A stretch of 64,000 bases of DNA from Herbaspirillum sp. Sphag64 (GTDB lineage: Bacteria; Pseudomonadota; Gammaproteobacteria; Burkholderiales; Burkholderiaceae_D), in the NCBI RefSeq assembly GCF_014192645.1, contig NZ_JACHYE010000004.1, positions 62,001-126,000 on the forward strand, written 5' to 3'. Positions 1 through 64,000 of the stretch are shown here, in pieces; within the stretch, counting starts at the first letter, position 1; the number at the start of each line of letters is the position of its first letter. The notes under the pieces were generated by a model. The model worked only from the letters and a program-made list of their open reading frames with translations. It ran no database searches and was not told the origin of the DNA. The position numbers were made by a program, and so were the translations under genes.

Positions 1-1
1 T

Positions 2-529
2 GCCGCGCGCGCCGCCTCCGGCGAAATGACCATGATGACTTCCGCACCAGCCGAGGTCTACGCCAAGATCGAAGACGTCCTTGCTGGCATGGCTGGCAAG
101 GTCTATCGCCTGGGCGATCAGCATGGCATCGGCTCCAAGGTCAAGATCATCAACCAGTTGCTGGCCGGGGTGCATATTGCTGCCTCCGCAGAAGCCATGG
201 CACTGGGCTTGCGTGAAGGTGTCAATCCGGACGCGCTCTACGAAGTGATTACCAACAGTGCCGGGAACTCATGGATGTTCGAAAACCGTGTGCCACACAT
301 TCTCAAGGGCGATTACACTCCGCTGTCGGCGGTTGATATCTTCGTCAAGGATCTGGGGCTGGTACTTGATACGGCACGTCGTAGCAAATTCCCGCTGCCC
401 TTGTCGGCCGCAGCACATCAGATGTTCATGATGGCATCAACCGCAGGTCATGGTGGCGAGGATGATTCCGCCGTGATCAAAATTTTCCCTGGCATTGAGT
501 TGCCAGCGGCCAAAGCACAAAAAGCATAA
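2..529 (+). CDS. ltnD: L-threonate dehydrogenase, C-terminal part (5' end outside window)
   Basis: This is the C-terminal part of an NAD-dependent beta-hydroxyacid dehydrogenase, open from the left edge. The stretch KVKIINQLLAGVHIAASAEAMALG holds the conserved catalytic Lys and Asn of the 3-hydroxyisobutyrate dehydrogenase superfamily, and the rest is the all-helical C-terminal domain. LtnD oxidises L-threonate (or a related tetronate) at C2 to 2-oxo-tetronate. The gene lies 13 bp before otnK, the usual order for tetronate pathways. The specific substrate is inferred from context. The Rossmann NAD-binding half is outside the window. Confidence 0.85.
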   Translation, partial: AARAASGEMTMMTSAPAEVYAKIEDVLAGMAGKVYRLGDQHGIGSKVKIINQLLAGVHIAASAEAMALGLREGVNPDALYEVITNSAGNSWMFENRVPHILKGDYTPLSAVDIFVKDLGLVLDTARRSKFPLPLSAAAHQMFMMASTAGHGGEDDSAVIKIFPGIELPAAKAQKA

Positions 530-542
530 TTGGGAGGCCTGC

Positions 543-1835
543 ATGACTGAAGCTCAATCTCGTCCGCTGTTGGGTTGTATCGCGGATGACTTTACCGGTG
601 CTACCGACCTGGCCAACATGCTGGTGCGCGGCGGTATGCGCACCGTACAGACCATTGGTGTGCCACAGCAGATGCCAGACGTCGCCGCTGATGCGCTGGT
701 GATTGCGCTGAAGTCGCGCACCATTGCGGTGGCGGAAGCCATCGAACAGTCTCTGCAGGCTTTGCGCTGGCTACAGCAACAAGGCTGCCGACAATTCTTT
801 TTCAAATATTGCTCAACGTTTGATTCTACCGACGCCGGTAACATCGGCCAGGTCACGGATGCCTTGCTCAAGGAATTGGGTGCGGATTTCACGATTGCCT
901 GCCCCGCGTTTCCAGAAAATGGTCGCACCATCTATCGTGGCTATCTGTTTGTGGCCGATGCCTTGCTCAACGAGTCTGGCATGGAAAATCATCCACTGAC
1001 GCCGATGACCGATCCGAATCTGCTGCGTGTGCTGCAACGCCAGACCGCCTCGAAGGTCGGTCTGCTGCGTTACGACACGGTTGCCAAGGGCGTTGCGGCG
1101 GTTGAACAGCGTATCGGTGAGCTGCGTGCCGATGGCGTCAAAATGGCGATTGCCGACGCGGTTTCTGATCACGATCTGCATGTGTTGGGAGAAGCCTGCG
1201 CTGCGCTGAAACTGGTCACCGGTGGTTCGGGAATCGCCATCGGCTTGCCTGAGAATTTCCGTCGCGCCGGTTTGCTGACGGCCGTTGGCAAGGCAACACA
1301 ATTACCCCATGTCGCGGGTTTGTCGGTCGTGCTCGCTGGTAGCGCCTCCAAGGCAACCAATGCACAGGTCGCTGCGTGGAAGCAGTCCCGTCCTGCTTTC
1401 CGGATCGACCCGCTGGCACTGGCGCGTGGCGAAAATGTCGTGCAGCAGGCATTGGCGTTTGCTGATGGCCTGATCACCCAACAAGCGGTCTTGATCTACG
1501 CCACCGCCACACCGGATGAAGTCAAAGCGGTGCAGCAAGAACTGGGCGTCTCCCGTGCCGGTCATCTGGTCGAGCAGGCACTGGCAGAAATTGCCCAAGG
1601 CTTGCGTGCCCGAGGTGTGCGTCGCTTCGTCGTGGCCGGTGGTGAAACCTCGGGTGCGGTGGTACAGGCCCTTGACGTACGCGCCTTGCGTATTGGTCAG
1701 CAGATTGATCCGGGCGTACCCGCCACAGCGACACTCGATGCCGAACCACTGGCACTGGCGCTCAAGTCCGGCAATTTCGGGACTGTCGATTTCTTTGAAA
1801 AGGCCTTGCGCGTATTGCAGGGAGCATCGGCATGA
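543..1835 (+). CDS. otnK: 3-oxo-tetronate kinase (DUF1537 family)
   Basis: This 430-residue four-carbon acid sugar kinase phosphorylates 3-oxo-tetronate to its 4-phosphate, feeding OtnC. The N-terminal DUF1537 half starts with GCIADDFTGATDLANML. The C-terminal nucleotide-binding half carries VVAGGETSGAVVQAL and ends with LKSGNFGTVDFF, both signatures of the family. The start was chosen at the ATG preceded by GGGAGG; an in-frame codon 48 bp upstream lies inside ltnD and has no such site. The stop overlaps the otnC start by 4 bp, so translation is probably coupled. Confidence 0.93.
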   Translation: MTEAQSRPLLGCIADDFTGATDLANMLVRGGMRTVQTIGVPQQMPDVAADALVIALKSRTIAVAEAIEQSLQALRWLQQQGCRQFFFKYCSTFDSTDAGNIGQVTDALLKELGADFTIACPAFPENGRTIYRGYLFVADALLNESGMENHPLTPMTDPNLLRVLQRQTASKVGLLRYDTVAKGVAAVEQRIGELRADGVKMAIADAVSDHDLHVLGEACAALKLVTGGSGIAIGLPENFRRAGLLTAVGKATQLPHVAGLSVVLAGSASKATNAQVAAWKQSRPAFRIDPLALARGENVVQQALAFADGLITQQAVLIYATATPDEVKAVQQELGVSRAGHLVEQALAEIAQGLRARGVRRFVVAGGETSGAVVQALDVRALRIGQQIDPGVPATATLDAEPLALALKSGNFGTVDFFEKALRVLQGASA

Positions 1836-2470
1836 GTACCGAAAGTCAGCTGCGCGAAGAAATTTGCCGCACCGGTCGTAGCCTTTACCAACGCGGCTAT
1901 ACCGTTGGCAGCGCAGGTAATATCAGCGCCCGGCTGGCCGATGGTTGGCTGATTACACCGACCGATGCCTGTCTCGGTGAGCTCGATCCGGCGCGTATTG
2001 CCAAGGTGGATCTGGGCGGTAACTGGGTCGCTGGCGACAAACCGTCGAAGACACTGGCATTGCATCGCATGGTCTACGACAACAATCCCGAGGCACAGGG
2101 TGTGGTGCATACGCACTCGACCTATCTGGTCAATCTGAGCATTCGTGGCGTCTGGTCGCAAGACGATGTATTGCCGCCGATCACGCCCTATTACGTGATG
2201 AAGGTCGGCCATATTCCCCTGATTTCCTATCGTCGTCCCGGCGCCCCTGAAGTAGCAGCGCAGGTCAGCAAGCTGGCCAACAGGGTTCGTGGAGTGCTGC
2301 TTGAACGTCTGGGACCGGTGGTCTGGGAAAGCTCGGTATCGAAGGCGGCGTACGCCCTCGAAGAGCTGGAAGAAACGGCCAAGCTCTGGCATCTCGCCGG
2401 TGGTAATGTGACGCCCCTTGACGATACTGCCTTGCAGGAATTGCGTGAGGTTTTCAACGCACGCTGGTGA
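1832..2470 (+). CDS. otnC: 3-oxo-tetronate 4-phosphate decarboxylase (class II aldolase fold)
   Basis: This 212-residue member of the class II aldolase/adducin family is predicted to decarboxylate 3-oxo-tetronate 4-phosphate to dihydroxyacetone phosphate. Visible hallmarks are GSAGNISARL near residue 30 (phosphate binding), VHTHSTYL near residue 93 (zinc-ligand His pair) and a third His-containing segment, MKVGHIPLISY. It overlaps the end of otnK by 4 bp. Relatives include fuculose-phosphate aldolases, but the partnership with otnK and otnI supports the decarboxylase role. Confidence 0.9.
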   Translation: MSTESQLREEICRTGRSLYQRGYTVGSAGNISARLADGWLITPTDACLGELDPARIAKVDLGGNWVAGDKPSKTLALHRMVYDNNPEAQGVVHTHSTYLVNLSIRGVWSQDDVLPPITPYYVMKVGHIPLISYRRPGAPEVAAQVSKLANRVRGVLLERLGPVVWESSVSKAAYALEELEETAKLWHLAGGNVTPLDDTALQELREVFNARW

Positions 2471-2641
2471 GGGTTCGATGTCGTTGGCAAGGGTATACAA
2501 CAACAATTTCCGCCCTTGCTTTTTTACTGTCTTGTCACGCTGCCTATGCAGCAGCACGCCTGCGTGCTCGACATGACTATCAGCGGTCGCCGGAGTCGTC
2601 CGGCAGCCGATCCAATATAAGCAATGAGGAGATAATCAAGT

Positions 2642-3955
2642 ATGAGTGTATCAATCCCTGTCAGTGCGCAACCTCGCGCCAGTGAGCAAGAACAGACCCG
2701 TGTCTACGCCAAGGTGTTCTGGCGCATCATGCCGTTTCTGATGCTGTGTTACGTGATTGCCTACCTGGATCGCGTTAATGTCGGTTTCGCCAAGCTACAG
2801 ATGTCGGTCGATCTTGGTTTTAGCGAAACGGTGTTCGGACTCGGTGCCGGTGTGTTTTTCATTGGCTACTTCCTGTTCGAAGTGCCAAGCAATATTCTGA
2901 TGCACAAGGTCGGTGCGCGGATCTGGATCGCCCGCATCATGATTACCTGGGGCGTGCTGTCGGCGGCCTTCATGTTTGTCTCAACGCCCACCCAGTTCTA
3001 TGTGTTGCGTTTCCTGCTGGGCCTGGCGGAGGCTGGTTTCTATCCAGGCATCATCCTGTATCTGACCTACTGGTATCCATCGCACCGTCGCGCCAAGGTG
3101 ATTGCCGTGTTCATGTCTGGCATTCCGGTTGCGGGCATTCTCGGTAATCCACTGTCTGGCTGGATCATGGATGCATTCCATGGCAGCAGTGGTATGCAGG
3201 GCTGGCAATGGATGTTTGTCATTGAAGCGGTGCCGGCGGTGTTGATCGGTCTGGCAACGCTGCTCTATCTGGACAATGGTATTGCCAAGGCCAAATGGCT
3301 TAGCGATGACGAGAAGGCATTGCTGCAATCGGAAATCGATCTCGATCAAAAGGGCAAGGAAAGTGTGCGCTCCTTTGCCGATATCGTGTTCGACAAACGT
3401 GTCTGGCTGATGTGCCTGATCTATTTCTGCTTCGTCATGGGCCAATATGGTCTGACATTATGGATGCCGACGCTGGTCAAGGCGACCGGTGTGACCGGCA
3501 ACCTGCATATCGGTTTGCTCAGTGCCATTCCTTTCGGTTGCGCAATCATCGCCATGAACCTGATCGGACGCAGCGCGGATGCGCGTCGCGAACGTCGTTG
3601 GCATCTGATTGTGCCTGCCATGATGGGGGCGGTCGGCTTTGTGGGCGCAGCGGTATTCGCCGACAATACGGCGATCTCGATTGCGTCTCTGTCGCTGGCT
3701 GCTGCCGGTGTACTGACCTGCGCACCCTTGTTCTGGTCACTGCCAACGGCGTTTCTATCTGGCGCCGCCGCTGCGGTCGGGATTGCGGCGATCAACTCGG
3801 TGGGTAACCTGGCCGGATTCGTCAGTCCTTATCTGATTGGCTACCTCAAGGATCTGACCCACAGTGGCGCTACCGGTATGTACATGCTGGCGCTGATGCT
3901 GGTCGTTGGTTCAATTGCGGTATTGGTGACTTCGCCCAAGCTGGTCAACAAGTAA
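2642..3955 (+). CDS. MFS transporter, anion:cation symporter type (probable tetronate uptake)
   Basis: This 437-residue major facilitator has about twelve hydrophobic segments. The N-terminal signature is that of the ACS (tartrate/glucarate/phthalate permease) family: YLDRVNVGFAKLQM, then FFIGYFLFEVPSN, then an Arg-rich loop after the fourth to fifth segments (YPSHRRAKVIA). AGGAG lies at a good distance before the ATG. It sits between otnC and otnI, so a sugar-acid substrate such as threonate or erythronate is likely; this is inference. The 171 bp gap before it contains no gene but could hold a secondary promoter. Confidence 0.88.
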   Translation: MSVSIPVSAQPRASEQEQTRVYAKVFWRIMPFLMLCYVIAYLDRVNVGFAKLQMSVDLGFSETVFGLGAGVFFIGYFLFEVPSNILMHKVGARIWIARIMITWGVLSAAFMFVSTPTQFYVLRFLLGLAEAGFYPGIILYLTYWYPSHRRAKVIAVFMSGIPVAGILGNPLSGWIMDAFHGSSGMQGWQWMFVIEAVPAVLIGLATLLYLDNGIAKAKWLSDDEKALLQSEIDLDQKGKESVRSFADIVFDKRVWLMCLIYFCFVMGQYGLTLWMPTLVKATGVTGNLHIGLLSAIPFGCAIIAMNLIGRSADARRERRWHLIVPAMMGAVGFVGAAVFADNTAISIASLSLAAAGVLTCAPLFWSLPTAFLSGAAAAVGIAAINSVGNLAGFVSPYLIGYLKDLTHSGATGMYMLALMLVVGSIAVLVTSPKLVNK

Positions 3956-3998
3956 AGAGTAACTAGGCCGATATTATCAACGTTCCCAGGAGATCACG

Positions 3999-4805
3999 AT
4001 GCTGCGTTTTGCCGCAAATCTGAGCATGATGTACAACGAGCATGCCTTTCTCGACCGCTTTGCAGCCGCTGCCAAGGATGGCTTTGCGGGTGTCGAATAT
4101 TTGTTCCCGTATGACTTTGAGGCCACTGAAATTCGTGCGCGTCTGGATGCGCATGGCTTGACGCAGGCGCTGTTCAATGCGCCTCCGGGTGACTGGGCCG
4201 CAGGTGAACGCGGGATTGCCTCGTTGCCAGACCGGCAGGATGACTTCAAGCGCAGCATCGAGCAGGCACTGCACTACACCAGTGTGATCGGCAACAAGAC
4301 CTTGCATGTCATGGCTGGTTTGATTCGGCCTGATCAGGATCGCGCCCGTCATCGTGCCGTGTATCTGGATAATCTGTCGTATGCCGCACATCATGCCGAC
4401 GCAGCCGGGGTGACCGTGGTGATCGAGCCGATCAACACGCGCAATATTCCTGGCTTTTTTCTGAATCGCCAGGATGAAGCGCAGGCAATCTGTGCCGAAA
4501 TCGGTGCCGAGAATCTGAAGGTGCAGTTTGACTGTTATCACTGCCAGATCGTCGAAGGCGACGTGGCAGTCAAGCTCAAGCGTGACATGGCTGGTGTCGG
4601 CCACATCCAGATCGCCGGTGTGCCGGAACGTAACGAGCCGGATATCGGTGAGTTGAATTATCCCTACCTGCTCAAACTGATCGACAGCCTTGGCTATCAG
4701 GGCTGGATCGGTTGCGAGTATGTGCCAGCAGCGGCAACGTCGGCTGGTTTGGGCTGGTTACGTGCATTGGCGGCACAAGGTTTGACGACGCTGACACCGC
4801 GCTAA
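3999..4805 (+). CDS. otnI: 2-oxo-tetronate isomerase (hydroxypyruvate isomerase-like)
   Basis: This 268-residue TIM-barrel sugar isomerase of the Hyi/OtnI family interconverts 2-oxo- and 3-oxo-tetronate, linking LtnD to OtnK. Family landmarks are [14 protein letters not shown] near residue 26, [14 protein letters not shown] near 145 (metal-binding Glu), [14 protein letters not shown] near 173 (Asp/His ligands), [14 protein letters not shown] near 204 and IGCEYVP near 237 (Glu ligand). AGGAG precedes the ATG. It is the last gene of the operon. Hydroxypyruvate isomerase activity cannot be excluded from sequence, but the neighbours favour OtnI. Confidence 0.9.
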
Positions 4806-4949
4806 GAACGTGTTTATGATCTTACTGCGCGGCCCTGATTGTCCGCCAACCAGTGCTCAACATCCTCATGTACTTGAGTACACTCCGGTGTTTCCGCGCT
4901 GTTTGACGGCCACTGAGAGCCGCTCGCTACAGATCGTAAACACATTCTA
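4803..4949. repeat. Inverted-repeat-bounded intergenic element (about 145 bp)
   Basis: The segment opens with GAACGTGTTTATGATC (4806-4821) and closes with GATCGTAAACACATTC (4933-4948). These are reverse complements of each other with two mismatches, and the match extends slightly outward with more mismatches. The left arm begins at the otnI stop codon. No credible gene lies inside. It looks like a MITE-like or other dispersed palindromic-ended element, but copy number cannot be judged from one window. Confidence 0.5.
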
Positions 4950-4973
4950 AGATTGATTGGCGTTTTTGCTGAC

Positions 4974-5005
4974 GGCATCCACCCCAAGGTGGGTGCCGTT
5001 TTTTT
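4974..5005 (+). terminator. Rho-independent terminator of the tetronate operon
   Basis: A perfect 10-bp stem (GGCATCCACC / GGTGGGTGCC) with a CCAA loop is followed by seven T after one G. It lies downstream of otnI and faces the convergent EAL-HDOD gene. Confidence 0.9.
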
Positions 5006-5041
5006 ATCTGCTTCAACGACATGGCGCAGACTGATGCTTGC

Positions 5042-6328
5042 CTAGCGACGGGATTTGGTCGCAATGTGTTCAGAAATTGATTCGCCCCAAGAGAAGGCCT
5101 GTTGTTGCAGACTAAAAAAGTCGAGCGTGGACAACTCAAATTTATCCAGTAATTGATCAATTTTTTCAGTGTCAAACAACTGCGGTGCATCGTATAACGC
5201 CACCAATTCCAATAGCTCGCCATAGTCACCCGAGTGCGAGAGCATGGCATCGCATACTTCGTCGGTTTCGCCAATCTGAGCCAGAACTTTGGCGATGTCG
5301 AGCTGGAGCAGGGCATCCGCAAATGACATCACGCCAATCGTGAATGCCACGTGCGGCTTGATCTGGAAATGACTCGGAGCGCTTTCTGCCAGCAACTCAC
5401 ACATCTTTCCGCGGGTTGCTGCGAGCGTCAATAAAGGGCTGGGTTCATCTGGTTTGGCATACATGACCATCTGTAAAAAGCGCTTCAATATGCGATGGCC
5501 AAGTACCAGCAAAAGATGGTCGAGTGAATCGATTTTTCGGGTCAGGCCATGCAGCGGCGAATTCAACAGGTGCAGCAGCATTTTTTTGAGCAAGGGATCT
5601 TGATCGATGTTCTGGACAATGTCGAAATTGTTTTCGCCGTTCAGAATCATCGTCAAAAGATAGATTGAGCGCAACGTCAGCTGGCTTGGCCGCTGGACGG
5701 CATTCTTGTCGGGGCGAGTGAAAAAGAAGCCCTGGAACAAATCGAAGTAGTGCTTTTTGCAGATGTTGAACTTGTCGTGTGTATCGACGCCATTGGCCAG
5801 CAGGAGCTTATGTTTTGATTTGAAATATTTACCCAGTGCTGCAATGTTGTCTTCTGCCATGTCAGTGACATTGATCTTGATCACTTTGGCAAATGGCATG
5901 AGTTTGTCGATACGCGGCGAAAGCTCGGTGACATCGGCGATGGCAAACTGATAACCGGCGGTGGTAAAGGTTGCGATTCGGTTGAGGAGTTCATCAGTGA
6001 GCTCGATCGAGCCCGGAATCTCCATGACCAGACGCTGTCTGGACAGCGTAAAGATTGTATTGCCCATCAGCACTTCGGGGTTGACGCTCATGAAAGCCTG
6101 AGAAGACCGGATGATGCGCCGTGTACCGACCTCGTCGGCATCGTCGACGGTGGTGGCGGTCAGGCTCAACGCATCGCCGGCGTAGCTTTCGCTGTCATGG
6201 GTATAAAACAACAACGCATAGGCGATCAGTTCTTCCTTGCGGTTCAGAATGGGCTGGCGGGAGAGGTAAAACTCCTCAATCTCGAGCTCTTCCTCTCCAG
6301 TTTCCACGTTTTCTACGGCCGAACCCAT
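5042..6328 (-). CDS. EAL-HDOD (YuxH-type) signalling protein with degenerate EAL domain
   Basis: This protein of about 428 residues combines an N-terminal EAL-like barrel and a C-terminal HDOD domain, the YuxH/CdgJ architecture. The EAL half starts FYLSRQPILNRKEELIAYALL. The catalytic Glu-Ala-Leu is replaced by YALL and the downstream ExLxR, NE and DDxG-type metal sites are not recognisable, so phosphodiesterase activity is unlikely and c-di-GMP binding or protein interaction more plausible. The HDOD half begins around residue 205. Such proteins act in motility and biofilm control. Three in-frame ATGs (6358, 6337, 6328) compete; 6328 has AGGG about nine bases upstream and was chosen. Confidence 0.85.
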   Translation of the reverse strand: MGSAVENVETGEEELEIEEFYLSRQPILNRKEELIAYALLFYTHDSESYAGDALSLTATTVDDADEVGTRRIIRSSQAFMSVNPEVLMGNTIFTLSRQRLVMEIPGSIELTDELLNRIATFTTAGYQFAIADVTELSPRIDKLMPFAKVIKINVTDMAEDNIAALGKYFKSKHKLLLANGVDTHDKFNICKKHYFDLFQGFFFTRPDKNAVQRPSQLTLRSIYLLTMILNGENNFDIVQNIDQDPLLKKMLLHLLNSPLHGLTRKIDSLDHLLLVLGHRILKRFLQMVMYAKPDEPSPLLTLAATRGKMCELLAESAPSHFQIKPHVAFTIGVMSFADALLQLDIAKVLAQIGETDEVCDAMLSHSGDYGELLELVALYDAPQLFDTEKIDQLLDKFELSTLDFFSLQQQAFSWGESISEHIATKSRR

Positions 6329-6607
6329 ATTAGTCATCCCTAAAATACACGCGCCCATGCGTCGCGCCAGTGGCTACATGGAATTGAAATTGTTCCATCG
6401 ATGATACTGTCGGAAGCCTCTTAAGGCTGAGTCGCCAAGCCAAGAGACGGCAGCATTATTCCACATCGGTGCGACTGGCATGTGAAATGACAAATATTCG
6501 CTGCGCGCTAAAACCTACTCTGGTTATTTCGGGCGCTGGTGCAGCAGGTACATCACTAGCGCAATGTTGATGGCAACCAGATCGGTACCGATGGCTATCT
6601 GGACAAG

Positions 6608-6645
6608 GCATTGCGATCACTCAGGGATTGCAGTGATCGCAATGC
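6608..6645 (-). other. Perfect 14-bp stem-loop spanning the DUF6671 stop codon
   Basis: GCATTGCGATCACT (6608-6621) and AGTGATCGCAATGC (6632-6645) are exact reverse complements around a 10-base loop. The stop codon of the DUF6671 gene lies at the loop edge. There is no T-tract on either side, so it is not a classical terminator; it could stabilise the 3' end of the dab-operon mRNA or be a protein-binding site. Confidence 0.6.
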
Positions 6646-7466
6646 CTGGGGTCGGCCTCCTTAATATCACTGCGCCAGATCGTTTCGTCATGCCCGCATC
6701 GATTGCAATGCCATTGTTCGCCACGTGCCAGCGACGTTGGCCGGTGACAACTTCCACAAGGCAAACCGGTGATCGCCTTGACCGGACCATAACCCGGTGT
6801 CGCACACTGTGGGCAGTAGGAGCTCAAACGCTTGCCAAGATCAATGGTCGCCAGTCGGATGTTTTCCATCCGGGTCGGATTGGCATGGGCGCGCAGGTCG
6901 GATTCGATAAACACCTGACCCGATGCAGATTGCGCCAACGTTAATGCAAACTGCTGCTGCAAAGACTCCCAGTCAGCGATACCTTTGCACACGCGCGGAT
7001 CATCCGCATGATCAGGGCGCAACATCATCTGGTGCTCGGGGAATCCTGCCAGACTGGCAACGGTGGCGGCAGCTTCCCAGTTGTTCACCAACTTGTCTGC
7101 ACTGCGCGCCTGACCTTGTGCGATACCGACAATTTCCAGATCATGGCGACTGTCGATCAACACGACCATCTCGATATTCCAGAGGAACATGCCAGTGAAC
7201 GGATCCGGCCCGAAGCTGCCCTCGCTGGCCAGCCCCAGCGGCAGTCCTGACAAGCGCATGCCGATTTGTGCCTTGCGTCGTGCCGCTTCCAGCTGGGAGC
7301 CAGGTCGGGCGATATCGCGTGAGAAGCTGCCGAGCTGGTCGGTGTCGTAACCGCTGACGTGTTCAATCCGGCAGTGCAAGAGCGGCTCCAGCACCGGTGC
7401 AATGACACGTTCCTTGCCATGTTGCGTCAGTAGCGCAATGTGTTCGTTGTCGAAAGAAACAGCCAT
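6621..7466 (-). CDS. DUF6671 family zinc-ribbon protein, linked to dabAB
   Basis: This 281-residue protein lies three bases after the dabA stop. The N-terminal domain (about residues 1-205) starts SFDNEHIALLTQHGKERVIAPVL. The C-terminal zinc-ribbon part has four Cys pairs: CPQC, CGSC, CNRC and CDHC, the last pair almost at the C-terminus. Family assignment to DUF6671 is by recognition of the overall pattern; no biochemical function is known to me. Its position as the last gene of a dabB-dabA operon suggests a role tied to inorganic-carbon uptake or its zinc supply, which is inference. The start at 7466 was preferred over one 69 bp upstream because that would overlap dabA. Confidence 0.75.
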   Translation of the reverse strand: MAVSFDNEHIALLTQHGKERVIAPVLEPLLHCRIEHVSGYDTDQLGSFSRDIARPGSQLEAARRKAQIGMRLSGLPLGLASEGSFGPDPFTGMFLWNIEMVVLIDSRHDLEIVGIAQGQARSADKLVNNWEAAATVASLAGFPEHQMMLRPDHADDPRVCKGIADWESLQQQFALTLAQSASGQVFIESDLRAHANPTRMENIRLATIDLGKRLSSYCPQCATPGYGPVKAITGLPCGSCHRPTSLARGEQWHCNRCGHDETIWRSDIKEADPRHCDHCNP

Positions 7467-7468
7467 GC

Positions 7469-9991
7469 TTAGTGCAACGCTCCCTGCCAGATTCCTTGCC
7501 GCAGACTGCTCAACTGACCGTCCTGCCATTGCCACAGATGCAGCCAGCCATGTTCCACCAGTTGGCGCACGCCCTGATGCTTGCTCAGCACGGTGTCAAT
7601 TCTCTCTTGCGGTGCCTCGATGACCACGGTCAGTCGCACCGGATCATGCATCCACTGGATGCCATCGTGCAGTGATTGTTTGGACAGGCCGATGCGAAGA
7701 TCGCCGCCATTGCCTTCAAACACGCCAATACGGCCACCGACGACGTTATGCAGTAATTTATTGCCGCTACCGTAGTACAGCGGATCGCAGGTAGAGGCGT
7801 GGTACTGCCAGTTGATCCAGTGTGCCACCAGCATGGGCGCGGTCATCAACAATTCCAGCAAGCTGCCGTCAGGATCGTTGTCGGCATCGTAGTCATGCAG
7901 AAAACTGCGACCATCCAGCGTGATGCCGCGGCTACGCGCACGGCGGCCGATGACCAGCGCCGCATTGCCTGCCAATCCCCATTCAGGACGTGTCTGTGCA
8001 CCATCGCTGGCACGCTGCTGCAGCGCCAGCAACAACTTCCTGGCTGACTGGCTGGGGTCAAGCTGGAGTCGCGGTGCACGCTCACGGCGGACTTGATCCA
8101 ATGCCAGCGCGAAGCCGCTTTGCAGGGCATCAAGTTGGGTGGCGACATTGGCCGGCAATTGCTCCAGATCAAACCACTCCAGTTCATCGGTCGTCGTGTT
8201 GTGCAAGGCGGCGATGAAGTGGCTGGTAGCGGGTACATCAATTCCCTGCAGCGCCAAACCTGCACGTACCTCGGGTTGATTCAGCAAATGTGCCGCCACC
8301 CGGGCATTGACTTCGCCACTCTGGCCGCAGCAGGCACCGCATTCCAGACCGGCAGATTGTGGATTGTTCTTGCTCTGACTGCCGTGACCGATCAGCAAGA
8401 CCAGCGGTGCGATGGTCTGCCGCAGTCCCATGCCGCGTAGCATCGCGGCTGCCAGTTTGACTTTGCTATCCGTATCCAGGGCGGTGAGTGCTGGTTGTAG
8501 CTGAGCCCGCTCGCGTGCTTTCAGTCCCGTCAAATGTTGCCTGCGACGGGCTTGTGGGCGCGCCCACAACCAGTGGCGCAACTTGCTGCCGTAGATCAGT
8601 CCGAATGCTTCCACGAACGATACTGCACTGGCAGGCCAGCGTGCTGCAGCGTGCCATTGCTCGCCGATCGCAAAGCGCTGCTGGCGGACATGAGCCAGTG
8701 AAGCCACGGTGCTGCCTTGTACTATTGCAGCAGGTGTCAGTACATCGGTGGTGGTGGTGACCGGTGCCAGCAGGCCTGGTAATTGCGGTCGTGTTGCGCT
8801 GCTACCGAGCGGCGTGTAGCTGACCGGAAGGCCGAAGAAGCCGGCAAAACCAACCGTCTGCAACTGTGGCAGACAGGTCTCCATGGCACGTCGCAAGGGT
8901 TCGCTGCGCACGTCGATACAGAACACGGCCTGCACTCGTGGCGGTGTTTCTGGGTTCTGCATTTTGTGCGATGGCGCAGCTGGTAGAGCGATCAGACGCT
9001 GCGCCAGTTGCCGTTGGTAGCTGATATCCAGCGCCAGTTGCCATACTTCGTCGACTGCCAGTGCTGCTTCTGCCTCGGCAAGCCGTACGTGGCTGTTGCG
9101 CCAGTCATCCTGCAATGTGCGCAAGGCGGCGTCGGTCGCTGCTGTGGCCGACTCAGGCAACACTATCGCACCCCATGCCAGACGGATGGCCAGCAATTCG
9201 CGCAGATGCGTATCTTCAGTGGCACGTCCTTCCTGTTGTGCCTGCCAGTGCAGATAGGCGCACCAGGAGGCCCAGCCATTGATCGTCAGCAGTAAGGCTT
9301 CGAGGTAATCCGGCCAGACCGATTGTGGCAGGCCGAGCCGCTGAAGTACCCATGATTCTGCTTGGGCTGGCGTAGCCGGTAGCTTGGCAAGTCGTTGCCC
9401 GAGATCGGGCAGGCCCATCAGGATGCCGATACCGTGATCGTGCAGCAGGGTGTCACGCCAGAAGGCATACAAACCGGTGTTACCTTGCGGGCGCCAGTCT
9501 GCTTGGTGATTGTCAAAATACGCGGCGCAGGTCTGGCTCACCTGATGCGTGATCGCCTGTCGCCATGGCAGGCGATGTTCACGGGTTAGCTCTGGCTCAC
9601 GCTGATCGAGCAGATCAATCAGCAGTGGCAGTGCCGGTAAATCCGGCACGGTTTCAAGCGCATTGATACATTGTTGTGCGGTGAGTACGGTGTGACCGTG
9701 GTGACTGTTGCCACTGCACTGTGCAATCGCTAACTGCAGATCGGCCGGCGTGATTTGTCCACGTAACCACGCCGCCCGTTGTTGCTGCCGGTTTGGATAG
9801 ACTTGCACACCGCCGAGCAAGGCAAGACGCGCCGCGACACTATGTAGCGGACGATCAATCCGGCCCCAATGCGGATTGACTGCGATTGCCCGATCCAGTG
9901 GCCAGCTTGGCGCAATCGCGGAACAGGCGCGCTGGCAGGCATGATTGATGGCGTCATTGATGGCGTGATCAAGACTGGTCGCTAGTATCAT
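7469..9991 (-). CDS. dabA: Probable inorganic carbon transporter subunit DabA (DUF2309)
   Basis: This 840-residue DUF2309 protein is the soluble, zinc-containing partner of the DAB bicarbonate-accumulating complex, distantly related to beta-carbonic anhydrases. Predicted zinc-site residues are present: Cys358 and Asp360 in VFCIDVRSEPLRR, His536 in LIGHGSQSKNNP and Cys551 in LECGACCG. The early motif AVNPHWG is also typical. It is thought to convert CO2 to bicarbonate in a vectorial reaction powered through DabB. The start is 3 bp after the dabB stop, so the genes are co-translated. Length and all key residues are intact. No carboxysome or rubisco gene is in this window. Confidence 0.92.
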   Translation of the reverse strand: MILATSLDHAINDAINHACQRACSAIAPSWPLDRAIAVNPHWGRIDRPLHSVAARLALLGGVQVYPNRQQQRAAWLRGQITPADLQLAIAQCSGNSHHGHTVLTAQQCINALETVPDLPALPLLIDLLDQREPELTREHRLPWRQAITHQVSQTCAAYFDNHQADWRPQGNTGLYAFWRDTLLHDHGIGILMGLPDLGQRLAKLPATPAQAESWVLQRLGLPQSVWPDYLEALLLTINGWASWCAYLHWQAQQEGRATEDTHLRELLAIRLAWGAIVLPESATAATDAALRTLQDDWRNSHVRLAEAEAALAVDEVWQLALDISYQRQLAQRLIALPAAPSHKMQNPETPPRVQAVFCIDVRSEPLRRAMETCLPQLQTVGFAGFFGLPVSYTPLGSSATRPQLPGLLAPVTTTTDVLTPAAIVQGSTVASLAHVRQQRFAIGEQWHAAARWPASAVSFVEAFGLIYGSKLRHWLWARPQARRRQHLTGLKARERAQLQPALTALDTDSKVKLAAAMLRGMGLRQTIAPLVLLIGHGSQSKNNPQSAGLECGACCGQSGEVNARVAAHLLNQPEVRAGLALQGIDVPATSHFIAALHNTTTDELEWFDLEQLPANVATQLDALQSGFALALDQVRRERAPRLQLDPSQSARKLLLALQQRASDGAQTRPEWGLAGNAALVIGRRARSRGITLDGRSFLHDYDADNDPDGSLLELLMTAPMLVAHWINWQYHASTCDPLYYGSGNKLLHNVVGGRIGVFEGNGGDLRIGLSKQSLHDGIQWMHDPVRLTVVIEAPQERIDTVLSKHQGVRQLVEHGWLHLWQWQDGQLSSLRQGIWQGALH

Positions 9992-9994
9992 CGC

Positions 9995-11665
9995 TTAATT
10001 CCTGATCAATGTAGGTTGGGCTGCAAGGGGCTGGGCCATTGCCTGGGGACTCACATGGCTGCCATCTCGTCGGCTCGCGGGGGGCAAGCGCACCGGCCAC
10101 AGCCATAGCGTCAATCGGGTGATTGCCTCGTCCAGGTAAAAGCCGGCATAGCTCTGGCGGCGCAGCGGTTCCAACCGCGCACGCCAGGCTGGTAATTGCA
10201 GTAATGCCGTGCCGAGATAGATCAGGCTCATGATTACAATTACGATCATGCCATCGGGTTCGTGCGGGGTACTGACGACACCCAGTGGCAAAGCGTGTGC
10301 GAGGAGCGCCAGCAAGCTCAGCAGCGTCGCTAGCAGTAGTCCTGTTAGCAGGTGGAATAGTTGTTGCCCACCAAGCTGACTGTTCTGCGTATTGCGCAAC
10401 CAGAGCATCGGTGCCCACGCCAATGCCAGCACCACTGTCCACCACCACGGCCAGACACTTTCTGTGCCGTGCATGTTGGTGACAAAACCGGCCATTAACG
10501 ACGGGCTCCAGTTCACCGCGCTCAGCACTGCCCCACACAGCAACGGTGCCAGCAACAGGCTCCAGACACGCGGCACGGAAGTGCCTTGCAAGTCTCTCAG
10601 ACCGGCTTGTTCGACCGCATTGCCGGCGCTCAGAAAGGTGTGCGCCTTATATAACGAATGTCCCAGTAAATGCAGCAAAGCCAGTTGATGCAGACCAACC
10701 GCGCATTCGAGCAGCATGAAGCCCATTTGTGCCAGTGTGGACCATGCCAGCCGTACTTTGATGCTGATCCGGGTCAGCATCACGAAGCCAGCCAGCGCTG
10801 TACTCAGCAAGCCCAGCACCAGCAGCAGGTAACGTGCTACCGGCACCTGCGCCAGCAGCGGTGCAAAGTGGATCAACACCATGCCCCCCAGATTGACGAC
10901 ACCGGCATGCAGCAGCGCCGAGACCGGAGTGGGTGCTTCCATCACCTGAATCAGCCAGCCATGTAAAGGCAGCAAGGCGGTGCGGATGGCAACCGCCAAT
11001 GCCAGCAGAACCGCACACCATTGCAACTTCACATCGGCACCATGGGTTTGTACCTGTGCCAGCAAAGTTGAAATCGTGCCGCTGCCCGTAGACTGGACTG
11101 CCAACACGGCAGCGGCGATCAGCAGCAGATCGGCGAGGCGGTCCGCAAGGAATTTTTTGTGGGCGGCCAGCGCCGCGAAAGGGCGGTCTTCGTAGCAGCA
11201 CAGCAACGGATGCAAGGCCAGACCGACACCAGCCCAGGCCGCAATCAGGAGTGCCCAGTGATCCGCCAGCAGCAACAGATGCACCGCCGTTAATACGCCG
11301 CACAATGCCGCCGCGTAGCGCGCCTGCCGTGATTCACCCTGCAGATAGCGTGCAGAAAAGCTAATGATCACCGTTCCCAGTGCCTGTACCAGCAAGCCGA
11401 CCCAGGCCGCACTGAGGCTGATGCACAATCCCGGCAGCAGTGGCTGACTGCTCGCCGAAGTTTCAGCTGATCCACTCCACCATTGCAACAGCAGGCTTAG
11501 TGCAGCAACCACCGTCGCCACCAGGCTGATTCCCTTGAGCAGAGGCCAGCCAGCCGGCATGCGGTTGCCGAGTCGCCAGGCCAGCGCGGCGCAGAGCAAC
11601 ATCAGTGCAGCAGGCAACAGTGCCAGCGTGAGCATAAGCGGAATAAACCAGTGGTCGGTCAACAT
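9995..11665 (-). CDS. dabB: NuoL/MrpA-like membrane subunit DabB
   Basis: This 556-residue membrane protein with about fourteen hydrophobic segments belongs to the proton-conducting subunit family (NuoL, MrpA, NdhF). Typical features include WAGVGLALHPLL in an early segment, LLPLHGWLIQVMEAPTPVSALLHAG (the quinone-oxidoreductase/Mrp signature) near residue 235 and LGHSLYKAHTFLSAGNAVEQ near 335 with the conserved Lys. It lacks complex I neighbours and sits directly before dabA, so it is the DabB cation-coupled partner rather than a respiratory subunit. It is the first gene of the operon, divergent from the LysR gene across 70 bp. Confidence 0.9.
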   Translation of the reverse strand: MLTDHWFIPLMLTLALLPAALMLLCAALAWRLGNRMPAGWPLLKGISLVATVVAALSLLLQWWSGSAETSASSQPLLPGLCISLSAAWVGLLVQALGTVIISFSARYLQGESRQARYAAALCGVLTAVHLLLLADHWALLIAAWAGVGLALHPLLCCYEDRPFAALAAHKKFLADRLADLLLIAAAVLAVQSTGSGTISTLLAQVQTHGADVKLQWCAVLLALAVAIRTALLPLHGWLIQVMEAPTPVSALLHAGVVNLGGMVLIHFAPLLAQVPVARYLLLVLGLLSTALAGFVMLTRISIKVRLAWSTLAQMGFMLLECAVGLHQLALLHLLGHSLYKAHTFLSAGNAVEQAGLRDLQGTSVPRVWSLLLAPLLCGAVLSAVNWSPSLMAGFVTNMHGTESVWPWWWTVVLALAWAPMLWLRNTQNSQLGGQQLFHLLTGLLLATLLSLLALLAHALPLGVVSTPHEPDGMIVIVIMSLIYLGTALLQLPAWRARLEPLRRQSYAGFYLDEAITRLTLWLWPVRLPPASRRDGSHVSPQAMAQPLAAQPTLIRN

Positions 11666-11735
11666 GAGCAGCGTTTCAGCAGTGAGAATGGATGCTATCT
11701 TGCTGGTGTTGATTCATTCTGTAAAATAGATATAT

Positions 11736-12650
11736 ATGAACAATATTGAGCATAAAAGAGAACAATTGGGTTTGTCCCGCCTCAACTTCCACCATCTGCA
11801 CTACTTCTGGTGTGTGGCCAAGGAGGGGCATCTGAGTCGCGTCGCCCAGCGTTTGCATGTCTCGCAGTCGGCGCTTTCGGCACAGATACGGCAGCTGGAA
11901 GAGCGTCTCGGTGAGGCCTTGTTCGAGCGCGAAGGGCGTAGTTTGAAGCTCACTGATACAGGGCATCTGGTACTGGAATATGCCGAGGGTATCTTTGACT
12001 TGAGTGCAGAACTGCTGGAGCGTCTCAATGGCCGTCGTCAGGGCACAACACGCCTGCGTATTGGCAGTGTGGCAACTCTGTCACGCAATTATCAGGAAAA
12101 CTGGCTCAAACCGCTCCTGACCGATCCAGAGCTGAGCCTGACGCTGGAGTCTGGCCTGCTCAATGGCTTGCTCGATCGCTTGTTACATCATCAACTCGAT
12201 GTCGTGCTGGCCAACGAGGCGGTACCGGTCAATCCAGATCATCCGCTGCATTGCCGGTTACTGGCTAGCCAGTCGCTCTCGCTGGTGGGTCGGGCGCAGC
12301 GCTGGCAGGGGCAACAGTTGCGCATCCCCGAGGATTTACATGGGATGGAAATGGCGCTGCCAGGTCCGCGCCATGTGGTGCGTTCGCAGTTTGATGCGCT
12401 ATGCAATGCTGCTGGCGTGGTGCCGCAAGTGCGCGCTGAAGTGGATGACATGGCGATGCTGCGCTTGCTTGCGCGTGACAGCGGCTGGCTGGCTCTCCTG
12501 CCGGAAGTGGTGGTACAGGACGAATTGCAGAATGGCTTGCTGGTGATGGTTGGCGTGGCCACCGAGCTGAAAGAGCACTTTTATGCCATTACGGCACCGC
12601 ATCGCTATCGTCCAGCGGTGCTGGATCAACTGATCGCGGCAAATCGCTAA
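11736..12650 (+). CDS. LysR-family regulator divergent from dabBA (NhaR-like)
   Basis: This 304-residue LysR-type regulator has a helix-turn-helix at about residues 17-76 (LNFHHLHYFWCVAKEGHLSR, then the SQSALSAQIRQLEERLG recognition region), followed by a periplasmic-binding-type effector domain. The opening HHLHYFW resembles the NhaR subgroup. It is transcribed away from dabB with a 70-bp shared intergenic region, the classical arrangement for a LysR activator of the divergent operon; the effector might be inorganic carbon or pH, but that is inference. There is no clear Shine-Dalgarno before the ATG; AT-rich sequence immediately precedes it. Confidence 0.9.
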   Translation: MNNIEHKREQLGLSRLNFHHLHYFWCVAKEGHLSRVAQRLHVSQSALSAQIRQLEERLGEALFEREGRSLKLTDTGHLVLEYAEGIFDLSAELLERLNGRRQGTTRLRIGSVATLSRNYQENWLKPLLTDPELSLTLESGLLNGLLDRLLHHQLDVVLANEAVPVNPDHPLHCRLLASQSLSLVGRAQRWQGQQLRIPEDLHGMEMALPGPRHVVRSQFDALCNAAGVVPQVRAEVDDMAMLRLLARDSGWLALLPEVVVQDELQNGLLVMVGVATELKEHFYAITAPHRYRPAVLDQLIAANR

Positions 12651-12912
12651 AGCGACCATTTACTACGTACGCGAGAGTATGTTGATTCTATTCCCCGTTA
12701 CGTAACTAAATATCACGCCAAGATTCCCGCTGAACAAAATTCTTAGTAGTATCTAATTTCGCGTGTCTTCTGGCTAAATAACGAGCATCAATTTGAATTT
12801 ATTTGCATTTTAATCAATATGTTTGCGAAATGATAACCGCGTCAGGTCTGAGATCGGAGAGAATATCGAGCACGATTTGCGGTTGTGATTGTTAATCTGA
12901 TATGGAGAAAAA

Positions 12913-14502
12913 ATGCCAAGCAGTTTTACCAAAAAGCGTGCACGCGATGAGAACCTCCTGGCGCAATGGGATCAACACCAGGAAGAGCACTTCCAGCGCT
13001 TTAACCTGAGTCGCGAGCAGGTCAAGTCTGCCCAGTTATCCCTGCAGGGCTACATTGTTCTGCCGGGCGACCCGCAATACGATCAAGACCGCAAGCTATC
13101 AAACGCCGCCTTTGATCCTCATCCATCCATGATTATCTATTGCGTCATCGAGAGTGATGTCGCGATTGCCCTGACATTGGCGCAACACACAACCCTGCCG
13201 TTTACCGTACGTTCGGGTGGCCATTGCACCGCGGGGTTCTCGGCCGGAAGTGGCGTGCTCATTGACGTTAGCAAGCTCAACGATGTGTACATCGATGCCG
13301 AGCGCCAGTTTGCTTCGGTGGGCTGTGGTTGCCCGTTCAGTAAATTCTCGGATGCGATGCAACGCTACGGTTTGCACGTACCCATTGGCGAATGCGAAGA
13401 CGTCTGTGTCGGCGGGTTTGTGCAGGGAGGCGGCTATGGTTTTACCTCGGTCACCTACGGCATGAACTGCGACAACGTGATCGATGTGCGCGTGATGCTG
13501 GCCAATGGCCGCATCGTGACCGCCAGCCCGACCGTCAACCGCGACCTCTGGTGGGCGGTGCGCGGCGGCACGGGCGGTAACTTCGGTGTTCTGCTGAGTG
13601 TGCGTTACCAGTTGCGCCCGCTGGGCAAGGTGTTCGGCTGGGCCATCATCTGGGCACTGGAGACCGAGCAGGACTTGGAGAATGCCACCGGTGCCTTGCT
13701 GGAACTGCAGGCCAATTACATGCTGCGCAATTCTTCACGACAGATGAATGTGCAAATTTCACTGTGCTTCCAGCCCGGCGTCGAAGGCGGTTTGCCACTC
13801 GAGAACATGAAGCCTTACCTGCTGGTGCGCGGTCTTTATGTGGGCACTGACACAGCTGGTATGGAGGCGATTGCACCGTTACAAAAACTGCCTGGCGCGA
13901 TCACGCAATGGACCATGTATACCGACTTCAACGAGCTCAACGAGAAGCTGCTCAATGTGCCCTACAGCATGCCATGCTTCGCACCAGACATCAGCTGGCC
14001 GCCTGAGGATAAGGCCTCGCGTTATGTCGCGCGTGATTTGTCGCCGCAGGAATGGCGCTCGATTCTGGATTACTACAAGCGCACGCCGAACCAGTATTCC
14101 TATGCCTATCTGGAAGTCTATGGCGGCGCCATCAATGACTATCCGGTTGAGGACAGTGCGTTCATTCACCGCAATGCGGCGTTTGACGTCGTGCTCGACG
14201 TGTTCTGGTGGACCGACGAAGAAAAGCCGCTGGCACAGGGATTCCTGGATGGCTGGATTGCCTTGTTCGAACCGATGTCGAATGGCCATATCTATCAGAA
14301 CTATCCACGTCTGAATCAGGATGACTATGGCTGGCGTTATTGGGGGGATGCGCAGAACGCCTTGTATGCGGTCAAGCAGAAATACGACCCCAGCAATGCG
14401 TTCCGTTTTGCCCAGGAGGTCACACCGAGTCTGAAGCAAGAACAGCAGGTCGCATTACCGGCAACACTGCAAGCAGCATTACATCAGCCGATCACGTATT
14501 GA
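12913..14502 (+). CDS. FAD-linked oxidase, berberine-bridge type
   Basis: This 529-residue flavoprotein has a PCMH/FAD_binding_4 domain at about residues 75-235 and a C-terminal BBE motif (YQNYPRLNQDDYGWRYWGD near 458, then YDPSNAFRF). RSGGHC near residue 97 carries the His used for 8-alpha-histidyl FAD. The Cys in PIGECEDVCVGGFVQGGG near 158 matches the 6-S-cysteinyl position, so bicovalent FAD is likely. Family members oxidise sugars, aldehydes or alkaloids with O2; the substrate is unknown here. There is no signal peptide. GGAG precedes the ATG. It appears monocistronic, between an AT-rich 262-bp upstream gap and a downstream hairpin. Confidence 0.88.
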   Translation: MPSSFTKKRARDENLLAQWDQHQEEHFQRFNLSREQVKSAQLSLQGYIVLPGDPQYDQDRKLSNAAFDPHPSMIIYCVIESDVAIALTLAQHTTLPFTVRSGGHCTAGFSAGSGVLIDVSKLNDVYIDAERQFASVGCGCPFSKFSDAMQRYGLHVPIGECEDVCVGGFVQGGGYGFTSVTYGMNCDNVIDVRVMLANGRIVTASPTVNRDLWWAVRGGTGGNFGVLLSVRYQLRPLGKVFGWAIIWALETEQDLENATGALLELQANYMLRNSSRQMNVQISLCFQPGVEGGLPLENMKPYLLVRGLYVGTDTAGMEAIAPLQKLPGAITQWTMYTDFNELNEKLLNVPYSMPCFAPDISWPPEDKASRYVARDLSPQEWRSILDYYKRTPNQYSYAYLEVYGGAINDYPVEDSAFIHRNAAFDVVLDVFWWTDEEKPLAQGFLDGWIALFEPMSNGHIYQNYPRLNQDDYGWRYWGDAQNALYAVKQKYDPSNAFRFAQEVTPSLKQEQQVALPATLQAALHQPITY

Positions 14503-14510
14503 CCGGTTAG

Positions 14511-14546
14511 CCGAAAAGCGATCAGTGCTGACTGGCCGCTTTTCGG
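14511..14546 (+). terminator. Strong hairpin after the FAD oxidase gene
   Basis: A 10-bp perfect stem CCGAAAAGCG / CGCTTTTCGG continues inward as CAGT/ACTG after a mismatch. It starts 8 bp after the stop codon. No T-run follows, so it may be a weak terminator or an mRNA-stabilising hairpin. Confidence 0.5.
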
Positions 14547-14638
14547 TGGGGGAATGGTTGCTCGCCGTCGCCTGCAAAGGTAGCGGCGAGCATGAAATAC
14601 ATCAGCTAGTCTGATAACAAAAATACTGTGTACAGAAC

Positions 14639-17600
14639 ATGACCGCTCGATACTTTTTGCTGCAACGAGAACTGCGCAGCCTTTGCCAATCCTTGCTCGG
14701 CGCGTGGATGCTGGTACTTTGCTGCACCGTTGCAACGGGAGCGCCGCTCAAGTATCCGCGCTTTCAGCAATTAGGTATCGAACAGGGCTTGCCACACGAG
14801 CTGGTGCAGACGATGCTGCAAGACCGGCAGGGATTCATCTGGATTGGCACCCAGAGTGGGCTGGCCCGTTACGACGGGATGAGCATTACCTATTACCGCT
14901 CCGATGTAAATAAACCGACCAGTCTTGCTGCGCCCTGGGTAACGGCGCTGTTCCAGGATGCCAAGGGTGAACTTTGGGTTGGCACGCGGGGCGGTGGCGT
15001 GATGCGCTACAACCCGGCAGATGAAAGCTTTATCCGCTACAGCAACGATACCAAGGACTATCACGCCCCCTCTGCTAGTAAGCAGATTCTCGCGATCAAG
15101 GGAGATGGTACGCATGGCATCTGGCTGGCAACCCTGGACGGCCTCTGGCATCTTGATATCGACAGCGGTAAATTCTCGGTTTTGCGCCACGATCCCAATC
15201 AGACAACAAGTCTCTTGAGTGATGAAATACGCGATCTGGTACTGGATGCGCGCGGCAACCTGTGGGTTGCGACGCCGATCGGACTGGATCGGCTGGCGCC
15301 AGGCGCGACGACGTTCGAGCACTTCCGTCTGGATGACGGTGCCATGGCCGATAGCAAGTTCAACGATATTCGCTCGTTGATGGCAGATCGCAATGGCGGA
15401 CTCTGGATCGGTACCGCTGCCGGCGTCGAGTTATGGTCCAGCAACGGCAGCAAGCGGCGTTTTGGCACCAAGGAAGGCCTGCAACCCGGCATCATTACCG
15501 CGCTCTATCAGGACCAGGACGAGGCTATCTGGGTTGGCACACAGACTGATGGTCTGAAGCGCTGGGATCCGAGTGCGGAGCATTTTCAGTCCTATCGCAA
15601 CCAGCCCAGCGACCCGCACAGTCTGGCCGATAATCGTATCGTTACCTTGCTGCAGGATCGATCCGGGGTATTGTGGGTAGGCACCTGGAATCGCGGGATC
15701 AGCCGGGTCGATTTGCTGGGTGGTGGCTTTGACCGCTTTGTGCATCTGGCCGGTGAAGCACACACGATTGGCGAAGGTCGCATTCAGGGTTTTGCCGTCG
15801 CAGACCATGACAAGATATGGATGGGTACCGCTGAAAATGGACTCAATCGCATGGATCGCCGCACCGGCGAAGTCGAGTCCTTCATGCATCGGCCGGGAGA
15901 CGCGAATAGTCTGAGCTCCAATACCGTGCGAGCGGTGCAAGTCAATGCCGAAGGTGTCTGGATTGGCAGTGCCGGCGGCCTCGATCTGCTCGACCCGGCC
16001 ACTGGTCGCTTCACTCATTTCACACACGATCCAACCAACCCTAATAGTCTTGGCTCCAATCAGATCTACACGATGATGTTTGATCATCAAGGCATATTGT
16101 GGATCGGTACCATGGATGCTGGCCTGGATCGTTTTGATCCGGCGCGCCGGACCTTCCAGCATTTTCCACATCGCTCGGATGACCCCACCAGTATCGCCAA
16201 TCCCTGGGTGTTCACCCTGATGGAAGATAGCAAGCACAATCTATGGGTAGGAACGGCTTCCAGCGGGCTGGATCTGTTTGATCGCAAGACCGGTCGTGCA
16301 GAGCATTTTCAGCGCGACGAAAAAGATCCCACCAGCCTGAGCCAGAATACCGTCACGCAATTGCTGGAAGACCGTTCAGGTACGCTGTGGGTAACGACGA
16401 CCACAGGTCTTAATCGCGTCTATCGTGATGCGCAAGGGCGGATCCGTTTCAAGCATTACACAGTCAAGGATGGCCTGGAAAATGACGTCATTCTGGATAT
16501 TCAGGAAGATGCCAAGGGATATCTGTGGATGGGCACCAATACCGGCATGTCACGCTTCGACCCGGTCCATGAGAGCTTCCGTAACTTTACCTCTGCCAAT
16601 GGCCTCATTGATGGTACCTACATGGTCGGTGGCACGTTCAAGGATCAGGATGGCCGGATGTACTTCGCCGGTACGCGCGGCCTGAACATCTTTGATCCCG
16701 GAGCCATTCGCGACAATAACGTACAGCCACAGGTGGTACTGACCGACTTTTTGATTTTCAATAAATCAGTACGTGGTGCTGGCGACATGAATGGCTTCAG
16801 CATCGATGGTGCGGTCAACCATGCGGGCAAAGTCACGATGTCCTATCGCTACTCCGTCTTTTCGATCGAGTTCGCGGCGCTGCATTTTGCGGACCCGTTA
16901 CACAATCGTTACGCCTACAAGCTGGACGGTTTCGACAAGAACTGGGTCTATACCGATGCCAACCACCGGGTCGCCACCTATACCAACCTGGAACCTGGCA
17001 AGTATGTATTCCGGGTCAAGGCAGCAACCAAGGAGGGCAGCTGGAACGAGCAGGGCGCCAGCCTGATCATTGTGATTACACCACCGTTCTGGAAAACCTG
17101 GTGGTTCCGTCTGCTGGTTGCCGTGATCGTATTGGGGAGTACCTATTTAGCCTATCGTGCACGGATCAGACACTTCGCGCAGCAACAGATCCGCCTCGAA
17201 AAGCTGGTGCTCGAACGTACCGCTGAAGCGACTGCAGCACGCGCCGTTGCCGAGCGTAAGAGCACGCAGGTCAGTACCTTGCTGGATAACTCGGGACAGG
17301 GCTTTTTGTCCTTTGCGGCCAATCTGCGGGTGGATCCTGAATATAGTCTCGAGTGCCACAAGATCTTTGATCGCGGCATTGAGGATGTCTTCCTTCCGGG
17401 GCTGCTGTATGACGATGACAAGCAGCGCACCTATATCGAAAAAAATCTGACCCATGTCTTCCGTTGCGGTGACGATCTGAACCGGCGTGAAATCTACATG
17501 GAATTACTGCCGACCGAATATCGTCTCTACGGTCGTGACTACGACGCCAAATACCGTTATCTCAGCGACCATCGGATCATGATGATCCTCACCGACATCA

Positions 17601-18751
17601 GCGATGCCAAGGCCTTGCAGGAACGGATCGAGCAGGAGCGCCAGCGCCTCGACTTCCTGGTCAATGCGATGGAAAACCGCAACGATCTGCTCGACACCCT
17701 GCAGGTATGGCAGCAGTTCCATCAAGAAGTCCTGCCATCACTGTTGCATAGCGACGCACCGGCAGACCAGCTGCTCATTGAGATACACCGCGAAATTCAT
17801 ACTTACAAAGGATTGTTCGCCCAAGAAGGCCTGCCCTCCATGCCTGTCGTATTGCATGAGCTGGAGGATGCACTCGCCGATCTTGCTGAGCATGACGACA
17901 TCGATAAGGAAACACTGATCCGTACGCTCGACCTGAGCGATCTGCGCACGCCGATGGAAAACGATCTGGCCCTCTTGCGTGAAAAGCTCGGCGCGGCCTA
18001 TTTTGCCGCGGACAAGTTAATTCAGATCAAGGTCAGTGCGCTCGAACGCATCGAGAAAGCGATACAGGCCGTCATCGACGCCCGCATTGCAATCGGGACA
18101 GAATTGGCCGAGGCACTGCAGGAGGCCTGCAGTCAACCGCTGTCGGCGTTGCTGTTGCCGCATTTTAAGGCGGCGGCACAGCTTGGGGAACGTCTGGGCA
18201 AGCATGTGGCACCGTTGCGCTTCGAGGGCGACGATGTGATGGTTGATCCGCGCCTGCTGTCACCGTTCTGCAAATCGCTGGTGCACGTCTTCCGTAATTG
18301 TGTCGATCATGGCGTTGAGGACGTAGAAACCCGATTGCGTGCTGACAAGGATGAGATGGGACGCATCCATTGCCGGGTCCAGCAAGATGGCGAACAGGTC
18401 CTGTTGTGTATCGGCGACGACGGCTATGGTATGGACAGCGATGACATCCGTGGTCGCGCCGTGGAAAAGGGTTTGTTGACCACAATCGAAGCTGCGGCCC
18501 TGAGCGACGAAGAGGCATTACGTTTAATATTCCTGGATGGCTTCTCGACCCGTGATCAAGTCACGCAGATTTCCGGGCGCGGCATCGGATTGGCAGCTAC
18601 ACTTCAGGAGATAGAAAAATTGGGCGGGTCAGTGGCGGTCGTGACGCAGCCCGGCCGTGGCACCGAATTCCGTTTCAGTATTCCATCGCAGTTAATCGTT
18701 GGTCTGGCACAGCAGGAATGGAGGCAGATGCATGAGTTTGAGCAGCAGTGA
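14639..18751 (+). CDS. Beta-propeller sensor kinase with CheA-like output
   Basis: This 1370-residue membrane sensor has an N-terminal export signal (residues 1-37), then a long array of Reg_prop beta-propeller repeats (about 40-700; recurring GxLWVGT-type blades), a Y_Y_Y domain (about 745-812), one membrane segment (about 820-842), a short coiled coil and a variable linker. The output end is unlike the usual HisKA form. REIHTYKG, with His near 1054, looks like a CheA Hpt site. The ATPase domain (about 1160-1360) has a CheA-type N box FRNCVDHGVED near 1216 and the G box SGRGIGLAATLQ near 1312. No CheW-like domain follows. It overlaps a CheX-like gene and is followed by a CheY. The ligand is probably periplasmic; polysaccharide breakdown products are typical for this propeller type (inference). 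Confidence 0.87.
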   Translation: MTARYFLLQRELRSLCQSLLGAWMLVLCCTVATGAPLKYPRFQQLGIEQGLPHELVQTMLQDRQGFIWIGTQSGLARYDGMSITYYRSDVNKPTSLAAPWVTALFQDAKGELWVGTRGGGVMRYNPADESFIRYSNDTKDYHAPSASKQILAIKGDGTHGIWLATLDGLWHLDIDSGKFSVLRHDPNQTTSLLSDEIRDLVLDARGNLWVATPIGLDRLAPGATTFEHFRLDDGAMADSKFNDIRSLMADRNGGLWIGTAAGVELWSSNGSKRRFGTKEGLQPGIITALYQDQDEAIWVGTQTDGLKRWDPSAEHFQSYRNQPSDPHSLADNRIVTLLQDRSGVLWVGTWNRGISRVDLLGGGFDRFVHLAGEAHTIGEGRIQGFAVADHDKIWMGTAENGLNRMDRRTGEVESFMHRPGDANSLSSNTVRAVQVNAEGVWIGSAGGLDLLDPATGRFTHFTHDPTNPNSLGSNQIYTMMFDHQGILWIGTMDAGLDRFDPARRTFQHFPHRSDDPTSIANPWVFTLMEDSKHNLWVGTASSGLDLFDRKTGRAEHFQRDEKDPTSLSQNTVTQLLEDRSGTLWVTTTTGLNRVYRDAQGRIRFKHYTVKDGLENDVILDIQEDAKGYLWMGTNTGMSRFDPVHESFRNFTSANGLIDGTYMVGGTFKDQDGRMYFAGTRGLNIFDPGAIRDNNVQPQVVLTDFLIFNKSVRGAGDMNGFSIDGAVNHAGKVTMSYRYSVFSIEFAALHFADPLHNRYAYKLDGFDKNWVYTDANHRVATYTNLEPGKYVFRVKAATKEGSWNEQGASLIIVITPPFWKTWWFRLLVAVIVLGSTYLAYRARIRHFAQQQIRLEKLVLERTAEATAARAVAERKSTQVSTLLDNSGQGFLSFAANLRVDPEYSLECHKIFDRGIEDVFLPGLLYDDDKQRTYIEKNLTHVFRCGDDLNRREIYMELLPTEYRLYGRDYDAKYRYLSDHRIMMILTDISDAKALQERIEQERQRLDFLVNAMENRNDLLDTLQVWQQFHQEVLPSLLHSDAPADQLLIEIHREIHTYKGLFAQEGLPSMPVVLHELEDALADLAEHDDIDKETLIRTLDLSDLRTPMENDLALLREKLGAAYFAADKLIQIKVSALERIEKAIQAVIDARIAIGTELAEALQEACSQPLSALLLPHFKAAAQLGERLGKHVAPLRFEGDDVMVDPRLLSPFCKSLVHVFRNCVDHGVEDVETRLRADKDEMGRIHCRVQQDGEQVLLCIGDDGYGMDSDDIRGRAVEKGLLTTIEAAALSDEEALRLIFLDGFSTRDQVTQISGRGIGLAATLQEIEKLGGSVAVVTQPGRGTEFRFSIPSQLIVGLAQQEWRQMHEFEQQ

Positions 18752-19295
18752 CATTCACAAGACAATTGAAATCGTTGCGTCTGATGCGCAGAAATATTTA
18801 AAATCAACACATCGAATTCAGTGTGTTGCCCAGCCAGCCGTCAGCGGCAAGGCCGATGCGCTTGCATTGCGCGATGTGACGGCGATCATTGGACTGGGTG
18901 GGGCCATCAGCAATCTGGTCACGGTCAGTTTTGATCATGCCTTGCTGGCGTACCTGCTCAAGCAGGAAATGGAAGGACTGGTCGTGCCACCTGAGGAGCA
19001 TGACTTGTACATGAACGAAGCTGCTGCCGAAATTTCCAATGTCATCCTCGGGCACTGTCTTGCCTATCTGGAGGACATGATGGCAAACCGGCTGGATGCA
19101 GAAGGTGGCAGAATCTCCATGTCACCGCCGGTGGTGATACAGAATGTCGGCAGCATGCACCAGGCGCATAGTGCAGCCTATACCAGTGTTGCGCTGGTGA
19201 CCGACTTTGGTTACCTGGTCTTGAGCATTATCTGGCCCTATGCGTTGTTTGAAAAAGTATCGAATGGATTGAAGGCAAGGGGAAAGAGTACATGA
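18732..19295 (+). CDS. CheX/CheC-like chemotaxis phosphatase
   Basis: This 187-residue CheX-like protein overlaps the last 20 bp of the sensor kinase and overlaps the following cheY by 4 bp. The helix NEAAAEISNVILGH near residue 98 contains the ExxN motif used by CheC/CheX to dephosphorylate CheY-P, and a PP pair follows about 29 residues later. The expected role is phosphatase for the adjacent response regulator. GGAGG lies just before the chosen ATG; an alternative start 33 bp upstream lies deeper in the kinase gene. Confidence 0.8.
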   Translation: MSLSSSDIHKTIEIVASDAQKYLKSTHRIQCVAQPAVSGKADALALRDVTAIIGLGGAISNLVTVSFDHALLAYLLKQEMEGLVVPPEEHDLYMNEAAAEISNVILGHCLAYLEDMMANRLDAEGGRISMSPPVVIQNVGSMHQAHSAAYTSVALVTDFGYLVLSIIWPYALFEKVSNGLKARGKST

Positions 19296-19675
19296 AGCAG
19301 CTAAAAATCATGGTGGTTGATGATGCGTTGCTAAGTCAGAAAAAACTGATTGCAACGCTGGAAGAACTGGGGCATGCCGTTGTTGCCGCCGCCAACAGCG
19401 GAACCAAGGCGCTCACAGCCTACGAACATTACCGTCCTGATCTGGTCACGATGGACATCACCATGCCGGAAATGGACGGTATCGCCGCCACGCGCTGGAT
19501 TTTGGGTAGGCACCCGGAGGCCCGCATCCTGATCGTCACCTCGCATGCGGAAAAGAATACCGTCCTCGATGCGCTCGAAGCCGGTGCCAAGGGCTACATC
19601 ATCAAGCCATTCCAGGCCGATAAACTACGCCAGGCAATCCGCCGCGCGATGACCGCCTCAGAGATCAGTCCCTGA
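19292..19675 (+). CDS. CheY-like single-domain response regulator
   Basis: This 127-residue receiver-only protein has the acidic pair in VVDDALLSQ (residues 8-16), the phospho-acceptor Asp in MDITMPEMDG (about 54), the Thr/Ser switch in IVTSH and the conserved Lys in YIIKPF (about 105). No output domain is present, so it signals by protein contact, as CheY does. The start ATGA overlaps the cheX-like stop. It is probably the phosphorylation target of the upstream CheA-like sensor and the substrate of the CheX-like phosphatase. Confidence 0.92.
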   Translation: MKQLKIMVVDDALLSQKKLIATLEELGHAVVAAANSGTKALTAYEHYRPDLVTMDITMPEMDGIAATRWILGRHPEARILIVTSHAEKNTVLDALEAGAKGYIIKPFQADKLRQAIRRAMTASEISP

Positions 19676-19753
19676 GCATCATTTCTGAGGCGGCGAACAA
19701 AACGGCAATGCCTGGACGTTAGCGGTCAGAGGGCATTGATCAATAGTCAGTGA

Positions 19754-21427
19754 TCAATGAATGACCATCAAGGTGAACGGCCAGACATAGGCTTGTAGCG
19801 TCACCAGAATGCCGACCAGGCACGCCAGAATCACGGAATGCAAGAAGACGAAGCGCAGAATATCGCCTTCGTGATTGAACCAGCGGGTTGCGGTAGAAGC
19901 CACCACGATCGACTGCGCATCAATCATCTTGCCCATCACACCGCCAGCGCTGTTGGCAGCACCCATCAGATTGGCCGGCAAGCCCAGCTGCTCCGCAGCC
20001 ACTTTCTGCATCCCACCGAACAGAACATTACTGGCCGTATCTGAGCCGGTCATGGCAACGCCCATCCAGCCCATCAAGGTACCAAAGAACGGATAAAGCG
20101 CTCCCGAATGCGCGAACGCCAGACCCAATGTGGTATCGGTGCCTGAATAACGGGTCAGCGTCCCCAGGCCCAGCATCAACACGATGGTCATCAACGAATA
20201 ACGGACCAGCCAGAAAGTGCGCAGATACACGCTGACCACTTGCCACGGACGATACTTCATCACCAAGGCCCCTACGACCGCTGATAACAGAATGCCGGTA
20301 CCGGTCGCAGAGAGCAGGTTCAAGGTATAGATGGCCGCCTCATTGGTCGGCTTGCTCACCACTGGCGCCACTTTCTGCACCATGTTATGCAATCCATCGA
20401 TCGGGAATTTGGCAATAAAGAGATGGTCGAGATAAGCTTTTACCGACGGCAGACCCCAGATAAAGACGAAAACCGTCAGAATCATCCACGGCGTCCAGGC
20501 GCGCACCAGCTCACCCTTGCTGTATCGGGTAACAGCCGTTGCCGATTCTGCTGCAGCAGCAGAAGCAGTCGCTTCCTCTGCATGGCCACGCAGCGCCACG
20601 GACGTCCAGATCTGTTTGGGTTGCCAGATACGCAGAAAGCCGATCAGACTCGCCATCGACACAATCGCCGAGATGATCCCGACCAGCTCCGGCCCAATGA
20701 AGTTGGACACCAGATATTCCGGAACCGCAAAGCTGACCGCTGTCACCAGAATCGCAGGCCAGATTTCCAGCATGGCTTTACGGCCAGCGAATGCCCAGAT
20801 CAGCCAGAACGGAATCAGCAGCGAGAAAAACGCCAGTTGAATACCAATCGTTGCCGTCACAGCACTTAGATCGTAGCCGTGCACTTTCGCCAGCGTAATG
20901 ACGGGTGTGCCCAAAGCACCAAAGGCAACCGGTGCAGTATTGGCGATCAACGTCAGGCCAGAAGCGGCCAGTGGCGAAAAGCCCAGGCCGATCAAAATGC
21001 CGGCAGTCACCGCGACCGGTGTACCAAAGCCCGCCGCCCCCTCAAAGAAAGCGCCGAAGCAGAACGCAATCAGCAACAACTGCAGACGACGATCCTTGGT
21101 AATACTGGAGAGTGAATCCTGCAGAATCTTGAAGCTGCCATTTTGCTCCGCCAGTTGCTGCAGAAAGATGATGTTCAGCACAATCCAGCCGATCGGCAGC
21201 AGCCCGGTTAAACCGCCCAGAAATGCCGCCTTGCCCGCCATCGCAGCAGGCATGCCGTAGCCCAGCACGGCAATTGCCAAAGCACTGCATAAACCCAGCG
21301 CCGCAGCGATATGGGCCTTGATATGCAAAAAACCCAGGCACACCAGCATCACCGCCACTGGCACGGCGGCCAGCAGCGTAGAGACAAGCATATTGCCGAA
21401 TGGATCGTAAATCTGTTGCCAACTCAT
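19754..21427 (-). CDS. lldP: L-lactate permease
   Basis: This 557-residue membrane protein of the LctP/GlcA family has about 12-14 hydrophobic segments and imports L-lactate (also D-lactate or glycolate) with protons. Family landmarks are GFGTPVAVTAGILIGLGFSPL near residue 133, APVAFGALGTPVITLAKVHG near 165 and NLMGAANSAGGVMGKMIDAQSI near 478. No lactate dehydrogenase gene is adjacent. The upstream region holds an unusual set of GGCGAGC repeats described separately. It faces the CheY operon convergently. Confidence 0.93.
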   Translation of the reverse strand: MSWQQIYDPFGNMLVSTLLAAVPVAVMLVCLGFLHIKAHIAAALGLCSALAIAVLGYGMPAAMAGKAAFLGGLTGLLPIGWIVLNIIFLQQLAEQNGSFKILQDSLSSITKDRRLQLLLIAFCFGAFFEGAAGFGTPVAVTAGILIGLGFSPLAASGLTLIANTAPVAFGALGTPVITLAKVHGYDLSAVTATIGIQLAFFSLLIPFWLIWAFAGRKAMLEIWPAILVTAVSFAVPEYLVSNFIGPELVGIISAIVSMASLIGFLRIWQPKQIWTSVALRGHAEEATASAAAAESATAVTRYSKGELVRAWTPWMILTVFVFIWGLPSVKAYLDHLFIAKFPIDGLHNMVQKVAPVVSKPTNEAAIYTLNLLSATGTGILLSAVVGALVMKYRPWQVVSVYLRTFWLVRYSLMTIVLMLGLGTLTRYSGTDTTLGLAFAHSGALYPFFGTLMGWMGVAMTGSDTASNVLFGGMQKVAAEQLGLPANLMGAANSAGGVMGKMIDAQSIVVASTATRWFNHEGDILRFVFLHSVILACLVGILVTLQAYVWPFTLMVIH

Positions 21428-21486
21428 GAAGATCTCCCAATGACTGTTTTGATTTTGTTGTTGTGTAGTGTTGTAGTACGCTGCCC

Positions 21487-21540
21487 GGCGAGCAGAGATA
21501 GGGCTCGCCGTGACCGATGATCGACGTCACCTCGGCGAGC
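21487..21540. promoter_or_regulatory. Triple GGCGAGC/GCTCGCC repeat upstream of lldP
   Basis: GGCGAGC occurs at 21487-21493 and 21534-21540, and its reverse complement at 21503-21509, so two alternative hairpins can form. The inner pair is extended by GTGAC/GTCAC around the loop. It lies 60-113 bp upstream of the lldP start on the opposite strand, where an operator or a leader structure would be expected. No T-run accompanies it. Confidence 0.45.
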
Positions 21541-21656
21541 ATTATCGACACTCCATCAACATCCGAATTGAAAGATTCTCAAGCGACTGATGATTAAAAT
21601 TTGTCTGAAGGAGAGTGCGACTGTGGTTCAGGTAGCCGCAGCGGGGAAGTACCATG

Positions 21657-21680
21657 AAAAAAGGGGCGCTTGGCCCCTTG
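21657..21680 (-). terminator. Rho-independent terminator of the methyltransferase gene
   Basis: Read on the minus strand, a stem AAGGGGC / GCCCCTT is followed by T's (AAAAAA at 21657-21662 on the plus strand). It is 50 bp downstream of the methyltransferase stop. Confidence 0.8.
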
Positions 21681-21730
21681 ATGTCACTCCTTTTCTAACA
21701 CTGCGCGATAAAAACGCTTCAGTGCTCCGA

Positions 21731-22408
21731 TCAAGCTTTCAGCGCCATGCAAATACCCTCGCCAAATTCCAGCGTGTCAATTCTCGACTGGTATTTCGAT
21801 TCAGCCTGCTGCGTAGTCTTGATCGCGGTTTCATGAGTCAGGTCAACCAGCGACTTCACAAAACCGACCATACCGAAATCATGGCTTGGCAGCCGTTTAG
21901 GTAAATTGTTGGCATGCACCGCGATGGGGAACTCTTGAAATCTGGAGCCATCCGGAAAACTATCCCAATAACCGGTTCCCCAATCTTCAATGAAATAGGC
22001 ACCGCCTTTTTTCACAAACGGAAAGACGGCATCGAAGGTTAACTTCGAGAAATAACCAAAATGCGAGGCGTCCTCAATCACCAGATCAATGCCCTCCGGG
22101 AAATGCGTCAAGATGATCTCGGCAAGCTGAGCCGCCTTGGTTTGATCTGCCTGCAAATAGGTGATATTGGGAAAGGCGGAAAAATCGATATTGCGCAATT
22201 CAATATCCAGCGCCACGATTTTTGCCTCGGGAAATGCACGCGAAAACACTTTCGTGCTTTCTCCCTGATAGGTGCCGATTTCTAAAATGCTACGGGGTGA
22301 AATGCCATGGTGACTCAGGAATTGCTGGTACTTTTTATAATAATGTAATGGCTTTGTCGTGGGGTCAGCGGAGTGCGTGGCGCTGGCAATACTGAAAAGA
22401 GTCGACAT
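21731..22408 (-). CDS. Class I SAM-dependent methyltransferase, target unknown
   Basis: This 225-residue Rossmann-fold methyltransferase has motif I as ILEIGTYQGESTKVF near residue 41, an acidic motif II in IVALDIELRN, then YLQADQT and, near 109, DLVIEDASHFGYFSKLTFDAVFPFVKKGGAYFIEDW. The last blocks resemble the Methyltransf_24 group, including sugar or polyketide O-methyltransferases whose DxS-H residues bind a metal. No biosynthetic cluster surrounds it, so the substrate cannot be named. Own terminator downstream. Confidence 0.82.
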   Translation of the reverse strand: MSTLFSIASATHSADPTTKPLHYYKKYQQFLSHHGISPRSILEIGTYQGESTKVFSRAFPEAKIVALDIELRNIDFSAFPNITYLQADQTKAAQLAEIILTHFPEGIDLVIEDASHFGYFSKLTFDAVFPFVKKGGAYFIEDWGTGYWDSFPDGSRFQEFPIAVHANNLPKRLPSHDFGMVGFVKSLVDLTHETAIKTTQQAESKYQSRIDTLEFGEGICMALKA

Positions 22409-22541
22409 GAAGTGCGTTCCATTGTGGGGAGTAGGAAAAACGTCTCTGTATCAAGCTACGGACGGTAGCGGCCCGGTGCTGCCAATCTATTCGTTGCGCT
22501 GATTGCCGTCAACTCGCCGTGGTTATTTGGCAAACCACAAA

Positions 22542-22569
22542 CTTGCACGGTCTCTCCGCACCGTGCAAG
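22542..22569 (-). terminator. Hairpin downstream of the 113-residue gene
   Basis: A perfect 10-bp stem CTTGCACGGT / ACCGTGCAAG with an eight-base loop lies 19 bp past the stop codon. On the minus strand only a short T-run (TTTG) follows, so termination would be weak. Confidence 0.5.
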
Positions 22570-22587
22570 CCCCTCCCGGAATATCAA

Positions 22588-22929
22588 TTATTCATCCCAA
22601 AACTTGTTCAGCCGCGCAATGTGTTCCTCAGACACATCACGCAACAAGGTCGCTGCTGCCAGCGAGAGGCGATACAGGTTAACGCTATCGGACTTCCCAA
22701 TCGATGGCGCGGCCTCCGGTTCAGAATCGGCATCCGCATCCTGATTCAATTCATTGGCCAGATCACGCGCATAGACGATTTGCATGCAGGAGGTAATGCC
22801 GGCACTGATGTCGCGGGTGAGTTCGATGAAGTCAGCGAATTTTTCCTCACGACCGGGGCCGTGAATCCAGCGGAAATCTTCGTGGGTTGGTGGGATAGGG
22901 TGTTGATTTGATGCGGTGGTATTGGTCAC
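22588..22929 (-). CDS. Small uncharacterised protein (113 residues, GTG start)
   Basis: The reading frame is open further upstream, but the GTG at 22929 is preceded by GGAGG and gives a compact acidic protein. Visible parts are a Pro-rich start (residues 7-11, HPIPP), EDFRWIHGPGREEKFADFIE in the first third, a helical middle with a single Cys and an acidic linker (DADADSEPEAAP) before a helical tail. No family was recognised. It lies beside an IS256 remnant and shows no signal peptide or membrane segment. Confidence 0.6.
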   Translation of the reverse strand: MTNTTASNQHPIPPTHEDFRWIHGPGREEKFADFIELTRDISAGITSCMQIVYARDLANELNQDADADSEPEAAPSIGKSDSVNLYRLSLAAATLLRDVSEEHIARLNKFWDE

Positions 22930-23261
22930 ATAGCCTCCATTAATTGCACAAGAGACCCGTACCTCACTTCCCAATGAGGTGGCGGGTGCATGACAAAGTG
23001 GGAAGTACCGAGAAAGCAACGACCATCGGCAAGCCCGAAGGCTTCTCTGCCAAGACCCGCCGTTGAATAGACGTGCCTGGACAAACGAACAAAAAAATAG
23101 CCGCATTGCGGCTCGTTCGCCGTTACTTTCATCGAGCTTCCCAACTCGGTCCCGTCTTTTTCCGGGACGTGTACAGTATGGATTGATTGATCTGGAGGCG
23201 TCAAGCGCCGTTGTTTAAGCACTGTTGCTTGAGGTAATAGTGAAAAATGGTTGAATGCCGT

Positions 23262-23604
23262 TTTCATGTCGAACCCGGCCCAACGCGTCTGATGCTTGGA
23301 CACCAGCTTCGGTTCGAAGCTGCCATGACCGTCGCGGGGAATTTTAATCGGCAGCTCACCAAATTCACCCTTGAGCGTCTTGCGACTCTTGCCGTTCCGC
23401 GTGTTGTCCATATCATTGGAGACGCTTCCATGCTTGTCATGACCGAGGTGCTCGCTCAGTTCGGCTTCAAGCGCCCGTTCCAGCATCAGCTTGGTGAGAT
23501 GTTTCAACAGGCCTTTCTTCACCTATTAAATCTTCTGGATTCTTGTAATTGGCTAGCAATCCAGCCAGTAGTTCTTCTTGTACGTCGTGTTTCTTCTTAC
23601 TCAT
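23262..23604 (-). pseudogene. IS256-family transposase remnant (N-terminal part, frameshifted)
   Basis: From the ATG at 23604 the frame reads MSKKKHDVQEELLAGLLANY then KNPEDLIGEE, after which one extra base breaks it. The next frame carries on with the family N-terminus: GLLKHLTKLMLERALEAELS, EHLGHDKHG, RNGKSRKTLKGEFGELPIKI and HQTRWAGFD. Homology stops at about 23262, before the DDE catalytic core. Upstream (23630-23660) the sequence contains GTGTAAACG on the minus strand, similar to IS256-type ends. It is clearly inactive and marks the left side of the AT-rich island. Confidence 0.85.
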
Positions 23605-23916
23605 TGTTGCTCCGGACAAGGCGACAGTTTCCTGTCAATAGTTCGTTTACACAAAATTATGTATAGGCCCGAGCTACCCGCGAAACTCCATGTTTACGCG
23701 GCTTTATTGGGAGTAGACAAATGAGACCCACTATATGTAAGAGAATTTTTGAGGCGGATATTTTTTCGAGCTTTTTGAGGACATGCAACCTGCCAGGGTA
23801 ATTTACACACTAACCCTTGTCGCCCGCGATACCGAGAAATCATTCAATGATAAAATTTTCGTAACTATTTGGTGCGAAGATATTTCAGATATATCAAACA
23901 ATCACTGGCGGGGGCT

Positions 23917-25593
23917 ATGGGGTACATTGCAAAGTCAAAAAAAGAACTCGGGTATACAGACAACAAAGAAATTCAAATCGAGTTGATAAAAGCAATTGAA
24001 ATCGGGCGCTTTAGGTCTTTTAGTAACCGCACGGTCGAATTAGGTAGCCATATCACGGTGCTTGTTGGTCGCAATGGCTCGATGAAGACTTCATTGATGG
24101 GGCTCATTGCGCATCCATTTTCCAGTGAGTCGAAAGATGCCTTCGGTCGTGAGCTAAAAACAACGCTCAAAGAGGTATTCAAGCTATCCGAAATCTACGA
24201 TCGAAATGATTATTCCTATAACTTGATCGTAAAAACCACCAAGGAAGAAGAGCTTCTCAAAGAGGAAGTCAAGATTTACTACGTCGCAAACTCTACCAAT
24301 CGACATCGTGTTGTGATGTCTGGAGCGGAAAAAGGGGACGGAAATTTTTCATACAATACGTCGTTTTTGAATCTAAAGCGTCTTCTCCCTTTGGTTGACA
24401 CAAAAGCTAGACCAGATATGGGGGAGGAATTTTCTCTCACCGAAAGAGAGCGGGCTGAGCAGAAGAATTTTTATGAATTTGTTCTGCCAAGCACCGATTA
24501 TGGTGTGTTTGCGCCGATTCATCAAAAAGGTCAAAAGACAACTTTTGCGCCGACTGGTGAAAATGCTAGATATGATTATGAATCGATTTCTTCGGGCGAA
24601 GATAATCTAGGTGCGATCTTCAACAAATTAATCGGGTTTCAGAGGGCGTTTCCGAAAACTGGCAATGTTGGGAATGGAATATTCTGCATAGATGAGTTTG
24701 AAAGCAGTCTTCACCCCGTAGCCCAGTTAAATCTATTTCGATATTTGTATGATTGGTCAGCGAGATATCGTGTTCAAATCGTAATAACGACGCATTCTCT
24801 TCATCTAATACAGGACATCTATTTGAATCATAAACATAATTTGGACTCAAAAAGAGTCGTTATTAATTTTGTTAGTGGATCCTCTGCTGCAGAAGACCGA
24901 AACTACCCAATCATTGTTAACCCAGAATATCAATTAGCGTATCAAGAGCTAACCCTTGTACGTCCTGAGGATGTCGCTGAATCGCAAAAAATCGATGTTT
25001 TTTGCGAAGATCCTATCGCGATTCATTACGTCAAGCGGCTGATTAAGAGTTCGGAAGTGCTGAAGTTGGTGTCCTTTCACAGCAACCTCAATCAAGAAAC
25101 TAGCAATGAGGGTACGCCATACTCGTCGTTGGCAAGTCTATGTAAGAACTTCTCCCTCCTACTCAAGAATTCATTCGTTATCTTCGATGCTGATGTTCCC
25201 GAAGGCGTAACCAAGGCCATTAAAGATAAAGGTACCTTTATGCTCGTCCCTGATGCTGACAAGCTCGCGCTGGAGCGACGAATAATCTGTTTTATTCTCG
25301 GATTGCCTAACGACCATGAATTCTTCTTGCGCTTTAGGCGTGAGAAGACCGCAATACTAAATGATATGAAGAGAGCTGGAGTTTCGTCTCTCACGATAGC
25401 TGATGTGATGGACGAAAAGAAGGTCGCCATCGGTCAGTGCAAAAAATGGGTCGAAAGGCACGAGGCAGATTTTAAGAAGTATGTCACTTACTATTGCGCC
25501 CAGCTTGGAGAGCGCGAGATTTTTGTAAAAATGTTTGTTGAGCGGATCAACCTTATTAATACTCGAAAGGGGTTACCCCTTGTCGCTGCATGA
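23917..25593 (+). CDS. AAA ATPase with TOPRIM-like C-terminus (OLD-like), island gene 1
   Basis: This protein of about 558 residues has an SMC/OLD-type ABC ATPase fold. The N-terminal strand block IKAIEIGRFRSF leads to Walker A GRNGSMKTS (residues 51-59), where Met replaces the usual Gly before the Lys. Walker B with the signature Glu is FCIDEFESSLHP (about 255), followed by VITTHSLHLIQ (His switch). The tail (about 355-450) has VFCEDP and VIFDADVPEG, resembling the acidic metal sites of OLD-family TOPRIM nucleases. This is a pattern-level match. Start: the ATG at 23917 follows a G-run; TTG/GTG codons at 23869-23872 are alternatives. It is AT-rich compared with the chromosome and is followed after 92 bp by the ParB-like gene. 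Confidence 0.82.
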   Translation: MGYIAKSKKELGYTDNKEIQIELIKAIEIGRFRSFSNRTVELGSHITVLVGRNGSMKTSLMGLIAHPFSSESKDAFGRELKTTLKEVFKLSEIYDRNDYSYNLIVKTTKEEELLKEEVKIYYVANSTNRHRVVMSGAEKGDGNFSYNTSFLNLKRLLPLVDTKARPDMGEEFSLTERERAEQKNFYEFVLPSTDYGVFAPIHQKGQKTTFAPTGENARYDYESISSGEDNLGAIFNKLIGFQRAFPKTGNVGNGIFCIDEFESSLHPVAQLNLFRYLYDWSARYRVQIVITTHSLHLIQDIYLNHKHNLDSKRVVINFVSGSSAAEDRNYPIIVNPEYQLAYQELTLVRPEDVAESQKIDVFCEDPIAIHYVKRLIKSSEVLKLVSFHSNLNQETSNEGTPYSSLASLCKNFSLLLKNSFVIFDADVPEGVTKAIKDKGTFMLVPDADKLALERRIICFILGLPNDHEFFLRFRREKTAILNDMKRAGVSSLTIADVMDEKKVAIGQCKKWVERHEADFKKYVTYYCAQLGEREIFVKMFVERINLINTRKGLPLVAA

Positions 25594-25685
25594 GGTGAGA
25601 ATTCATTTGCCGATTTATTAGACACTCGCAGGTGGCATAGGTTGTTGTATGCTTTATCGGAAATATCAGGATGTAGGGGGGATTG

Positions 25686-27020
25686 ATGACGTATGCCGTG
25701 AAGAAGATAAAGCTGAGTCGTGTTTATTTGGATAATGCTAATCCGCGACACGATCCGATTGAAAATGAGTTGGAAATAATTGCGTATCTCATTGAAAAAG
25801 AGAACGTGAAACAGCTTGCGAGACATATTTCGGAAGTCGGTGGAACTAGTCCGCTTGAGCGGATTGCTGTATTCCCACATCCAAAAATAAAAGATGCTTT
25901 CATTGCGGCAGAGGGGAATCGCCGCGTTTGTGCTTTTAAGTTATTGGCAGATCCCGATAAAGCAAATACTGAGGCGAATAAAAAATACTTTCGGAAGTTG
26001 GCCGCCAATATGGAGAGGGTGCCGAACGCATTCGAAATGGTCGTATTCGAGGATAGAAAAGAGTCACGAAGCTGGATATCTTTGCGGCACGAGGGCGAAC
26101 AAAATGGTATCGGCACACGCACATGGGATGCAAGGCAAATCACGCGATTTAATGCGCAGTCAGAGGGGGCATCTAACCCTAATATTCAGGCTTCTCTTTT
26201 AATCGAATATGCCCGAAGGGAACACTTGCTTAAGGCGGATCGCATAGATGAACTTAGCATTACCACGCTGACTCGATATTTGAGCAATCCAGTCTTTAGA
26301 CACGTTCTCGGGCTGATCGATACCAAAACTCTCACGATTAGTGTAGCTGTGGAAGAGTTTAATCGCGTCGTGATAAAGTTTCTAAACGACGCATTGGATC
26401 CAGCCAGCGAGGTGGGATCGCGAAGTACCGCAGCAGATCGCAAGGCTTATGGTGAGAAACTGCGCAATGATGGAGTGGCGCCGTCGAATTATGGACTTAC
26501 CCCTGTGGATTTAGGCACACGTCAGCCTAGGGACAGTTCTTCAACAGAAAAAGGCGGTGAGGCAGTTCTTCCTTCTGTTCGCAACAATCCTAGTCCAGAT
26601 AAGAGGAGATCTGTGATTCCCTCCGATTTCTCAGCACGAATTACCGACAAAATACTGAAGCGTCTGTACGATGAGCTAAGGGCAATAGATGCGGAACAAT
26701 ATAGTTTTTCGGCAACATATCTCCTGAGGGCTGTGATTGAACAGGCGGCAACTATTTATCTCAAGAAGAATGGTCGGGCGGCGCCGAAAGAGTTGCACCA
26801 GCGGCTGGGAATTGTTGCTGATTTATTGTCAGCTGACGGATTCACGGAGCGCGAATTGAAAAGTTTGAGGGTGATGGCGAATGATAAAGATAGTAGATAT
26901 TCGCCTGATTCTATTGGACATTTTGTCCATGGCGGAATGATTCCTACGAAGACTTACGCTATCAAAGCATGGGATTCCATCGAGCACGTTTTGCTTGCTC
27001 TATTGCGGAAGATTGCATAG
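25686..27020 (+). CDS. ParB/sulfiredoxin-fold protein with helical C-terminus, island gene 2
   Basis: This 444-residue protein starts with a ParB-like N-terminal domain (about 1-115): VYLDNANPRHDP, then SPLERIAVFP, then the ParB box AAEGNRRVCAFKLL near residue 75. Unlike chromosomal ParB there is no recognisable helix-turn-helix centromere-binding region. The middle (115-245) and a charged low-complexity linker (about 250-310) precede a helical C-terminal domain (SFSATYLLRAVIEQAATIYL near 340, GHFVHGG near 415) that resembles HEPN/DUF4145-type folds only by pattern. In other families this fold binds CTP or acts as a nuclease; activity here is unknown. A G-rich Shine-Dalgarno precedes the ATG. 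Confidence 0.75.
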   Translation: MTYAVKKIKLSRVYLDNANPRHDPIENELEIIAYLIEKENVKQLARHISEVGGTSPLERIAVFPHPKIKDAFIAAEGNRRVCAFKLLADPDKANTEANKKYFRKLAANMERVPNAFEMVVFEDRKESRSWISLRHEGEQNGIGTRTWDARQITRFNAQSEGASNPNIQASLLIEYARREHLLKADRIDELSITTLTRYLSNPVFRHVLGLIDTKTLTISVAVEEFNRVVIKFLNDALDPASEVGSRSTAADRKAYGEKLRNDGVAPSNYGLTPVDLGTRQPRDSSSTEKGGEAVLPSVRNNPSPDKRRSVIPSDFSARITDKILKRLYDELRAIDAEQYSFSATYLLRAVIEQAATIYLKKNGRAAPKELHQRLGIVADLLSADGFTERELKSLRVMANDKDSRYSPDSIGHFVHGGMIPTKTYAIKAWDSIEHVLLALLRKIA

Positions 27021-27066
27021 AGTGCAGGTCCTGTCATTGGTTAGCGCTTAATTGGTTTACGTAGAA

Positions 27067-27939
27067 ATGCCAATCACAAATACACCCTTGAGGTATCCAG
27101 GCGGGAAAAGCCAATTGGTGCCATTTATCATCGAGCTCATTCGAGAGAATGATCTGTTTTATGGCGAATATGCAGAACCGTTTGCAGGCGGGGCAGGCAT
27201 AGCCGTGAGTTTGCTGCTAGATGGATATGTCGACAAAATTTACCTGAATGATTTTGACCCTGCAATTTATGCATTTTGGTCTGCCGCTCTTAATCACACC
27301 GATGCGCTGTGCAGCAAAATTGAGAGCACCAAGGTGGATATGGATGAGTGGCATAAACAGCGCACAGTGTATTTTTCTGATGACGAAGATGTAGTCAGCA
27401 AGGGATTTGCTACGCTTTTCTTAAATCGTACAAATCGATCTGGAATTATTAAGGCGGGCGTAATTGGGGGGCTGGCTCAAACAGGCAACTATAAGATGGA
27501 CTGCCGCTTCATCAAGCCTGAATTGATTCGAAAGATAAGGCGCATAGCAGGCTATCGAGAGCAGATATCATTAACTTGTTTAGATGCTGTTGATTTTATT
27601 AAAAACGTCTTGCCAAAAACCGCAGAAAAAACATTGGTAAACCTTGATCCGCCTTATTTTGGTAAAGGCCCCGAGTTGTACGCGAATTTCTATACTGCTA
27701 AGGACCATGCCTTGCTAGCAAAGTCTGTCCATAAGATCTCGCGGCGCTGGATGGTTACGTACGACGATGCCTCCGAAATACGTGATTTATATAAAAAATA
27801 TCCTATGTTTAGCAGTAGTTTGAATTATTCTGCACAGACAAAAAGGGTTGGCACAGAACTTATGGTGCTGGATCCCAAGTTGCGTGTTCCAGAGTCAATT
27901 CGAACATTTAAAATTGAAGAGCAAAAGATCGCAGCCTGA
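27067..27939 (+). CDS. D12-class DNA adenine methylase, island gene 3
   Basis: This 290-residue DNA N6-adenine methyltransferase is of the MethyltransfD12 (Dam-like) family. It opens with the class signature TPLRYPGGKSQLVP. Motif I is AEPFAGGAGIAVSLL (about 37-51) and the catalytic motif IV is LDPPYF (about 192). A family-typical middle includes FLNRTNRSGI near 126. The target site cannot be read from sequence; GATC is common in the class. It lies 46 bp after the ParB-like gene. A TTG 15 bp upstream of the chosen ATG is possible but less likely. A methylase with two putative nucleic-acid enzymes suggests a self/non-self modification role. Confidence 0.88.
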   Translation: MPITNTPLRYPGGKSQLVPFIIELIRENDLFYGEYAEPFAGGAGIAVSLLLDGYVDKIYLNDFDPAIYAFWSAALNHTDALCSKIESTKVDMDEWHKQRTVYFSDDEDVVSKGFATLFLNRTNRSGIIKAGVIGGLAQTGNYKMDCRFIKPELIRKIRRIAGYREQISLTCLDAVDFIKNVLPKTAEKTLVNLDPPYFGKGPELYANFYTAKDHALLAKSVHKISRRWMVTYDDASEIRDLYKKYPMFSSSLNYSAQTKRVGTELMVLDPKLRVPESIRTFKIEEQKIAA

Positions 27940-28505
27940 TTCAAGATTATGGCGAGGATTTATTTTGCAACTAAGACTTCGATCAGAAGGCTGGCTTCCT
28001 AGTTTGAGTCGTTGTCGGTGTGCTAATTCGAGTCATCTTCACATGCACAATCTTACGCTGCGGGATGAAACGTCGGAATTTTTGCGCCACACCGCCTCAT
28101 GGCTCGATTAAGGTTGAGGCGTAGTTCAGCAATGAGCTACAAGAAGAAGTGGTATGTTCCATTTTGGAACATGCCACCGGATCAGCGCAGAGCGGAGGCA
28201 TAAAAAGTACGAGAAAACGCAATTCATCTATTAGGGAGTTTCAATAATTTCCCATGGAGATTCTGAACTCATCAGAGAAGCTTGATCGACTTATCGTTTC
28301 GTTAAATTGGTCAATCACCCATTTGACCTTCCTGAAAAAATGAGGGCTATCAACGGTCTCATCAGCATGCACTCGTAAGGCTTCTCGATATTGCCCGACG
28401 TCATTTTTATAACTTTGATGGGCACTCGCGAGAATGTCGTCTTCTAAGTGGGCGAAAACATTTATACGAAAAAAAGGCCTAGCCGAAGCTAAGCCTTTAT
28501 ATTCT
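27940..28505. other. Gene-poor stretch between island genes and tRNA-Phe
   Basis: No convincing gene was found. It holds a micro-ORF at 28132-28203 (MSYKKKWYVPFWNMPPDQRR plus a few residues), which encodes an 11-bp hairpin at 28151-28175 (GGTATGTTCCA / TGGAACATGCC, one mismatch). On the minus strand an open frame of about 75 codons (28241 to about 28480) without its own start runs out of the tRNA and reads like the truncated tail of a protein. The mix of fragments is typical of the junction end of an integrated element. Confidence 0.5.
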
Positions 28506-28581
28506 TGGTGGCCCGGGGCGGAATCGAACCACCGACACAAGGATTTTCAATCCTCTGCTCTACCGACTGAGCTACCAGGCC
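28506..28581 (-). tRNA. tRNA-Phe (anticodon GAA)
   Basis: Seventy-six bases on the minus strand fold as a full cloverleaf: acceptor GGCCTGG pairs with CCGGGCC, the anticodon loop is TTGAAAA with anticodon GAA, the T loop contains GGTTCGATTCC, and CCA is encoded at the 3' end. The 3' end faces the AT-rich island, the usual orientation for an integration site. Confidence 0.97.
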
Positions 28582-28591
28582 AAGACGGAGA

Positions 28592-28619
28592 AGTATAGCA
28601 AGATATTTGAAGAATGCAA
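28592..28619 (-). promoter_or_regulatory. Sigma-70 promoter of tRNA-Phe
   Basis: On the minus strand TTGCAT (28619-28614) and TATACT (28597-28592) are separated by 16 bases, ending about 10 bases before the mature tRNA. Confidence 0.7.
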
Positions 28620-28753
28620 GAAGTATTTTTGTTTTTCGTAAAATGTTTCCCCTTTTCCTCAAAACCGCGTCGTTTAAAAGAACAAACTGTTGTGAATTCC
28701 GATGATGGAGATCAAGGAAAGGCAATCCGGGAAGCCGATTATAATGTTCCACC

Positions 28754-29995
28754 ATGAACGCTCACACTACTTCCTCTTCCGTCGCTGCGGGTCGTCCGGC
28801 ACCGACGCATTCCTGTGATATCTGTATCGTCGGTACCGGCGCCATCGGTAAGACGGCGGCGCTGGCATTGGCGCAGGCTGGCTTGCGGGTGAACCTGCTG
28901 GCAGCGCCCTCTGCTCCGCCACAGGGGGAGCAGGCAAGCTGGGACGTGCGGGTCTATGCGATCAATCAGGTTGGTCAGTCCTTGCTGGCATCGGTCAAGG
29001 TCTGGGATGCGCTTGATGCAGAGCGGATCGCGCCGGTGACCGGTATGGATGTGGTGGGTGATGCCGAGTCCAATCCCGGGCAGTTGTCTTTTGATGCTTA
29101 TGCATCTCGGGTGGATGCGCTGGCGTGGATTATCGAGGACCGTAATCTGAATCAGGCGCTTGATGCTGCGCTTAAATTTGCACCGAATGTGCGGGTGATA
29201 CAGGCGCGTGCCAAGTCCTTGCAGGCTGATCCGCAGAGTGCATGGCTGCAACTGGAGAATGGCGATACGTTGCAGGCCGATTTGATTGTGGGCGCGGATG
29301 GCGCGCAGTCGTGGGTGCGCGGGAAATGCGATATCGGGCTGGACTACCGCTCCTATGGTCAACGCGCCATTGTGAGTAATTTCGCCTGTGAGAAGCCGCA
29401 TAACGGCATTGCCCGTCAATGGTTCACGGCCGCCGAAGGGATCGTGGCCTTGTTGCCGTTGCCGGGGCAGAAGGTGTCGCTGGTGTGGTCTGCGCCGGAT
29501 GCGCTGGCTGATACGCTGATGCGGCAGCCTGCCGCACATTTGGCACAGGAGCTGGCACGTTACGCTGAACCAAGCCTGGGGCAGCTGACGCCGTTGTTGC
29601 CTGAGCTGGTTCGGGAGTTTCCATTGCGACTGATCAAGCCGCATGCGATCATCGCGCCGCGCGTGGCATTGATTGGCGATGCGGCGCACGTGGTGCATCC
29701 ACTAGCCGGGCATGGGATGAATCTCGGTTTTGCGGATGTTGCCGGGTTGCTGAAGCAGATTGCTGAGCGCGAGCCCTATCGCGACTGCGGCGACCCTAAA
29801 ATGTTGCGTCGTTACGCCCGATCCCGAAAAGAAGATATATTGCTGATGCAATTGACGACCGATGGATTGGCGCGATTGTTTGAGGTTGATGTCGAACCTT
29901 TACGAGCAATTCGCAATATTGGTTTGAACCTGGTCAATCATTTGCCTGTCTTAAAGCGACGCCTGATGGCCCATGCGCTTGGCAAGGGTGCGTGA
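28754..29995 (+). CDS. UbiH/UbiF-family FAD-dependent hydroxylase
   Basis: This 413-residue flavoprotein monooxygenase of the ubiquinone-biosynthesis hydroxylase family adds hydroxyls to the ubiquinone ring. Landmarks are the dinucleotide-binding CIVGTGAIGKTAALALAQAG near residue 25, the DG motif GADGAQSWVRG near 178 and the GD motif ALIGDAAHVVHPLAGHGMNLG near 300. Which ring position is modified (UbiH, UbiF or UbiI) cannot be decided by eye. It is upstream of dsbC with about 95 bp between. The start ATG is 173 bp from tRNA-Phe. Confidence 0.88.
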   Translation: MNAHTTSSSVAAGRPAPTHSCDICIVGTGAIGKTAALALAQAGLRVNLLAAPSAPPQGEQASWDVRVYAINQVGQSLLASVKVWDALDAERIAPVTGMDVVGDAESNPGQLSFDAYASRVDALAWIIEDRNLNQALDAALKFAPNVRVIQARAKSLQADPQSAWLQLENGDTLQADLIVGADGAQSWVRGKCDIGLDYRSYGQRAIVSNFACEKPHNGIARQWFTAAEGIVALLPLPGQKVSLVWSAPDALADTLMRQPAAHLAQELARYAEPSLGQLTPLLPELVREFPLRLIKPHAIIAPRVALIGDAAHVVHPLAGHGMNLGFADVAGLLKQIAEREPYRDCGDPKMLRRYARSRKEDILLMQLTTDGLARLFEVDVEPLRAIRNIGLNLVNHLPVLKRRLMAHALGKGA

Positions 29996-30089
29996 TAGGC
30001 TGTGAGCCTAGCGGTTACATCAGGCTGTTGCATCTGACTTGACCCCGTGCGCGGCATAGGCTGCGTTTTTGTTTTATTACTGGAAGAAC

Positions 30090-30824
30090 ATGAAGAAGAT
30101 TTCTGCTTTTATTGCTGCAGCAACTGCTGGTGTGGTGTTGGCATGTGTGAGCGGCGTGGCGTTTTGCGCTGATAGTACCGAAGCGACCATTCAAAAACTG
30201 ATTGAGCCGCGTCTGGGTGAGGGTGCCAAGGTGGATTCGGTGACCAAGACGCCTTATGCGGGCTTGTATGAAGTGCAGATTGATGGCGATGTCATCTATA
30301 CCGATGCCAAGGCGCAATATCTGTTCATTGGTCGCGTTGTCGATTCGAAGACTTATCACGATTTCACCAAGGAAAAGATTCAGTCGCTCAACAAGGTCAG
30401 CTTCTCTGACCTGCCGCTGGATCTGGCCATCAAGACCGTGAAGGGTAATGGCAAGCGCGTAATCGCGGTGTTTGAAGATCCGAATTGCGGCTATTGCAAG
30501 CGCTTCCAGAAGACCCTCAAGGAAGTCGATAACATCACTGTCTATACCTTCCAGTACAACATTCTGGCGGCAGACTCTATCGACAAGTCGCGCAACATCT
30601 GGTGTGCGCCGAATCCCGGCAAGGCCTGGAGCGACTGGATGAGCGACGCTAAGGAAGCGCCTGCTGCACCGGCTAGCTGCACTGCACCGCATGAGAAGGT
30701 GCTGGCACTGGGCAAGAAGTTGAAGGTTACCGGGACTCCGACGATTATTTTTGCGGATGGCTCGCGGATTCCGGGCGCGATCGATGCGAAGGCGCTGGAA
30801 GAGAAGTTGACGACCGTGAAATAA
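30090..30824 (+). CDS. dsbC: Thiol:disulfide interchange protein DsbC
   Basis: This 244-residue periplasmic disulfide isomerase has a signal peptide (about residues 1-27, MKKISAFIAAATAGVV onward, cleaved after an Ala-rich segment), an N-terminal dimerisation domain and a C-terminal thioredoxin fold. The active site is PNCGYCKRF near 131, and the cis-Pro region is GTPTIIFADG near 218. A second Cys pair sits at about 171-191. GGAAGA precedes the chosen ATG; an ATG 21 bp upstream would give an atypical N-terminus. It is followed by a strong terminator. Confidence 0.93.
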   Translation: MKKISAFIAAATAGVVLACVSGVAFCADSTEATIQKLIEPRLGEGAKVDSVTKTPYAGLYEVQIDGDVIYTDAKAQYLFIGRVVDSKTYHDFTKEKIQSLNKVSFSDLPLDLAIKTVKGNGKRVIAVFEDPNCGYCKRFQKTLKEVDNITVYTFQYNILAADSIDKSRNIWCAPNPGKAWSDWMSDAKEAPAAPASCTAPHEKVLALGKKLKVTGTPTIIFADGSRIPGAIDAKALEEKLTTVK

Positions 30825-30852
30825 ATGCGGTGAAATACCACAGCAAAAAAGA

Positions 30853-30890
30853 AAAACGGCGTTGCGCTTGATGCGTAACGCCGTTTTTTT
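30853..30890. terminator. Bidirectional terminator between dsbC and pth
   Basis: A 14-bp stem (AAAACGGCGTTGCG with CGTAACGCCGTTTT, one mismatch) has a run of T on the plus side and A on the other, serving the convergent dsbC and pth genes. Confidence 0.88.
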
Positions 30891-30938
30891 ATGGGCTGTC
30901 GGGATGGAGATGGGGCTTATTTTTAGCTTGTTTTGAGC

Positions 30939-31517
30939 TTATTTCCCGGTATGTAGCTGCATCATGGCAGCTTCAAATTTGCCTTCGCACAGCAGCGGAA
31001 TCGCGCTCAGGCTTTTGTCGATGGCGTCGTTGATCAGGTTTTGTTCTTCCTTGCGTGGCCGGTGCAGCACGAAGTCGGCAACCGGTTGTTGCAGGCCAAG
31101 GGTGCGCGGATGGCCGATGCCAATGCGCAGACGCCAGTAATCCTGCGTGCCGAGCGCGGCGGTGATGTCTTTGAGGCCATTGTGGCCGCCAGAGGAGCCG
31201 CCTTTTTTGATCTTGGCAACGCCAGGCGCGAGATCGAGCTCATCGTGCACCACCAGTACCTCTTCGGCGGCGATCTTGTAAAAGCGCGCCAGACCGCCGA
31301 CCGATTGGCCGGAACGATTCATGTAGGTTTGTGGTTCCAGCAACCAGACTTCCTGGCCGCTGATGACAGTCTTTGCCATCAGGGCATTGAGGCGTGCTTC
31401 GCGGTTCAGACGGACACTGCCGGCCAGATTGTCGACCAGCCAGAAGCCTGCGTTGTGGCGGGTTTGTTCATATTCCGGGCCGGGATTGCCGAGGCCGACG
31501 ATAAGGCGGATGGACAT
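30939..31517 (-). CDS. pth: Peptidyl-tRNA hydrolase
   Basis: This 192-residue Pth recycles peptidyl-tRNA released from stalled ribosomes. The N-terminal signature [20 protein letters not shown] includes catalytic His20 and Asn10. [12 protein letters not shown] near 62 and [28 protein letters not shown] near 92 (catalytic Asp) are all intact. Length is normal. No ribosomal L25 or ychF gene is adjacent within the window. Confidence 0.96.
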
Positions 31518-31811
31518 GCGTTTGGGTCTTCAACGATAAAAACGATAAGCGCAGATTATCGCGGATATCGCGCGCATACGTCCACATTGCGCCGACATTG
31601 CGTCGCTTTTGCTGGCACTTTGCAGCGCTTTGCGATTCCTTGCCAGCCTGCGGCGTGGTTTGTTGCTACGCAGGCAAGCCCGGTGCCGGGTCCTGCTCGG
31701 GAATCTGAAATAATTCGGCGCTTTATCGTGATTTCTGGGCTGTCAAGATTGGCGCGGACAGTTGAATTGCGTATCATCCAACGCTTGTTTTTCAATTCTG
31801 GATTCATTGCC
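31518..31811. other. Intergenic region upstream of tex and pth
   Basis: About 294 bp separates the divergent pth and tex genes. Frames run through it on both strands but no start with a ribosome binding site or recognisable protein was found; it should hold both promoters. Confidence 0.5.
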
Positions 31812-34163
31812 ATGTTGCCTTCGATCGAACAACGATTAGCCCTTGAACTCGCCGCCAAGCCGGTGCAGGTTGCTGCCGCGATTGCGCTGCTGGATGAGGG
31901 GGCAACAGTTCCCTTTATCGCGCGTTACCGGAAGGAAGCGACCGGTGGTCTGGACGATATCCAATTGCGTTTGCTGGAAGAGCGTCTGCGCTATCTGCGC
32001 GAGCTGGAAGACCGCCGTGCGGCCATCATTGCTTCCATCGAAGAACAAGGCAAGATGACGCCGGTCTTGCTCGATGCCATTGTGCACGCCGAAGACAAGA
32101 CCCGTCTCGAAGACCTGTATCTGCCCTACAAGCCCAAGCGCCGCACCAAGGCGCAGATTGCTGCGGAAGCTGGTTTGACTGCGCTGGCGGATGCCTTGCT
32201 GGCTGACCCGTCGCTGAACCCGGAAGAGGAAGCCGCCAAGTACCTCAAGCCTGCCTTTACCACTGACAATGGCGATAACCCGGGTGTGGCCGATACCAAG
32301 GCGGCACTCGATGGTGCGCGCCAGATTTTGATGGAGCGCTTTGCCGAAGATGCGCAGTTGCTGCAGGCGCTGCGTGAATATCTGACCGAGCATGGCGTGG
32401 TCGAGTCGAAAGTGGTTGAGGGCAAGCAGGACGCCGGTGAGAAATTTGCCGACTACTTTGAATATTCTGAAACCCTCGGTACGATTCCCTCGCACCGTGC
32501 TCTGGCACTGTTCCGCGGTCGTCGCGAAGAGATGCTGACGGTCACGCTGCGTCTGGATAGTGAAGAAGAAAAGCCGAAGTGGGATGCGCCGCATAATCCT
32601 TGCGAGAATCGCATTGCGCAGCGTTTTGGCGTCAGCAACAAGGGCCGTGCGGCGGATAAGTGGCTGTCCGATACGGTACGTTGGGCGTGGCGCGTGAAGG
32701 TGTTCATGCATCTGGAAACCGAGCTCATGACCAGTCTACGTGAGCGCGCTGAAGCCGAGGCGATCAATGTCTTTGCCCGCAATCTGAAGGATTTGCTGCT
32801 GGCGGCACCGGCTGGCCCGCGTGCCACCATGGGGCTCGATCCTGGCTTGCGTACCGGCGTGAAGGTGGCGGTGGTGGATGCCACCGGCAAGGTGGTCGAT
32901 ACCACCGCCATTTATCCACACCAGCCGCGTAACGACTGGGAAGGCTCGCTGCACACGCTGGCGCTGCTGGCCGAGAAGCACAAGGTGTCACTGATTTCGA
33001 TTGGTAACGGCACTGCTTCGCGCGAAACTGACAAACTGGCGCAAGACCTGATCAAGCTACGACCCGAGCTGAAGCTGACCAAGATCGTCGTCTCCGAAGC
33101 CGGTGCATCGGTCTATTCGGCCTCCGAATTTGCCTCCAAGGAACTGCCAGAGCTGGACGTCTCCTTGCGTGGTGCAGTATCGATTGCACGACGCTTGCAG
33201 GACCCGCTGGCGGAGTTGGTGAAGATTGATCCGAAATCCATCGGTGTCGGTCAATATCAGCATGATGTTGGTCAATCCCAGCTGGCGCGCTCGCTGGATG
33301 CGGTGGTAGAAGACTGCGTCAATGCCGTTGGTGTGGACGTGAATACGGCATCGGCGCCGCTGCTGGCGCGCGTGTCGGGCTTGAATGCGAGCGTTGCGCA
33401 AAGCATCGTGTCGTATCGTGACATGAAGGGGATGTTCCGCTCGCGCGCTGCATTGCGTGAAGTGCCGCGTCTAGGCGAGAAAACGTTCGAACAGGCTGCC
33501 GGCTTCCTGCGGGTGATGAATGGTGAGAACCCGCTGGACGCCTCTGCGGTGCACCCGGAGTCTTATCCGCTGGTGCAGAAGATCCTCGCGGACATCAACA
33601 AGGACGTCAAAGGCGTGCTTGGTGAAGCCAGCTTGCTGAAGTCATTGAATCCCACAAAATATGCGGATGAAAAGTTCGGTGTGCCAACGGTCACCGATAT
33701 TCTGAAAGAACTGGAAAAGCCTGGTCGTGACCCGCGTCCGGAATTCACCACGGCAACCTTCAAGGAAGGCGTGGAAGAAATCAGTGACCTGCGTCCCGAG
33801 ATGATTCTGGAAGGTGTTGTCACTAACGTGGCGGCTTTTGGTGCTTTCGTCGACATCGGTGTGCATCAGGATGGTCTGGTGCATATCTCGGCCTTGTCGA
33901 ATACCTTTGTCAAAGACCCGCATACCGTGGTGAAAGCAGGGCAGGTGGTGAAGGTCAAGGTGCTGGAAGTTGACGCCAAGCGCAAGCGGATTGCGTTGAC
34001 GATGCGCCTGTCGGACAGCGCGCCTGTGGCCGGTAGCAAACCGGAGCAGCGTGGCGACCGTAACGATGCGCGACGCTTGTCACAACATCAGAATCAGCAG
34101 CAACGCCAAGCAGCACCGGCCAACAGTGCCATGGCCGCAGCCTTTGCTAAATTGAAGGGCTGA
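31812..34163 (+). CDS. tex: Transcription accessory protein Tex (S1 RNA-binding)
   Basis: This 783-residue Tex protein is cytosolic and binds RNA polymerase and nucleic acid. Order: helical N-terminal Tex domain ([17 protein letters not shown] near 33), YqgF/RNase H-like domain ([17 protein letters not shown] near 337), helix-hairpin-helix pair (about 500-570, [17 protein letters not shown]), then a C-terminal S1 domain (about 655-730, [24 protein letters not shown]) and a Gln/Asn-rich tail. The frame stays open 771 bp further upstream into the pth antisense strand, but family N-termini match the ATG at 31812. An imperfect hairpin (34173-34216) separates it from the convergent phosphatase gene. 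Confidence 0.94.
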
Positions 34164-34199
34164 GCTTGCTTGCCTGTCCGTTCACTGCGCTCAATGAGA

Positions 34200-34808
34200 T
34201 CAGTGAGCGGGGCAGGTAGTCGGTAACTGATTGAGTCCCTCCGTGTCGTAACGGAAGCTGGCGCTGGGTTTGCCGGTGCTGTTGTTGGTGTTGATGGTGA
34301 TGATGTAGAGACTGTCAAAATCGCTGCTCTTCCACACCGGCACCTGCGCCGGATCACCGCCATTGTCCGCCATTATTTTGCGTGCGGCACGTTCCAGCAA
34401 GTGATGTTCCCAAGCCACGAAGACGGTCGCATTCTGGTATTGCGGCGCTAATAAAGCGGCTTGCAACTGGTCGGTGTCTTCCCAGCCAAAGTCGGTATTG
34501 ACCGGCATGTTCAGTGCAATGGCGGTCGGTTCAATGGTCGCCAGCGGGCGGAGGTAGTTGTAGCGCTGCAAGCCGTCACGTTTCTGTACGCCCGGATTCG
34601 GCGCGAAAATGGCGGCGGGTTTGTCAAATTTCTTTTGCAAAACAGCGGGCAGTGCCAGCGCCCGGTTCAATCCCTGGCAATTCAATTGTCCCAATCCACC
34701 CTCGGGCTTTTCACCATGCCGCAGCATGACGATGGTTTCCGCAGCATGGCTGCTGGTGTGAAGAAAAAAGCCGAGTAGCGAAATCGCCAGCAGTCGTGAA
34801 TACATCAT
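34200..34808 (-). CDS. Exported histidine-phosphatase family protein
   Basis: This 202-residue protein has a signal peptide (residues 1-22, ending SSHAAE), followed by the phosphoglycerate-mutase-type motif IVMLRHGEKPEGG with its catalytic RHG. Later VFVAWEHHLLERAARKIM supplies the second catalytic His. The single-domain size and export suggest a periplasmic phosphatase of unknown substrate. It is convergent with tex and lies upstream of no obvious partner. Confidence 0.82.
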   Translation of the reverse strand: MMYSRLLAISLLGFFLHTSSHAAETIVMLRHGEKPEGGLGQLNCQGLNRALALPAVLQKKFDKPAAIFAPNPGVQKRDGLQRYNYLRPLATIEPTAIALNMPVNTDFGWEDTDQLQAALLAPQYQNATVFVAWEHHLLERAARKIMADNGGDPAQVPVWKSSDFDSLYIITINTNNSTGKPSASFRYDTEGLNQLPTTCPAH

Positions 34809-34862
34809 TGTTAAATCAGGGGTGAAAATGGTTAAGCGAATCGGTCGATAAGTCGTGGAAGG

Positions 34863-36035
34863 CTACAACTCTTCGACCAGGAACAGTCGCCGGTGCTCAC
34901 GCATGGCATAGCGGTCGGTCATGCCGGCGATGTAATCAGCAACCTGACGCGCCTGGCGGCGCGCCAGTTCGTCTTCGGTTTCGCTGGCGCGCAGCTGGAC
35001 CTGATAGTCGGGCGGCAGCAGATTCGGCTGCTTGAAAAAAGCGTCGAAGAGCTCAATGATGATGCGGCGGGCCTTGCTGGTCATGCGGTTGACCTGATAG
35101 TGACGGTACAGGTTCTGGCGCAAGAACTGTTTCAGCAGCGCGGCTTCCTGTTGCATCTTTTCCGAGAAGGCAATCAACGGCGGGGCATTGCGTACATGTT
35201 CAATGTTGCGCGGATCAACATCGGCGATGTTGGCACGTGATGTGCCGATCAGGTCGACAATGAGCGTATTGATCATGCGACGTACCGTTTCGTTGATGGC
35301 ACGCCGGCCACTGATGCCGGGGAATACGGCCTCTGCCTGTTGCCGGTGTCGTGCAAAGAAATCCACCTCATTAAGCTGCGCTACGGTGAGCAAGCCCGAG
35401 CGTAGACCGTCGTCGATGTCGTGATTGTTGTAGGCAATTTCATCGGCCAGATTGGCCAGTTGCGCTTCCAGCCCGGGTTGCTTCTTGTCGATGAAGCGTT
35501 GACCAATTGCGCCGAGTTGGCGGGCATTAGTCAGCGAGCAGTGCTTGAGGATGCCTTCACGCGTTTCAAACATCAAGTTCAGGCCATCAAAGCCGCCGTA
35601 GTGCTGCTCCAGATCATCGACCACACGCAGGCTTTGCAGGTTGTGTTCGAAGCCACCATAGTCTTGCATGCAGGCGTTGAGTGCATCCTGACCAGCGTGG
35701 CCGAAGGGTGTGTGGCCCAGATCATGCGCCAGCGAAATCGCTTCCACCAGATCTTCATTGAGACGCAGATTGCGGGCGCAGGAGCGGGCAATCTGTGCCA
35801 CTTCAATACTGTGCGTCAGGCGCGTACGAAACAGATCGCCTTCGTGATTGACGAAGACCTGCGTCTTGTATTCCAGTCTGCGAAATGCAGTGGAATGCAC
35901 GATACGGTCACGATCGCGCTGATACTCGGTGCGCGAACCAGGCGCTGGTTCAGCGTAGCGCCGACCTGCAGAATGGTTGTCGTGCGCGGCATAGGGAGCC
36001 AGTTTCAGTGGGGCGAGTTGTACGTCTTGGGTCAT
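34863..36035 (-). CDS. dgt: Deoxyguanosinetriphosphate triphosphohydrolase-like protein
   Basis: This 390-residue HD-domain dNTPase hydrolyses dGTP (and possibly other dNTPs) to the nucleoside and triphosphate. The N-terminal [18 protein letters not shown] near 46 and the HD metal site [11 protein letters not shown] plus [14 protein letters not shown] near 108 are intact. [17 protein letters not shown] near 192 is a second family block. It follows aroKB in the order often seen in Burkholderiales (aroK, aroB, dgt), with 60 bp between. Confidence 0.93.
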
Positions 36036-36095
36036 GGCAGAAACTCATTTCATCAATGTTTTCAACAGCCCTTTGCAAAGACGACCAGCAGGATG

Positions 36096-37832
36096 TCATT
36101 GCATGCAGCAGGCACTCAGGGTTTCCAGCAACAGCGCTTGCGGCACACTCGTGATGAGTGGCTTGCCGAGTGGTTTGATCAGGATGAACTTGATCTGGCC
36201 ACCTTCATTCTTCTTGTCGACTTCCATTAGTTCCAGCCAGCGCGCCTGCCCCAGATTGGGAGCTTGCACCGGCAGACCGGCCGCTTTGACGACGGCAGTC
36301 ACACGCTCTTTGGTGTGCTGGTCAATAAAGCCGAGACGATACGACAGATCGGCTGCCATTACCATGCCACAACCGACTGCTTCACCATGCAGCCATTGAC
36401 CATAGCCGAGTCCGGACTCGATGGCATGGCCAAACGTATGGCCGAAGTTGAGGATGGCGCGTAGACCGCCTTCGCGTTCATCCTGGCGCACCACATCTGC
36501 CTTGATTTCGCACGAACGCTGAATGGCGTAGGCCAGAGCGCTATCATCGCCGCCGACCAGACGCTCCATGTTCGCTTCAATCCAGTCGAAGAAGGCGGCA
36601 TCGATAATGGCACCATGTTTGATCACTTCTGCCAGTCCCGCCGACAGTTCCCGTGCTGGCAGGGTGTGCAGGGTAGCCGTATCGGCGATGACAGCCTGCG
36701 GCTGATAGAACGCGCCGATCATGTTCTTGCCTAGCGGATGATTGATACCCGTCTTGCCGCCAACCGAGGAGTCAACCTGTGACAGCAGGGTGGTCGGGAT
36801 CTGTACGAACGGCACGCCGCGCATGTAGGATGCTGCTGCAAATCCGGTCAGGTCACCGATGACGCCGCCACCGAGCGCGATCATGGTGGTCTTGCGATCA
36901 CATTTTTCTGCCAGCAGCACATCGAACACCTTCATCAGGCTGGCCCAGGTCTTTTCTTCTTCGCCGTCGGGCAAGACGATGGTGGTGACCTGTTTGCCAG
37001 CGTCTTCCAGCAATTTTTGTACTTTTGCCAGATATAGCGGTGCCACGACATCGTTGGTCACAATCGCTGCGCGTTTGCTTTGTACGTGGCGCGTCAGCAG
37101 TTCGGTAGAGGACAGCAGGCCGTGACCAATCGAAATCGGATAACTGCGTTCGCCGAGGTCAACATGCAGGGCGATGTAGCTGGAGGTAGAGGTCGTCATG
37201 GCAGGGCGGGCAAAGGAAACCGCGGGAGCAGAGCGCACGGCAGTGGCGTGCTCAAGACCGGTAGCGGCGGGTTCGAGATCAATGGAATAGGCTTCGGACA
37301 TGGTCACAAGGCTGGCTTTGGGTGTCAGTTCCAGTTGGCTCATGATGGCCTGTACCAGATACTGAATGTTGGGGCGGCCGGTCTCAATAATGAAATCGGC
37401 GACTTCACGATAGTAAGGTTCGCGCTGCCGCGATAATTCTTCCAGTTTGCGACGTGGATCAGCGGTTTGCAGCAACGGACGGTTTTTATCTCTCCCGGTG
37501 CGTTGCAGGATTTGATTGATACTGGCACGCAGATAGATGACCGTCCCACGCTCTTGCAAAATGGCGCGGGTTTCCTCGCGCAGGATAGCGCCGCCGCCGG
37601 TAGCCAGAACGACATTTTCCAGTGCGCTGAGTTCACGGATGACTTCTGCCTCGCGCTTGCGAAAGCTTTCTTCACCCTCGATTTCAAAAATGACGGGAAT
37701 GGAGGCGCCGGTACGCGCTTCGATTTCATGATCTGAATCGATGAAACGCTTGTTCAGCTTTTTCGCCAGGGCACGTCCTATGGTTGTCTTGCCGGCGCCC
37801 ATCAGGCCGACAAGAAAAATGCTTCCACTCAT
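36096..37832 (-). CDS. aroKB: Fused shikimate kinase / 3-dehydroquinate synthase (AroK-AroB)
   Basis: One 578-residue frame encodes two shikimate-pathway enzymes. Residues 1-170 are shikimate kinase: Walker [19 protein letters not shown], the DSDHEIE shikimate-binding Asp, GGGAILR and the RPLLQ lid. Residues about 215-578 are dehydroquinate synthase: [50 protein letters not shown] and the zinc-ligand His in [14 protein letters not shown] Pro/Ala/Thr-rich linker joins them. An internal ATG at 37199 could start a free AroB, but no ribosome binding site precedes it. The order matches the usual separate aroK-aroB pair downstream of pilQ, so the fusion probably arose by loss of the aroK stop. Confidence 0.92.
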
Positions 37833-38000
37833 ATGTGTTATTCGCTGCGGGATTATCCGGGCAGTTGCCTGGCAGACATCTCTTCGAGATTGTTATTTTG
37901 CCAAGCAGGACTGACTGTAACAGGCGATTTTACCGTTTGTTGCTGCCTTGTCGTGAAATTATCCGGGTAATTTTCGGCTTAAAACCCCTGTTTTGACCTG

Positions 38001-39716
38001 TTAATGCGGTAAATCGTCGATGGCGACAATGCTGGGAGTCAGAAAAATCAGCAATTCTGTCTTGGCTTCCACTTTTGCGGTATTGGTGAACAGGCGTCCC
38101 AGAAGCGGCAGATCGCCCAGAAGCGGTACTTTGGTGGTCGTATCTGACTCGGTTTTGGTATAGATGCCGCCGATGATCACGGTGCCGCCATCTTCTACCT
38201 GAACCTGCGTCTTGACATGCTTGGTGTTGATCGCCAGTCCGCCAGGTGTGGAGATGCCGCGACTGTCTTTGCTGATGTCAACACTGAGGATTACATTGCC
38301 GTCTGGCGTGATCTGTGGCGTGACTTCCAGTTTCAGGTTGGCTTTCTTGAAGGCCACTGAGGTGGCACCGCTGGTGGTGGATTGCTGGAAGGGAATTTCT
38401 TCGCCTTGCTCAATCAAGGCCGCTTGCTGATCTGCCGTAATCACGCGTGGGCTCGAGATGATCTGTCCTTTGCCATCGCTCTCCAGTGCTGACAGTTCGA
38501 GATTGAGCAATCGATTGGCACCGGCACTGAACAGGCTAAGGCCAACGCTGCCGGCGGCAAATGCATTCAGTGATGCGGCGGGTAAATCGATACCGGGATG
38601 ATTGCTGGAGCCTGCTGCTGCCGTGCTTGCGAAGGAAGACGACAAGCCCAGACGCGCACCGAGATTGCGACTGAAGCTGTCATCCGCCTCTACGATGCGC
38701 GCTTCAATCAGGACTTGTCGTGCCGGCACATCGATTTTGCTGAGCAGATCGCGGACTTTATCCAGTACGGCGGGCGTATCGGTCACGAAAAGTTGATTGG
38801 TACGCGCGTCAACCAACGTGCTGCCTCGGCGTGACAGCATATGCGGATGGACATCGACATCGCCACTTTTGCCGACACCGAAGAGTTTGCGGAAGATGTC
38901 CGCTTTTTGATAATTGAGCTGAAATACTTCGGTATGTAGCGCCTCGACTGCGGCTGTTTGTTCCTGCTCTTCGCGCTCGCTTTTTTCCTTGGCCAGAACT
39001 TCGACGCGCGGTGCAATCCAGATGACGGAATCCTGGCGTCGCATTGCGAGTCCTCGGGCTTGCAAAATGACGTCCAGCGCAAGCGGCCAGGGAACGTTTT
39101 GCAGGCGTAGCGTCACTGTGCCGGTCACACTATCGCTGGCCACGATATTGATCCCCGTGAATTCGGCAAAGGTATGTAGGACTGCGCGGATATCGGCTTG
39201 CTGAAAATTGAGCGATAAGCTGGCAGCTTCCTGGGGTGCAATGTGCTCGTTGGATGTTGCTGCTGTAACGATGCTGGCGGTGTCGTTCTGGCTAGGATCG
39301 ATACGGATCAGGATGGTGCGCGTTCCTGTGATAACGGTATAGGGCGCTGTGCGGCTGAGATTGAAGACCAGACGTGTCCTGTCCTCGGCGTGTGCAATTG
39401 CGTAACTCTGGAGGATGCTGCCTTGTGCCCTGGATGAGAAGGTATTGGCATTGTTGGGGGAACGAACATCAATGGCACTGTGCGGTAAGTCGAGCACAAT
39501 CCTTGCGGGGCTTTCAGTCGAAAAGTGACGTATGGTCTGTTTATTCTCATTGTCATTGCCCCTGTCGTTGTCTAGTGTGATTGTGATCTCGATCTGCTGT
39601 GCCGTAGTCATGGCATCGATTGCGATAATGGCATTTTCTACCTCTTGTGTATGCGCAGTCAGACACGTTAGGGCAGCGTAGATGCCAAGCAGACAGGTAA
39701 CACAGAAGTGCATCAT
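38001..39716 (-). CDS. pilQ: Type IV pilus secretin PilQ
   Basis: This 571-residue outer-membrane secretin for type IV pilus extrusion has a signal peptide (about residues 1-23), one AMIN-like domain (about 28-135), an STN/N0 domain (LNFQQADIRAVLHTFAEFTGINIVA near 168), an N1 domain and the secretin core (VLIEARIVEADDSF near 342, VQVEDGGTVIIGGIY near 515, VPLLGDLPLLGRLF near 540). It is shorter than many PilQ proteins, which often carry two AMIN domains. The start overlaps the pilP stop by 4 bp. Last gene of pilMNOPQ. Confidence 0.93.
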   Translation of the reverse strand: MMHFCVTCLLGIYAALTCLTAHTQEVENAIIAIDAMTTAQQIEITITLDNDRGNDNENKQTIRHFSTESPARIVLDLPHSAIDVRSPNNANTFSSRAQGSILQSYAIAHAEDRTRLVFNLSRTAPYTVITGTRTILIRIDPSQNDTASIVTAATSNEHIAPQEAASLSLNFQQADIRAVLHTFAEFTGINIVASDSVTGTVTLRLQNVPWPLALDVILQARGLAMRRQDSVIWIAPRVEVLAKEKSEREEQEQTAAVEALHTEVFQLNYQKADIFRKLFGVGKSGDVDVHPHMLSRRGSTLVDARTNQLFVTDTPAVLDKVRDLLSKIDVPARQVLIEARIVEADDSFSRNLGARLGLSSSFASTAAAGSSNHPGIDLPAASLNAFAAGSVGLSLFSAGANRLLNLELSALESDGKGQIISSPRVITADQQAALIEQGEEIPFQQSTTSGATSVAFKKANLKLEVTPQITPDGNVILSVDISKDSRGISTPGGLAINTKHVKTQVQVEDGGTVIIGGIYTKTESDTTTKVPLLGDLPLLGRLFTNTAKVEAKTELLIFLTPSIVAIDDLPH

Positions 39717-40306
39717 GGCGTTACACCCGCGAAGTGCAGCTGGCGCAGATGGACGCTCCAGCTGCCATCGGTTTGGGGCAATAGTTCTTCCAGCTCCAGC
39801 GCGTTCGCCGAGATGCGCAATATCCTCCCGAAATGCGCACCGAGATAGTCGCCGATTCTGATGCGATACACCTTGCCGTCAGTGCGTATCAGCGCGTTAT
39901 TGCCAGCAGCGCCCAATAAAGTCCCGACCAGTGTGATTGACTCAAGTGGATGGTCTTCTAATGGCTGACGAGGACCACGTTGAGGTGGTCTGATAGCCAA
40001 TGCGACGAAATCTGTTTCTTCATCATCGGGCTGGTGACGATAAAAAGGACTCCTTATCTGAGCACTCAGATAAGGAGGCGGGGCTGGTTCGATAGCAGCA
40101 GACAAATTTGCAGATTGGTTGGGTTGATTGGAACTGGTCTGGGCTGATTGTTGTGCTGCCTGGCTGAGCCAGTCCTTGAGCTGTTCTTTTGATTCCTGCT
40201 CCTGGCAGGCGGTCAGCAGTAGCGATAACGGCAGTAACAACGGCAGCAATAGTGGCGATAGGCAAGTTCGCACGACGGTGATGAGCTGCATCATGATCAG
40301 CTTCAT
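39713..40306 (-). CDS. pilP: Type IV pilus lipoprotein PilP
   Basis: This 197-residue lipoprotein has a hydrophobic signal and a lipobox LLTAC near residue 34. A disordered Gln/Ser/Asn/Pro stretch follows, then the C-terminal beta domain: LESITLVGTLLGAAGNNALIRTDG near 123 and YRIRIGDYLGAHFGRILRI, the classic PilP signature. It connects the PilNO inner-membrane complex to PilQ. It overlaps pilQ by 4 bp and follows pilO by 2 bp. Confidence 0.92.
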   Translation of the reverse strand: MKLIMMQLITVVRTCLSPLLLPLLLPLSLLLTACQEQESKEQLKDWLSQAAQQSAQTSSNQPNQSANLSAAIEPAPPPYLSAQIRSPFYRHQPDDEETDFVALAIRPPQRGPRQPLEDHPLESITLVGTLLGAAGNNALIRTDGKVYRIRIGDYLGAHFGRILRISANALELEELLPQTDGSWSVHLRQLHFAGVTP

Positions 40307-40308
40307 GA

Positions 40309-40953
40309 TCAGCTCCCGGCTTTGGTCGATGCTGGCGCTGCCGCACGACGAAAGCTCAGGATGCTGGTTTCAAGCTGGAGTAAGTCCTTGGCTTCGCCGG
40401 TGCTATTCAGTTGTAATTTTCCGAGCACGAAGAGTCTCGGCGATGCGGCCAGTGCTGCTGCAAAATGACCGATGTCGTGATAACGGCCGAGCAGACGCAG
40501 CTGTAGCGGTAACAATTGATAATACGGTGTGTTTACAGGGGCGGCTGGCCGTGCCATCTCAAGCGTCAGTTGATGCTGTGTCGCGATGGCGGCAATTTCG
40601 CCTAATAGAAGACCCGGATCGTCGTGGTCGGAAAATTGCTGATGATACCAGCCAATGCGTTGTCGTAATTCCTCCTGTTCAACGCGTAGCTGGTCAAGAT
40701 CTGACGTTCGCTGCAACTTGTTGCGGTAATCCAGTTTGAGCTGTGCCTCGTCCTGTTGCTGATCGTTGATCACATGCTGCGCCGGGATGAGCAAAAAATA
40801 CCACCCCATCAGTAGAGATAAAAGAAAAATGATCGCATTCAGGCTGGTGCGTGGCAACCAGTGCCAGCTTGCCGGATGACGCTGTATCAGATCGCGCAAG
40901 GAAAGTGTGCCGGGCGATGCGAAAGCTTGTGCCCATTCTGGGATGCTGATCAT
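40309..40953 (-). CDS. pilO: Type IV pilus alignment protein PilO
   Basis: This 214-residue inner-membrane protein has one transmembrane segment (about 36-55, LNAIIFLLSLLMGWYFLLIP), a coiled coil rich in Gln and Glu, and a C-terminal ferredoxin-like domain (LQLRLLGRYHDIGHFAAALAASPRLFVL near 150), as in PilO. It pairs with PilN. ATGA overlap with the pilN stop. Confidence 0.92.
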   Translation of the reverse strand: MISIPEWAQAFASPGTLSLRDLIQRHPASWHWLPRTSLNAIIFLLSLLMGWYFLLIPAQHVINDQQQDEAQLKLDYRNKLQRTSDLDQLRVEQEELRQRIGWYHQQFSDHDDPGLLLGEIAAIATQHQLTLEMARPAAPVNTPYYQLLPLQLRLLGRYHDIGHFAAALAASPRLFVLGKLQLNSTGEAKDLLQLETSILSFRRAAAPASTKAGS

Positions 40954-41492
40954 GAATCATGTTCCTTGTTCTGGGTGACTACGTTGATAAGGAATGCCTG
41001 TCGTTGGCCAGACTTGGTGGTGTGTTGCAAGTCGACGAGGCTTGATGGGTATTGCTGCCGGAGGGCATGGAGCAGGTCGGCAATATCCTGATGGCTATCG
41101 GCCAGTCCCTGCAGAGACAAGCGCTGTTTCTCTTCGCTGAGCTGCTCGAGAACGATGCCGGGTGGTGTGTTCATCGCCAGCAACGTCAGTAGGCTCACTG
41201 TTGCGGTGCGTTGCTGCTGCACGCTATCGAGTGCTGCACGTTGCTTGCTTAGTTGAACAATGTCTTGTTGTATTTGTTGACGAAGCGCAATGTGTTGATC
41301 CTGCTGCTGGTGTGCCTGCCGTAACAGTTGCAGTCGCTCGCGCTGCCGTTCGTGCTGCTGTTCCAGGATTAGCCAGTTGCAGAGGATGATGACGCTGGCA
41401 CTTATCAATAGCACGGCTAGCCAGCGCTGATAGCGCTGTTGCTCGCGCCGACTACGTCGTTCATGTCGCGGTAGCAGATTGAATCTGATCAC
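40950..41492 (-). CDS. pilN: Type IV pilus alignment protein PilN
   Basis: This 180-residue protein starts with a GTG that overlaps the pilM stop (GTGA). Its first residues, IRFNLLPRHERRSRREQQRY, hold the conserved INLLPxR motif that docks into PilM. One membrane segment (about 24-42) is followed by a long Gln-rich coiled coil and a C-terminal domain. The frame is open 282 bp further upstream inside pilM, but that extension is not PilN-like. Forms the PilMNOP platform. Confidence 0.92.
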   Translation of the reverse strand: MIRFNLLPRHERRSRREQQRYQRWLAVLLISASVIILCNWLILEQQHERQRERLQLLRQAHQQQDQHIALRQQIQQDIVQLSKQRAALDSVQQQRTATVSLLTLLAMNTPPGIVLEQLSEEKQRLSLQGLADSHQDIADLLHALRQQYPSSLVDLQHTTKSGQRQAFLINVVTQNKEHDS

Positions 41493-42529
41493 CGTGCAGC
41501 CTTTTGTCTGTGCAAGCCCAAAGCTAAACCACAGGCGGTTAAATACGGTGATCCATGCTCCTTCAGGATGCTCGTGTCGCCGTCCCCGATGAGCGTCATG
41601 CCGAAAAATGGCATGCTGATACTGACCTCGACGGCTGGTGGCAATACGGATTGCATTTGCTTCTGGCAGGCTGGTGTCGCCAGTTGCGGGCCTGTCAGAA
41701 TTATTTTTTCGGATAAGCTGTTGTGCGTTGTAGACGGCATGCTGGTTGCAAACAGTTCCAGACTCCGTTGCCATAGGCCCGGTAGTAGTCTGGCCAGACC
41801 ATCTGGCGTTCGCTGCGATTGAGGCAGCGGTGCTGACAGAGAAACCATTCGGGGTGAGGCGTTTGGACTGATGAACAGGGCCAGTTGTAATGCATTTCCA
41901 TCAATGCAAAGTATGCCGGTTAGCTGCGCGGTGCAGTTCGCCGTGTTGCCAAGGCCGTGGCCTGGATTGCGCAGGCAGGTGGCATATTGTGCATAACAGT
42001 CTGGTTCGATCGCGAGCAGATCCAGTCCTGCTGCTTCGGCAATGGCGAGCCGATCATCAACGCAGTCTCTGTGGACTGCGGCAACGAGCACGTGTTGATG
42101 GGCATTCCCCTGCGTGGATTCAGGCAATTGAATATCGATACAAGCCTGTTGTATTGGATAGGGGACAAGGCTTGCTAATGCTTGCTGTGCCATAACGGTC
42201 AATTGTGTGTGCCTGGGTTTCGTAACCCGTTGCTCCACGGGGAGCAATACCGTCGTTGTCAGGCACGCAGGAATATTCATGGCGACTTCACGCGCTGTAC
42301 TGCCACATTTTTCCAGCAAGTCACGCAAGGTTTGAATCACGAGATCGATTTTTTCGATATGGCCATTGTTGATGGCATCCATTGGCAATGCTTCAGAGGC
42401 ATGTCGCACAATGACCGGGGGGGCTTTGGCGGTGATATGCAGTTCGACCAGGCGGATGGCGCGGCTGCTGATGTCGAGCCCGGTTAGCGTTGGTTTGGTG
42501 CGTGATAGAAGGCGGGGCAGCGTAAACAA
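41489..42529 (-). CDS. pilM: Type IV pilus assembly ATPase-like protein PilM
   Basis: This 346-residue actin-like cytoplasmic protein is of the PilM/FtsA fold. It opens TKPTLTGLDISSRAIRLVEL (phosphate-1 region), followed by EALPMDAINNGHIEK near 48. IPACLTTTVLLP near 96 and later the LQLALFISPN and IILTGPQLA regions match the family. Initiation is at a TTG, as judged by the N-terminal alignment; there is no better ATG upstream. First gene of the pilMNOPQ operon, divergent from the penicillin-binding protein gene, a conserved arrangement. Confidence 0.9.
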   Translation of the reverse strand: MFTLPRLLSRTKPTLTGLDISSRAIRLVELHITAKAPPVIVRHASEALPMDAINNGHIEKIDLVIQTLRDLLEKCGSTAREVAMNIPACLTTTVLLPVEQRVTKPRHTQLTVMAQQALASLVPYPIQQACIDIQLPESTQGNAHQHVLVAAVHRDCVDDRLAIAEAAGLDLLAIEPDCYAQYATCLRNPGHGLGNTANCTAQLTGILCIDGNALQLALFISPNASPRMVSLSAPLPQSQRTPDGLARLLPGLWQRSLELFATSMPSTTHNSLSEKIILTGPQLATPACQKQMQSVLPPAVEVSISMPFFGMTLIGDGDTSILKEHGSPYLTACGLALGLHRQKAAR

Positions 42530-42851
42530 GGATGGTTCTCGACGAGGTGCGTAATGCCAGCAAAGTCCGTAAGGTGCGGTAGTAGTATGTTGTTAAAAAT
42601 ACAATTGTTATCCTAGCAACAACATGGGTTGGCTGCAATTCATTTCCTTGTGGAAATTTTATTGAGGCGAAATTTCGCAACTAAATGTGGTGATTACGCC
42701 TCATCATGCACCGCGCGCTCGCCGATAAGCGCCTGCAAGATGCGTGATAGGGGCATCGCACTGACAGTGCTCCTGCGCATTACCGGATTTTGCGATACGC
42801 CAAGTCGTTATAATGCGAACTTTCCGATTCAAGCTTCAATCATCGATCAGC
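42530..42851. other. Shared pilM / mrcA intergenic region
   Basis: The 322-bp divergent spacer contains no gene. It must hold both promoters. It contains a perfect 12-bp palindrome, GCGAAATTTCGC, at 42667-42678 and, further towards mrcA, a consensus TATAAT at 42809-42814. Near pilM, TGTTGTT and AACAACA form an interrupted inverted repeat (about 42588-42624). Confidence 0.6.
42809..42814 (+). promoter_or_regulatory. Candidate -10 box of mrcA
   Basis: TATAAT lies 38 bp before the chosen mrcA start. No good -35 hexamer is seen at the right distance. If used, transcription starts after the upstream in-frame ATG at 42813, favouring 42852 as the true start. Confidence 0.4.
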
Positions 42852-45332
42852 ATGACCACCCCAGACAACAAGGGCAAAGCGCCAGCTGCCTCGACCACAC
42901 CAAAACCGGCGTCGCCTGATGCAGCCAAGGCAAAAGGCGGTAATAAGGCGGCCAAGACATCGAGCTCGTCCAAATCACCGCGGCCGCCGCAGACTCCACC
43001 AACTCCGCGCAAGCGCTTGCATCCTGTCTTGCGCGTAGTGCTCGGGACGCTTGGCACCTTGGCCGCACTGGTCGTGATGGTCGTGCTCGGACTTGGTTTT
43101 GTGGTCACCTTGTCCTATCCCAAATTGCCGGATCTGGACTCCTTGACTGACTATCGCCCCAAAATTCCACTGCGTGTGTTTTCAGCCGATGGGGTCCTGA
43201 TTGGCGAGTTCGGTGAGGAGCGTCGTAATCTGGTGCGCATCAAGGAGGTTCCTGATGTCATGAAAAAGGCGGTGCTGGCGATTGAGGATGATCGCTTTTA
43301 TGAGCACGGCGGCGTCGACTATCAGGGGATCGTCCGGGCAACGTTTGCTAATCTGACTGGCGGCGGTGGCGGGGCCAGTACCATCACCCAACAGGTGGCG
43401 CGTAACTTCTTCCTGACCAGTAATGAACCCACCTTCCTGCAAAAAGCGTCGCGCAAATTTCTCTATGAAATTCCGCTGGCCTGGAAGATCGAACGCAATC
43501 TGACCAAGGATCAGATCCTTGAGGTCTATATGAACCAGATTTATCTGGGGCAGCGCGCTTATGGTTTTTCCTCGGCGGCGCAAATTTATTTTGGCAAGCC
43601 ACTCAAGGAGTTGACGATAGCCGAGTGTGCCATGCTGGCAGGATTGCCAAAAGCGCCGTCGGCCTATAACCCGGTCGTCAATCCGAATCGTGCACACGCG
43701 CGACAGCAATACATCCTCTCGCGCATGCGTCAGCTCGGATATATCACTGACCAGCAGTATCAGACTGCCAGGAACGAGCAACTGAAGATCAAGACCGATA
43801 GCAGTGCCTTTGGTGTACACGCTGAATACGTTGCAGAGATGGCGCGTCAACTGGTATACGCGCAGTTCAAGGATGAGACCTATACGCGTGGTCTGAATGT
43901 GTTTACGACCATCACCAAATCCGATCAGGATGCGGCCTATCTGGCGCTGCGCCGCGGCATCATCGATTACGAGCGACGCCATGGCTACCGTGGGCCAGAG
44001 GGCTATATGGATATCCCGACCTCTTCCAAGGAAGAGGCTGAGGATGCCATCGAAACGGAATTGGCGGACCATCCTGACAGTGATGATCTGGTGTCCGCTG
44101 TCGTACTGGAAGCGACCGCGAAAGAAATTACTGCAGTCTTGTCGAACGGCGATGAAATCAAGATTTCAGGGGCTGGTCTTGGCTTTGCCGGTAACCTTCT
44201 GAGCGAAAAGGCGCCGCCACAGAAGCGGATCAAGCGGGGTGCCATCATTCGCGTCTTTCAGGATGGCAAGAACTGGATTGTCACGCAAATGCCGGAAGCC
44301 GAATCCGCGTTCGTCGCGATGGATCCCAATGATGGGCACATTCGTGCGTTGGTCGGTGGATTTGATTTCAATCGTAACAAATTCAATCATGTGACCCAAG
44401 CCTGGCGGCAGCCGGGATCGTCGTTCAAGCCGTTCATTTACTCGTCGTCTCTGGAAAAAGGCTTGACCCCGGCGACCATCATCAATGATGCACCGCTGAC
44501 CTTTACCCAAACCGGTGGGCAGATCTGGCAGCCAAAGAATTATGGCGGCAAGTTCGAGGGGCCAATTTCAATGCGTCGTGCGTTGCAAAAGTCGATCAAT
44601 CTGGTGTCCATTCGTATTCTGGAACGGGTCGGTGTCAAGTATGCACAGGAATACGTCACCCGCTTTGGCTTTGATGCCGACAAGAATCCACCCTATCTGA
44701 CGCTGGCGCTGGGTGCAGGTGCGGTGACGCCATTGCAGATGGTGGGCGCCTATTCGGTGTTTGCCAATGGCGGATACAAGGTCAATCCCTATCTGATTTC
44801 CAAGATCACGGACAGCAATGGCAAAGTTCTGTCGGAGGTGCAGCCTGCTAAGGCTGGTGACGAGAGCAACCGTGTTATCGATCCGCGCAATGCGTTCATC
44901 ATGGATAGCATGCTGCGTGATGTGGTGCGTCATGGCACGGCTTACAAAGCCATGTCGCTCAAACGTACTGATCTGGCAGGAAAGACGGGTACCACCAATG
45001 ACTCGCTGGACGCCTGGTTTGCTGGCTATCAGCCAAATCTGGTGGGGATTGCCTGGATTGGTTACGATCAGCCCAAGAGTCTGGGGGACCGGGAGACTGG
45101 TGGCGGGCTCGCCTTGCCAATCTGGATCAGTTATATGCAAAAGGCGCTCAAGGATGAGCCGATGGTGGATCGGGCCGTGCCCAACGGCGTGATTGAGGTC
45201 AATGGAGAGTATTACTACACCGAGTATCCGCCCAATGCCAGCGTACGTGATCTGGGCTTGGATGATCATGGATTGCCGGCGACGCCGGAGGAAGAGAAGA
45301 GCCGGAATCAGATGAAGAACGAGTTGTTCTGA
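42852..45332 (+). CDS. mrcA: Penicillin-binding protein 1A (bifunctional)
   Basis: This 826-residue class A PBP polymerises and crosslinks peptidoglycan at the inner membrane. A disordered Pro/Lys/Ala-rich cytoplasmic tail (about 1-60) precedes one membrane segment (about 62-90). The glycosyltransferase domain has EDDRFYEHGGVDYQGIVRA near 143, then STITQQVARNFFL. The transpeptidase has the active-site Ser in QPGSSFKPF near 522, SIN near 584 and KTGTT near 712. All catalytic residues are intact. A further ATG 39 bp upstream is possible. The gene is divergent from pilM, as in many Proteobacteria. Confidence 0.95.
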   Translation: MTTPDNKGKAPAASTTPKPASPDAAKAKGGNKAAKTSSSSKSPRPPQTPPTPRKRLHPVLRVVLGTLGTLAALVVMVVLGLGFVVTLSYPKLPDLDSLTDYRPKIPLRVFSADGVLIGEFGEERRNLVRIKEVPDVMKKAVLAIEDDRFYEHGGVDYQGIVRATFANLTGGGGGASTITQQVARNFFLTSNEPTFLQKASRKFLYEIPLAWKIERNLTKDQILEVYMNQIYLGQRAYGFSSAAQIYFGKPLKELTIAECAMLAGLPKAPSAYNPVVNPNRAHARQQYILSRMRQLGYITDQQYQTARNEQLKIKTDSSAFGVHAEYVAEMARQLVYAQFKDETYTRGLNVFTTITKSDQDAAYLALRRGIIDYERRHGYRGPEGYMDIPTSSKEEAEDAIETELADHPDSDDLVSAVVLEATAKEITAVLSNGDEIKISGAGLGFAGNLLSEKAPPQKRIKRGAIIRVFQDGKNWIVTQMPEAESAFVAMDPNDGHIRALVGGFDFNRNKFNHVTQAWRQPGSSFKPFIYSSSLEKGLTPATIINDAPLTFTQTGGQIWQPKNYGGKFEGPISMRRALQKSINLVSIRILERVGVKYAQEYVTRFGFDADKNPPYLTLALGAGAVTPLQMVGAYSVFANGGYKVNPYLISKITDSNGKVLSEVQPAKAGDESNRVIDPRNAFIMDSMLRDVVRHGTAYKAMSLKRTDLAGKTGTTNDSLDAWFAGYQPNLVGIAWIGYDQPKSLGDRETGGGLALPIWISYMQKALKDEPMVDRAVPNGVIEVNGEYYYTEYPPNASVRDLGLDDHGLPATPEEEKSRNQMKNELF

Positions 45333-45342
45333 CGCGGAAAGC

Positions 45343-45371
45343 AAAAGGGGCAGAAATATTCTGCCCCTTTT
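45343..45371. terminator. Bidirectional terminator between mrcA and queC
   Basis: An 11-bp stem AAAAGGGGCAG / CTGCCCCTTTT with a seven-base loop has T's following on the plus strand, 10 bp after the mrcA stop. Confidence 0.9.
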
Positions 45372-45436
45372 TTCTTTTTGCTTTGCCTTTTTGTTCCGGC
45401 ATTACCGGCGGCATCATTCAGGGTTTGATTGTCTGA

Positions 45437-46171
45437 TCAGACCGCAGTATCAGCAGCAAATTGTTGATAGCCACGTGCTCGCAGATCACAGGCGGGGCAA
45501 GTGCCGCAGCCGTAACCCCAGTCGTGCAGCGCACCACGTTCGCCGAGATAGCAGGTGTGCGTCTCGGCGCGAATCAGATCCACCAGTGCCTGACCGCCAA
45601 GCGAATGCGCCAGACGCCAGGTAGCAGCCTTGTCGATCCACATCAGCGGCGTTTCGACCTTGAGCTGGGTTGCCATGCCGAGGTTAAGTGCTACTTGCAG
45701 CGCCTTCATGGTGTCATCGCGACAATCGGGATAGCCGGAAAAATCGGTCTCGCACATTCCGCCTACCAGCACATCAAGACCACGCCGATAAGCCAGTGTC
45801 GCAGCGACTGTCATGAACAGCAGATTGCGTCCCGGTACGAAGGTATTGGGCAAACCATTTTCTTGCATTGCAATTGCGACATCACGGGTCAGTGCGGTGT
45901 CGGAGATGTTGCCGATCAGGGACAGATCAATCATGTGATCTTCACCTAGTTTGCTATTCCATTCGGCAGAGAAGCTCCGCATCCTTTCCAGCAACACAGG
46001 GCGCACAGCGAGCTCGATGGCATGGCGTTGGCCGTAGTCGAAACCAATGGTTTCTACCTTTTCGTAGCGTGACAATGCCCATGCCAGGCAAGTGGTGGAA
46101 TCCTGTCCGCCGCTGAACAGAACTAATGCACCGTGTGGCAGACTTGGTCGGGGAGATGTGAATTGATTCAT
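45437..46171 (-). CDS. queC: 7-cyano-7-deazaguanine synthase QueC
   Basis: This 244-residue enzyme makes preQ0 for queuosine tRNA modification. The N-type ATP pyrophosphatase loop is [16 protein letters not shown] near residue 18. FVPGRNLLF near 111 is family-typical. The zinc-binding Cys cluster is [17 protein letters not shown] near the C-terminus. Complete and of normal length. Other queuosine genes (queD, queE) are not in this window. Confidence 0.95.
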
Positions 46172-46206
46172 TTTTCTATCCGTGCGTGTTATTACTTTTG
46201 AGGCGC

Positions 46207-46998
46207 TTACTTGGTCAGCTTGTCCAGAGTCTGTTCAATGTAGTCGCCATCGGGATCGGTAAAGCGCAGGCGAACTGGATACCATTCTGATCCAGGTGCC
46301 AGCCAGATGTCGAGCTTCTGGCCCTTGTTGTCTGGTGGTGGTGCGCGCAAGACATGCACAGCATTGACGTCACCCTGTGCCGTCTTGATCTTTTCGCGGC
46401 CGACGACAGTAAAGCTCCATTGCTCTGCGTCACGAGGGCCTGCCACAAAGAACAGCCATTCGGATTTGGCGACAAATTTGCCGGGATTGGCGCGTGCTAC
46501 CGAGATCAGCTGCCAGATGATACTGCTGCGATCCTGCTCACCTCCCAGCAAGGGATAGGACTCGCTTGACTGCGTAAAAGTGATGGTATTGCTATCGCGG
46601 TTAAAGGTGGTTGTGGTTGGGTCGCGCCGGAAGCGCTTGTCGACGAATACGTTCGGTGCCAGACCGAAGCTGTCGACCGTACCTTCACTACTGGCCTCCA
46701 GCAGCTTGCCGACGAAGCTGGCGCGGGTTTCTGCCGTGACACGATATTTGCCATCGGTAGTGTTCCAGTTCACCAGGGCCTCACCCTTGATCTGCAAGCC
46801 GTTTTGCTGGGCTTCGATGGCATAGTGCAGTTGCGCCGATGGTGGCAGATTGACACGTCGTTTGATGACAGGATGGGGGATGTCATCGGTGGCCAAGGCT
46901 GGAGCGACCAGCGTTGTTGCCATCAGGCAGCCCGCTAACAGGCGCAGCGTTGCGCGTTTGGGCGCGCGGAGTGAGAAAAGCATGAACATGGTAATCAT
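46207..46998 (-). CDS. Exported DUF3108 protein (1)
   Basis: This protein of about 263 residues has an N-terminal signal sequence ([19 protein letters not shown]) and a DUF3108 beta-rich domain. Signature stretches are [50 protein letters not shown] and, near the end, [33 protein letters not shown]. The function is not established; the fold suggests an envelope or outer-membrane-associated protein. It is the smaller of two adjacent paralogues. The start is uncertain among closely spaced ATGs (46998, 46989, 46983). Confidence 0.8.
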
Positions 46999-47114
46999 TG
47001 AAGAAGTGAGCTGCGGCAAGCCTGCATCAAGTCAGGCAGCACAGGGTGGATCGATGTTTTCACCGGCAGACAGCCGCATTCTTGTCGTGCACGGTACAGG
47101 CCAAAGGCGATAGT

Positions 47115-48275
47115 TTATAGACTTTTGAGATCATCCATCGTCAGTTCGAGATAATCTCCGTTGGTTTCGGTAAATCGCAAACGTACCGGATACCACTCCA
47201 TCTCCGGTGCCAGCCAGATATCCAGCCGTTGCTGATAGGAACCAGGCTGCGGCTGGCGCACCACGTGCCAGGTGTTGATCTGCCCGGTGGGCAATCGAAT
47301 TTCTTCCTGGTTGATAATCTGCATGCGCCAGAGTTCGCCATCACGTACGCCTGCAACAAACATGTCAATCACCTTGCCAGCGTCGAACTGGCTGGCATCG
47401 CCGCGGCCTATGGCGGCTAATTGCCAGATGACACTGGCACGATCCTGTTCGCCACCAAGTCGCGGATAACTCAGGTCGGAAGCCGAGAAGCTGATGCTGT
47501 TGCGCTCCCGGTTAAAGTGCGTGTTGGTGGCAGCGCGGTTGCGCTTTTTTTCTGTATAGAGCTCGGGAGCGATGCCGAAAGCATCGATGTCGCCGCTGCT
47601 GAGAAAGTTGAGGAAAATGATCTTGGCAAAAAAGCGGGTATAGACTTCACCGACCACACTGTAATGTTCGCCATCGGTTTGCCAGGTCAGTTTGCTCGTG
47701 CCATGCCATTCCAGATTGTTGGAGAAAGCCAGTACCTGATAATCCAGCGCGGCAGGGGGGGGTGGTGAAAAGGCATAGTGTGCCCCCGCTGCCCTGGTCT
47801 CCGGCGGCGTTGCGACAGCTTGTGTCGAGGCACTGTCTGAGGCTGTCGCGACGTCAGGAGTATCAGTGGGTACGGTTGGTATTGCGCTACTTTGCGGATC
47901 TTGATGCACATCGCTGTCAGTCTTCGACGATGGCATATCAGGTACGTCGGTCGTGGCAGGTGCTGGCGGCGTAGCGACCGGCGGTGTCGCCACTACGGCT
48001 TTTGGTTTGGGCGGTTTGGCTCTTTTTTCAGACTTGGGCGCCACTGTTCCCGGCAGAATGACTGGCTGCGCAGGTGGTGCAACCGGTAGCAACGCAACAT
48101 TGATTTTTGCTGCTGCGGCATCTTTGGTCGTGCGATGCTGGATAAGCCTTTGTCCCCAGTCAATCGCCAGCAGATGGAGCAGAGCCGCCAGGAGCAACGC
48201 AAAGACCACCGGCGCGATTGCTCGCTTGCGGCGTGGCTGTTGAAATTCCTTCGCTTCTTCCTCTGTGTGGCTCAT
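47115..48275 (-). CDS. DUF3108 protein (2) with membrane anchor and Pro-rich spacer
   Basis: This 386-residue paralogue of the neighbouring protein has a cytoplasmic start and one membrane segment (about 20-37, AIAPVVFALLLAALLHLLAI). A long Pro/Ala/Val/Thr-rich spacer (about 65-165, TonB-like in composition) leads to a C-terminal DUF3108 domain with the same blocks: SYPRLGGEQDRASVIWQLAA and [24 protein letters not shown]. Function unknown; the layout suggests a periplasm-spanning protein. It is transcribed before the first DUF3108 gene, in the same direction. Confidence 0.82.
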   Translation of the reverse strand: MSHTEEEAKEFQQPRRKRAIAPVVFALLLAALLHLLAIDWGQRLIQHRTTKDAAAAKINVALLPVAPPAQPVILPGTVAPKSEKRAKPPKPKAVVATPPVATPPAPATTDVPDMPSSKTDSDVHQDPQSSAIPTVPTDTPDVATASDSASTQAVATPPETRAAGAHYAFSPPPPAALDYQVLAFSNNLEWHGTSKLTWQTDGEHYSVVGEVYTRFFAKIIFLNFLSSGDIDAFGIAPELYTEKKRNRAATNTHFNRERNSISFSASDLSYPRLGGEQDRASVIWQLAAIGRGDASQFDAGKVIDMFVAGVRDGELWRMQIINQEEIRLPTGQINTWHVVRQPQPGSYQQRLDIWLAPEMEWYPVRLRFTETNGDYLELTMDDLKSL

Positions 48276-48407
48276 CCTCCAAGTGTAGCAGCGGGTGCTC
48301 GGCCTGCCATGCCAAAAGCAGTCATCAAGCGTGCAGTCAGTGAGAACAAACGACGTACAATATCAAGGTTGCAATCCGTTCGACACATTTACCAATGGGA
48401 GACCGCA

Positions 48408-49193
48408 ATGCTGAACCACAACAATATGCCCGGAGCGGGGTCAATTTCCGACACCATGGAATTCATGCGCAAGATGTGGAGCAGCATGGGCACGCCATCG
48501 ATGGGCATCCCAACGTTGTCAGTGGAGGAAATCAACAAGAAAATTACCGATCTCAAGACCGTGGCATCCTGGCTGGAGCTCAACATGAACATGTTGCGCG
48601 CCACCATCCAGACACTGGAGGTGCAAAGTGCAACCTTGTCGACCTTGCAAGCAATGGGTGCCATATTGACGCCGAACCAGCAGGATGCCCAGAAAGAGAG
48701 CGCTTCTGCCGCATCGCCTTTCGGATTCTCAGGCTGGCCTAATTCGACACCAGATAGCGCAGCGGCAACTACCAAGGCTGACGCTCGTCCGTCTGAGCCT
48801 GAGCCGACAGTCGAAGAGATGGAAGAGGATAACGGTGACTGGGGTGCGCCTCCTGATCTGGCGCAGGTGAAAGCTGAAGAGGATGCCGCTGCTTCGGCTA
48901 CTGCAACTGCTGCAGCAGCGAAAGCGTCCGCTGATCCGCATGCGGCAATGGTCAATCCCAATGCCTGGTGGAATCTATTGCAGGATCAGTTTCAAAAAGC
49001 GGTTGGCAATGTGTTGGCGGATCAAGGTGGCGCTACACCGGTCAAGCCAGACGTGGCTTCCAGAGCTGCCCCGAAAAAAACAACAAAACCCAAAGCCGCG
49101 GCCAAACCCGGAACACGCGCTAAACCGGGTGTTGTACAATCTGGGCACTCCAAGCCAGTGTCGCGTAAGGCTAAAACACCATCGTCCGCATAA
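48408..49193 (+). CDS. phaM: PhaM-like PHA granule regulator
   Basis: This 261-residue protein resembles PhaM of Cupriavidus, which binds PHB synthase and DNA and sets granule number. The N-terminal PTLSVEEINKKITDLKTVAS and WLELNMNMLRATIQTLEVQS (about 39-80) are the family core. A charged/Ala-rich middle follows, then the C-terminal basic tail (about 225-261) rich in Lys, Ala and Pro (KKTTKPKAAAKPGTRAKPG), histone-like and typical of DNA binding. The ATG follows a weak ribosome binding site; the frame upstream continues but lacks homology. Confidence 0.88.
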   Translation: MLNHNNMPGAGSISDTMEFMRKMWSSMGTPSMGIPTLSVEEINKKITDLKTVASWLELNMNMLRATIQTLEVQSATLSTLQAMGAILTPNQQDAQKESASAASPFGFSGWPNSTPDSAAATTKADARPSEPEPTVEEMEEDNGDWGAPPDLAQVKAEEDAAASATATAAAAKASADPHAAMVNPNAWWNLLQDQFQKAVGNVLADQGGATPVKPDVASRAAPKKTTKPKAAAKPGTRAKPGVVQSGHSKPVSRKAKTPSSA

Positions 49194-49322
49194 AACAACA
49201 AAAATTGGCCTGCCGAGGCAGCGCCATCAAACTTGTCATCACTTTGACATGATGCGGTTTTAGTATGAGAACCGTAGACATTCTTGGTAGAATTTACAAG
49301 TCAACTTATTTGCAAGGTCACG

Positions 49323-50183
49323 ATGCTGTACCCAGAACTGTTTAAATCGCTCGAACAAGTCCGCTGGAATATGGAAAAAGATATTCCATGGGATAAATTC
49401 GACGCTTCTATGCTCTCCGACGAGCAAGCCCAGACGATTCGCATGAATGCGATTACGGAATGGTCGGCATTGCCCGCGACAGAGATGTTTCTGCGCGACA
49501 ATCGTGGTGATAGTGATTTTTCTGCTTTTATGTCAGTGTGGTTCTTTGAAGAGCAAAAGCATTCGCTAGTGTTGATGGAATATCTGCGCCGATTCAAGCC
49601 AGAGTTTGCCCCGACCGAAGAAGAGTTGCATAACGTTCGTTTCGAATTCGACCCGGCGCCGCCGCTGGAAACGCTGATGATGCACTTCTGTGGTGAAATT
49701 CGTTTGAATCACTGGTATCGCTGTGCTTCCGACTGGCACACTGAGCCGGTCATCAAGCAGATCTATAAAATCATTAGCCAGGATGAGGCACGTCATGGCG
49801 GTGCTTATCTGCGTTACATGAAGAAGGCGCTTACTGAAGTCGGTGATACAGCGCGTGCGGCATTTGCCAAGATTGGTGTGCTCATGGCATCGGCGCGACG
49901 TACTGAAAAGCCTTTGCATCCGACCAATCTGCATGTGAATCAGGCATTGTTTCCGAATGATACGGTGCAAAGTCGCCTGCCTGATCCGGAGTGGCTTGAG
50001 CACTGGCTCGATGCACAGATCAAGTTCGACAGCGAGTGGGAAAAGAAGGTTGTCGATCGTATTTTGCACAACATGTCCCTGTTGTTTGAACGTACATTCG
50101 AGAGCGTGCAAGAGCTGAACCGTTACCGCAAGGAAGTGGTTCTGCGTATGGCGCCAGGAATTGCATCGGTGGCAGCTGCCTGA
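49323..50183 (+). CDS. Ferritin-like diiron protein
   Basis: This 286-residue helical protein has a carboxylate diiron site: an early Glu (ALPATEMFL near 46), WFFEEQKHS (ExxH-type near 73), GEIRLN near 121 and SQDEARHGG (DExxH) near 157. It resembles the acyl-ACP-desaturase/ferritin-like group. The substrate or function (oxygenase or iron storage) is not clear. It is a free-standing gene with its own terminator. Confidence 0.8.
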   Translation: MLYPELFKSLEQVRWNMEKDIPWDKFDASMLSDEQAQTIRMNAITEWSALPATEMFLRDNRGDSDFSAFMSVWFFEEQKHSLVLMEYLRRFKPEFAPTEEELHNVRFEFDPAPPLETLMMHFCGEIRLNHWYRCASDWHTEPVIKQIYKIISQDEARHGGAYLRYMKKALTEVGDTARAAFAKIGVLMASARRTEKPLHPTNLHVNQALFPNDTVQSRLPDPEWLEHWLDAQIKFDSEWEKKVVDRILHNMSLLFERTFESVQELNRYRKEVVLRMAPGIASVAAA

Positions 50184-50266
50184 TTGTTTTGTTTGTCATA
50201 CGCCTGATCCTGGAACTGGCGTCGAAAACATAGGACAAGCGACAAGGAAGTAAAGCGCAAGCGAAT

Positions 50267-50293
50267 AAAAGCCGCACGACGTTGCGGCTTTTT
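50267..50293 (+). terminator. Terminator after the diiron gene
   Basis: AAAAGCCGCA pairs with TGCGGCTTTT around a six-base loop, with a T-run, 83 bp past the stop. Confidence 0.85.
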
Positions 50294-50325
50294 ACTTGGT
50301 TAAACGGTTTTAACTGACTATTCAC

Positions 50326-50799
50326 ATGACTGATTTCGAGAAAAAAGTATGCAGCCGGGTTGAGCTGCAGGCACGCGTAGCGGCTTTGCCGCAACCAGTT
50401 GTACTGACGAATGGCGTGTTCGATATCCTGCACCGTGGTCATGTCACCTATCTTGCACAGGCGCGTGCTCAAGGGGCGTCATTGGTCGTGGCCGCCAATA
50501 CCGATGCTTCGGTCAAGCGATTGGGCAAAGGTGATGATCGTCCCATCAACACTTGCGAAGACCGCATGGCGGTGCTGGCGGCGCTGGAGTCAGTGTCGCT
50601 GGTGGTGCCATTTGATGAAGATACTGCACTGGAAGTAGTGCAAGAGGCGCGTCCGCAGATTTACGTCAAGGGCGGTGATTACGATATGACTGCCATTCCC
50701 GAGGGGCAAGCTGTAACGGCCTATGGCGGGCGTGCCGTGGCCATTGCATTTGAACACGATCGCTCCACCACAAAGCTGCTCGCTAAAGTGCGCAAGTGA
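50326..50799 (+). CDS. rfaE2: Heptose 1-phosphate adenylyltransferase RfaE2
   Basis: This 157-residue nucleotidyltransferase uses the HxGH motif GVFDILHRGHVTYLAQA (near 28) to make ADP-D-glycero-D-manno-heptose for LPS core. DDRPINTCEDRMAVLAAL near 70 and YVKGGDYDM near 110 complete the family. It is the stand-alone form of the HldE C-terminal domain; the kinase half (rfaE1/hldE-N) is not in the window. Confidence 0.94.
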   Translation: MTDFEKKVCSRVELQARVAALPQPVVLTNGVFDILHRGHVTYLAQARAQGASLVVAANTDASVKRLGKGDDRPINTCEDRMAVLAALESVSLVVPFDEDTALEVVQEARPQIYVKGGDYDMTAIPEGQAVTAYGGRAVAIAFEHDRSTTKLLAKVRK

Positions 50800-50822
50800 A
50801 CTGAGCTTGGGATGAGAAATGC

Positions 50823-50848
50823 AAAAAGCGGCCTGAAGGCCGCTTTTT
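50823..50848. terminator. Bidirectional terminator between rfaE2 and the PCuAC gene
   Basis: AAAAAGCGGCC and GGCCGCTTTTT form a tight stem with a short loop, serving both convergent genes. Confidence 0.9.
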
Positions 50849-50879
50849 CATTGGAGCATTGACTGGAACCAGCTTCAGA

Positions 50880-51380
50880 TCAGTTGTGCATATGGTCCAT
50901 GGTGTTGTCCTTGGCAGCACTCTGATCTTCAACGGACAGGACGACGTCCACCTTACCTGCTTTGGCAAAGGTCAAGGTCAGCGGGATCTTGTCTCCGGCT
51001 TTAAGTTGTTTGCTAAGGCCGATCAGCATGATGTGATAACCATTGCCTGGTTGCATCGTGATTTTTTCCGCAGGCTTGATGTCGATACTGCCAACTTCAC
51101 GCATCTTCATGACGTTGCCATCCATTGACATGGTGTGAATTTCAACTGACTTGAACGCAGCAGAGCTGGCGCCGAGCAAGGTGTCAGTTTGTTTGCCCTT
51201 GTTCTCAATATTCAGATAGGCACCGCCGGCTGGCTGCCCAGGCACGGTAGGGCGAGCCCAGGGATGCTCGATGCTCAAATCGCCGACCTTGTATTCGTGG
51301 GCGTTTGCAGCAATGCCAATGACGAGGCCAGCCAGCAAAGTGGCGACATGGCGAAGGGAGAAGTAGTTGCGAAATGACAT
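50880..51380 (-). CDS. Periplasmic copper chaperone PCu(A)C
   Basis: This 166-residue exported protein has a signal peptide (residues 1-26, ending IAANAHE) and the cupredoxin-like PCuAC domain. WARPTVPGQPAGGAYLNI starts the domain. Metal-site residues lie in EIHTMSMDGNVMKMREV and MQPGNGYHIMLIGL, matching H(M)X10MX21HXM. It delivers copper to the CuA site of cytochrome c oxidase subunit II; a cox operon is in the same window. Preceded in the same direction by a DUF2946 gene. Confidence 0.92.
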   Translation of the reverse strand: MSFRNYFSLRHVATLLAGLVIGIAANAHEYKVGDLSIEHPWARPTVPGQPAGGAYLNIENKGKQTDTLLGASSAAFKSVEIHTMSMDGNVMKMREVGSIDIKPAEKITMQPGNGYHIMLIGLSKQLKAGDKIPLTLTFAKAGKVDVVLSVEDQSAAKDNTMDHMHN

Positions 51381-51435
51381 GATGATCCTTTGGAAATAAA
51401 TGTGAAGAGGTAATGCCGGGAATTGTTGAGGCTGT

Positions 51436-51771
51436 TTAACCCGGTGGCGCTCTTGCCCATGGATCAAGATATCGTTGCGCAACGATGACCGACTGGATCG
51501 TTGCTCTTGCCACGTAGTAAGACAGATTGGCACGATAGGGAATCGGCTCACTGCTGTGAACATCCAGCACCAGAGCCTGGCACATTGTGCAATAACTGCA
51601 ATGTCCATGTGCCGGTAGCGCAGGTTGTTGCCCAGACGTATTGCTGCTTGAGCAAATATCGGCCTGCTCCGTCAGGCTGGCCGCCGTCACGCTGCTCATG
51701 GGCAACAGATTGCCCAAAATCATCAGCGACAGAGCAATCCAGGCGAAACAGGGGCGAAGAAGGCGTGGCAT
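51436..51771 (-). CDS. DUF2946 family membrane/exported protein
   Basis: This 111-residue protein has an N-terminal hydrophobic segment (about 5-25) and the HGHCSYCTMC cluster (about 63-72) seen in DUF2946 proteins, which often sit beside copper genes. It precedes the PCuAC gene by 55 bp on the same strand, so the two are probably co-transcribed. The Cys/His cluster suggests copper binding; that is inference. Confidence 0.75.
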   Translation of the reverse strand: MPRLLRPCFAWIALSLMILGNLLPMSSVTAASLTEQADICSSSNTSGQQPALPAHGHCSYCTMCQALVLDVHSSEPIPYRANLSYYVARATIQSVIVAQRYLDPWARAPPG

Positions 51772-51991
51772 AGGTGGCAGATTATAGCAATGGAGCAAGC
51801 TTGGTGATGCAAGCCATGGCGAGATTGATGACGGTAACGATGTTGGCTTGCTAGATAAATATTCTGCAATTTTGCCAAATATGCGGATCGTTTTTCTACA
51901 CATGCACGACTTCCCAAATTGATTGTTGGGTGCCTGTAAGCTAGACTTGTCGTCTTTTGCGTTTTTTGCAGAATAATTTCAGGAGACCTTG

Positions 51992-52972
51992 ATGTCCTAC
52001 ATGAAAAAAATGCCCTTGCGTGCGATGGTCGGCGGCATGGTGCTCGCCGCAGTGTGCGCCGGATCAGTCTTCGCAGCTGACACCAAGTCGGTACTGGTGA
52101 CGGCCATTGTCGAGCACCCCGCGCTGGATGCTATTCGTGATGGCGTCAAGGATGAACTCAAAGCCGAAGGTTTTGATGCAGGCAAGAACCTGAAGTGGGA
52201 ATATCAAAGTGCCCAGGGCAATACTGGCACAGCAGCGCAAATCGCACGCAAGTTCGTTGGCGACAATCCGGACGTGATCGTTGCCATCGCCACACCATCG
52301 GCGCAGGCCGTCGTATCAGCCACCAAGACGATTCCGGTCGTGTATTCGGCGGTAACAGATCCGGTTGCGGCGCAACTGGTGAAGGACTGGAAGGCGTCGG
52401 GTAGCAATGTGACAGGTATTTCAGACTTGCTAGAGCTGAGCAAGCAAATCGACCTGATCAAGCGTGTGGTGCCCAATGCGAAGCGTGTGGGCATGGTCTA
52501 CAATCCGGGCGAAGCAAATTCGACTGTTGTCGTGCAGGCAATGAAGGAATTGTTGTCCAAGTCCGGCATGAAGCTGGTGGAAGCTGCGGCACCTCGCTCG
52601 GTGGACGTTGGTTCAGCAGCCAAGAGTCTGATCGGTAAGGTTGACGTGATTTACACGAACACCGACAACAATGTGGTTTCTGCCTACGAGGCGTTAGTCA
52701 AGGTTGGCAATGATGCCAAAATTCCCCTGATTGCCTCCGATACCGATAGCGTCAAGCGAGGTGCAATTGCCGCACTGGGTGTCAATTATTATGACCTTGG
52801 TCGCCAGACTGGCAAAGTTGTTGTACGCATTCTTAAGGGTGAAAAGCCTGGAGATATTGCCTCCGCAACCAGCAACAAGCTGGAACTGTTTGTCAACACG
52901 AGCGCTGCGAGGAAGCAGGGTGTAACCCTGTCACCCGAGTTGGTGGAATCGGCCAAGTCAGTGATCAAATAA
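51992..52972 (+). CDS. ABC transporter substrate-binding protein (1)
   Basis: This 326-residue periplasmic binding protein of the ABC_sub_bind family (TrpX-like) has a signal peptide (about 1-27, cleaved before DTKSVLV). Family blocks are VEHPALDAIRDGVKDEL near 36, FVGDNPDVIVAIATPSAQAV near 86, RVGMVYNPGEANS near 165 and RGAIAALGVNYYDLGRQTGK near 253. The ligand is unknown; relatives bind aromatic amino acids. AGGAGA precedes the start. It is followed by a second, very similar binding protein and then the permease and ATPase. Confidence 0.92.
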   Translation: MSYMKKMPLRAMVGGMVLAAVCAGSVFAADTKSVLVTAIVEHPALDAIRDGVKDELKAEGFDAGKNLKWEYQSAQGNTGTAAQIARKFVGDNPDVIVAIATPSAQAVVSATKTIPVVYSAVTDPVAAQLVKDWKASGSNVTGISDLLELSKQIDLIKRVVPNAKRVGMVYNPGEANSTVVVQAMKELLSKSGMKLVEAAAPRSVDVGSAAKSLIGKVDVIYTNTDNNVVSAYEALVKVGNDAKIPLIASDTDSVKRGAIAALGVNYYDLGRQTGKVVVRILKGEKPGDIASATSNKLELFVNTSAARKQGVTLSPELVESAKSVIK

Positions 52973-53128
52973 GTAATGTCTGATCGGCTTATTCCGGTTA
53001 TTTCAGTTATTTCGGTGTTCAATTGAATCGGCAAGTCATTCATTGAGTCAGTTATTAAAACACCGATACAGTCGCACTGTCGCTGGCCGTGGCACTGCCG
53101 GGCTGTGTCGGTAAAAAAGGGAGAGAAC

Positions 53129-54112
53129 ATGTTCACAATGGCAAAAAGTCTGCGAAATCTGTGTACGGTGAGCGTTGCACTGTCACTCTCGGCAGTGTGC
53201 GCGACTGCAGCGCTGGCGGCAGACAAGACCGTGCTGGTGACATCGATTGTTGAACATCCGGCACTGGATGCCATTCGTGATGGTGCCAAGGACGAGCTCA
53301 AGGCGGAAGGCTACGAGCCGGGCAAGGGATTCAAATGGGAGTTCCAGAGCGCTCAAGGCAATGCTGGGACCGCCGGTCAAATTGCCAAGAAATTCGTCGG
53401 CGATAACCCCGATGTCATTATCGCCATCGCTACACCGTCGGCGCAGCCGATGGTGGCCGCAACCAAAACCATTCCTATCGTCTATTCAGGCATTGCTGAT
53501 CCGATTGCCGCCCAACTGGTCAAGGATTGGGGCCCATCCGGTACCAATGTTACCGGTTTGTCCCACATGCTGGACCCGGTCAAGCAGGTTGAGATCATCA
53601 AGAAGGTGGTACCCAATGCCAAGCGCGTGGGTATCGTCTACAATCCCGGCGAGGCAAATTCGGTGTCGGCACTCAACAATATCAAGGGTGTGCTGGAAAA
53701 GCAGGGCATGACTCTGGTGGAAGCGTCAGCACCACGTTCGGTGGATGTGGCATCTGCTGCCAAGAGCCTGGTGGGCAAGATTGATGTGATGTACACCACG
53801 ACAGATAACAATGTGGTTGCAACGTTCGAATCGTTGGCCAAGGTGTGTAATGAAGCCAAAATCCCACTGATTGCCTCTGATACTGGTAGCGTCAAGCGAG
53901 GAGCAATTGCCGCACTGGGTGTGAATTTTTATGATTTGGGTCGTCAGACGGGCAAGGTCGTTGCGCGTATCCTCAAGGGTGAAAAGCCGGGTGATATTCC
54001 ATCGTCTACCAGCAAGAATCTGGAGTTGTACGTCAATCCCGCCGCCGCACAAAAGCAGGGTGTGACACTGTCGCCTGCGTTTATCAAGTCTGCGACCAAA
54101 GTGATCGACTGA
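53129..54112 (+). CDS. ABC transporter substrate-binding protein (2), tandem paralogue
   Basis: This 327-residue close paralogue of the upstream gene has a signal peptide (about 1-28, ending ALAA) and the same ordered blocks: VEHPALDAIRDGAKDEL, FVGDNPDVIIAIATPSAQPM, RVGIVYNPGEANS and RGAIAALGVNFYDLGRQTGK. A local tandem duplication is the simplest explanation. GGGAGAG precedes the ATG. One shared permease and ATPase follow, so the two proteins may give the same transporter two ligands or two affinities. Confidence 0.92.
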   Translation: MFTMAKSLRNLCTVSVALSLSAVCATAALAADKTVLVTSIVEHPALDAIRDGAKDELKAEGYEPGKGFKWEFQSAQGNAGTAGQIAKKFVGDNPDVIIAIATPSAQPMVAATKTIPIVYSGIADPIAAQLVKDWGPSGTNVTGLSHMLDPVKQVEIIKKVVPNAKRVGIVYNPGEANSVSALNNIKGVLEKQGMTLVEASAPRSVDVASAAKSLVGKIDVMYTTTDNNVVATFESLAKVCNEAKIPLIASDTGSVKRGAIAALGVNFYDLGRQTGKVVARILKGEKPGDIPSSTSKNLELYVNPAAAQKQGVTLSPAFIKSATKVID

Positions 54113-54253
54113 GTGCTGTAGAGATTGGTAAAACCTTGAAAGCGTACTGCCGCGATCCGCACGGCCAGACGTGATTTCCAGAGGAGATTCGGCATTGGCG
54201 AGCATGTTACCCACATGCCGCGATGCCGAATGTGTTTTTTAAGGATTTAATTT

Positions 54254-55147
54254 ATGTCGCTGTATACCTTGCTGGGCGCACTGGAAATCGGTTTGATTTT
54301 CAGTCTTGTTGCCCTCGGAGTGCTGATTTCATTCCGCATTCTCAACTTTCCCGATTTGACCGTGGATGGCAGTTTCCCGCTCGGTGGCGCTGTTGCTGCG
54401 ACGATGATTGCGGCTGGCTATGATCCCTTCCTCTCCACTGGCGTTGCCATTCTGGCAGGTGCATTTGCTGGTTTCGTGACAGGTTGGCTTAATGTCCGTC
54501 TCAAGATCATGGACTTGCTCGCCAGTATCCTCATGATGATTGCGTTGTACTCCATCAATCTGCGGGTCATGGGCAAGCCGAATGTACCGCTGATCAATGA
54601 AGCCACCATTTTTACCATTCTCTTGCCAGACTGGATGCCTGATTATGTCGAACGGCCGCTGGTATTGCTGGTGGTGGTCGTGTTGGTCAAGCTCTTGCTT
54701 GACTGGTTTTTCTCTTCACAAATCGGACTCGCCATGCGTGCCACTGGTGCCAATGCGCGCATGGCGCGCGCACAGGGTATTGCGACTGGTCGGGCGACCT
54801 TGTTCGGCATGGCGCTTGCCAATTCGCTGGTGGCGCTGGCCGGTGCACTGTTTGCGCAGACTCAGGGTGGTGCTGATATCTCCATGGGCATCGGTACCAT
54901 TGTGATTGGTCTGGCGGCAGTGATCATTGGTGAGAACATTCTGCCAGCGCGACGTCTGGTATGGACAACACTGGCGGTGATCCTGGGGGCCATCCTCTAC
55001 CGCTTCTTCATTGCTGTGGCGTTGAACAGTGACTTCATCGGGCTGCAAGCTCAGGACCTGAATCTGGTGACGGCGGTGCTGGTCATGCTGGCACTAGTAT
55101 TGCCGATGGGCAAGCGCAAACTCAAGCTGCTCAAGAAGGGGGCCTGA
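54254..55147 (+). CDS. ABC transporter permease
   Basis: This 297-residue inner-membrane permease of the BPD_transp_2 (LivH/RbsC-like) family has eight or nine hydrophobic segments. FRILNFPDLTVDGSFPLGGA near 32 and the cytoplasmic-loop region GLAMRATGANARMARAQGI near 158 are typical. Initiates at an ATG after a GGA-containing site. It is 1 bp from the ATPase gene. Confidence 0.93.
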   Translation: MSLYTLLGALEIGLIFSLVALGVLISFRILNFPDLTVDGSFPLGGAVAATMIAAGYDPFLSTGVAILAGAFAGFVTGWLNVRLKIMDLLASILMMIALYSINLRVMGKPNVPLINEATIFTILLPDWMPDYVERPLVLLVVVVLVKLLLDWFFSSQIGLAMRATGANARMARAQGIATGRATLFGMALANSLVALAGALFAQTQGGADISMGIGTIVIGLAAVIIGENILPARRLVWTTLAVILGAILYRFFIAVALNSDFIGLQAQDLNLVTAVLVMLALVLPMGKRKLKLLKKGA

Positions 55148-55148
55148 C

Positions 55149-55943
55149 ATGTTGAAGGCAAAAGACCTCAGAATTACATTCAATCCTGGTACGCCGATTG
55201 AAAATCCGGCGTTGCGTGGTCTCGATCTGGAAATTCCAACGGGACAGTTCGTTGCAGTGATTGGTTCTAACGGTGCTGGCAAATCGACTTTCCTCAACGC
55301 CATTTCGGGCGATTTGCTGGTGGACCAGGGTAGTATCGAAATCGATGGCGTGGATGTGACCCGCAAGCAGGCCTGGGATCGTGCAGGCATGGTGGCACGG
55401 GTGTTTCAGGATCCAATGGCCGGCACCTGTGAGGCGCTGACCATCGAGGAAAACATGGCACTGGCAATGGCACGTGGCAAACGGCGCAGTTTTGGCTTTG
55501 CCATCAATCGCGCATCGCGTGAGTTGTTTCGTGAAAAGCTCGCGATCCTTAACCTCGGCCTGGAAAAGCGCCTGGCCGACCGTATCGGTCTGCTCTCTGG
55601 CGGTCAGCGTCAGGCAGTCAGCCTGTTGATGGCCTCGCTGCAACCTTCGCGTATTCTGCTGCTGGACGAACATACTGCGGCACTCGATCCGAAGACTGCT
55701 GCCTTTGTGCTGGAATTGACCGCCCGTATCGTCAAGGAAAGCAAGCTCACAACGATGATGGTGACGCACAGCATGCGACAGGCGCTGGACTATGGTGATC
55801 GCACCGTCATGCTGCATCAGGGCAAGGTGGTGCTGGACGTTTCTGGAGAAGAGCGCGCTGGACTCGATGTGCCTGATTTGCTCAAGATGTTTGAGCAGAC
55901 CAGGGGCGAAGCCTTGTCCGACGATGCATTGTTGCTCGGTTGA
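55149..55943 (+). CDS. ABC transporter ATP-binding protein
   Basis: This 264-residue ABC ATPase has Walker A GSNGAGKSTFLN near 39, the signature LLSGGQRQAVSLLMAS near 151 (LSGGQ), Walker B ILLLDEHTAALDP near 170 and the switch His in MMVTHSM. Drives the importer with the preceding permease. Last gene of the operon, with a strong terminator behind it. Confidence 0.95.
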   Translation: MLKAKDLRITFNPGTPIENPALRGLDLEIPTGQFVAVIGSNGAGKSTFLNAISGDLLVDQGSIEIDGVDVTRKQAWDRAGMVARVFQDPMAGTCEALTIEENMALAMARGKRRSFGFAINRASRELFREKLAILNLGLEKRLADRIGLLSGGQRQAVSLLMASLQPSRILLLDEHTAALDPKTAAFVLELTARIVKESKLTTMMVTHSMRQALDYGDRTVMLHQGKVVLDVSGEERAGLDVPDLLKMFEQTRGEALSDDALLLG

Positions 55944-55978
55944 GGCGGTTACAGCTGCTAAGCGTGATTTTAGGTAAA

Positions 55979-56006
55979 TAAAAAAGGCGACCTGGTCGCC
56001 TTTTTT
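55979..56006. terminator. Bidirectional terminator between the ABC operon and trmL
   Basis: AAAAAAGGCGAC pairs with GTCGCCTTTTTT around a very short loop, 36 bp past the ATPase stop and facing trmL. Confidence 0.92.
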
Positions 56007-56027
56007 ATTGCTCATCAAGCAACTGCT

Positions 56028-56510
56028 TTATGCGCCGCCAGCATAGCCATTTTGTCGCCATGCTTCGTAGACCACGACGGCAACAGTATTGGATAGATTG
56101 AGACTACGGTTATCCGGGCGCATGGGTAAGCGAATACGTTGGGTGGCAGGAAACGATTCGCGCAATTCCGGCGCCAGTCCACGTGTTTCTGCGCCGAAGA
56201 TAAACAGGTCTCCGGGACGGAAGGACTGACTGGCAAAAGGGGTTGAACCATGGGTCGTCATGGCGAACATGCGGCTGGCATCAAACTGCGGATCGGCCTG
56301 GCGTTTTGCCAGAAATGCTTCCCAGTTTGGATGAACCTGCATGGTCGCGTAGTCATGGTAATCAAGCCCGGCGCGGCGCATCTTGGCATCATCGAGCGGG
56401 AAACCCAGTGGTTCGATCAGATGCAACTGTGCACCGGTATTGGCGCACAAACGTATGATATTGCCGGTATTGGGTGGAATCTCCGGCTCGACCAGAACGA
56501 CGTGAAACAA
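56028..56510 (-). CDS. trmL: tRNA (cytidine/uridine-34 2'-O)-methyltransferase TrmL
   Basis: This 160-residue SPOUT methyltransferase modifies the wobble base of two tRNA-Leu species. It begins with the PNTGNIIRLCANTGAQLHLI motif. KMRRAGLDYHDY near 43, LFIFGAETRGLAPE near 102 and the knot segment RIRLPMRPDNRSLNLSNTVA near 125 are diagnostic. Complete and of normal length. It is 30 bp downstream of comF. Confidence 0.94.
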   Translation of the reverse strand: MFHVVLVEPEIPPNTGNIIRLCANTGAQLHLIEPLGFPLDDAKMRRAGLDYHDYATMQVHPNWEAFLAKRQADPQFDASRMFAMTTHGSTPFASQSFRPGDLFIFGAETRGLAPELRESFPATQRIRLPMRPDNRSLNLSNTVAVVVYEAWRQNGYAGGA

Positions 56511-56540
56511 TGCAATCTCCTTGAAACAAAAGTGACTTGA

Positions 56541-57308
56541 TTACTTTGACGGGGTGCGGCTAAAGACAATGTTGGTCACACGTCTTGCACCGAAATGTTT
56601 GAGCGTGGCAGCAACTTCTCCAAGCGTTTCACCGGTCGTCATGACGTCATCGACTACGCCGATATGACGGCCGCGAACGTGGTTCATCGACGTACTTGGC
56701 ACCACAAAGGCACGTCGCATATTGCGGTGCCGCTCATCAACTGGCAGCGTAGACTGCGGCGCCGTATCGCGCACACGCAGCATCAACTGGGGCACCAGCT
56801 CGATATCGAGGCGCCCCGCCAGTGGCCGCGCAATCTCCAGTGACTGGTTGAAACCACGCTCCTGAAGGCGAAATCGACCCAGTGGCACCGGCATTAGTAC
56901 GACGGGCATCGCCTGCATATGTTGCTGCTGCATTGCATCAGCCATCATCTCTGCAAACGCCGGTGCCAACGCCAGGCGAGCACCAAACTTCAATGCCAGT
57001 ACCAGTTGGTCGGCAGGCGCAAGATAATCAGTCACGACGATGGTTGAGTCGAATGCCGGCTTGTGTTTGAGGCAGTCTCCGCAGCGTGCCTCGATTGCCT
57101 GTTTTGCATTGGACGTCATGGCAATGCCGCATTGCACACAACGACGTCGCCGCGATGAAAAATAGCGTTGCCGGCATTCAGCGCACAATACGGCCGACCC
57201 TGTTTGTCCACACAGGGCGCAGGACGAGGGCAGACAACGCTGTGATAGCCAGGAAGGCAATCGCAGCAGGCCCTGAGTGGCGTGGCGCAGTGGCAAAAAC
57301 ATCATCAA
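56541..57308 (-). CDS. ComF family phosphoribosyltransferase-like protein
   Basis: This 255-residue ComF/GntX protein has an N-terminal zinc-ribbon set (CALCGQTGSAVLCAEC near 31, then CVQCGIAM and CGDCLKHKP) and a type I phosphoribosyltransferase domain with the PRPP loop VVDDVMTTGETLGE near 219. ERGFNQSLEIARPL near 162 is family-typical. ComF aids DNA uptake in competent species; type IV pilus genes are present elsewhere in this window, which fits but does not prove competence. Confidence 0.92.
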   Translation of the reverse strand: MMMFLPLRHATQGLLRLPSWLSQRCLPSSCALCGQTGSAVLCAECRQRYFSSRRRRCVQCGIAMTSNAKQAIEARCGDCLKHKPAFDSTIVVTDYLAPADQLVLALKFGARLALAPAFAEMMADAMQQQHMQAMPVVLMPVPLGRFRLQERGFNQSLEIARPLAGRLDIELVPQLMLRVRDTAPQSTLPVDERHRNMRRAFVVPSTSMNHVRGRHIGVVDDVMTTGETLGEVAATLKHFGARRVTNIVFSRTPSK

Positions 57309-57530
57309 ATAGGGGAATGTGCATTAGTGCAGCCAGTATATTCGTTGCTTGACTCTGATCCTGTGCACCGCTCTGGCTGCTTGGTGGCGTGTGATTTTCA
57401 GGGTGCTTTGTTTCCTGCGTACTCTGCACTCCGGACAGGGAATTCGACTAAACTAGCAACGATTATCTCACTTAGTTGTGCCAGCTTGCGCCATGTTGCG
57501 CCTGCAAGGCTTATTTTCTCGTCTACTTTC

Positions 57531-58481
57531 ATGTCTTTGCCTGCTCCCAACGCCAGCGCTAAATTGAGCGCGCCCATCGATCTGCCCCTGGTCCGTCGTT
57601 TTTTTGCACGTCCTGAACGGGTTGCCGAGTCAGATTTTTTGCGGCGCGAAATCTCCACCCGCATGCAGGAAAAATTGGCGCTGGTAAAGATTTCTCCAGA
57701 GCGTGTGCTGGATGCTGGCTGTGGAGAAGGGACCGATATTGTTGCGCTGCAAAAACGCTACGCCGAGGCCCAGGTGATCGGCCTTGATGGCGCCTGGAGT
57801 ATGGTTTCTTTGGCACGGCAGCGACAGCTTGCTGCAAAGTCTGCTGTCAATCGGCTGTTCAATTCGATCAACAAATTGCTACCGTCAGGGAATGGCAATG
57901 CAAGTGGCGGCAGCAACCTCGCTTGTGGCGATTTTGCACGGCTTCCACTGGACGCCAACGCGCTGGACATGGTCTGGTCCAATCTTGCTTTGCACTGGCA
58001 CCCACAGCCCGACCGGGTTTTTGCCGAATGGCGCAGAGTCTTGCGGGTCGAGGGTTTGCTCATGTTCTCCTGTTTTGGTCCGGATACCTTCAAGGAACTG
58101 CGTAGCGCATTTGAAGGTGTCGACACGATGCCACATACTTTGCCGTTTGTGGATATGCACGACTTCGGTGACATGCTGGTCAACGCCGGTTTTTCAACAC
58201 CTGTCATGGACATGGAAAACATACGCGTCACCTATCAGACACCTCAGCGCCTGCTTGCCGATGTTCGTGCATGGGGCGGCAATCCATTGGAGAGCCGGCG
58301 CCAGGGTTTGCTTGGCCGATCCGCGTATGCTGAGGTTTTGCGCGCACTTGAGCAGATGCGCGGCGCCGACGGCAAAATTGCGCTCACATTTGAAGTGATT
58401 TATGGGCACGCATTCAGACCCGTGCCTAAAACGACTTCCAGTGGGGAATCGATCATTCGTTTCGATTTGCCACGAAAATAA
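57531..58481 (+). CDS. bioC: Malonyl-ACP O-methyltransferase BioC-like
   Basis: This 316-residue SAM methyltransferase has motif I as VLDAGCGEGTDIVAL near 62, and a typical BioC C-terminal part (VWSNLALHWHPQPDRVFAEWRRVL near 146, LLMFSCFGPDTFKELRSAF near 174). BioC methylates malonyl-ACP to start biotin synthesis. The comF-bioC divergent pair is common in Betaproteobacteria. The chosen ATG begins the family N-terminus; the frame is open another 249 bp upstream. Other bio genes are not in the window. Confidence 0.85.
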   Translation: MSLPAPNASAKLSAPIDLPLVRRFFARPERVAESDFLRREISTRMQEKLALVKISPERVLDAGCGEGTDIVALQKRYAEAQVIGLDGAWSMVSLARQRQLAAKSAVNRLFNSINKLLPSGNGNASGGSNLACGDFARLPLDANALDMVWSNLALHWHPQPDRVFAEWRRVLRVEGLLMFSCFGPDTFKELRSAFEGVDTMPHTLPFVDMHDFGDMLVNAGFSTPVMDMENIRVTYQTPQRLLADVRAWGGNPLESRRQGLLGRSAYAEVLRALEQMRGADGKIALTFEVIYGHAFRPVPKTTSSGESIIRFDLPRK

Positions 58482-58624
58482 AAAATTAACAATACCACCC
58501 GCGTTCAAACAACATACCAGAGACATTGTCGGCAGCGTATACGTGCCGGCATATAGGGTGTGCGGCTTACCATAATGACTGCCCCAAAACGGGGAGAGCT
58601 GCTCTTATTTCGCTCTTATTCCGC

Positions 58625-58654
58625 TTGATAACATTTGCCTTTCACTCTTATACT
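58625..58654 (+). promoter_or_regulatory. Sigma-70 promoter upstream of the DUF2244-cox genes
   Basis: TTGATA (58625-58630) and TATACT (58649-58654) are separated by 18 bases, about 55 bp before the DUF2244 start. The 228-bp gap after bioC holds nothing else that could be recognised. Confidence 0.7.
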
Positions 58655-58709
58655 CGGTCCTGTTTAACGTGTGCGGACGTGCTGCGCCAGTAAGGTCTGG
58701 AGGCGAATC

Positions 58710-59162
58710 GTGGTACAGCGTGAGTGGTTGTTGAGGCGGAATTGCTCGGTTGCGCCGCACCAATTGGTGAAGATTTTCACGATCTTGTGTGCGACATCTC
58801 TCTCGATAGCGTTATTCTTCACTTTGCATGGGGCCTGGTACATTCTATTTTTTTCGGTACTGGAGTTGTCAGCAGTCGGTTTTGCTTTTCTGATTTATGC
58901 ACGTCACGCGACGGATCGTGAGTATCTTGCGATTGTCGGGAATTACCTGCTAGTTGAAGTGGTGCTGGCAGGAGAAAAGAGTTGCTTCAAGCTTGACCTG
59001 CATCAGGTGCGCATAGAACCGATGCGACCAGGGAAGAATCTGGTCACATTGGTCTCTTCGGGGACACGTATCGATGTGGGGCGGTATCTGACGCAGTGGA
59101 AGAGACGCGAGTTCGCACAGGAGCTGGAAAGTGCGTTATTCGCAGGGTGCGTCGTCAGGTAG
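58710..59162 (+). CDS. DUF2244 integral membrane protein
   Basis: This 150-residue protein starts REWLLRRNCSVAPHQLVKIF, the typical DUF2244 opening (RNCS motif). It has two membrane segments (about 20-60) and a cytoplasmic C-terminal part containing EPMRPGKNLVTLVSSGTRIDVG. Function is not established, but DUF2244 genes regularly sit just before coxB. GTG start after GGAGGC; a further GTG 39 bp upstream is less likely. Confidence 0.85.
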   Translation: MVQREWLLRRNCSVAPHQLVKIFTILCATSLSIALFFTLHGAWYILFFSVLELSAVGFAFLIYARHATDREYLAIVGNYLLVEVVLAGEKSCFKLDLHQVRIEPMRPGKNLVTLVSSGTRIDVGRYLTQWKRREFAQELESALFAGCVVR

Positions 59163-59204
59163 CGGACAAAATTCTTATAATTATTTTGGGCTTTTGAGGA
59201 AATC

Positions 59205-60365
59205 ATGATACTTGCGAAGCGCCTCCAATCGTTGCTGCTTGGTGCATCGCTCCTGACGGCTGCTCTGCCGTCATGGGCAGTGGTTGATAGTGATGGTGGT
59301 CCTGCCGTGTTGCAGACCAACTTCCAGCCACCGGTTACCCAGATTGCTGCACAGATCTACGATCTGCACACGATGATGCTGATCATCTGTCTGATTATTT
59401 TTGTCGCCGTGTTCGGCGTCATGTTTTATTCCATTCTGCGTCATCGCAAGTCGCTAGGGCACAAACCAGCCACTTTTCACGAAAGCACCACGGTTGAAAT
59501 TGCATGGACCGTGATTCCTTTCCTGATCGTGATCGGGATGGCGCTGCCAGCAACCAAGACGGTTGTTGCGATGAAGGATGCCTCCAATGCAGACATCACT
59601 ATCAAGGCGACCGGGATGCAGTGGAAATGGGGGTACGATTATCTCAACGGTGAAGGACAGGGTATTGCCTTCTTGTCCAGTTTGTCGACGCCGCGCGAGC
59701 AAATCGCGGATTCTTCCGTGAAGAAGGATGACAATTATCTGCTGGAAGTTGATAACCCGCTGGTCGTGCCGGTGAACAAGAAGGTCCGTCTGGTCACCAC
59801 CGCCAATGACGTCATTCACTCATGGACCATTCCAGCCTTTGGCGTGAAGCAGGATGCCATTCCCGGTTTTGTTCGCGACACCTGGTTCAAGGCTGAAAAG
59901 ATCGGTACCTATCGTGGCCAGTGTGTTGAGCTGTGTGGTAAGGATCACGGCTTCATGCCGATCGTGGTGAAAGTGGTCAGTGATGCTGACTACAAGAGTT
60001 GGGTCGATGGCAAGAAAAAGGAAATGGCTGCCAAGGCTGATGATCCTAATAAGGTCTGGACGATCGCTGAGCTCACCGAGCGTGGCGCTAAAGTCTACGG
60101 TGCCAATTGCGTCGCCTGCCATCAGGTGACTGGTAAAGGTGTTCCCGGCGCTTTCCCGGCGCTCGATGGCGATCCGATCGTCAACGGACCAAAGGACACC
60201 CAGATTCATCTTGTGTTGAATGGTAAAAACGCCATGCCATCGTGGAAGGCCGTGCTCAGCGATACCGAGATTGCGGCAGTCATTACCTATACCCGCAACA
60301 CATGGTCTAACAAGGCACAGGAAAATATCGTCCAACCAGCGGAAGTGCTTGCCGATCGCAAGTAA
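59205..60365 (+). CDS. coxB: Cytochrome c oxidase subunit II with fused cytochrome c domain
   Basis: This 386-residue subunit II of a caa3-like oxidase has a signal peptide (about 1-25), two transmembrane segments (about 59-83 and 98-118), then the cupredoxin domain with the CuA site YRGQCVELCGKDHGFMPIVV near 238. A C-terminal cytochrome c domain carries CVACHQ near 303 and the axial-Met candidate KNAMPSWK near 344. GAGGAAAT precedes the ATG. Its CuA site is the expected client of the PCuAC chaperone at 50.9 kb. Confidence 0.95.
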   Translation: MILAKRLQSLLLGASLLTAALPSWAVVDSDGGPAVLQTNFQPPVTQIAAQIYDLHTMMLIICLIIFVAVFGVMFYSILRHRKSLGHKPATFHESTTVEIAWTVIPFLIVIGMALPATKTVVAMKDASNADITIKATGMQWKWGYDYLNGEGQGIAFLSSLSTPREQIADSSVKKDDNYLLEVDNPLVVPVNKKVRLVTTANDVIHSWTIPAFGVKQDAIPGFVRDTWFKAEKIGTYRGQCVELCGKDHGFMPIVVKVVSDADYKSWVDGKKKEMAAKADDPNKVWTIAELTERGAKVYGANCVACHQVTGKGVPGAFPALDGDPIVNGPKDTQIHLVLNGKNAMPSWKAVLSDTEIAAVITYTRNTWSNKAQENIVQPAEVLADRK

Positions 60366-60434
60366 ATCTTTATCGCTGGACTTAGCGCCATAAAAAAACC
60401 AGGGCGCCTCTGAAATTGGCATTGGGAGATTGAA

Positions 60435-62054
60435 ATGAGCACAACGGTAGTGGATCAAGGTCACGACCATTCACATGATCATGCACACGATCATGATCAC
60501 TCGCATGAGCACGGCCATCCGCACGGCTGGCGTCGCTGGGTTTTCGCCACCAATCACAAGGACATCGGTACCTTGTACCTGTGGTTTTCGTTCACCATGC
60601 TGCTTTCTGGCGGTGTGCTGGCACTGTTGATCCGTACCGAACTATTCCAGCCGGGCTTGCAGTTTTTCCGGCCTGAATTTTTTAACCAGCTCACCACCAT
60701 GCACGGTCTTATCATGGTGTTTGGTGCCATCATGCCGGCCTTTGTCGGCTTCGCGAACTGGATGATTCCGCTGCAGATCGGCGCCTCTGACATGGCGTTT
60801 GCGCGGATGAACAATTTTTCATTCTGGCTCTTGCCACCTGCTGCTCTGCTGCTTGCCACGTCATTTCTGGTGCCAGGTGGAGCGACTGCCGCTGGTTGGA
60901 CCCTGTATGCACCGCTGTCGACACAGATGGGGCCAGGCATGGACATGGCGATTTTTGCCATGCACATCATGGGTGCCTCTTCGATCATGGGGTCGATTAA
61001 CATCATCGTCACTATCCTGAACATGCGTGCACCTGGCATGACGCTGATGAAGATGCCGATGTTCTGCTGGACCTGGCTCATCACCGCGTACCTGCTGATC
61101 GCCGTCATGCCGGTACTGGCGGGAGCGATCACCATGACCCTCACGGACCGCCATTTCGGAACCTCTTTTTTCAATGCTGCCGGTGGTGGTGATCCGGTGA
61201 TGTATCAGCATATTTTCTGGTTCTTCGGCCATCCCGAGGTCTACATCATGATCCTGCCGGCCTTCGGCATCATCTCGCAGATTATCCCGGCGTTTGCCCG
61301 CAAGCCTTTGTTTGGCTACGCATCGATGGTCTATGCGACCTCGTCGATTGCGATTCTGTCCTTTATTGTGTGGGCTCACCACATGTTCACCACCGGTATG
61401 CCAGTGACAGCGCAATTGTTCTTCATGTACGCCACCATGCTTATCGCGGTTCCAACCGGGGTCAAGGTATTCAACTGGATCGCCACCATGTGGCGTGGCT
61501 CGATGACCTTTGAAACGCCGATGCTATTTGCCATTGGCTTCATCTTCGTGTTCACCATGGGTGGCTTCACCGGATTGATTCTGGCGGTGACGCCGATTGA
61601 TATCCAGATGCAGGATACCTACTACGTTGTGGCGCACTTTCACTATGTGCTGGTCGCTGGTTCATTGTTCGCGCTGTTCGCCGGATTCTATTATTGGGGA
61701 CCAAAGTGGACGGGATTCATGTACAACGAAACACGCGGCAAGATTCATTTCTGGGCCTCGCTGGTGTTCTTCAACGTGACTTTCTTCCCGATGCACTTCC
61801 TCGGGCTGGCAGGGATGCCACGCCGTATTGCCGATTATCCTGCGCAATTCACTGACTTCAATATGCTTGCCTCGATTGGTGCATTCGGTTTTGGCCTGAC
61901 TCAGGTCTACTTCCTGTTCTTCGTCGTGATTCCATCGATCAAGGGCGGCGTGAAGGCGGAAGCCAAGCCATGGGATGGTGCAGAAGGACTAGAGTGGACG
62001 GTGCCGAGTCCTGCGCCGTTCCATACCTTTGAAGTTCCACCTACCGTTCAATAA
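60435..62054 (+). CDS. coxA: Cytochrome c oxidase subunit I
   Basis: This 539-residue haem-copper oxidase subunit I carries the haem a ligand His in [14 protein letters not shown] near 97. The CuB and cross-linked Tyr motif is [17 protein letters not shown] near 272. HHMFTTGMP near 316 and the haem a3 ligand region [16 protein letters not shown] near 399 are also present. An unusual His-rich N-terminal tail (residues 9-31) precedes the first membrane segment and is described as a finding. Twelve membrane segments expected. Confidence 0.96.
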
Positions 62055-62086
62055 AAGGATCGGCAAGTCTCTTGCCGTTGAATGCC

Positions 62087-62197
62087 ATGACAGATCGTAA
62101 AAAGCCGAACAATGTGCGCACTGGTTTGTTGTTGGGACTGGTTGCGTTGGGATTTTTTGTCGGTATATTCATCAACCGTTTGTTGGTGCACGGATGA
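62087..62197 (+). CDS. Small membrane protein, cytochrome oxidase small assembly protein
   Basis: This 36-residue ORF has one hydrophobic segment (about 13-33, TGLLLGLVALGFFVGIFINR) after a basic start. Its TGA overlaps the ATG of ctaG by 3 bp (GGATGA). Short single-span proteins are a regular feature between coxA and ctaG in Betaproteobacteria. It is below the usual ORF-calling length. Confidence 0.8.
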   Translation: MTDRKKPNNVRTGLLLGLVALGFFVGIFINRLLVHG

Positions 62198-62757
62198 CTG
62201 AACGCAAGCAGGATGCTGGTGAACGTCGCCTCAATTTGCAGATGTTCGGCAAGTTGCTGGTGATTGCGGTCATGATGTTTGGCTTCGGATACGCGTTGAT
62301 TCCGGTCTACAAAAAGATCTGTGAGGTTACCGGGGTCAACTTCCTCACGCCGAAGGATCAAACCGTGCAGGCGCCAAGCAACTCGCAGGTTGACATGACC
62401 CGTACGGTGACAATCGAGTTCGATGGCAACGCGCAGGGGCCTTGGCGTTTTCGTCCGACGGTGACCAGCATGACTGTCCATCCTGGTGAGATGAAGCAGG
62501 TGTTGTATGAGGTAGTCAATACGCAAGCCCGTACGGTTGATGCGCAGGCGATTCCGAGTTATGCGCCGCAACAGTCAGCTGCGTTTTTCAAGAAAATTGA
62601 ATGTTTCTGTTTTTCCCAGCAAACCTTGGGGCCACATGAAGCCCGGCAGATGCCGGTCGTGTTTTACATTGATCCTGCCCTGCCCAAGGATGTAAAAACG
62701 ATTACGCTCTCCTATACTTTTTTCGAGGTTGGCGGACAGGTCAAGCAAAGTAGCTGA
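62194..62757 (+). CDS. ctaG: Cytochrome c oxidase assembly protein CtaG/Cox11
   Basis: This 187-residue protein inserts copper into the CuB site of subunit I. One membrane anchor (about 13-33) is followed by a periplasmic immunoglobulin-like domain. The copper-binding motif KIECFCFSQQTLGPHE near 133 holds the CxC pair. PWRFRPTVTSMTVHPGE near 80 is family-typical. Overlaps the small upstream ORF. Confidence 0.94.
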   Translation: MTERKQDAGERRLNLQMFGKLLVIAVMMFGFGYALIPVYKKICEVTGVNFLTPKDQTVQAPSNSQVDMTRTVTIEFDGNAQGPWRFRPTVTSMTVHPGEMKQVLYEVVNTQARTVDAQAIPSYAPQQSAAFFKKIECFCFSQQTLGPHEARQMPVVFYIDPALPKDVKTITLSYTFFEVGGQVKQSS

Positions 62758-62816
62758 TGGCGTCAATGCAATCAGCCGTCGGTCGGATGCAGCGGAAAGT
62801 TGAGGATGAACGACCT

Positions 62817-63032
62817 ATGAATGATTTGAAACAGGCAAGCCAGCGCAAGGGTTCTTTTATTGCGACGATGAAGGCCGTGTTCTGGTCGTTCTTCGGGGTA
62901 CGCAAGCGCAGTGATTATGAAAGTGACGCCTCCAATCTTAACCCCGTGCATGTCTTGATTGCCGGTGTCATTGGTGCCGCGATCTTCGTGCTGGTGTTGT
63001 TGTTGATTGTGAAAATGGTCGTGGCGCATTGA
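62817..63032 (+). CDS. DUF2970 membrane protein
   Basis: This protein of about 71 residues has the DUF2970 core (GSFIATMKAVFWSFFGVRKR near 12) and one C-terminal membrane segment (about 46-68). DUF2970 genes regularly lie between ctaG and coxC and may aid oxidase assembly. An upstream ATG at 62757 overlaps the ctaG stop and would add 20 residues; the shorter form matches the family better. Confidence 0.85.
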   Translation: MNDLKQASQRKGSFIATMKAVFWSFFGVRKRSDYESDASNLNPVHVLIAGVIGAAIFVLVLLLIVKMVVAH

Positions 63033-63141
63033 CTCCATGTTCAATGCGTAGGGGGGCGCAGTCTGATGACAGGATTGCGATAGCTTGAAATAACAGAAAT
63101 CAAAAATCATAAAAATTCGAATTCCGTACTGGGAGATGAAG

Positions 63142-64000
63142 ATGAGTTTTCAACACGCTAAGGCACCGTATTACTTTGTACCTGGCCCATCACAATGGCC
63201 GGTGCTTGCAGGCATGTCCTTGTTATGCACGATGATTGGCGCCTCGGCCTGGGTGAATGGCCATGTATGGGGGGCATTCTTTAATATTCTGGGTATCGTC
63301 TCGCTGCTGGCGGTGCTATATAAATGGTTTGGTCAGGCCATTCGAGAGTCCGAATCGGGGCAATATAACGACCGTATCGATGCGTCATTTCGCTGGAGCA
63401 TGGGCTGGTTCATATTTTCGGAAGTGATGTTTTTTGCCGCATTTTTTGGTGCCTTGTTCTATGCACGCAGCATCACCATGCCTTGGTTGGCGGATCTTGA
63501 TCACAAGGTTCTGTGGCCAGATTTTGCCGGGCACTGGGGTAGTGGTGGTCCGGCCGGCACCGTTGAGCCGTTTGAGACGATGGGGCCATTCCCGATTCCC
63601 ACGATCAATACCGCGTTACTGTTGACCTCCGGTGTGACTCTGACGATTGCACATCATGCATTACGTGCCGGTCACCGCAACAAGACTGCGTTATGGCTGT
63701 TTGCGACGGTATTGCTGGGAGCGATATTCATCGGCTTTCAGGCGTTCGAATATACCCACGCTTACCATGAGCTCAATCTCAAACTGACGTCCGGTATTTA
63801 TGGGTCGACCTTTTTCATGTTGACCGGTTTCCATGGTTTTCACGTGACGATGGGAGCGATCATGCTGTCGGTTGTGCTGTATCGTGTGTTGCGCGGCGAC
63901 TTCACACCAGAACGTCATTTTGCATTTGAAGGCGCTGCCTGGTATTGGCACTTCGTGGATGTCGTCTGGCTAGGTTTGTATGTGGTGGTTTACTGGTTGT
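63142..64000 (+). CDS. coxC: Cytochrome c oxidase subunit III (3' end outside window)
   Basis: A frame open to the right edge begins at the ATG at 63142, preceded by GGGAG. The protein (286 residues visible) starts with SFQHAKAPYYFVPGPSQWPV and has the typical subunit III pattern: FGQAIRESESGQYNDRIDAS near 56, then RWSMGWFIFSEVMFFAAFFG near 78, and WHFVDVVWLGLYVVVYWL at the very end. Only the last residues or the stop are missing. An ATG 6 bp upstream is possible. This gene has no stop inside the window. Confidence 0.93.
   Translation, partial: MSFQHAKAPYYFVPGPSQWPVLAGMSLLCTMIGASAWVNGHVWGAFFNILGIVSLLAVLYKWFGQAIRESESGQYNDRIDASFRWSMGWFIFSEVMFFAAFFGALFYARSITMPWLADLDHKVLWPDFAGHWGSGGPAGTVEPFETMGPFPIPTINTALLLTSGVTLTIAHHALRAGHRNKTALWLFATVLLGAIFIGFQAFEYTHAYHELNLKLTSGIYGSTFFMLTGFHGFHVTMGAIMLSVVLYRVLRGDFTPERHFAFEGAAWYWHFVDVVWLGLYVVVYWL

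Follow-up and report, generated by a model that had tools for sequence, protein, structure and literature searches.

Within the window, i.e., the whole 64-kb stretch of DNA that was analyzed, we confirmed three co-directional open reading frames (ORFs) on the + strand, encoding an ATPase, a ParB-fold protein and a D12 methylase. The whole cassette occupies positions 23817-27942 (+ strand), a block that is common to Herbaspirillum sp. ASV7 and ends 3 nt past the methylase stop codon; it consists of these three genes only, with no integrase among them. An earlier reading of the locus, made from the sequence alone (the sequence-only reading), had described three co-directional, visibly AT-richer genes with spacings of 92 and 46 bp. 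The intergenic gaps of 92 nt (ATPase/ParB) and 46 nt (ParB stop to methylase ATG) reproduce those spacings exactly, and the ORFs bear out the gene arrangement, as does the base composition, with a G+C content of 0.439 in 23817-27942 vs 0.549 for the rest of the window (minimum elsewhere in the window, 0.517 among 201 overlapping stretches of equal length). By a simple scan, no promoter was detected in the 92-nt gap before the second gene, which has space for a separate one. Searching the whole window against Rfam at gathering scores identified tRNA and C4 RNA, and nothing else.

Proteins encoded by the cassette

The first gene (23917-25593, + strand) encodes an OLD-like ATPase-TOPRIM protein of 558 aa, counted from the likely start, ATG 23917, in an ORF (23869-25593) that opens at TTG 23869. 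The protein matched phrog_3940 (3.4e-77) and Pfam AAA_15 (E 2.3e-18), and the first two Foldseek entries were GajA 8u7i (E 2.5e-12) and OLD 6p74 (E 4.7e-11); the VIA-align rows covered chiefly the ATPase half. Its P-loop, GRNGSMKT (24067-24090, + strand), has Met for the last glycine, and across the methylase-linked clade described below this residue is often, though not always, replaced (by M, S or Q). The TOPRIM assignment is based on the acidic residues E364 and D424xD426 (25006-25194, + strand), which were invariant in 13/13 aligned sequences, and on the Foldseek matches to GajA and OLD. An ABC ATPase is thus fused to a TOPRIM with E...DxD in one protein, as defines the OLD family, and together with the AAA_15 match this upholds the AAA ATPase with an OLD/TOPRIM-like tail of the sequence-only reading. 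The best PADLOC match by E-value was AriA, the PARIS ATPase (6.9e-20, 70 bits), on the ATPase parts; that model is a generic one for ATPases, and the best stretch spanned 93 of its residues. HEC-04 matched weakly (4.8e-15, best stretch 45 residues).

As far as the accessible text of a review of the OLD family goes (PMC10568477), all of its classes 1 to 4 share this ABC-type ATPase plus TOPRIM with E...DxD, and none is listed with a D12 methylase partner. Class 1 is single-gene, whereas the window ATPase has partner genes; class 2 (Gabija) has a UvrD/PcrA/Rep-like GajB next door, whereas here the next gene encodes the ParB-fold protein; and class 3 (retron) has a neighboring reverse transcriptase and ncRNA, whereas the cassette has no such gene. 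In class 4 (PARIS) the AriB TOPRIM is separate from the AriA ATPase or fused to it; the window protein, not split, is a single ORF with a methylase partner. HEC-04/IbfA is likewise a phage-interfering ATPase-TOPRIM protein, but in the accessible part of its description (PMC12111858) it is presented as one gene, and no methylase partner is named.

The second gene (25686-27020, + strand; ORF 25683-27020, likely start ATG 25686) encodes PD-Lambda-5_A, which matched PADLOC PDLC04013 (1.8e-168, 559 bits) over profile positions 1-439 of 440 and remained unmatched in Pfam up to E 1. Its predicted structure combines a ParB fold with a HEPN-like fold. The ParB/sulfiredoxin (NTP-binding) fold (25692-26105, + strand) was aligned by VIA-align to ParB 7bm8 (Z 9.6, 99 residues, rmsd 2.5), and its EGNRR motif was invariant in 32/32 sequences. 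The HEPN-like domain (26637-27017, + strand) was aligned to 2hsb (Z 9.5, 117 residues, rmsd 3.1) and to HepT-type entries (Z 8.4-8.5). Hence the ParB/sulfiredoxin fold proposed earlier stands, and what had been called a helical C-terminus is more exactly HEPN-like. Within this domain H415 is kept in 32/32 sequences; the canonical HEPN arginine is not conserved, which makes RNase activity doubtful. Comparison of the ParB-protein profile with solved chains up to E 1 returned a single match, a histone H2A entry at 0.012, which we read as chance.

The third gene (27067-27939, + strand; ORF 27052-27939, likely start ATG 27067) encodes PD-Lambda-5_B, a D12-class DNA adenine N6 methylase, as had been proposed. 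It matched PADLOC PDLC04018 (1.7e-122, 406 bits), the PADLOC MTase_II model (402 bits) and Pfam MethyltransfD12 (2.2e-20), and its DPPY catalytic motif (27646-27657, + strand) was invariant in 13/13 sequences.

The profile searches that the sequence-only reading had called for recovered A, B, AAA_15 and MethyltransfD12, and its description of the trio as undescribed fails for the second and third genes, which are adjacent, co-directional and matched near full length by the PADLOC A and B models, i.e., they are PD-lambda-5. That E. coli defence system was found by phage selection and reduces phage plating, according to the accessible text of Vassallo et al. (2022; PMC9519451), in which the host is E. 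coli K-12 MG1655 without the mrr region. The window cassette differs from it by the extra OLD-like ATPase upstream. This first gene is not part of the named system, and the earlier description is in part right.

Insertion site and the ASV7 copy

Both neighbors named in the sequence-only reading are real and lie outside the cassette. On the left, an IS256-family remnant (23268-23670, minus strand) retains roughly the N-terminal 80 aa of a transposase of the Mutator type (minus strand, about 23280-23519; Pfam Transposase_mut 1.8e-15, profile 22-100 of 379), and copies with 89-94% identity were found in other genomes of the genus (blastn, 34 genus genomes). On the right, ARAGORN places tRNA-Phe at 28506-28581 (minus strand). 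In other genomes of the genus the matching DNA begins at approximately 28466-28510 and extends rightwards (blastn, 34 genomes), and the left flank (12000-22500) has a kilobase-scale match in one other genus genome (G004), with short pieces only elsewhere. We rejected insertion by a tRNA integrase as an established fact, there being no integrase in the cassette and, anywhere in the window, no repeat of the tRNA-Phe end that exceeds 12 nt. Several other genus genomes do carry tRNA-Phe fragments, at distances of 2-32 kb from the gene itself.

The ASV7 cassette sits 5' of a tRNA-Gly, so tRNA targeting is not common to the two sites. By blastn, the ASV7 loci (L004/L045) were 83% identical over 23817-27815, and the end of another ASV7 contig (L240), taken as the continuation, was 84% identical over 27844-27942. 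At E 1e-3 these loci matched no other part of the window; what ASV7 shares is the three genes alone, at a different site. The dN/dS values against the ASV7 copy were 0.037 for the ATPase (a rough value, since dS was 2.18, near saturation), 0.091 for the ParB protein and 0.056 for the methylase. The cassette is therefore under purifying selection and is more than a chance assembly.

Recurrence of the trio and exchange of partners

The trio was also found in the same order on two viral contigs and, with the ATPase reversed, in two Vibrio-phage-type loci (L076 and L239, in which it is convergent). Across three lineages, the order ATPase-ParB-methylase recurs with gaps of approximately 92, 15 and 37 nt. 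One locus (L144) adjoins genes that, by eye, we take to be a P2-type portal and terminase. Among 69 viral PD-lambda-5 loci, the methylase lies at most 600 nt from the ParB gene in 63 and the ATPase is present in three. Among the PD-lambda-5 loci taken from the class and order samples, an ATPase of the methylase-linked clade was found only at the window's locus, several of these loci ending just upstream at contig ends. Given that most PD-lambda-5 loci are without it, the ATPase is dispensable for that system.

The ATPase type of the trios forms one clade (100/99) that rides on two unrelated PD-lambda-5 pairs. A single methylase clade for the trios was rejected (AU p 1.2e-145), so the histories of ATPase and methylase are not shared. 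The trio label required four changes on the methylase tree, three of them forced by starred branches, and three on the ATPase tree. Near-duplicate loci were skipped in the methylase trees, and L127 was relabelled ParB in one tree and omitted from a later one. This locus (G555) was rejected as a trio, its ATPase being a distantly related AAA protein at a distance of 1.5 kb, as were 24-bit ATPase matches near L032, L125 and L128, of which that at L125 is presumably UvrA-like, judged by eye. Single-sequence scans found no relatives in the viral contigs, zero in the A5 scan, and ASV7 and nothing else in the genome contigs. Kosakonia PD-lambda-5 DNA gave short methylase matches only, in three of 5426 E. 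coli genomes, so the E. coli PD-lambda-5 reference locus was not located.

The ATPase is linked to the methylase without ParB

Relatives of the ATPase are tied to the same methylase family in their own right. The ATPase trees drew on 49 rows that passed thresholds of 100 bits and 300 aa, less four duplicates; seven weak order matches (L158, L161-L164, L168, L170) fell under the cut-offs, none with a methylase match in its locus. In the first tree the methylase-linked rows formed one clade, with a methylase in 22/22 rows inside vs 0/23 outside; here L127 counted as outside with none after relabelling, a PD-lambda-5 methylase sitting 1.5 kb off, and L140, L146 and L150 were labelled as having another or a broken methylase. 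In the second tree, a methylase was nearby in 24/24 clade members, three of which have just a partial or other methylase, vs 0/17 outside relatives. Six long-branch rows (L087, L088, L089, L094, L096, L127) were omitted from this tree, the 5' extension of L004 was trimmed, and L190 and L239, both found through ParB, were added. The broken ATPase of L151 was unused, flanks were 1.5 kb for most loci drawn from genome searches, and the plasmid-collection records opened last are not among the tree rows.

In the plasmid collection, the ATPase lies directly beside a PD-Lambda-5_B-family methylase, without ParB, in 7/7 matching records (Acinetobacter, two; Psychrobacter, two; Fusobacterium; Staphylococcus; Nicoliella), Bacillota and Fusobacteriota being thus represented. 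Of 5426 complete E. coli genomes, 85 carry the same two-gene pair (at least 80% of the query), at phage-integrase sites in both genomes examined; it was also found in Citrobacter and streptococcal phages, in genomes G288, G373 and G730, and in IMG/VR contigs. Four of six phage records with an ATPase match were examined, the other two being Javan645 and a second record of ValB1MD-2. Several copies adjoin phage integrases or recombinases. Because the PADLOC B model also matches the methylases of these pairs (411 bits in E. coli), PD-Lambda-5_B alone is not diagnostic of PD-lambda-5. The co-occurrence that the sequence-only reading had proposed to look for was thus found in the recurring trios, and the ATPase has this separate link besides. 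No paper naming the pair or the trio was found in a search that mostly did not extend to subscription papers and preprints.

Discussion

We consider it fairly likely that the locus is a composite anti-phage cassette, with two modules that depend on a single D12 adenine methylase. The first would be PD-lambda-5, i.e., the ParB/HEPN-like protein plus the methylase, and the second the OLD-like ATPase-TOPRIM nuclease, relatives of which are as a rule encoded immediately upstream of a same-family methylase of their own. The methylase would mark its site in host DNA. Nucleotide-dependent sensing of DNA may be the task of the ParB-fold protein, whose HEPN-like part would be the toxic end. Marked DNA would leave both effectors inactive, and they would be triggered by unmarked phage DNA or by failure of methylation, whereupon the OLD protein would cut DNA and the HEPN-like domain would halt the cell.

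Gene content, domains, purifying selection, recurrence, the clade-wide methylase link and partner exchange were observed. What we infer is a common mark for both effectors, their cleavage targets and a role for the cassette in defending this host. The methylase is probably the self-mark of a defence-like trio; that it marks self while the other two proteins sense or cut unmarked DNA, as the sequence-only reading had suggested, would be our best guess. Such an arrangement shares with type II restriction-modification a site-type adenine methylase and a putative nuclease partner, but the partners here are ATPase-TOPRIM and ParB-HEPN-like proteins.

Defence genes cluster in islands, and the ATPase could instead have landed upstream of a complete PD-lambda-5, the two being independent systems, with the ATPase working without the methylase. 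The absence of the ATPase from most PD-lambda-5 loci fits this reading, and its reversal in L076 and L239 fits a pair of neighboring systems no less than a joint one. We nevertheless regard independence as rather unlikely, given that some piece of a methylase lies near all 24 members of the ATPase clade and in all seven plasmid records, that the gene order recurs in three lineages and that exactly three genes are common to ASV7. PARIS is said to act as a backup when BREX or restriction is inactivated, and by analogy, AriA being the top PADLOC match, the ATPase might monitor either the PD-lambda-5 methylase or anti-restriction proteins of phages, firing only once the first line is blocked by phages. 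This is improbable: the AriA match is short and generic, a single ORF here encodes both ATPase and TOPRIM, and the two-gene loci have no second effector to guard. Less probable again is an addiction or stabilization module of mobile DNA, with effectors as toxins silenced by the methylase and phage defence as secondary, for which the nearby phage integrases or recombinases speak, as does the resemblance of methylase-plus-toxin logic to restriction-modification addiction. Against it, E. coli PD-lambda-5 came from phage selection, in the accessible text of its report (PMC9519451), and the window cassette has no integrase and is under purifying selection.

Beyond the composite cassette itself, we see about an even chance that one methylase serves as the shared self-mark, or antidote, of two unrelated and exchangeable effectors, that the OLD-methylase pair constitutes a widespread defence system of its own, as yet without a name, and that trios arise repeatedly by effector stacking. 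If so, the methylase would be the constant element and the effector the exchangeable one, the reverse of how PD-lambda-5 is currently filed, and apparently orphan PD-Lambda-5_B methylases would be explained. OLD-like nucleases would also gain a context beyond the four classes set out in the accessible text of the review (PMC10568477), and what PD-lambda-5 senses would become testable.

Cassette layout and flanking elements

The sequence-only reading had placed three co-directional, AT-rich open reading frames (ORFs), separated by short gaps, between an IS256 remnant and tRNA-Phe, and the window sequence bore all of this out. The likely starts, judged from the sequence and its relatives, are ATG 23917 for the ATPase, ATG 25686 for the ParB-fold protein and ATG 27067 for the methylase, all on the (+) strand. 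Among the loci compared, positions 23817-27942 are common to the window and Herbaspirillum sp. ASV7, with nothing further matching, and the cassette sites differ, i.e., IS256 remnant and tRNA-Phe in the window versus trmB (by eye) and tRNA-Gly in ASV7. The cassette is a unit. All three genes show apparent purifying selection between window and ASV7; for the ATPase, dS is close to saturation.

The final 99 nt of this match come from the end of another ASV7 contig, taken as the continuation of the first. By eye, adapter-like and poly-G sequence occupies the ASV7 contig ends (L045:1-100 and L240:9190-9364); this looks like an artefact of assembly within the methylase gene, making the last methylase codons of ASV7 unreliable.

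Upstream, a C4 antisense RNA (RF01695; 51.9 bits, gathering 45) lies at 22975-23067 (-), upstream of a small ORF at 22588-22932 (-); a longer ORF there, 22588-23106, had no Pfam match. The element 22558-23180 is repeated at 77-86% identity on contigs C2, C3, C9, C24 and C27 of the same genome, making it a family of dispersed repeats built around a regulatory RNA of phage type. tRNA-Phe itself appears to be a hotspot for integration in the genus. In several genomes of the genus (G024:C1:4790313-4822858, G008:C5, G028:C1, G018:C1 and G001:C14), pieces of its 3' end are found again at a distance of 2-32 kb from tRNA-Phe, and such repeated tRNA-end fragments are expected of stacked islands.

Genes 2 and 3 match PD-lambda-5

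PD-lambda-5 was discovered by phage selection in E. coli (Vassallo et al., PMC9519451). By PADLOC, PD-Lambda-5_A matched the ParB-fold protein at 559 bits and PD-Lambda-5_B the methylase at 406 bits, each over nearly the whole profile, which establishes genes 2 and 3 as a PD-lambda-5 core. The methylase keeps the D12 motifs, including DPPY. In the AlphaFold model of the ParB protein (mean pLDDT 87.9, pTM 0.56), residues 3-140 adopt a ParB fold (Z 9.6, 99 residues, rmsd 2.5). Residues 318-444 adopt a HEPN-like fold (Z 9.5, 117 residues, rmsd 3.1), and further HEPN entries matched at Z 7-8.5; because Z below ~13 can be unspecific in helical parts, the modelled C-terminal part is likely, rather than proven, to be HEPN. 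Foldseek alone put ParB entries at the top (E ~1e-3), with every HEPN entry at E > 1. One His of the HEPN-like part was invariant (32/32 sequences), and the usual HEPN Arg was not conserved among the sequences aligned.

Gene 1 is an OLD-like ATPase linked to the methylase

Gene 1 is established as encoding an OLD-like protein. An ABC-type ATPase with Walker B CIDE is present in it, and its TOPRIM residues E364, D424 and D426 are present in 13/13 sequences. Its model (mean pLDDT 82.1, pTM 0.79) matched GajA (8u7i, E 2.5e-12) and OLD (6p74, E 4.7e-11) by Foldseek, with whole-length TM-scores of only ~0.3; VIA-align matches fall chiefly in the ATPase half. In the window ATPase, Met takes the place of the final P-loop glycine.

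In a tree of 45 ATPases, 22 with a methylase nearby formed one clade (100/99) versus 23 others labelled as having no methylase; of these 23, L127 carries a PD-lambda-5 methylase at a distance of 1.5 kb. A second, quick tree (n=41) gave a methylase in 24/24 clade members versus 0/17 outside; three methylases among the 22, and three among the 24, were classed as other or broken. The ATPase-methylase link is thus established clade-wide. Most members of this clade have M, S or Q at the last P-loop position, with glycine in L138, L139, L152, L153 and L190; the ASV7 motif (L004), missed by the clade-wide scan, was read separately from its sequence. One ATPase outside the clade also lacks this glycine. 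At L127:11561-13878 (G555), a PD-lambda-5 locus is followed 1.5 kb downstream by a different ATPase ORF and then directly by a 288-aa ORF, possibly another type of ATPase-TOPRIM pair.

Relatives of the ATPase directly adjoin a same-family methylase, with no ParB gene, in Citrobacter phage phiNP, two streptococcal phages and genomes G288, G373 and G730. Querying the plasmid collection with the G288 ATPase gave seven records, all with the methylase beside the ATPase and no ParB: A. baumannii (2), Psychrobacter (2, one with the ATPase split into two ORFs), Fusobacterium (a short ATPase ORF, methylase ~547 nt off), Staphylococcus hominis and Nicoliella. NZ_CP077849.1 (L079), NZ_CP064203.1 (L264) and NZ_CP084075.1 (L260), filed as plasmids in PLSDB, measure 3.66, 3.97 and 2.11 Mb, which suggests chromosomes under a plasmid label.

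The ATPase profile found 15 IMG/VR loci, 11 with an intact methylase beside the ATPase (behind the ParB gene in L144); in L140, L146, L150 and L151 the methylase was weaker, partial or broken, or the ATPase broken. The phiNP pair was matched by 135/5426 complete E. coli genomes, with at least 80% of the pair matched in 85/5426. All 20 E. coli matches listed are annotated as AAA family ATPase and DNA adenine methylase, and a phage integrase adjoins the pair in both loci opened.

The trio has been assembled repeatedly

The gene order of the window recurs in ASV7 (ATPase 86%, ParB 91% and methylase 92% identical to the window), IMG/VR L144 (52%, 22% and 49%; gaps of ~15 and ~93 nt) and IMG/VR L190 (gaps of ~37 and ~72 nt). 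Vibrio phage ValB1MD-2, whose ParB is split into two ORFs, and IMG/VR L239 also carry the full trio, with the ATPase in the opposite orientation; the L239 methylase is 88% identical to that of the Vibrio phage. The viral trio of L144 (IMGVR_UViG_2890308702_000001, 7733-10519) adjoins, by eye, P2-type portal- and terminase-like genes; a P2 defence hotspot has been traced via the portal gene (Vassallo et al., PMC9519451).

In the ATPase tree, window, ASV7 and L144 form one clade (100/99). On the methylase tree, the window clusters with L117 and L119 (99/96), and L144 with L031 (99/98), these partners being ParB-only loci; forcing the window, ASV7 and L144 methylases into one clade was rejected (p 1.2e-145). 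These discordant groupings indicate that the same ATPase type was placed on different PD-lambda-5 pairs. On a larger, quick methylase tree the trio label required four changes, three forced by starred branches. Repeated assembly of the trio is therefore established.

Proposed sharing of one methylase by two effectors

Among 69 viral ParB loci, a methylase lay within 600 nt in 63 and was lacking in six, two of these cut by the locus end; three had the ATPase. Fifteen of 266 class genomes carry the methylase at E 1e-60 or better, next to a ParB-type gene in 13 (including one weak match of 32 bits and the window itself), the ATPase in one, and neither in one broken remnant. In most loci PD-lambda-5 does without the ATPase, an argument for a stacked arrangement rather than a strict three-part machine. 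The main rival is that the ATPase and PD-lambda-5 are two neighbours with no shared function.

The two-gene relative is apparently unnamed: no name for the ATPase-methylase pair was found in open-access literature or PADLOC-DB 2.0.0 (2023), where the E. coli pair ATPase scored at most 71 bits among 25 of 37 matches listed. PADLOC PDLC04018, the PD-Lambda-5_B model, scores pair methylases (E. coli 411 bits, G288 370) much like those of genuine PD-lambda-5 (window 406), and partial "PD-Lambda-5" calls may therefore conceal the ATPase-methylase system. In the stacked arrangement, we infer, one methylase would serve both effectors as self-mark or antidote.
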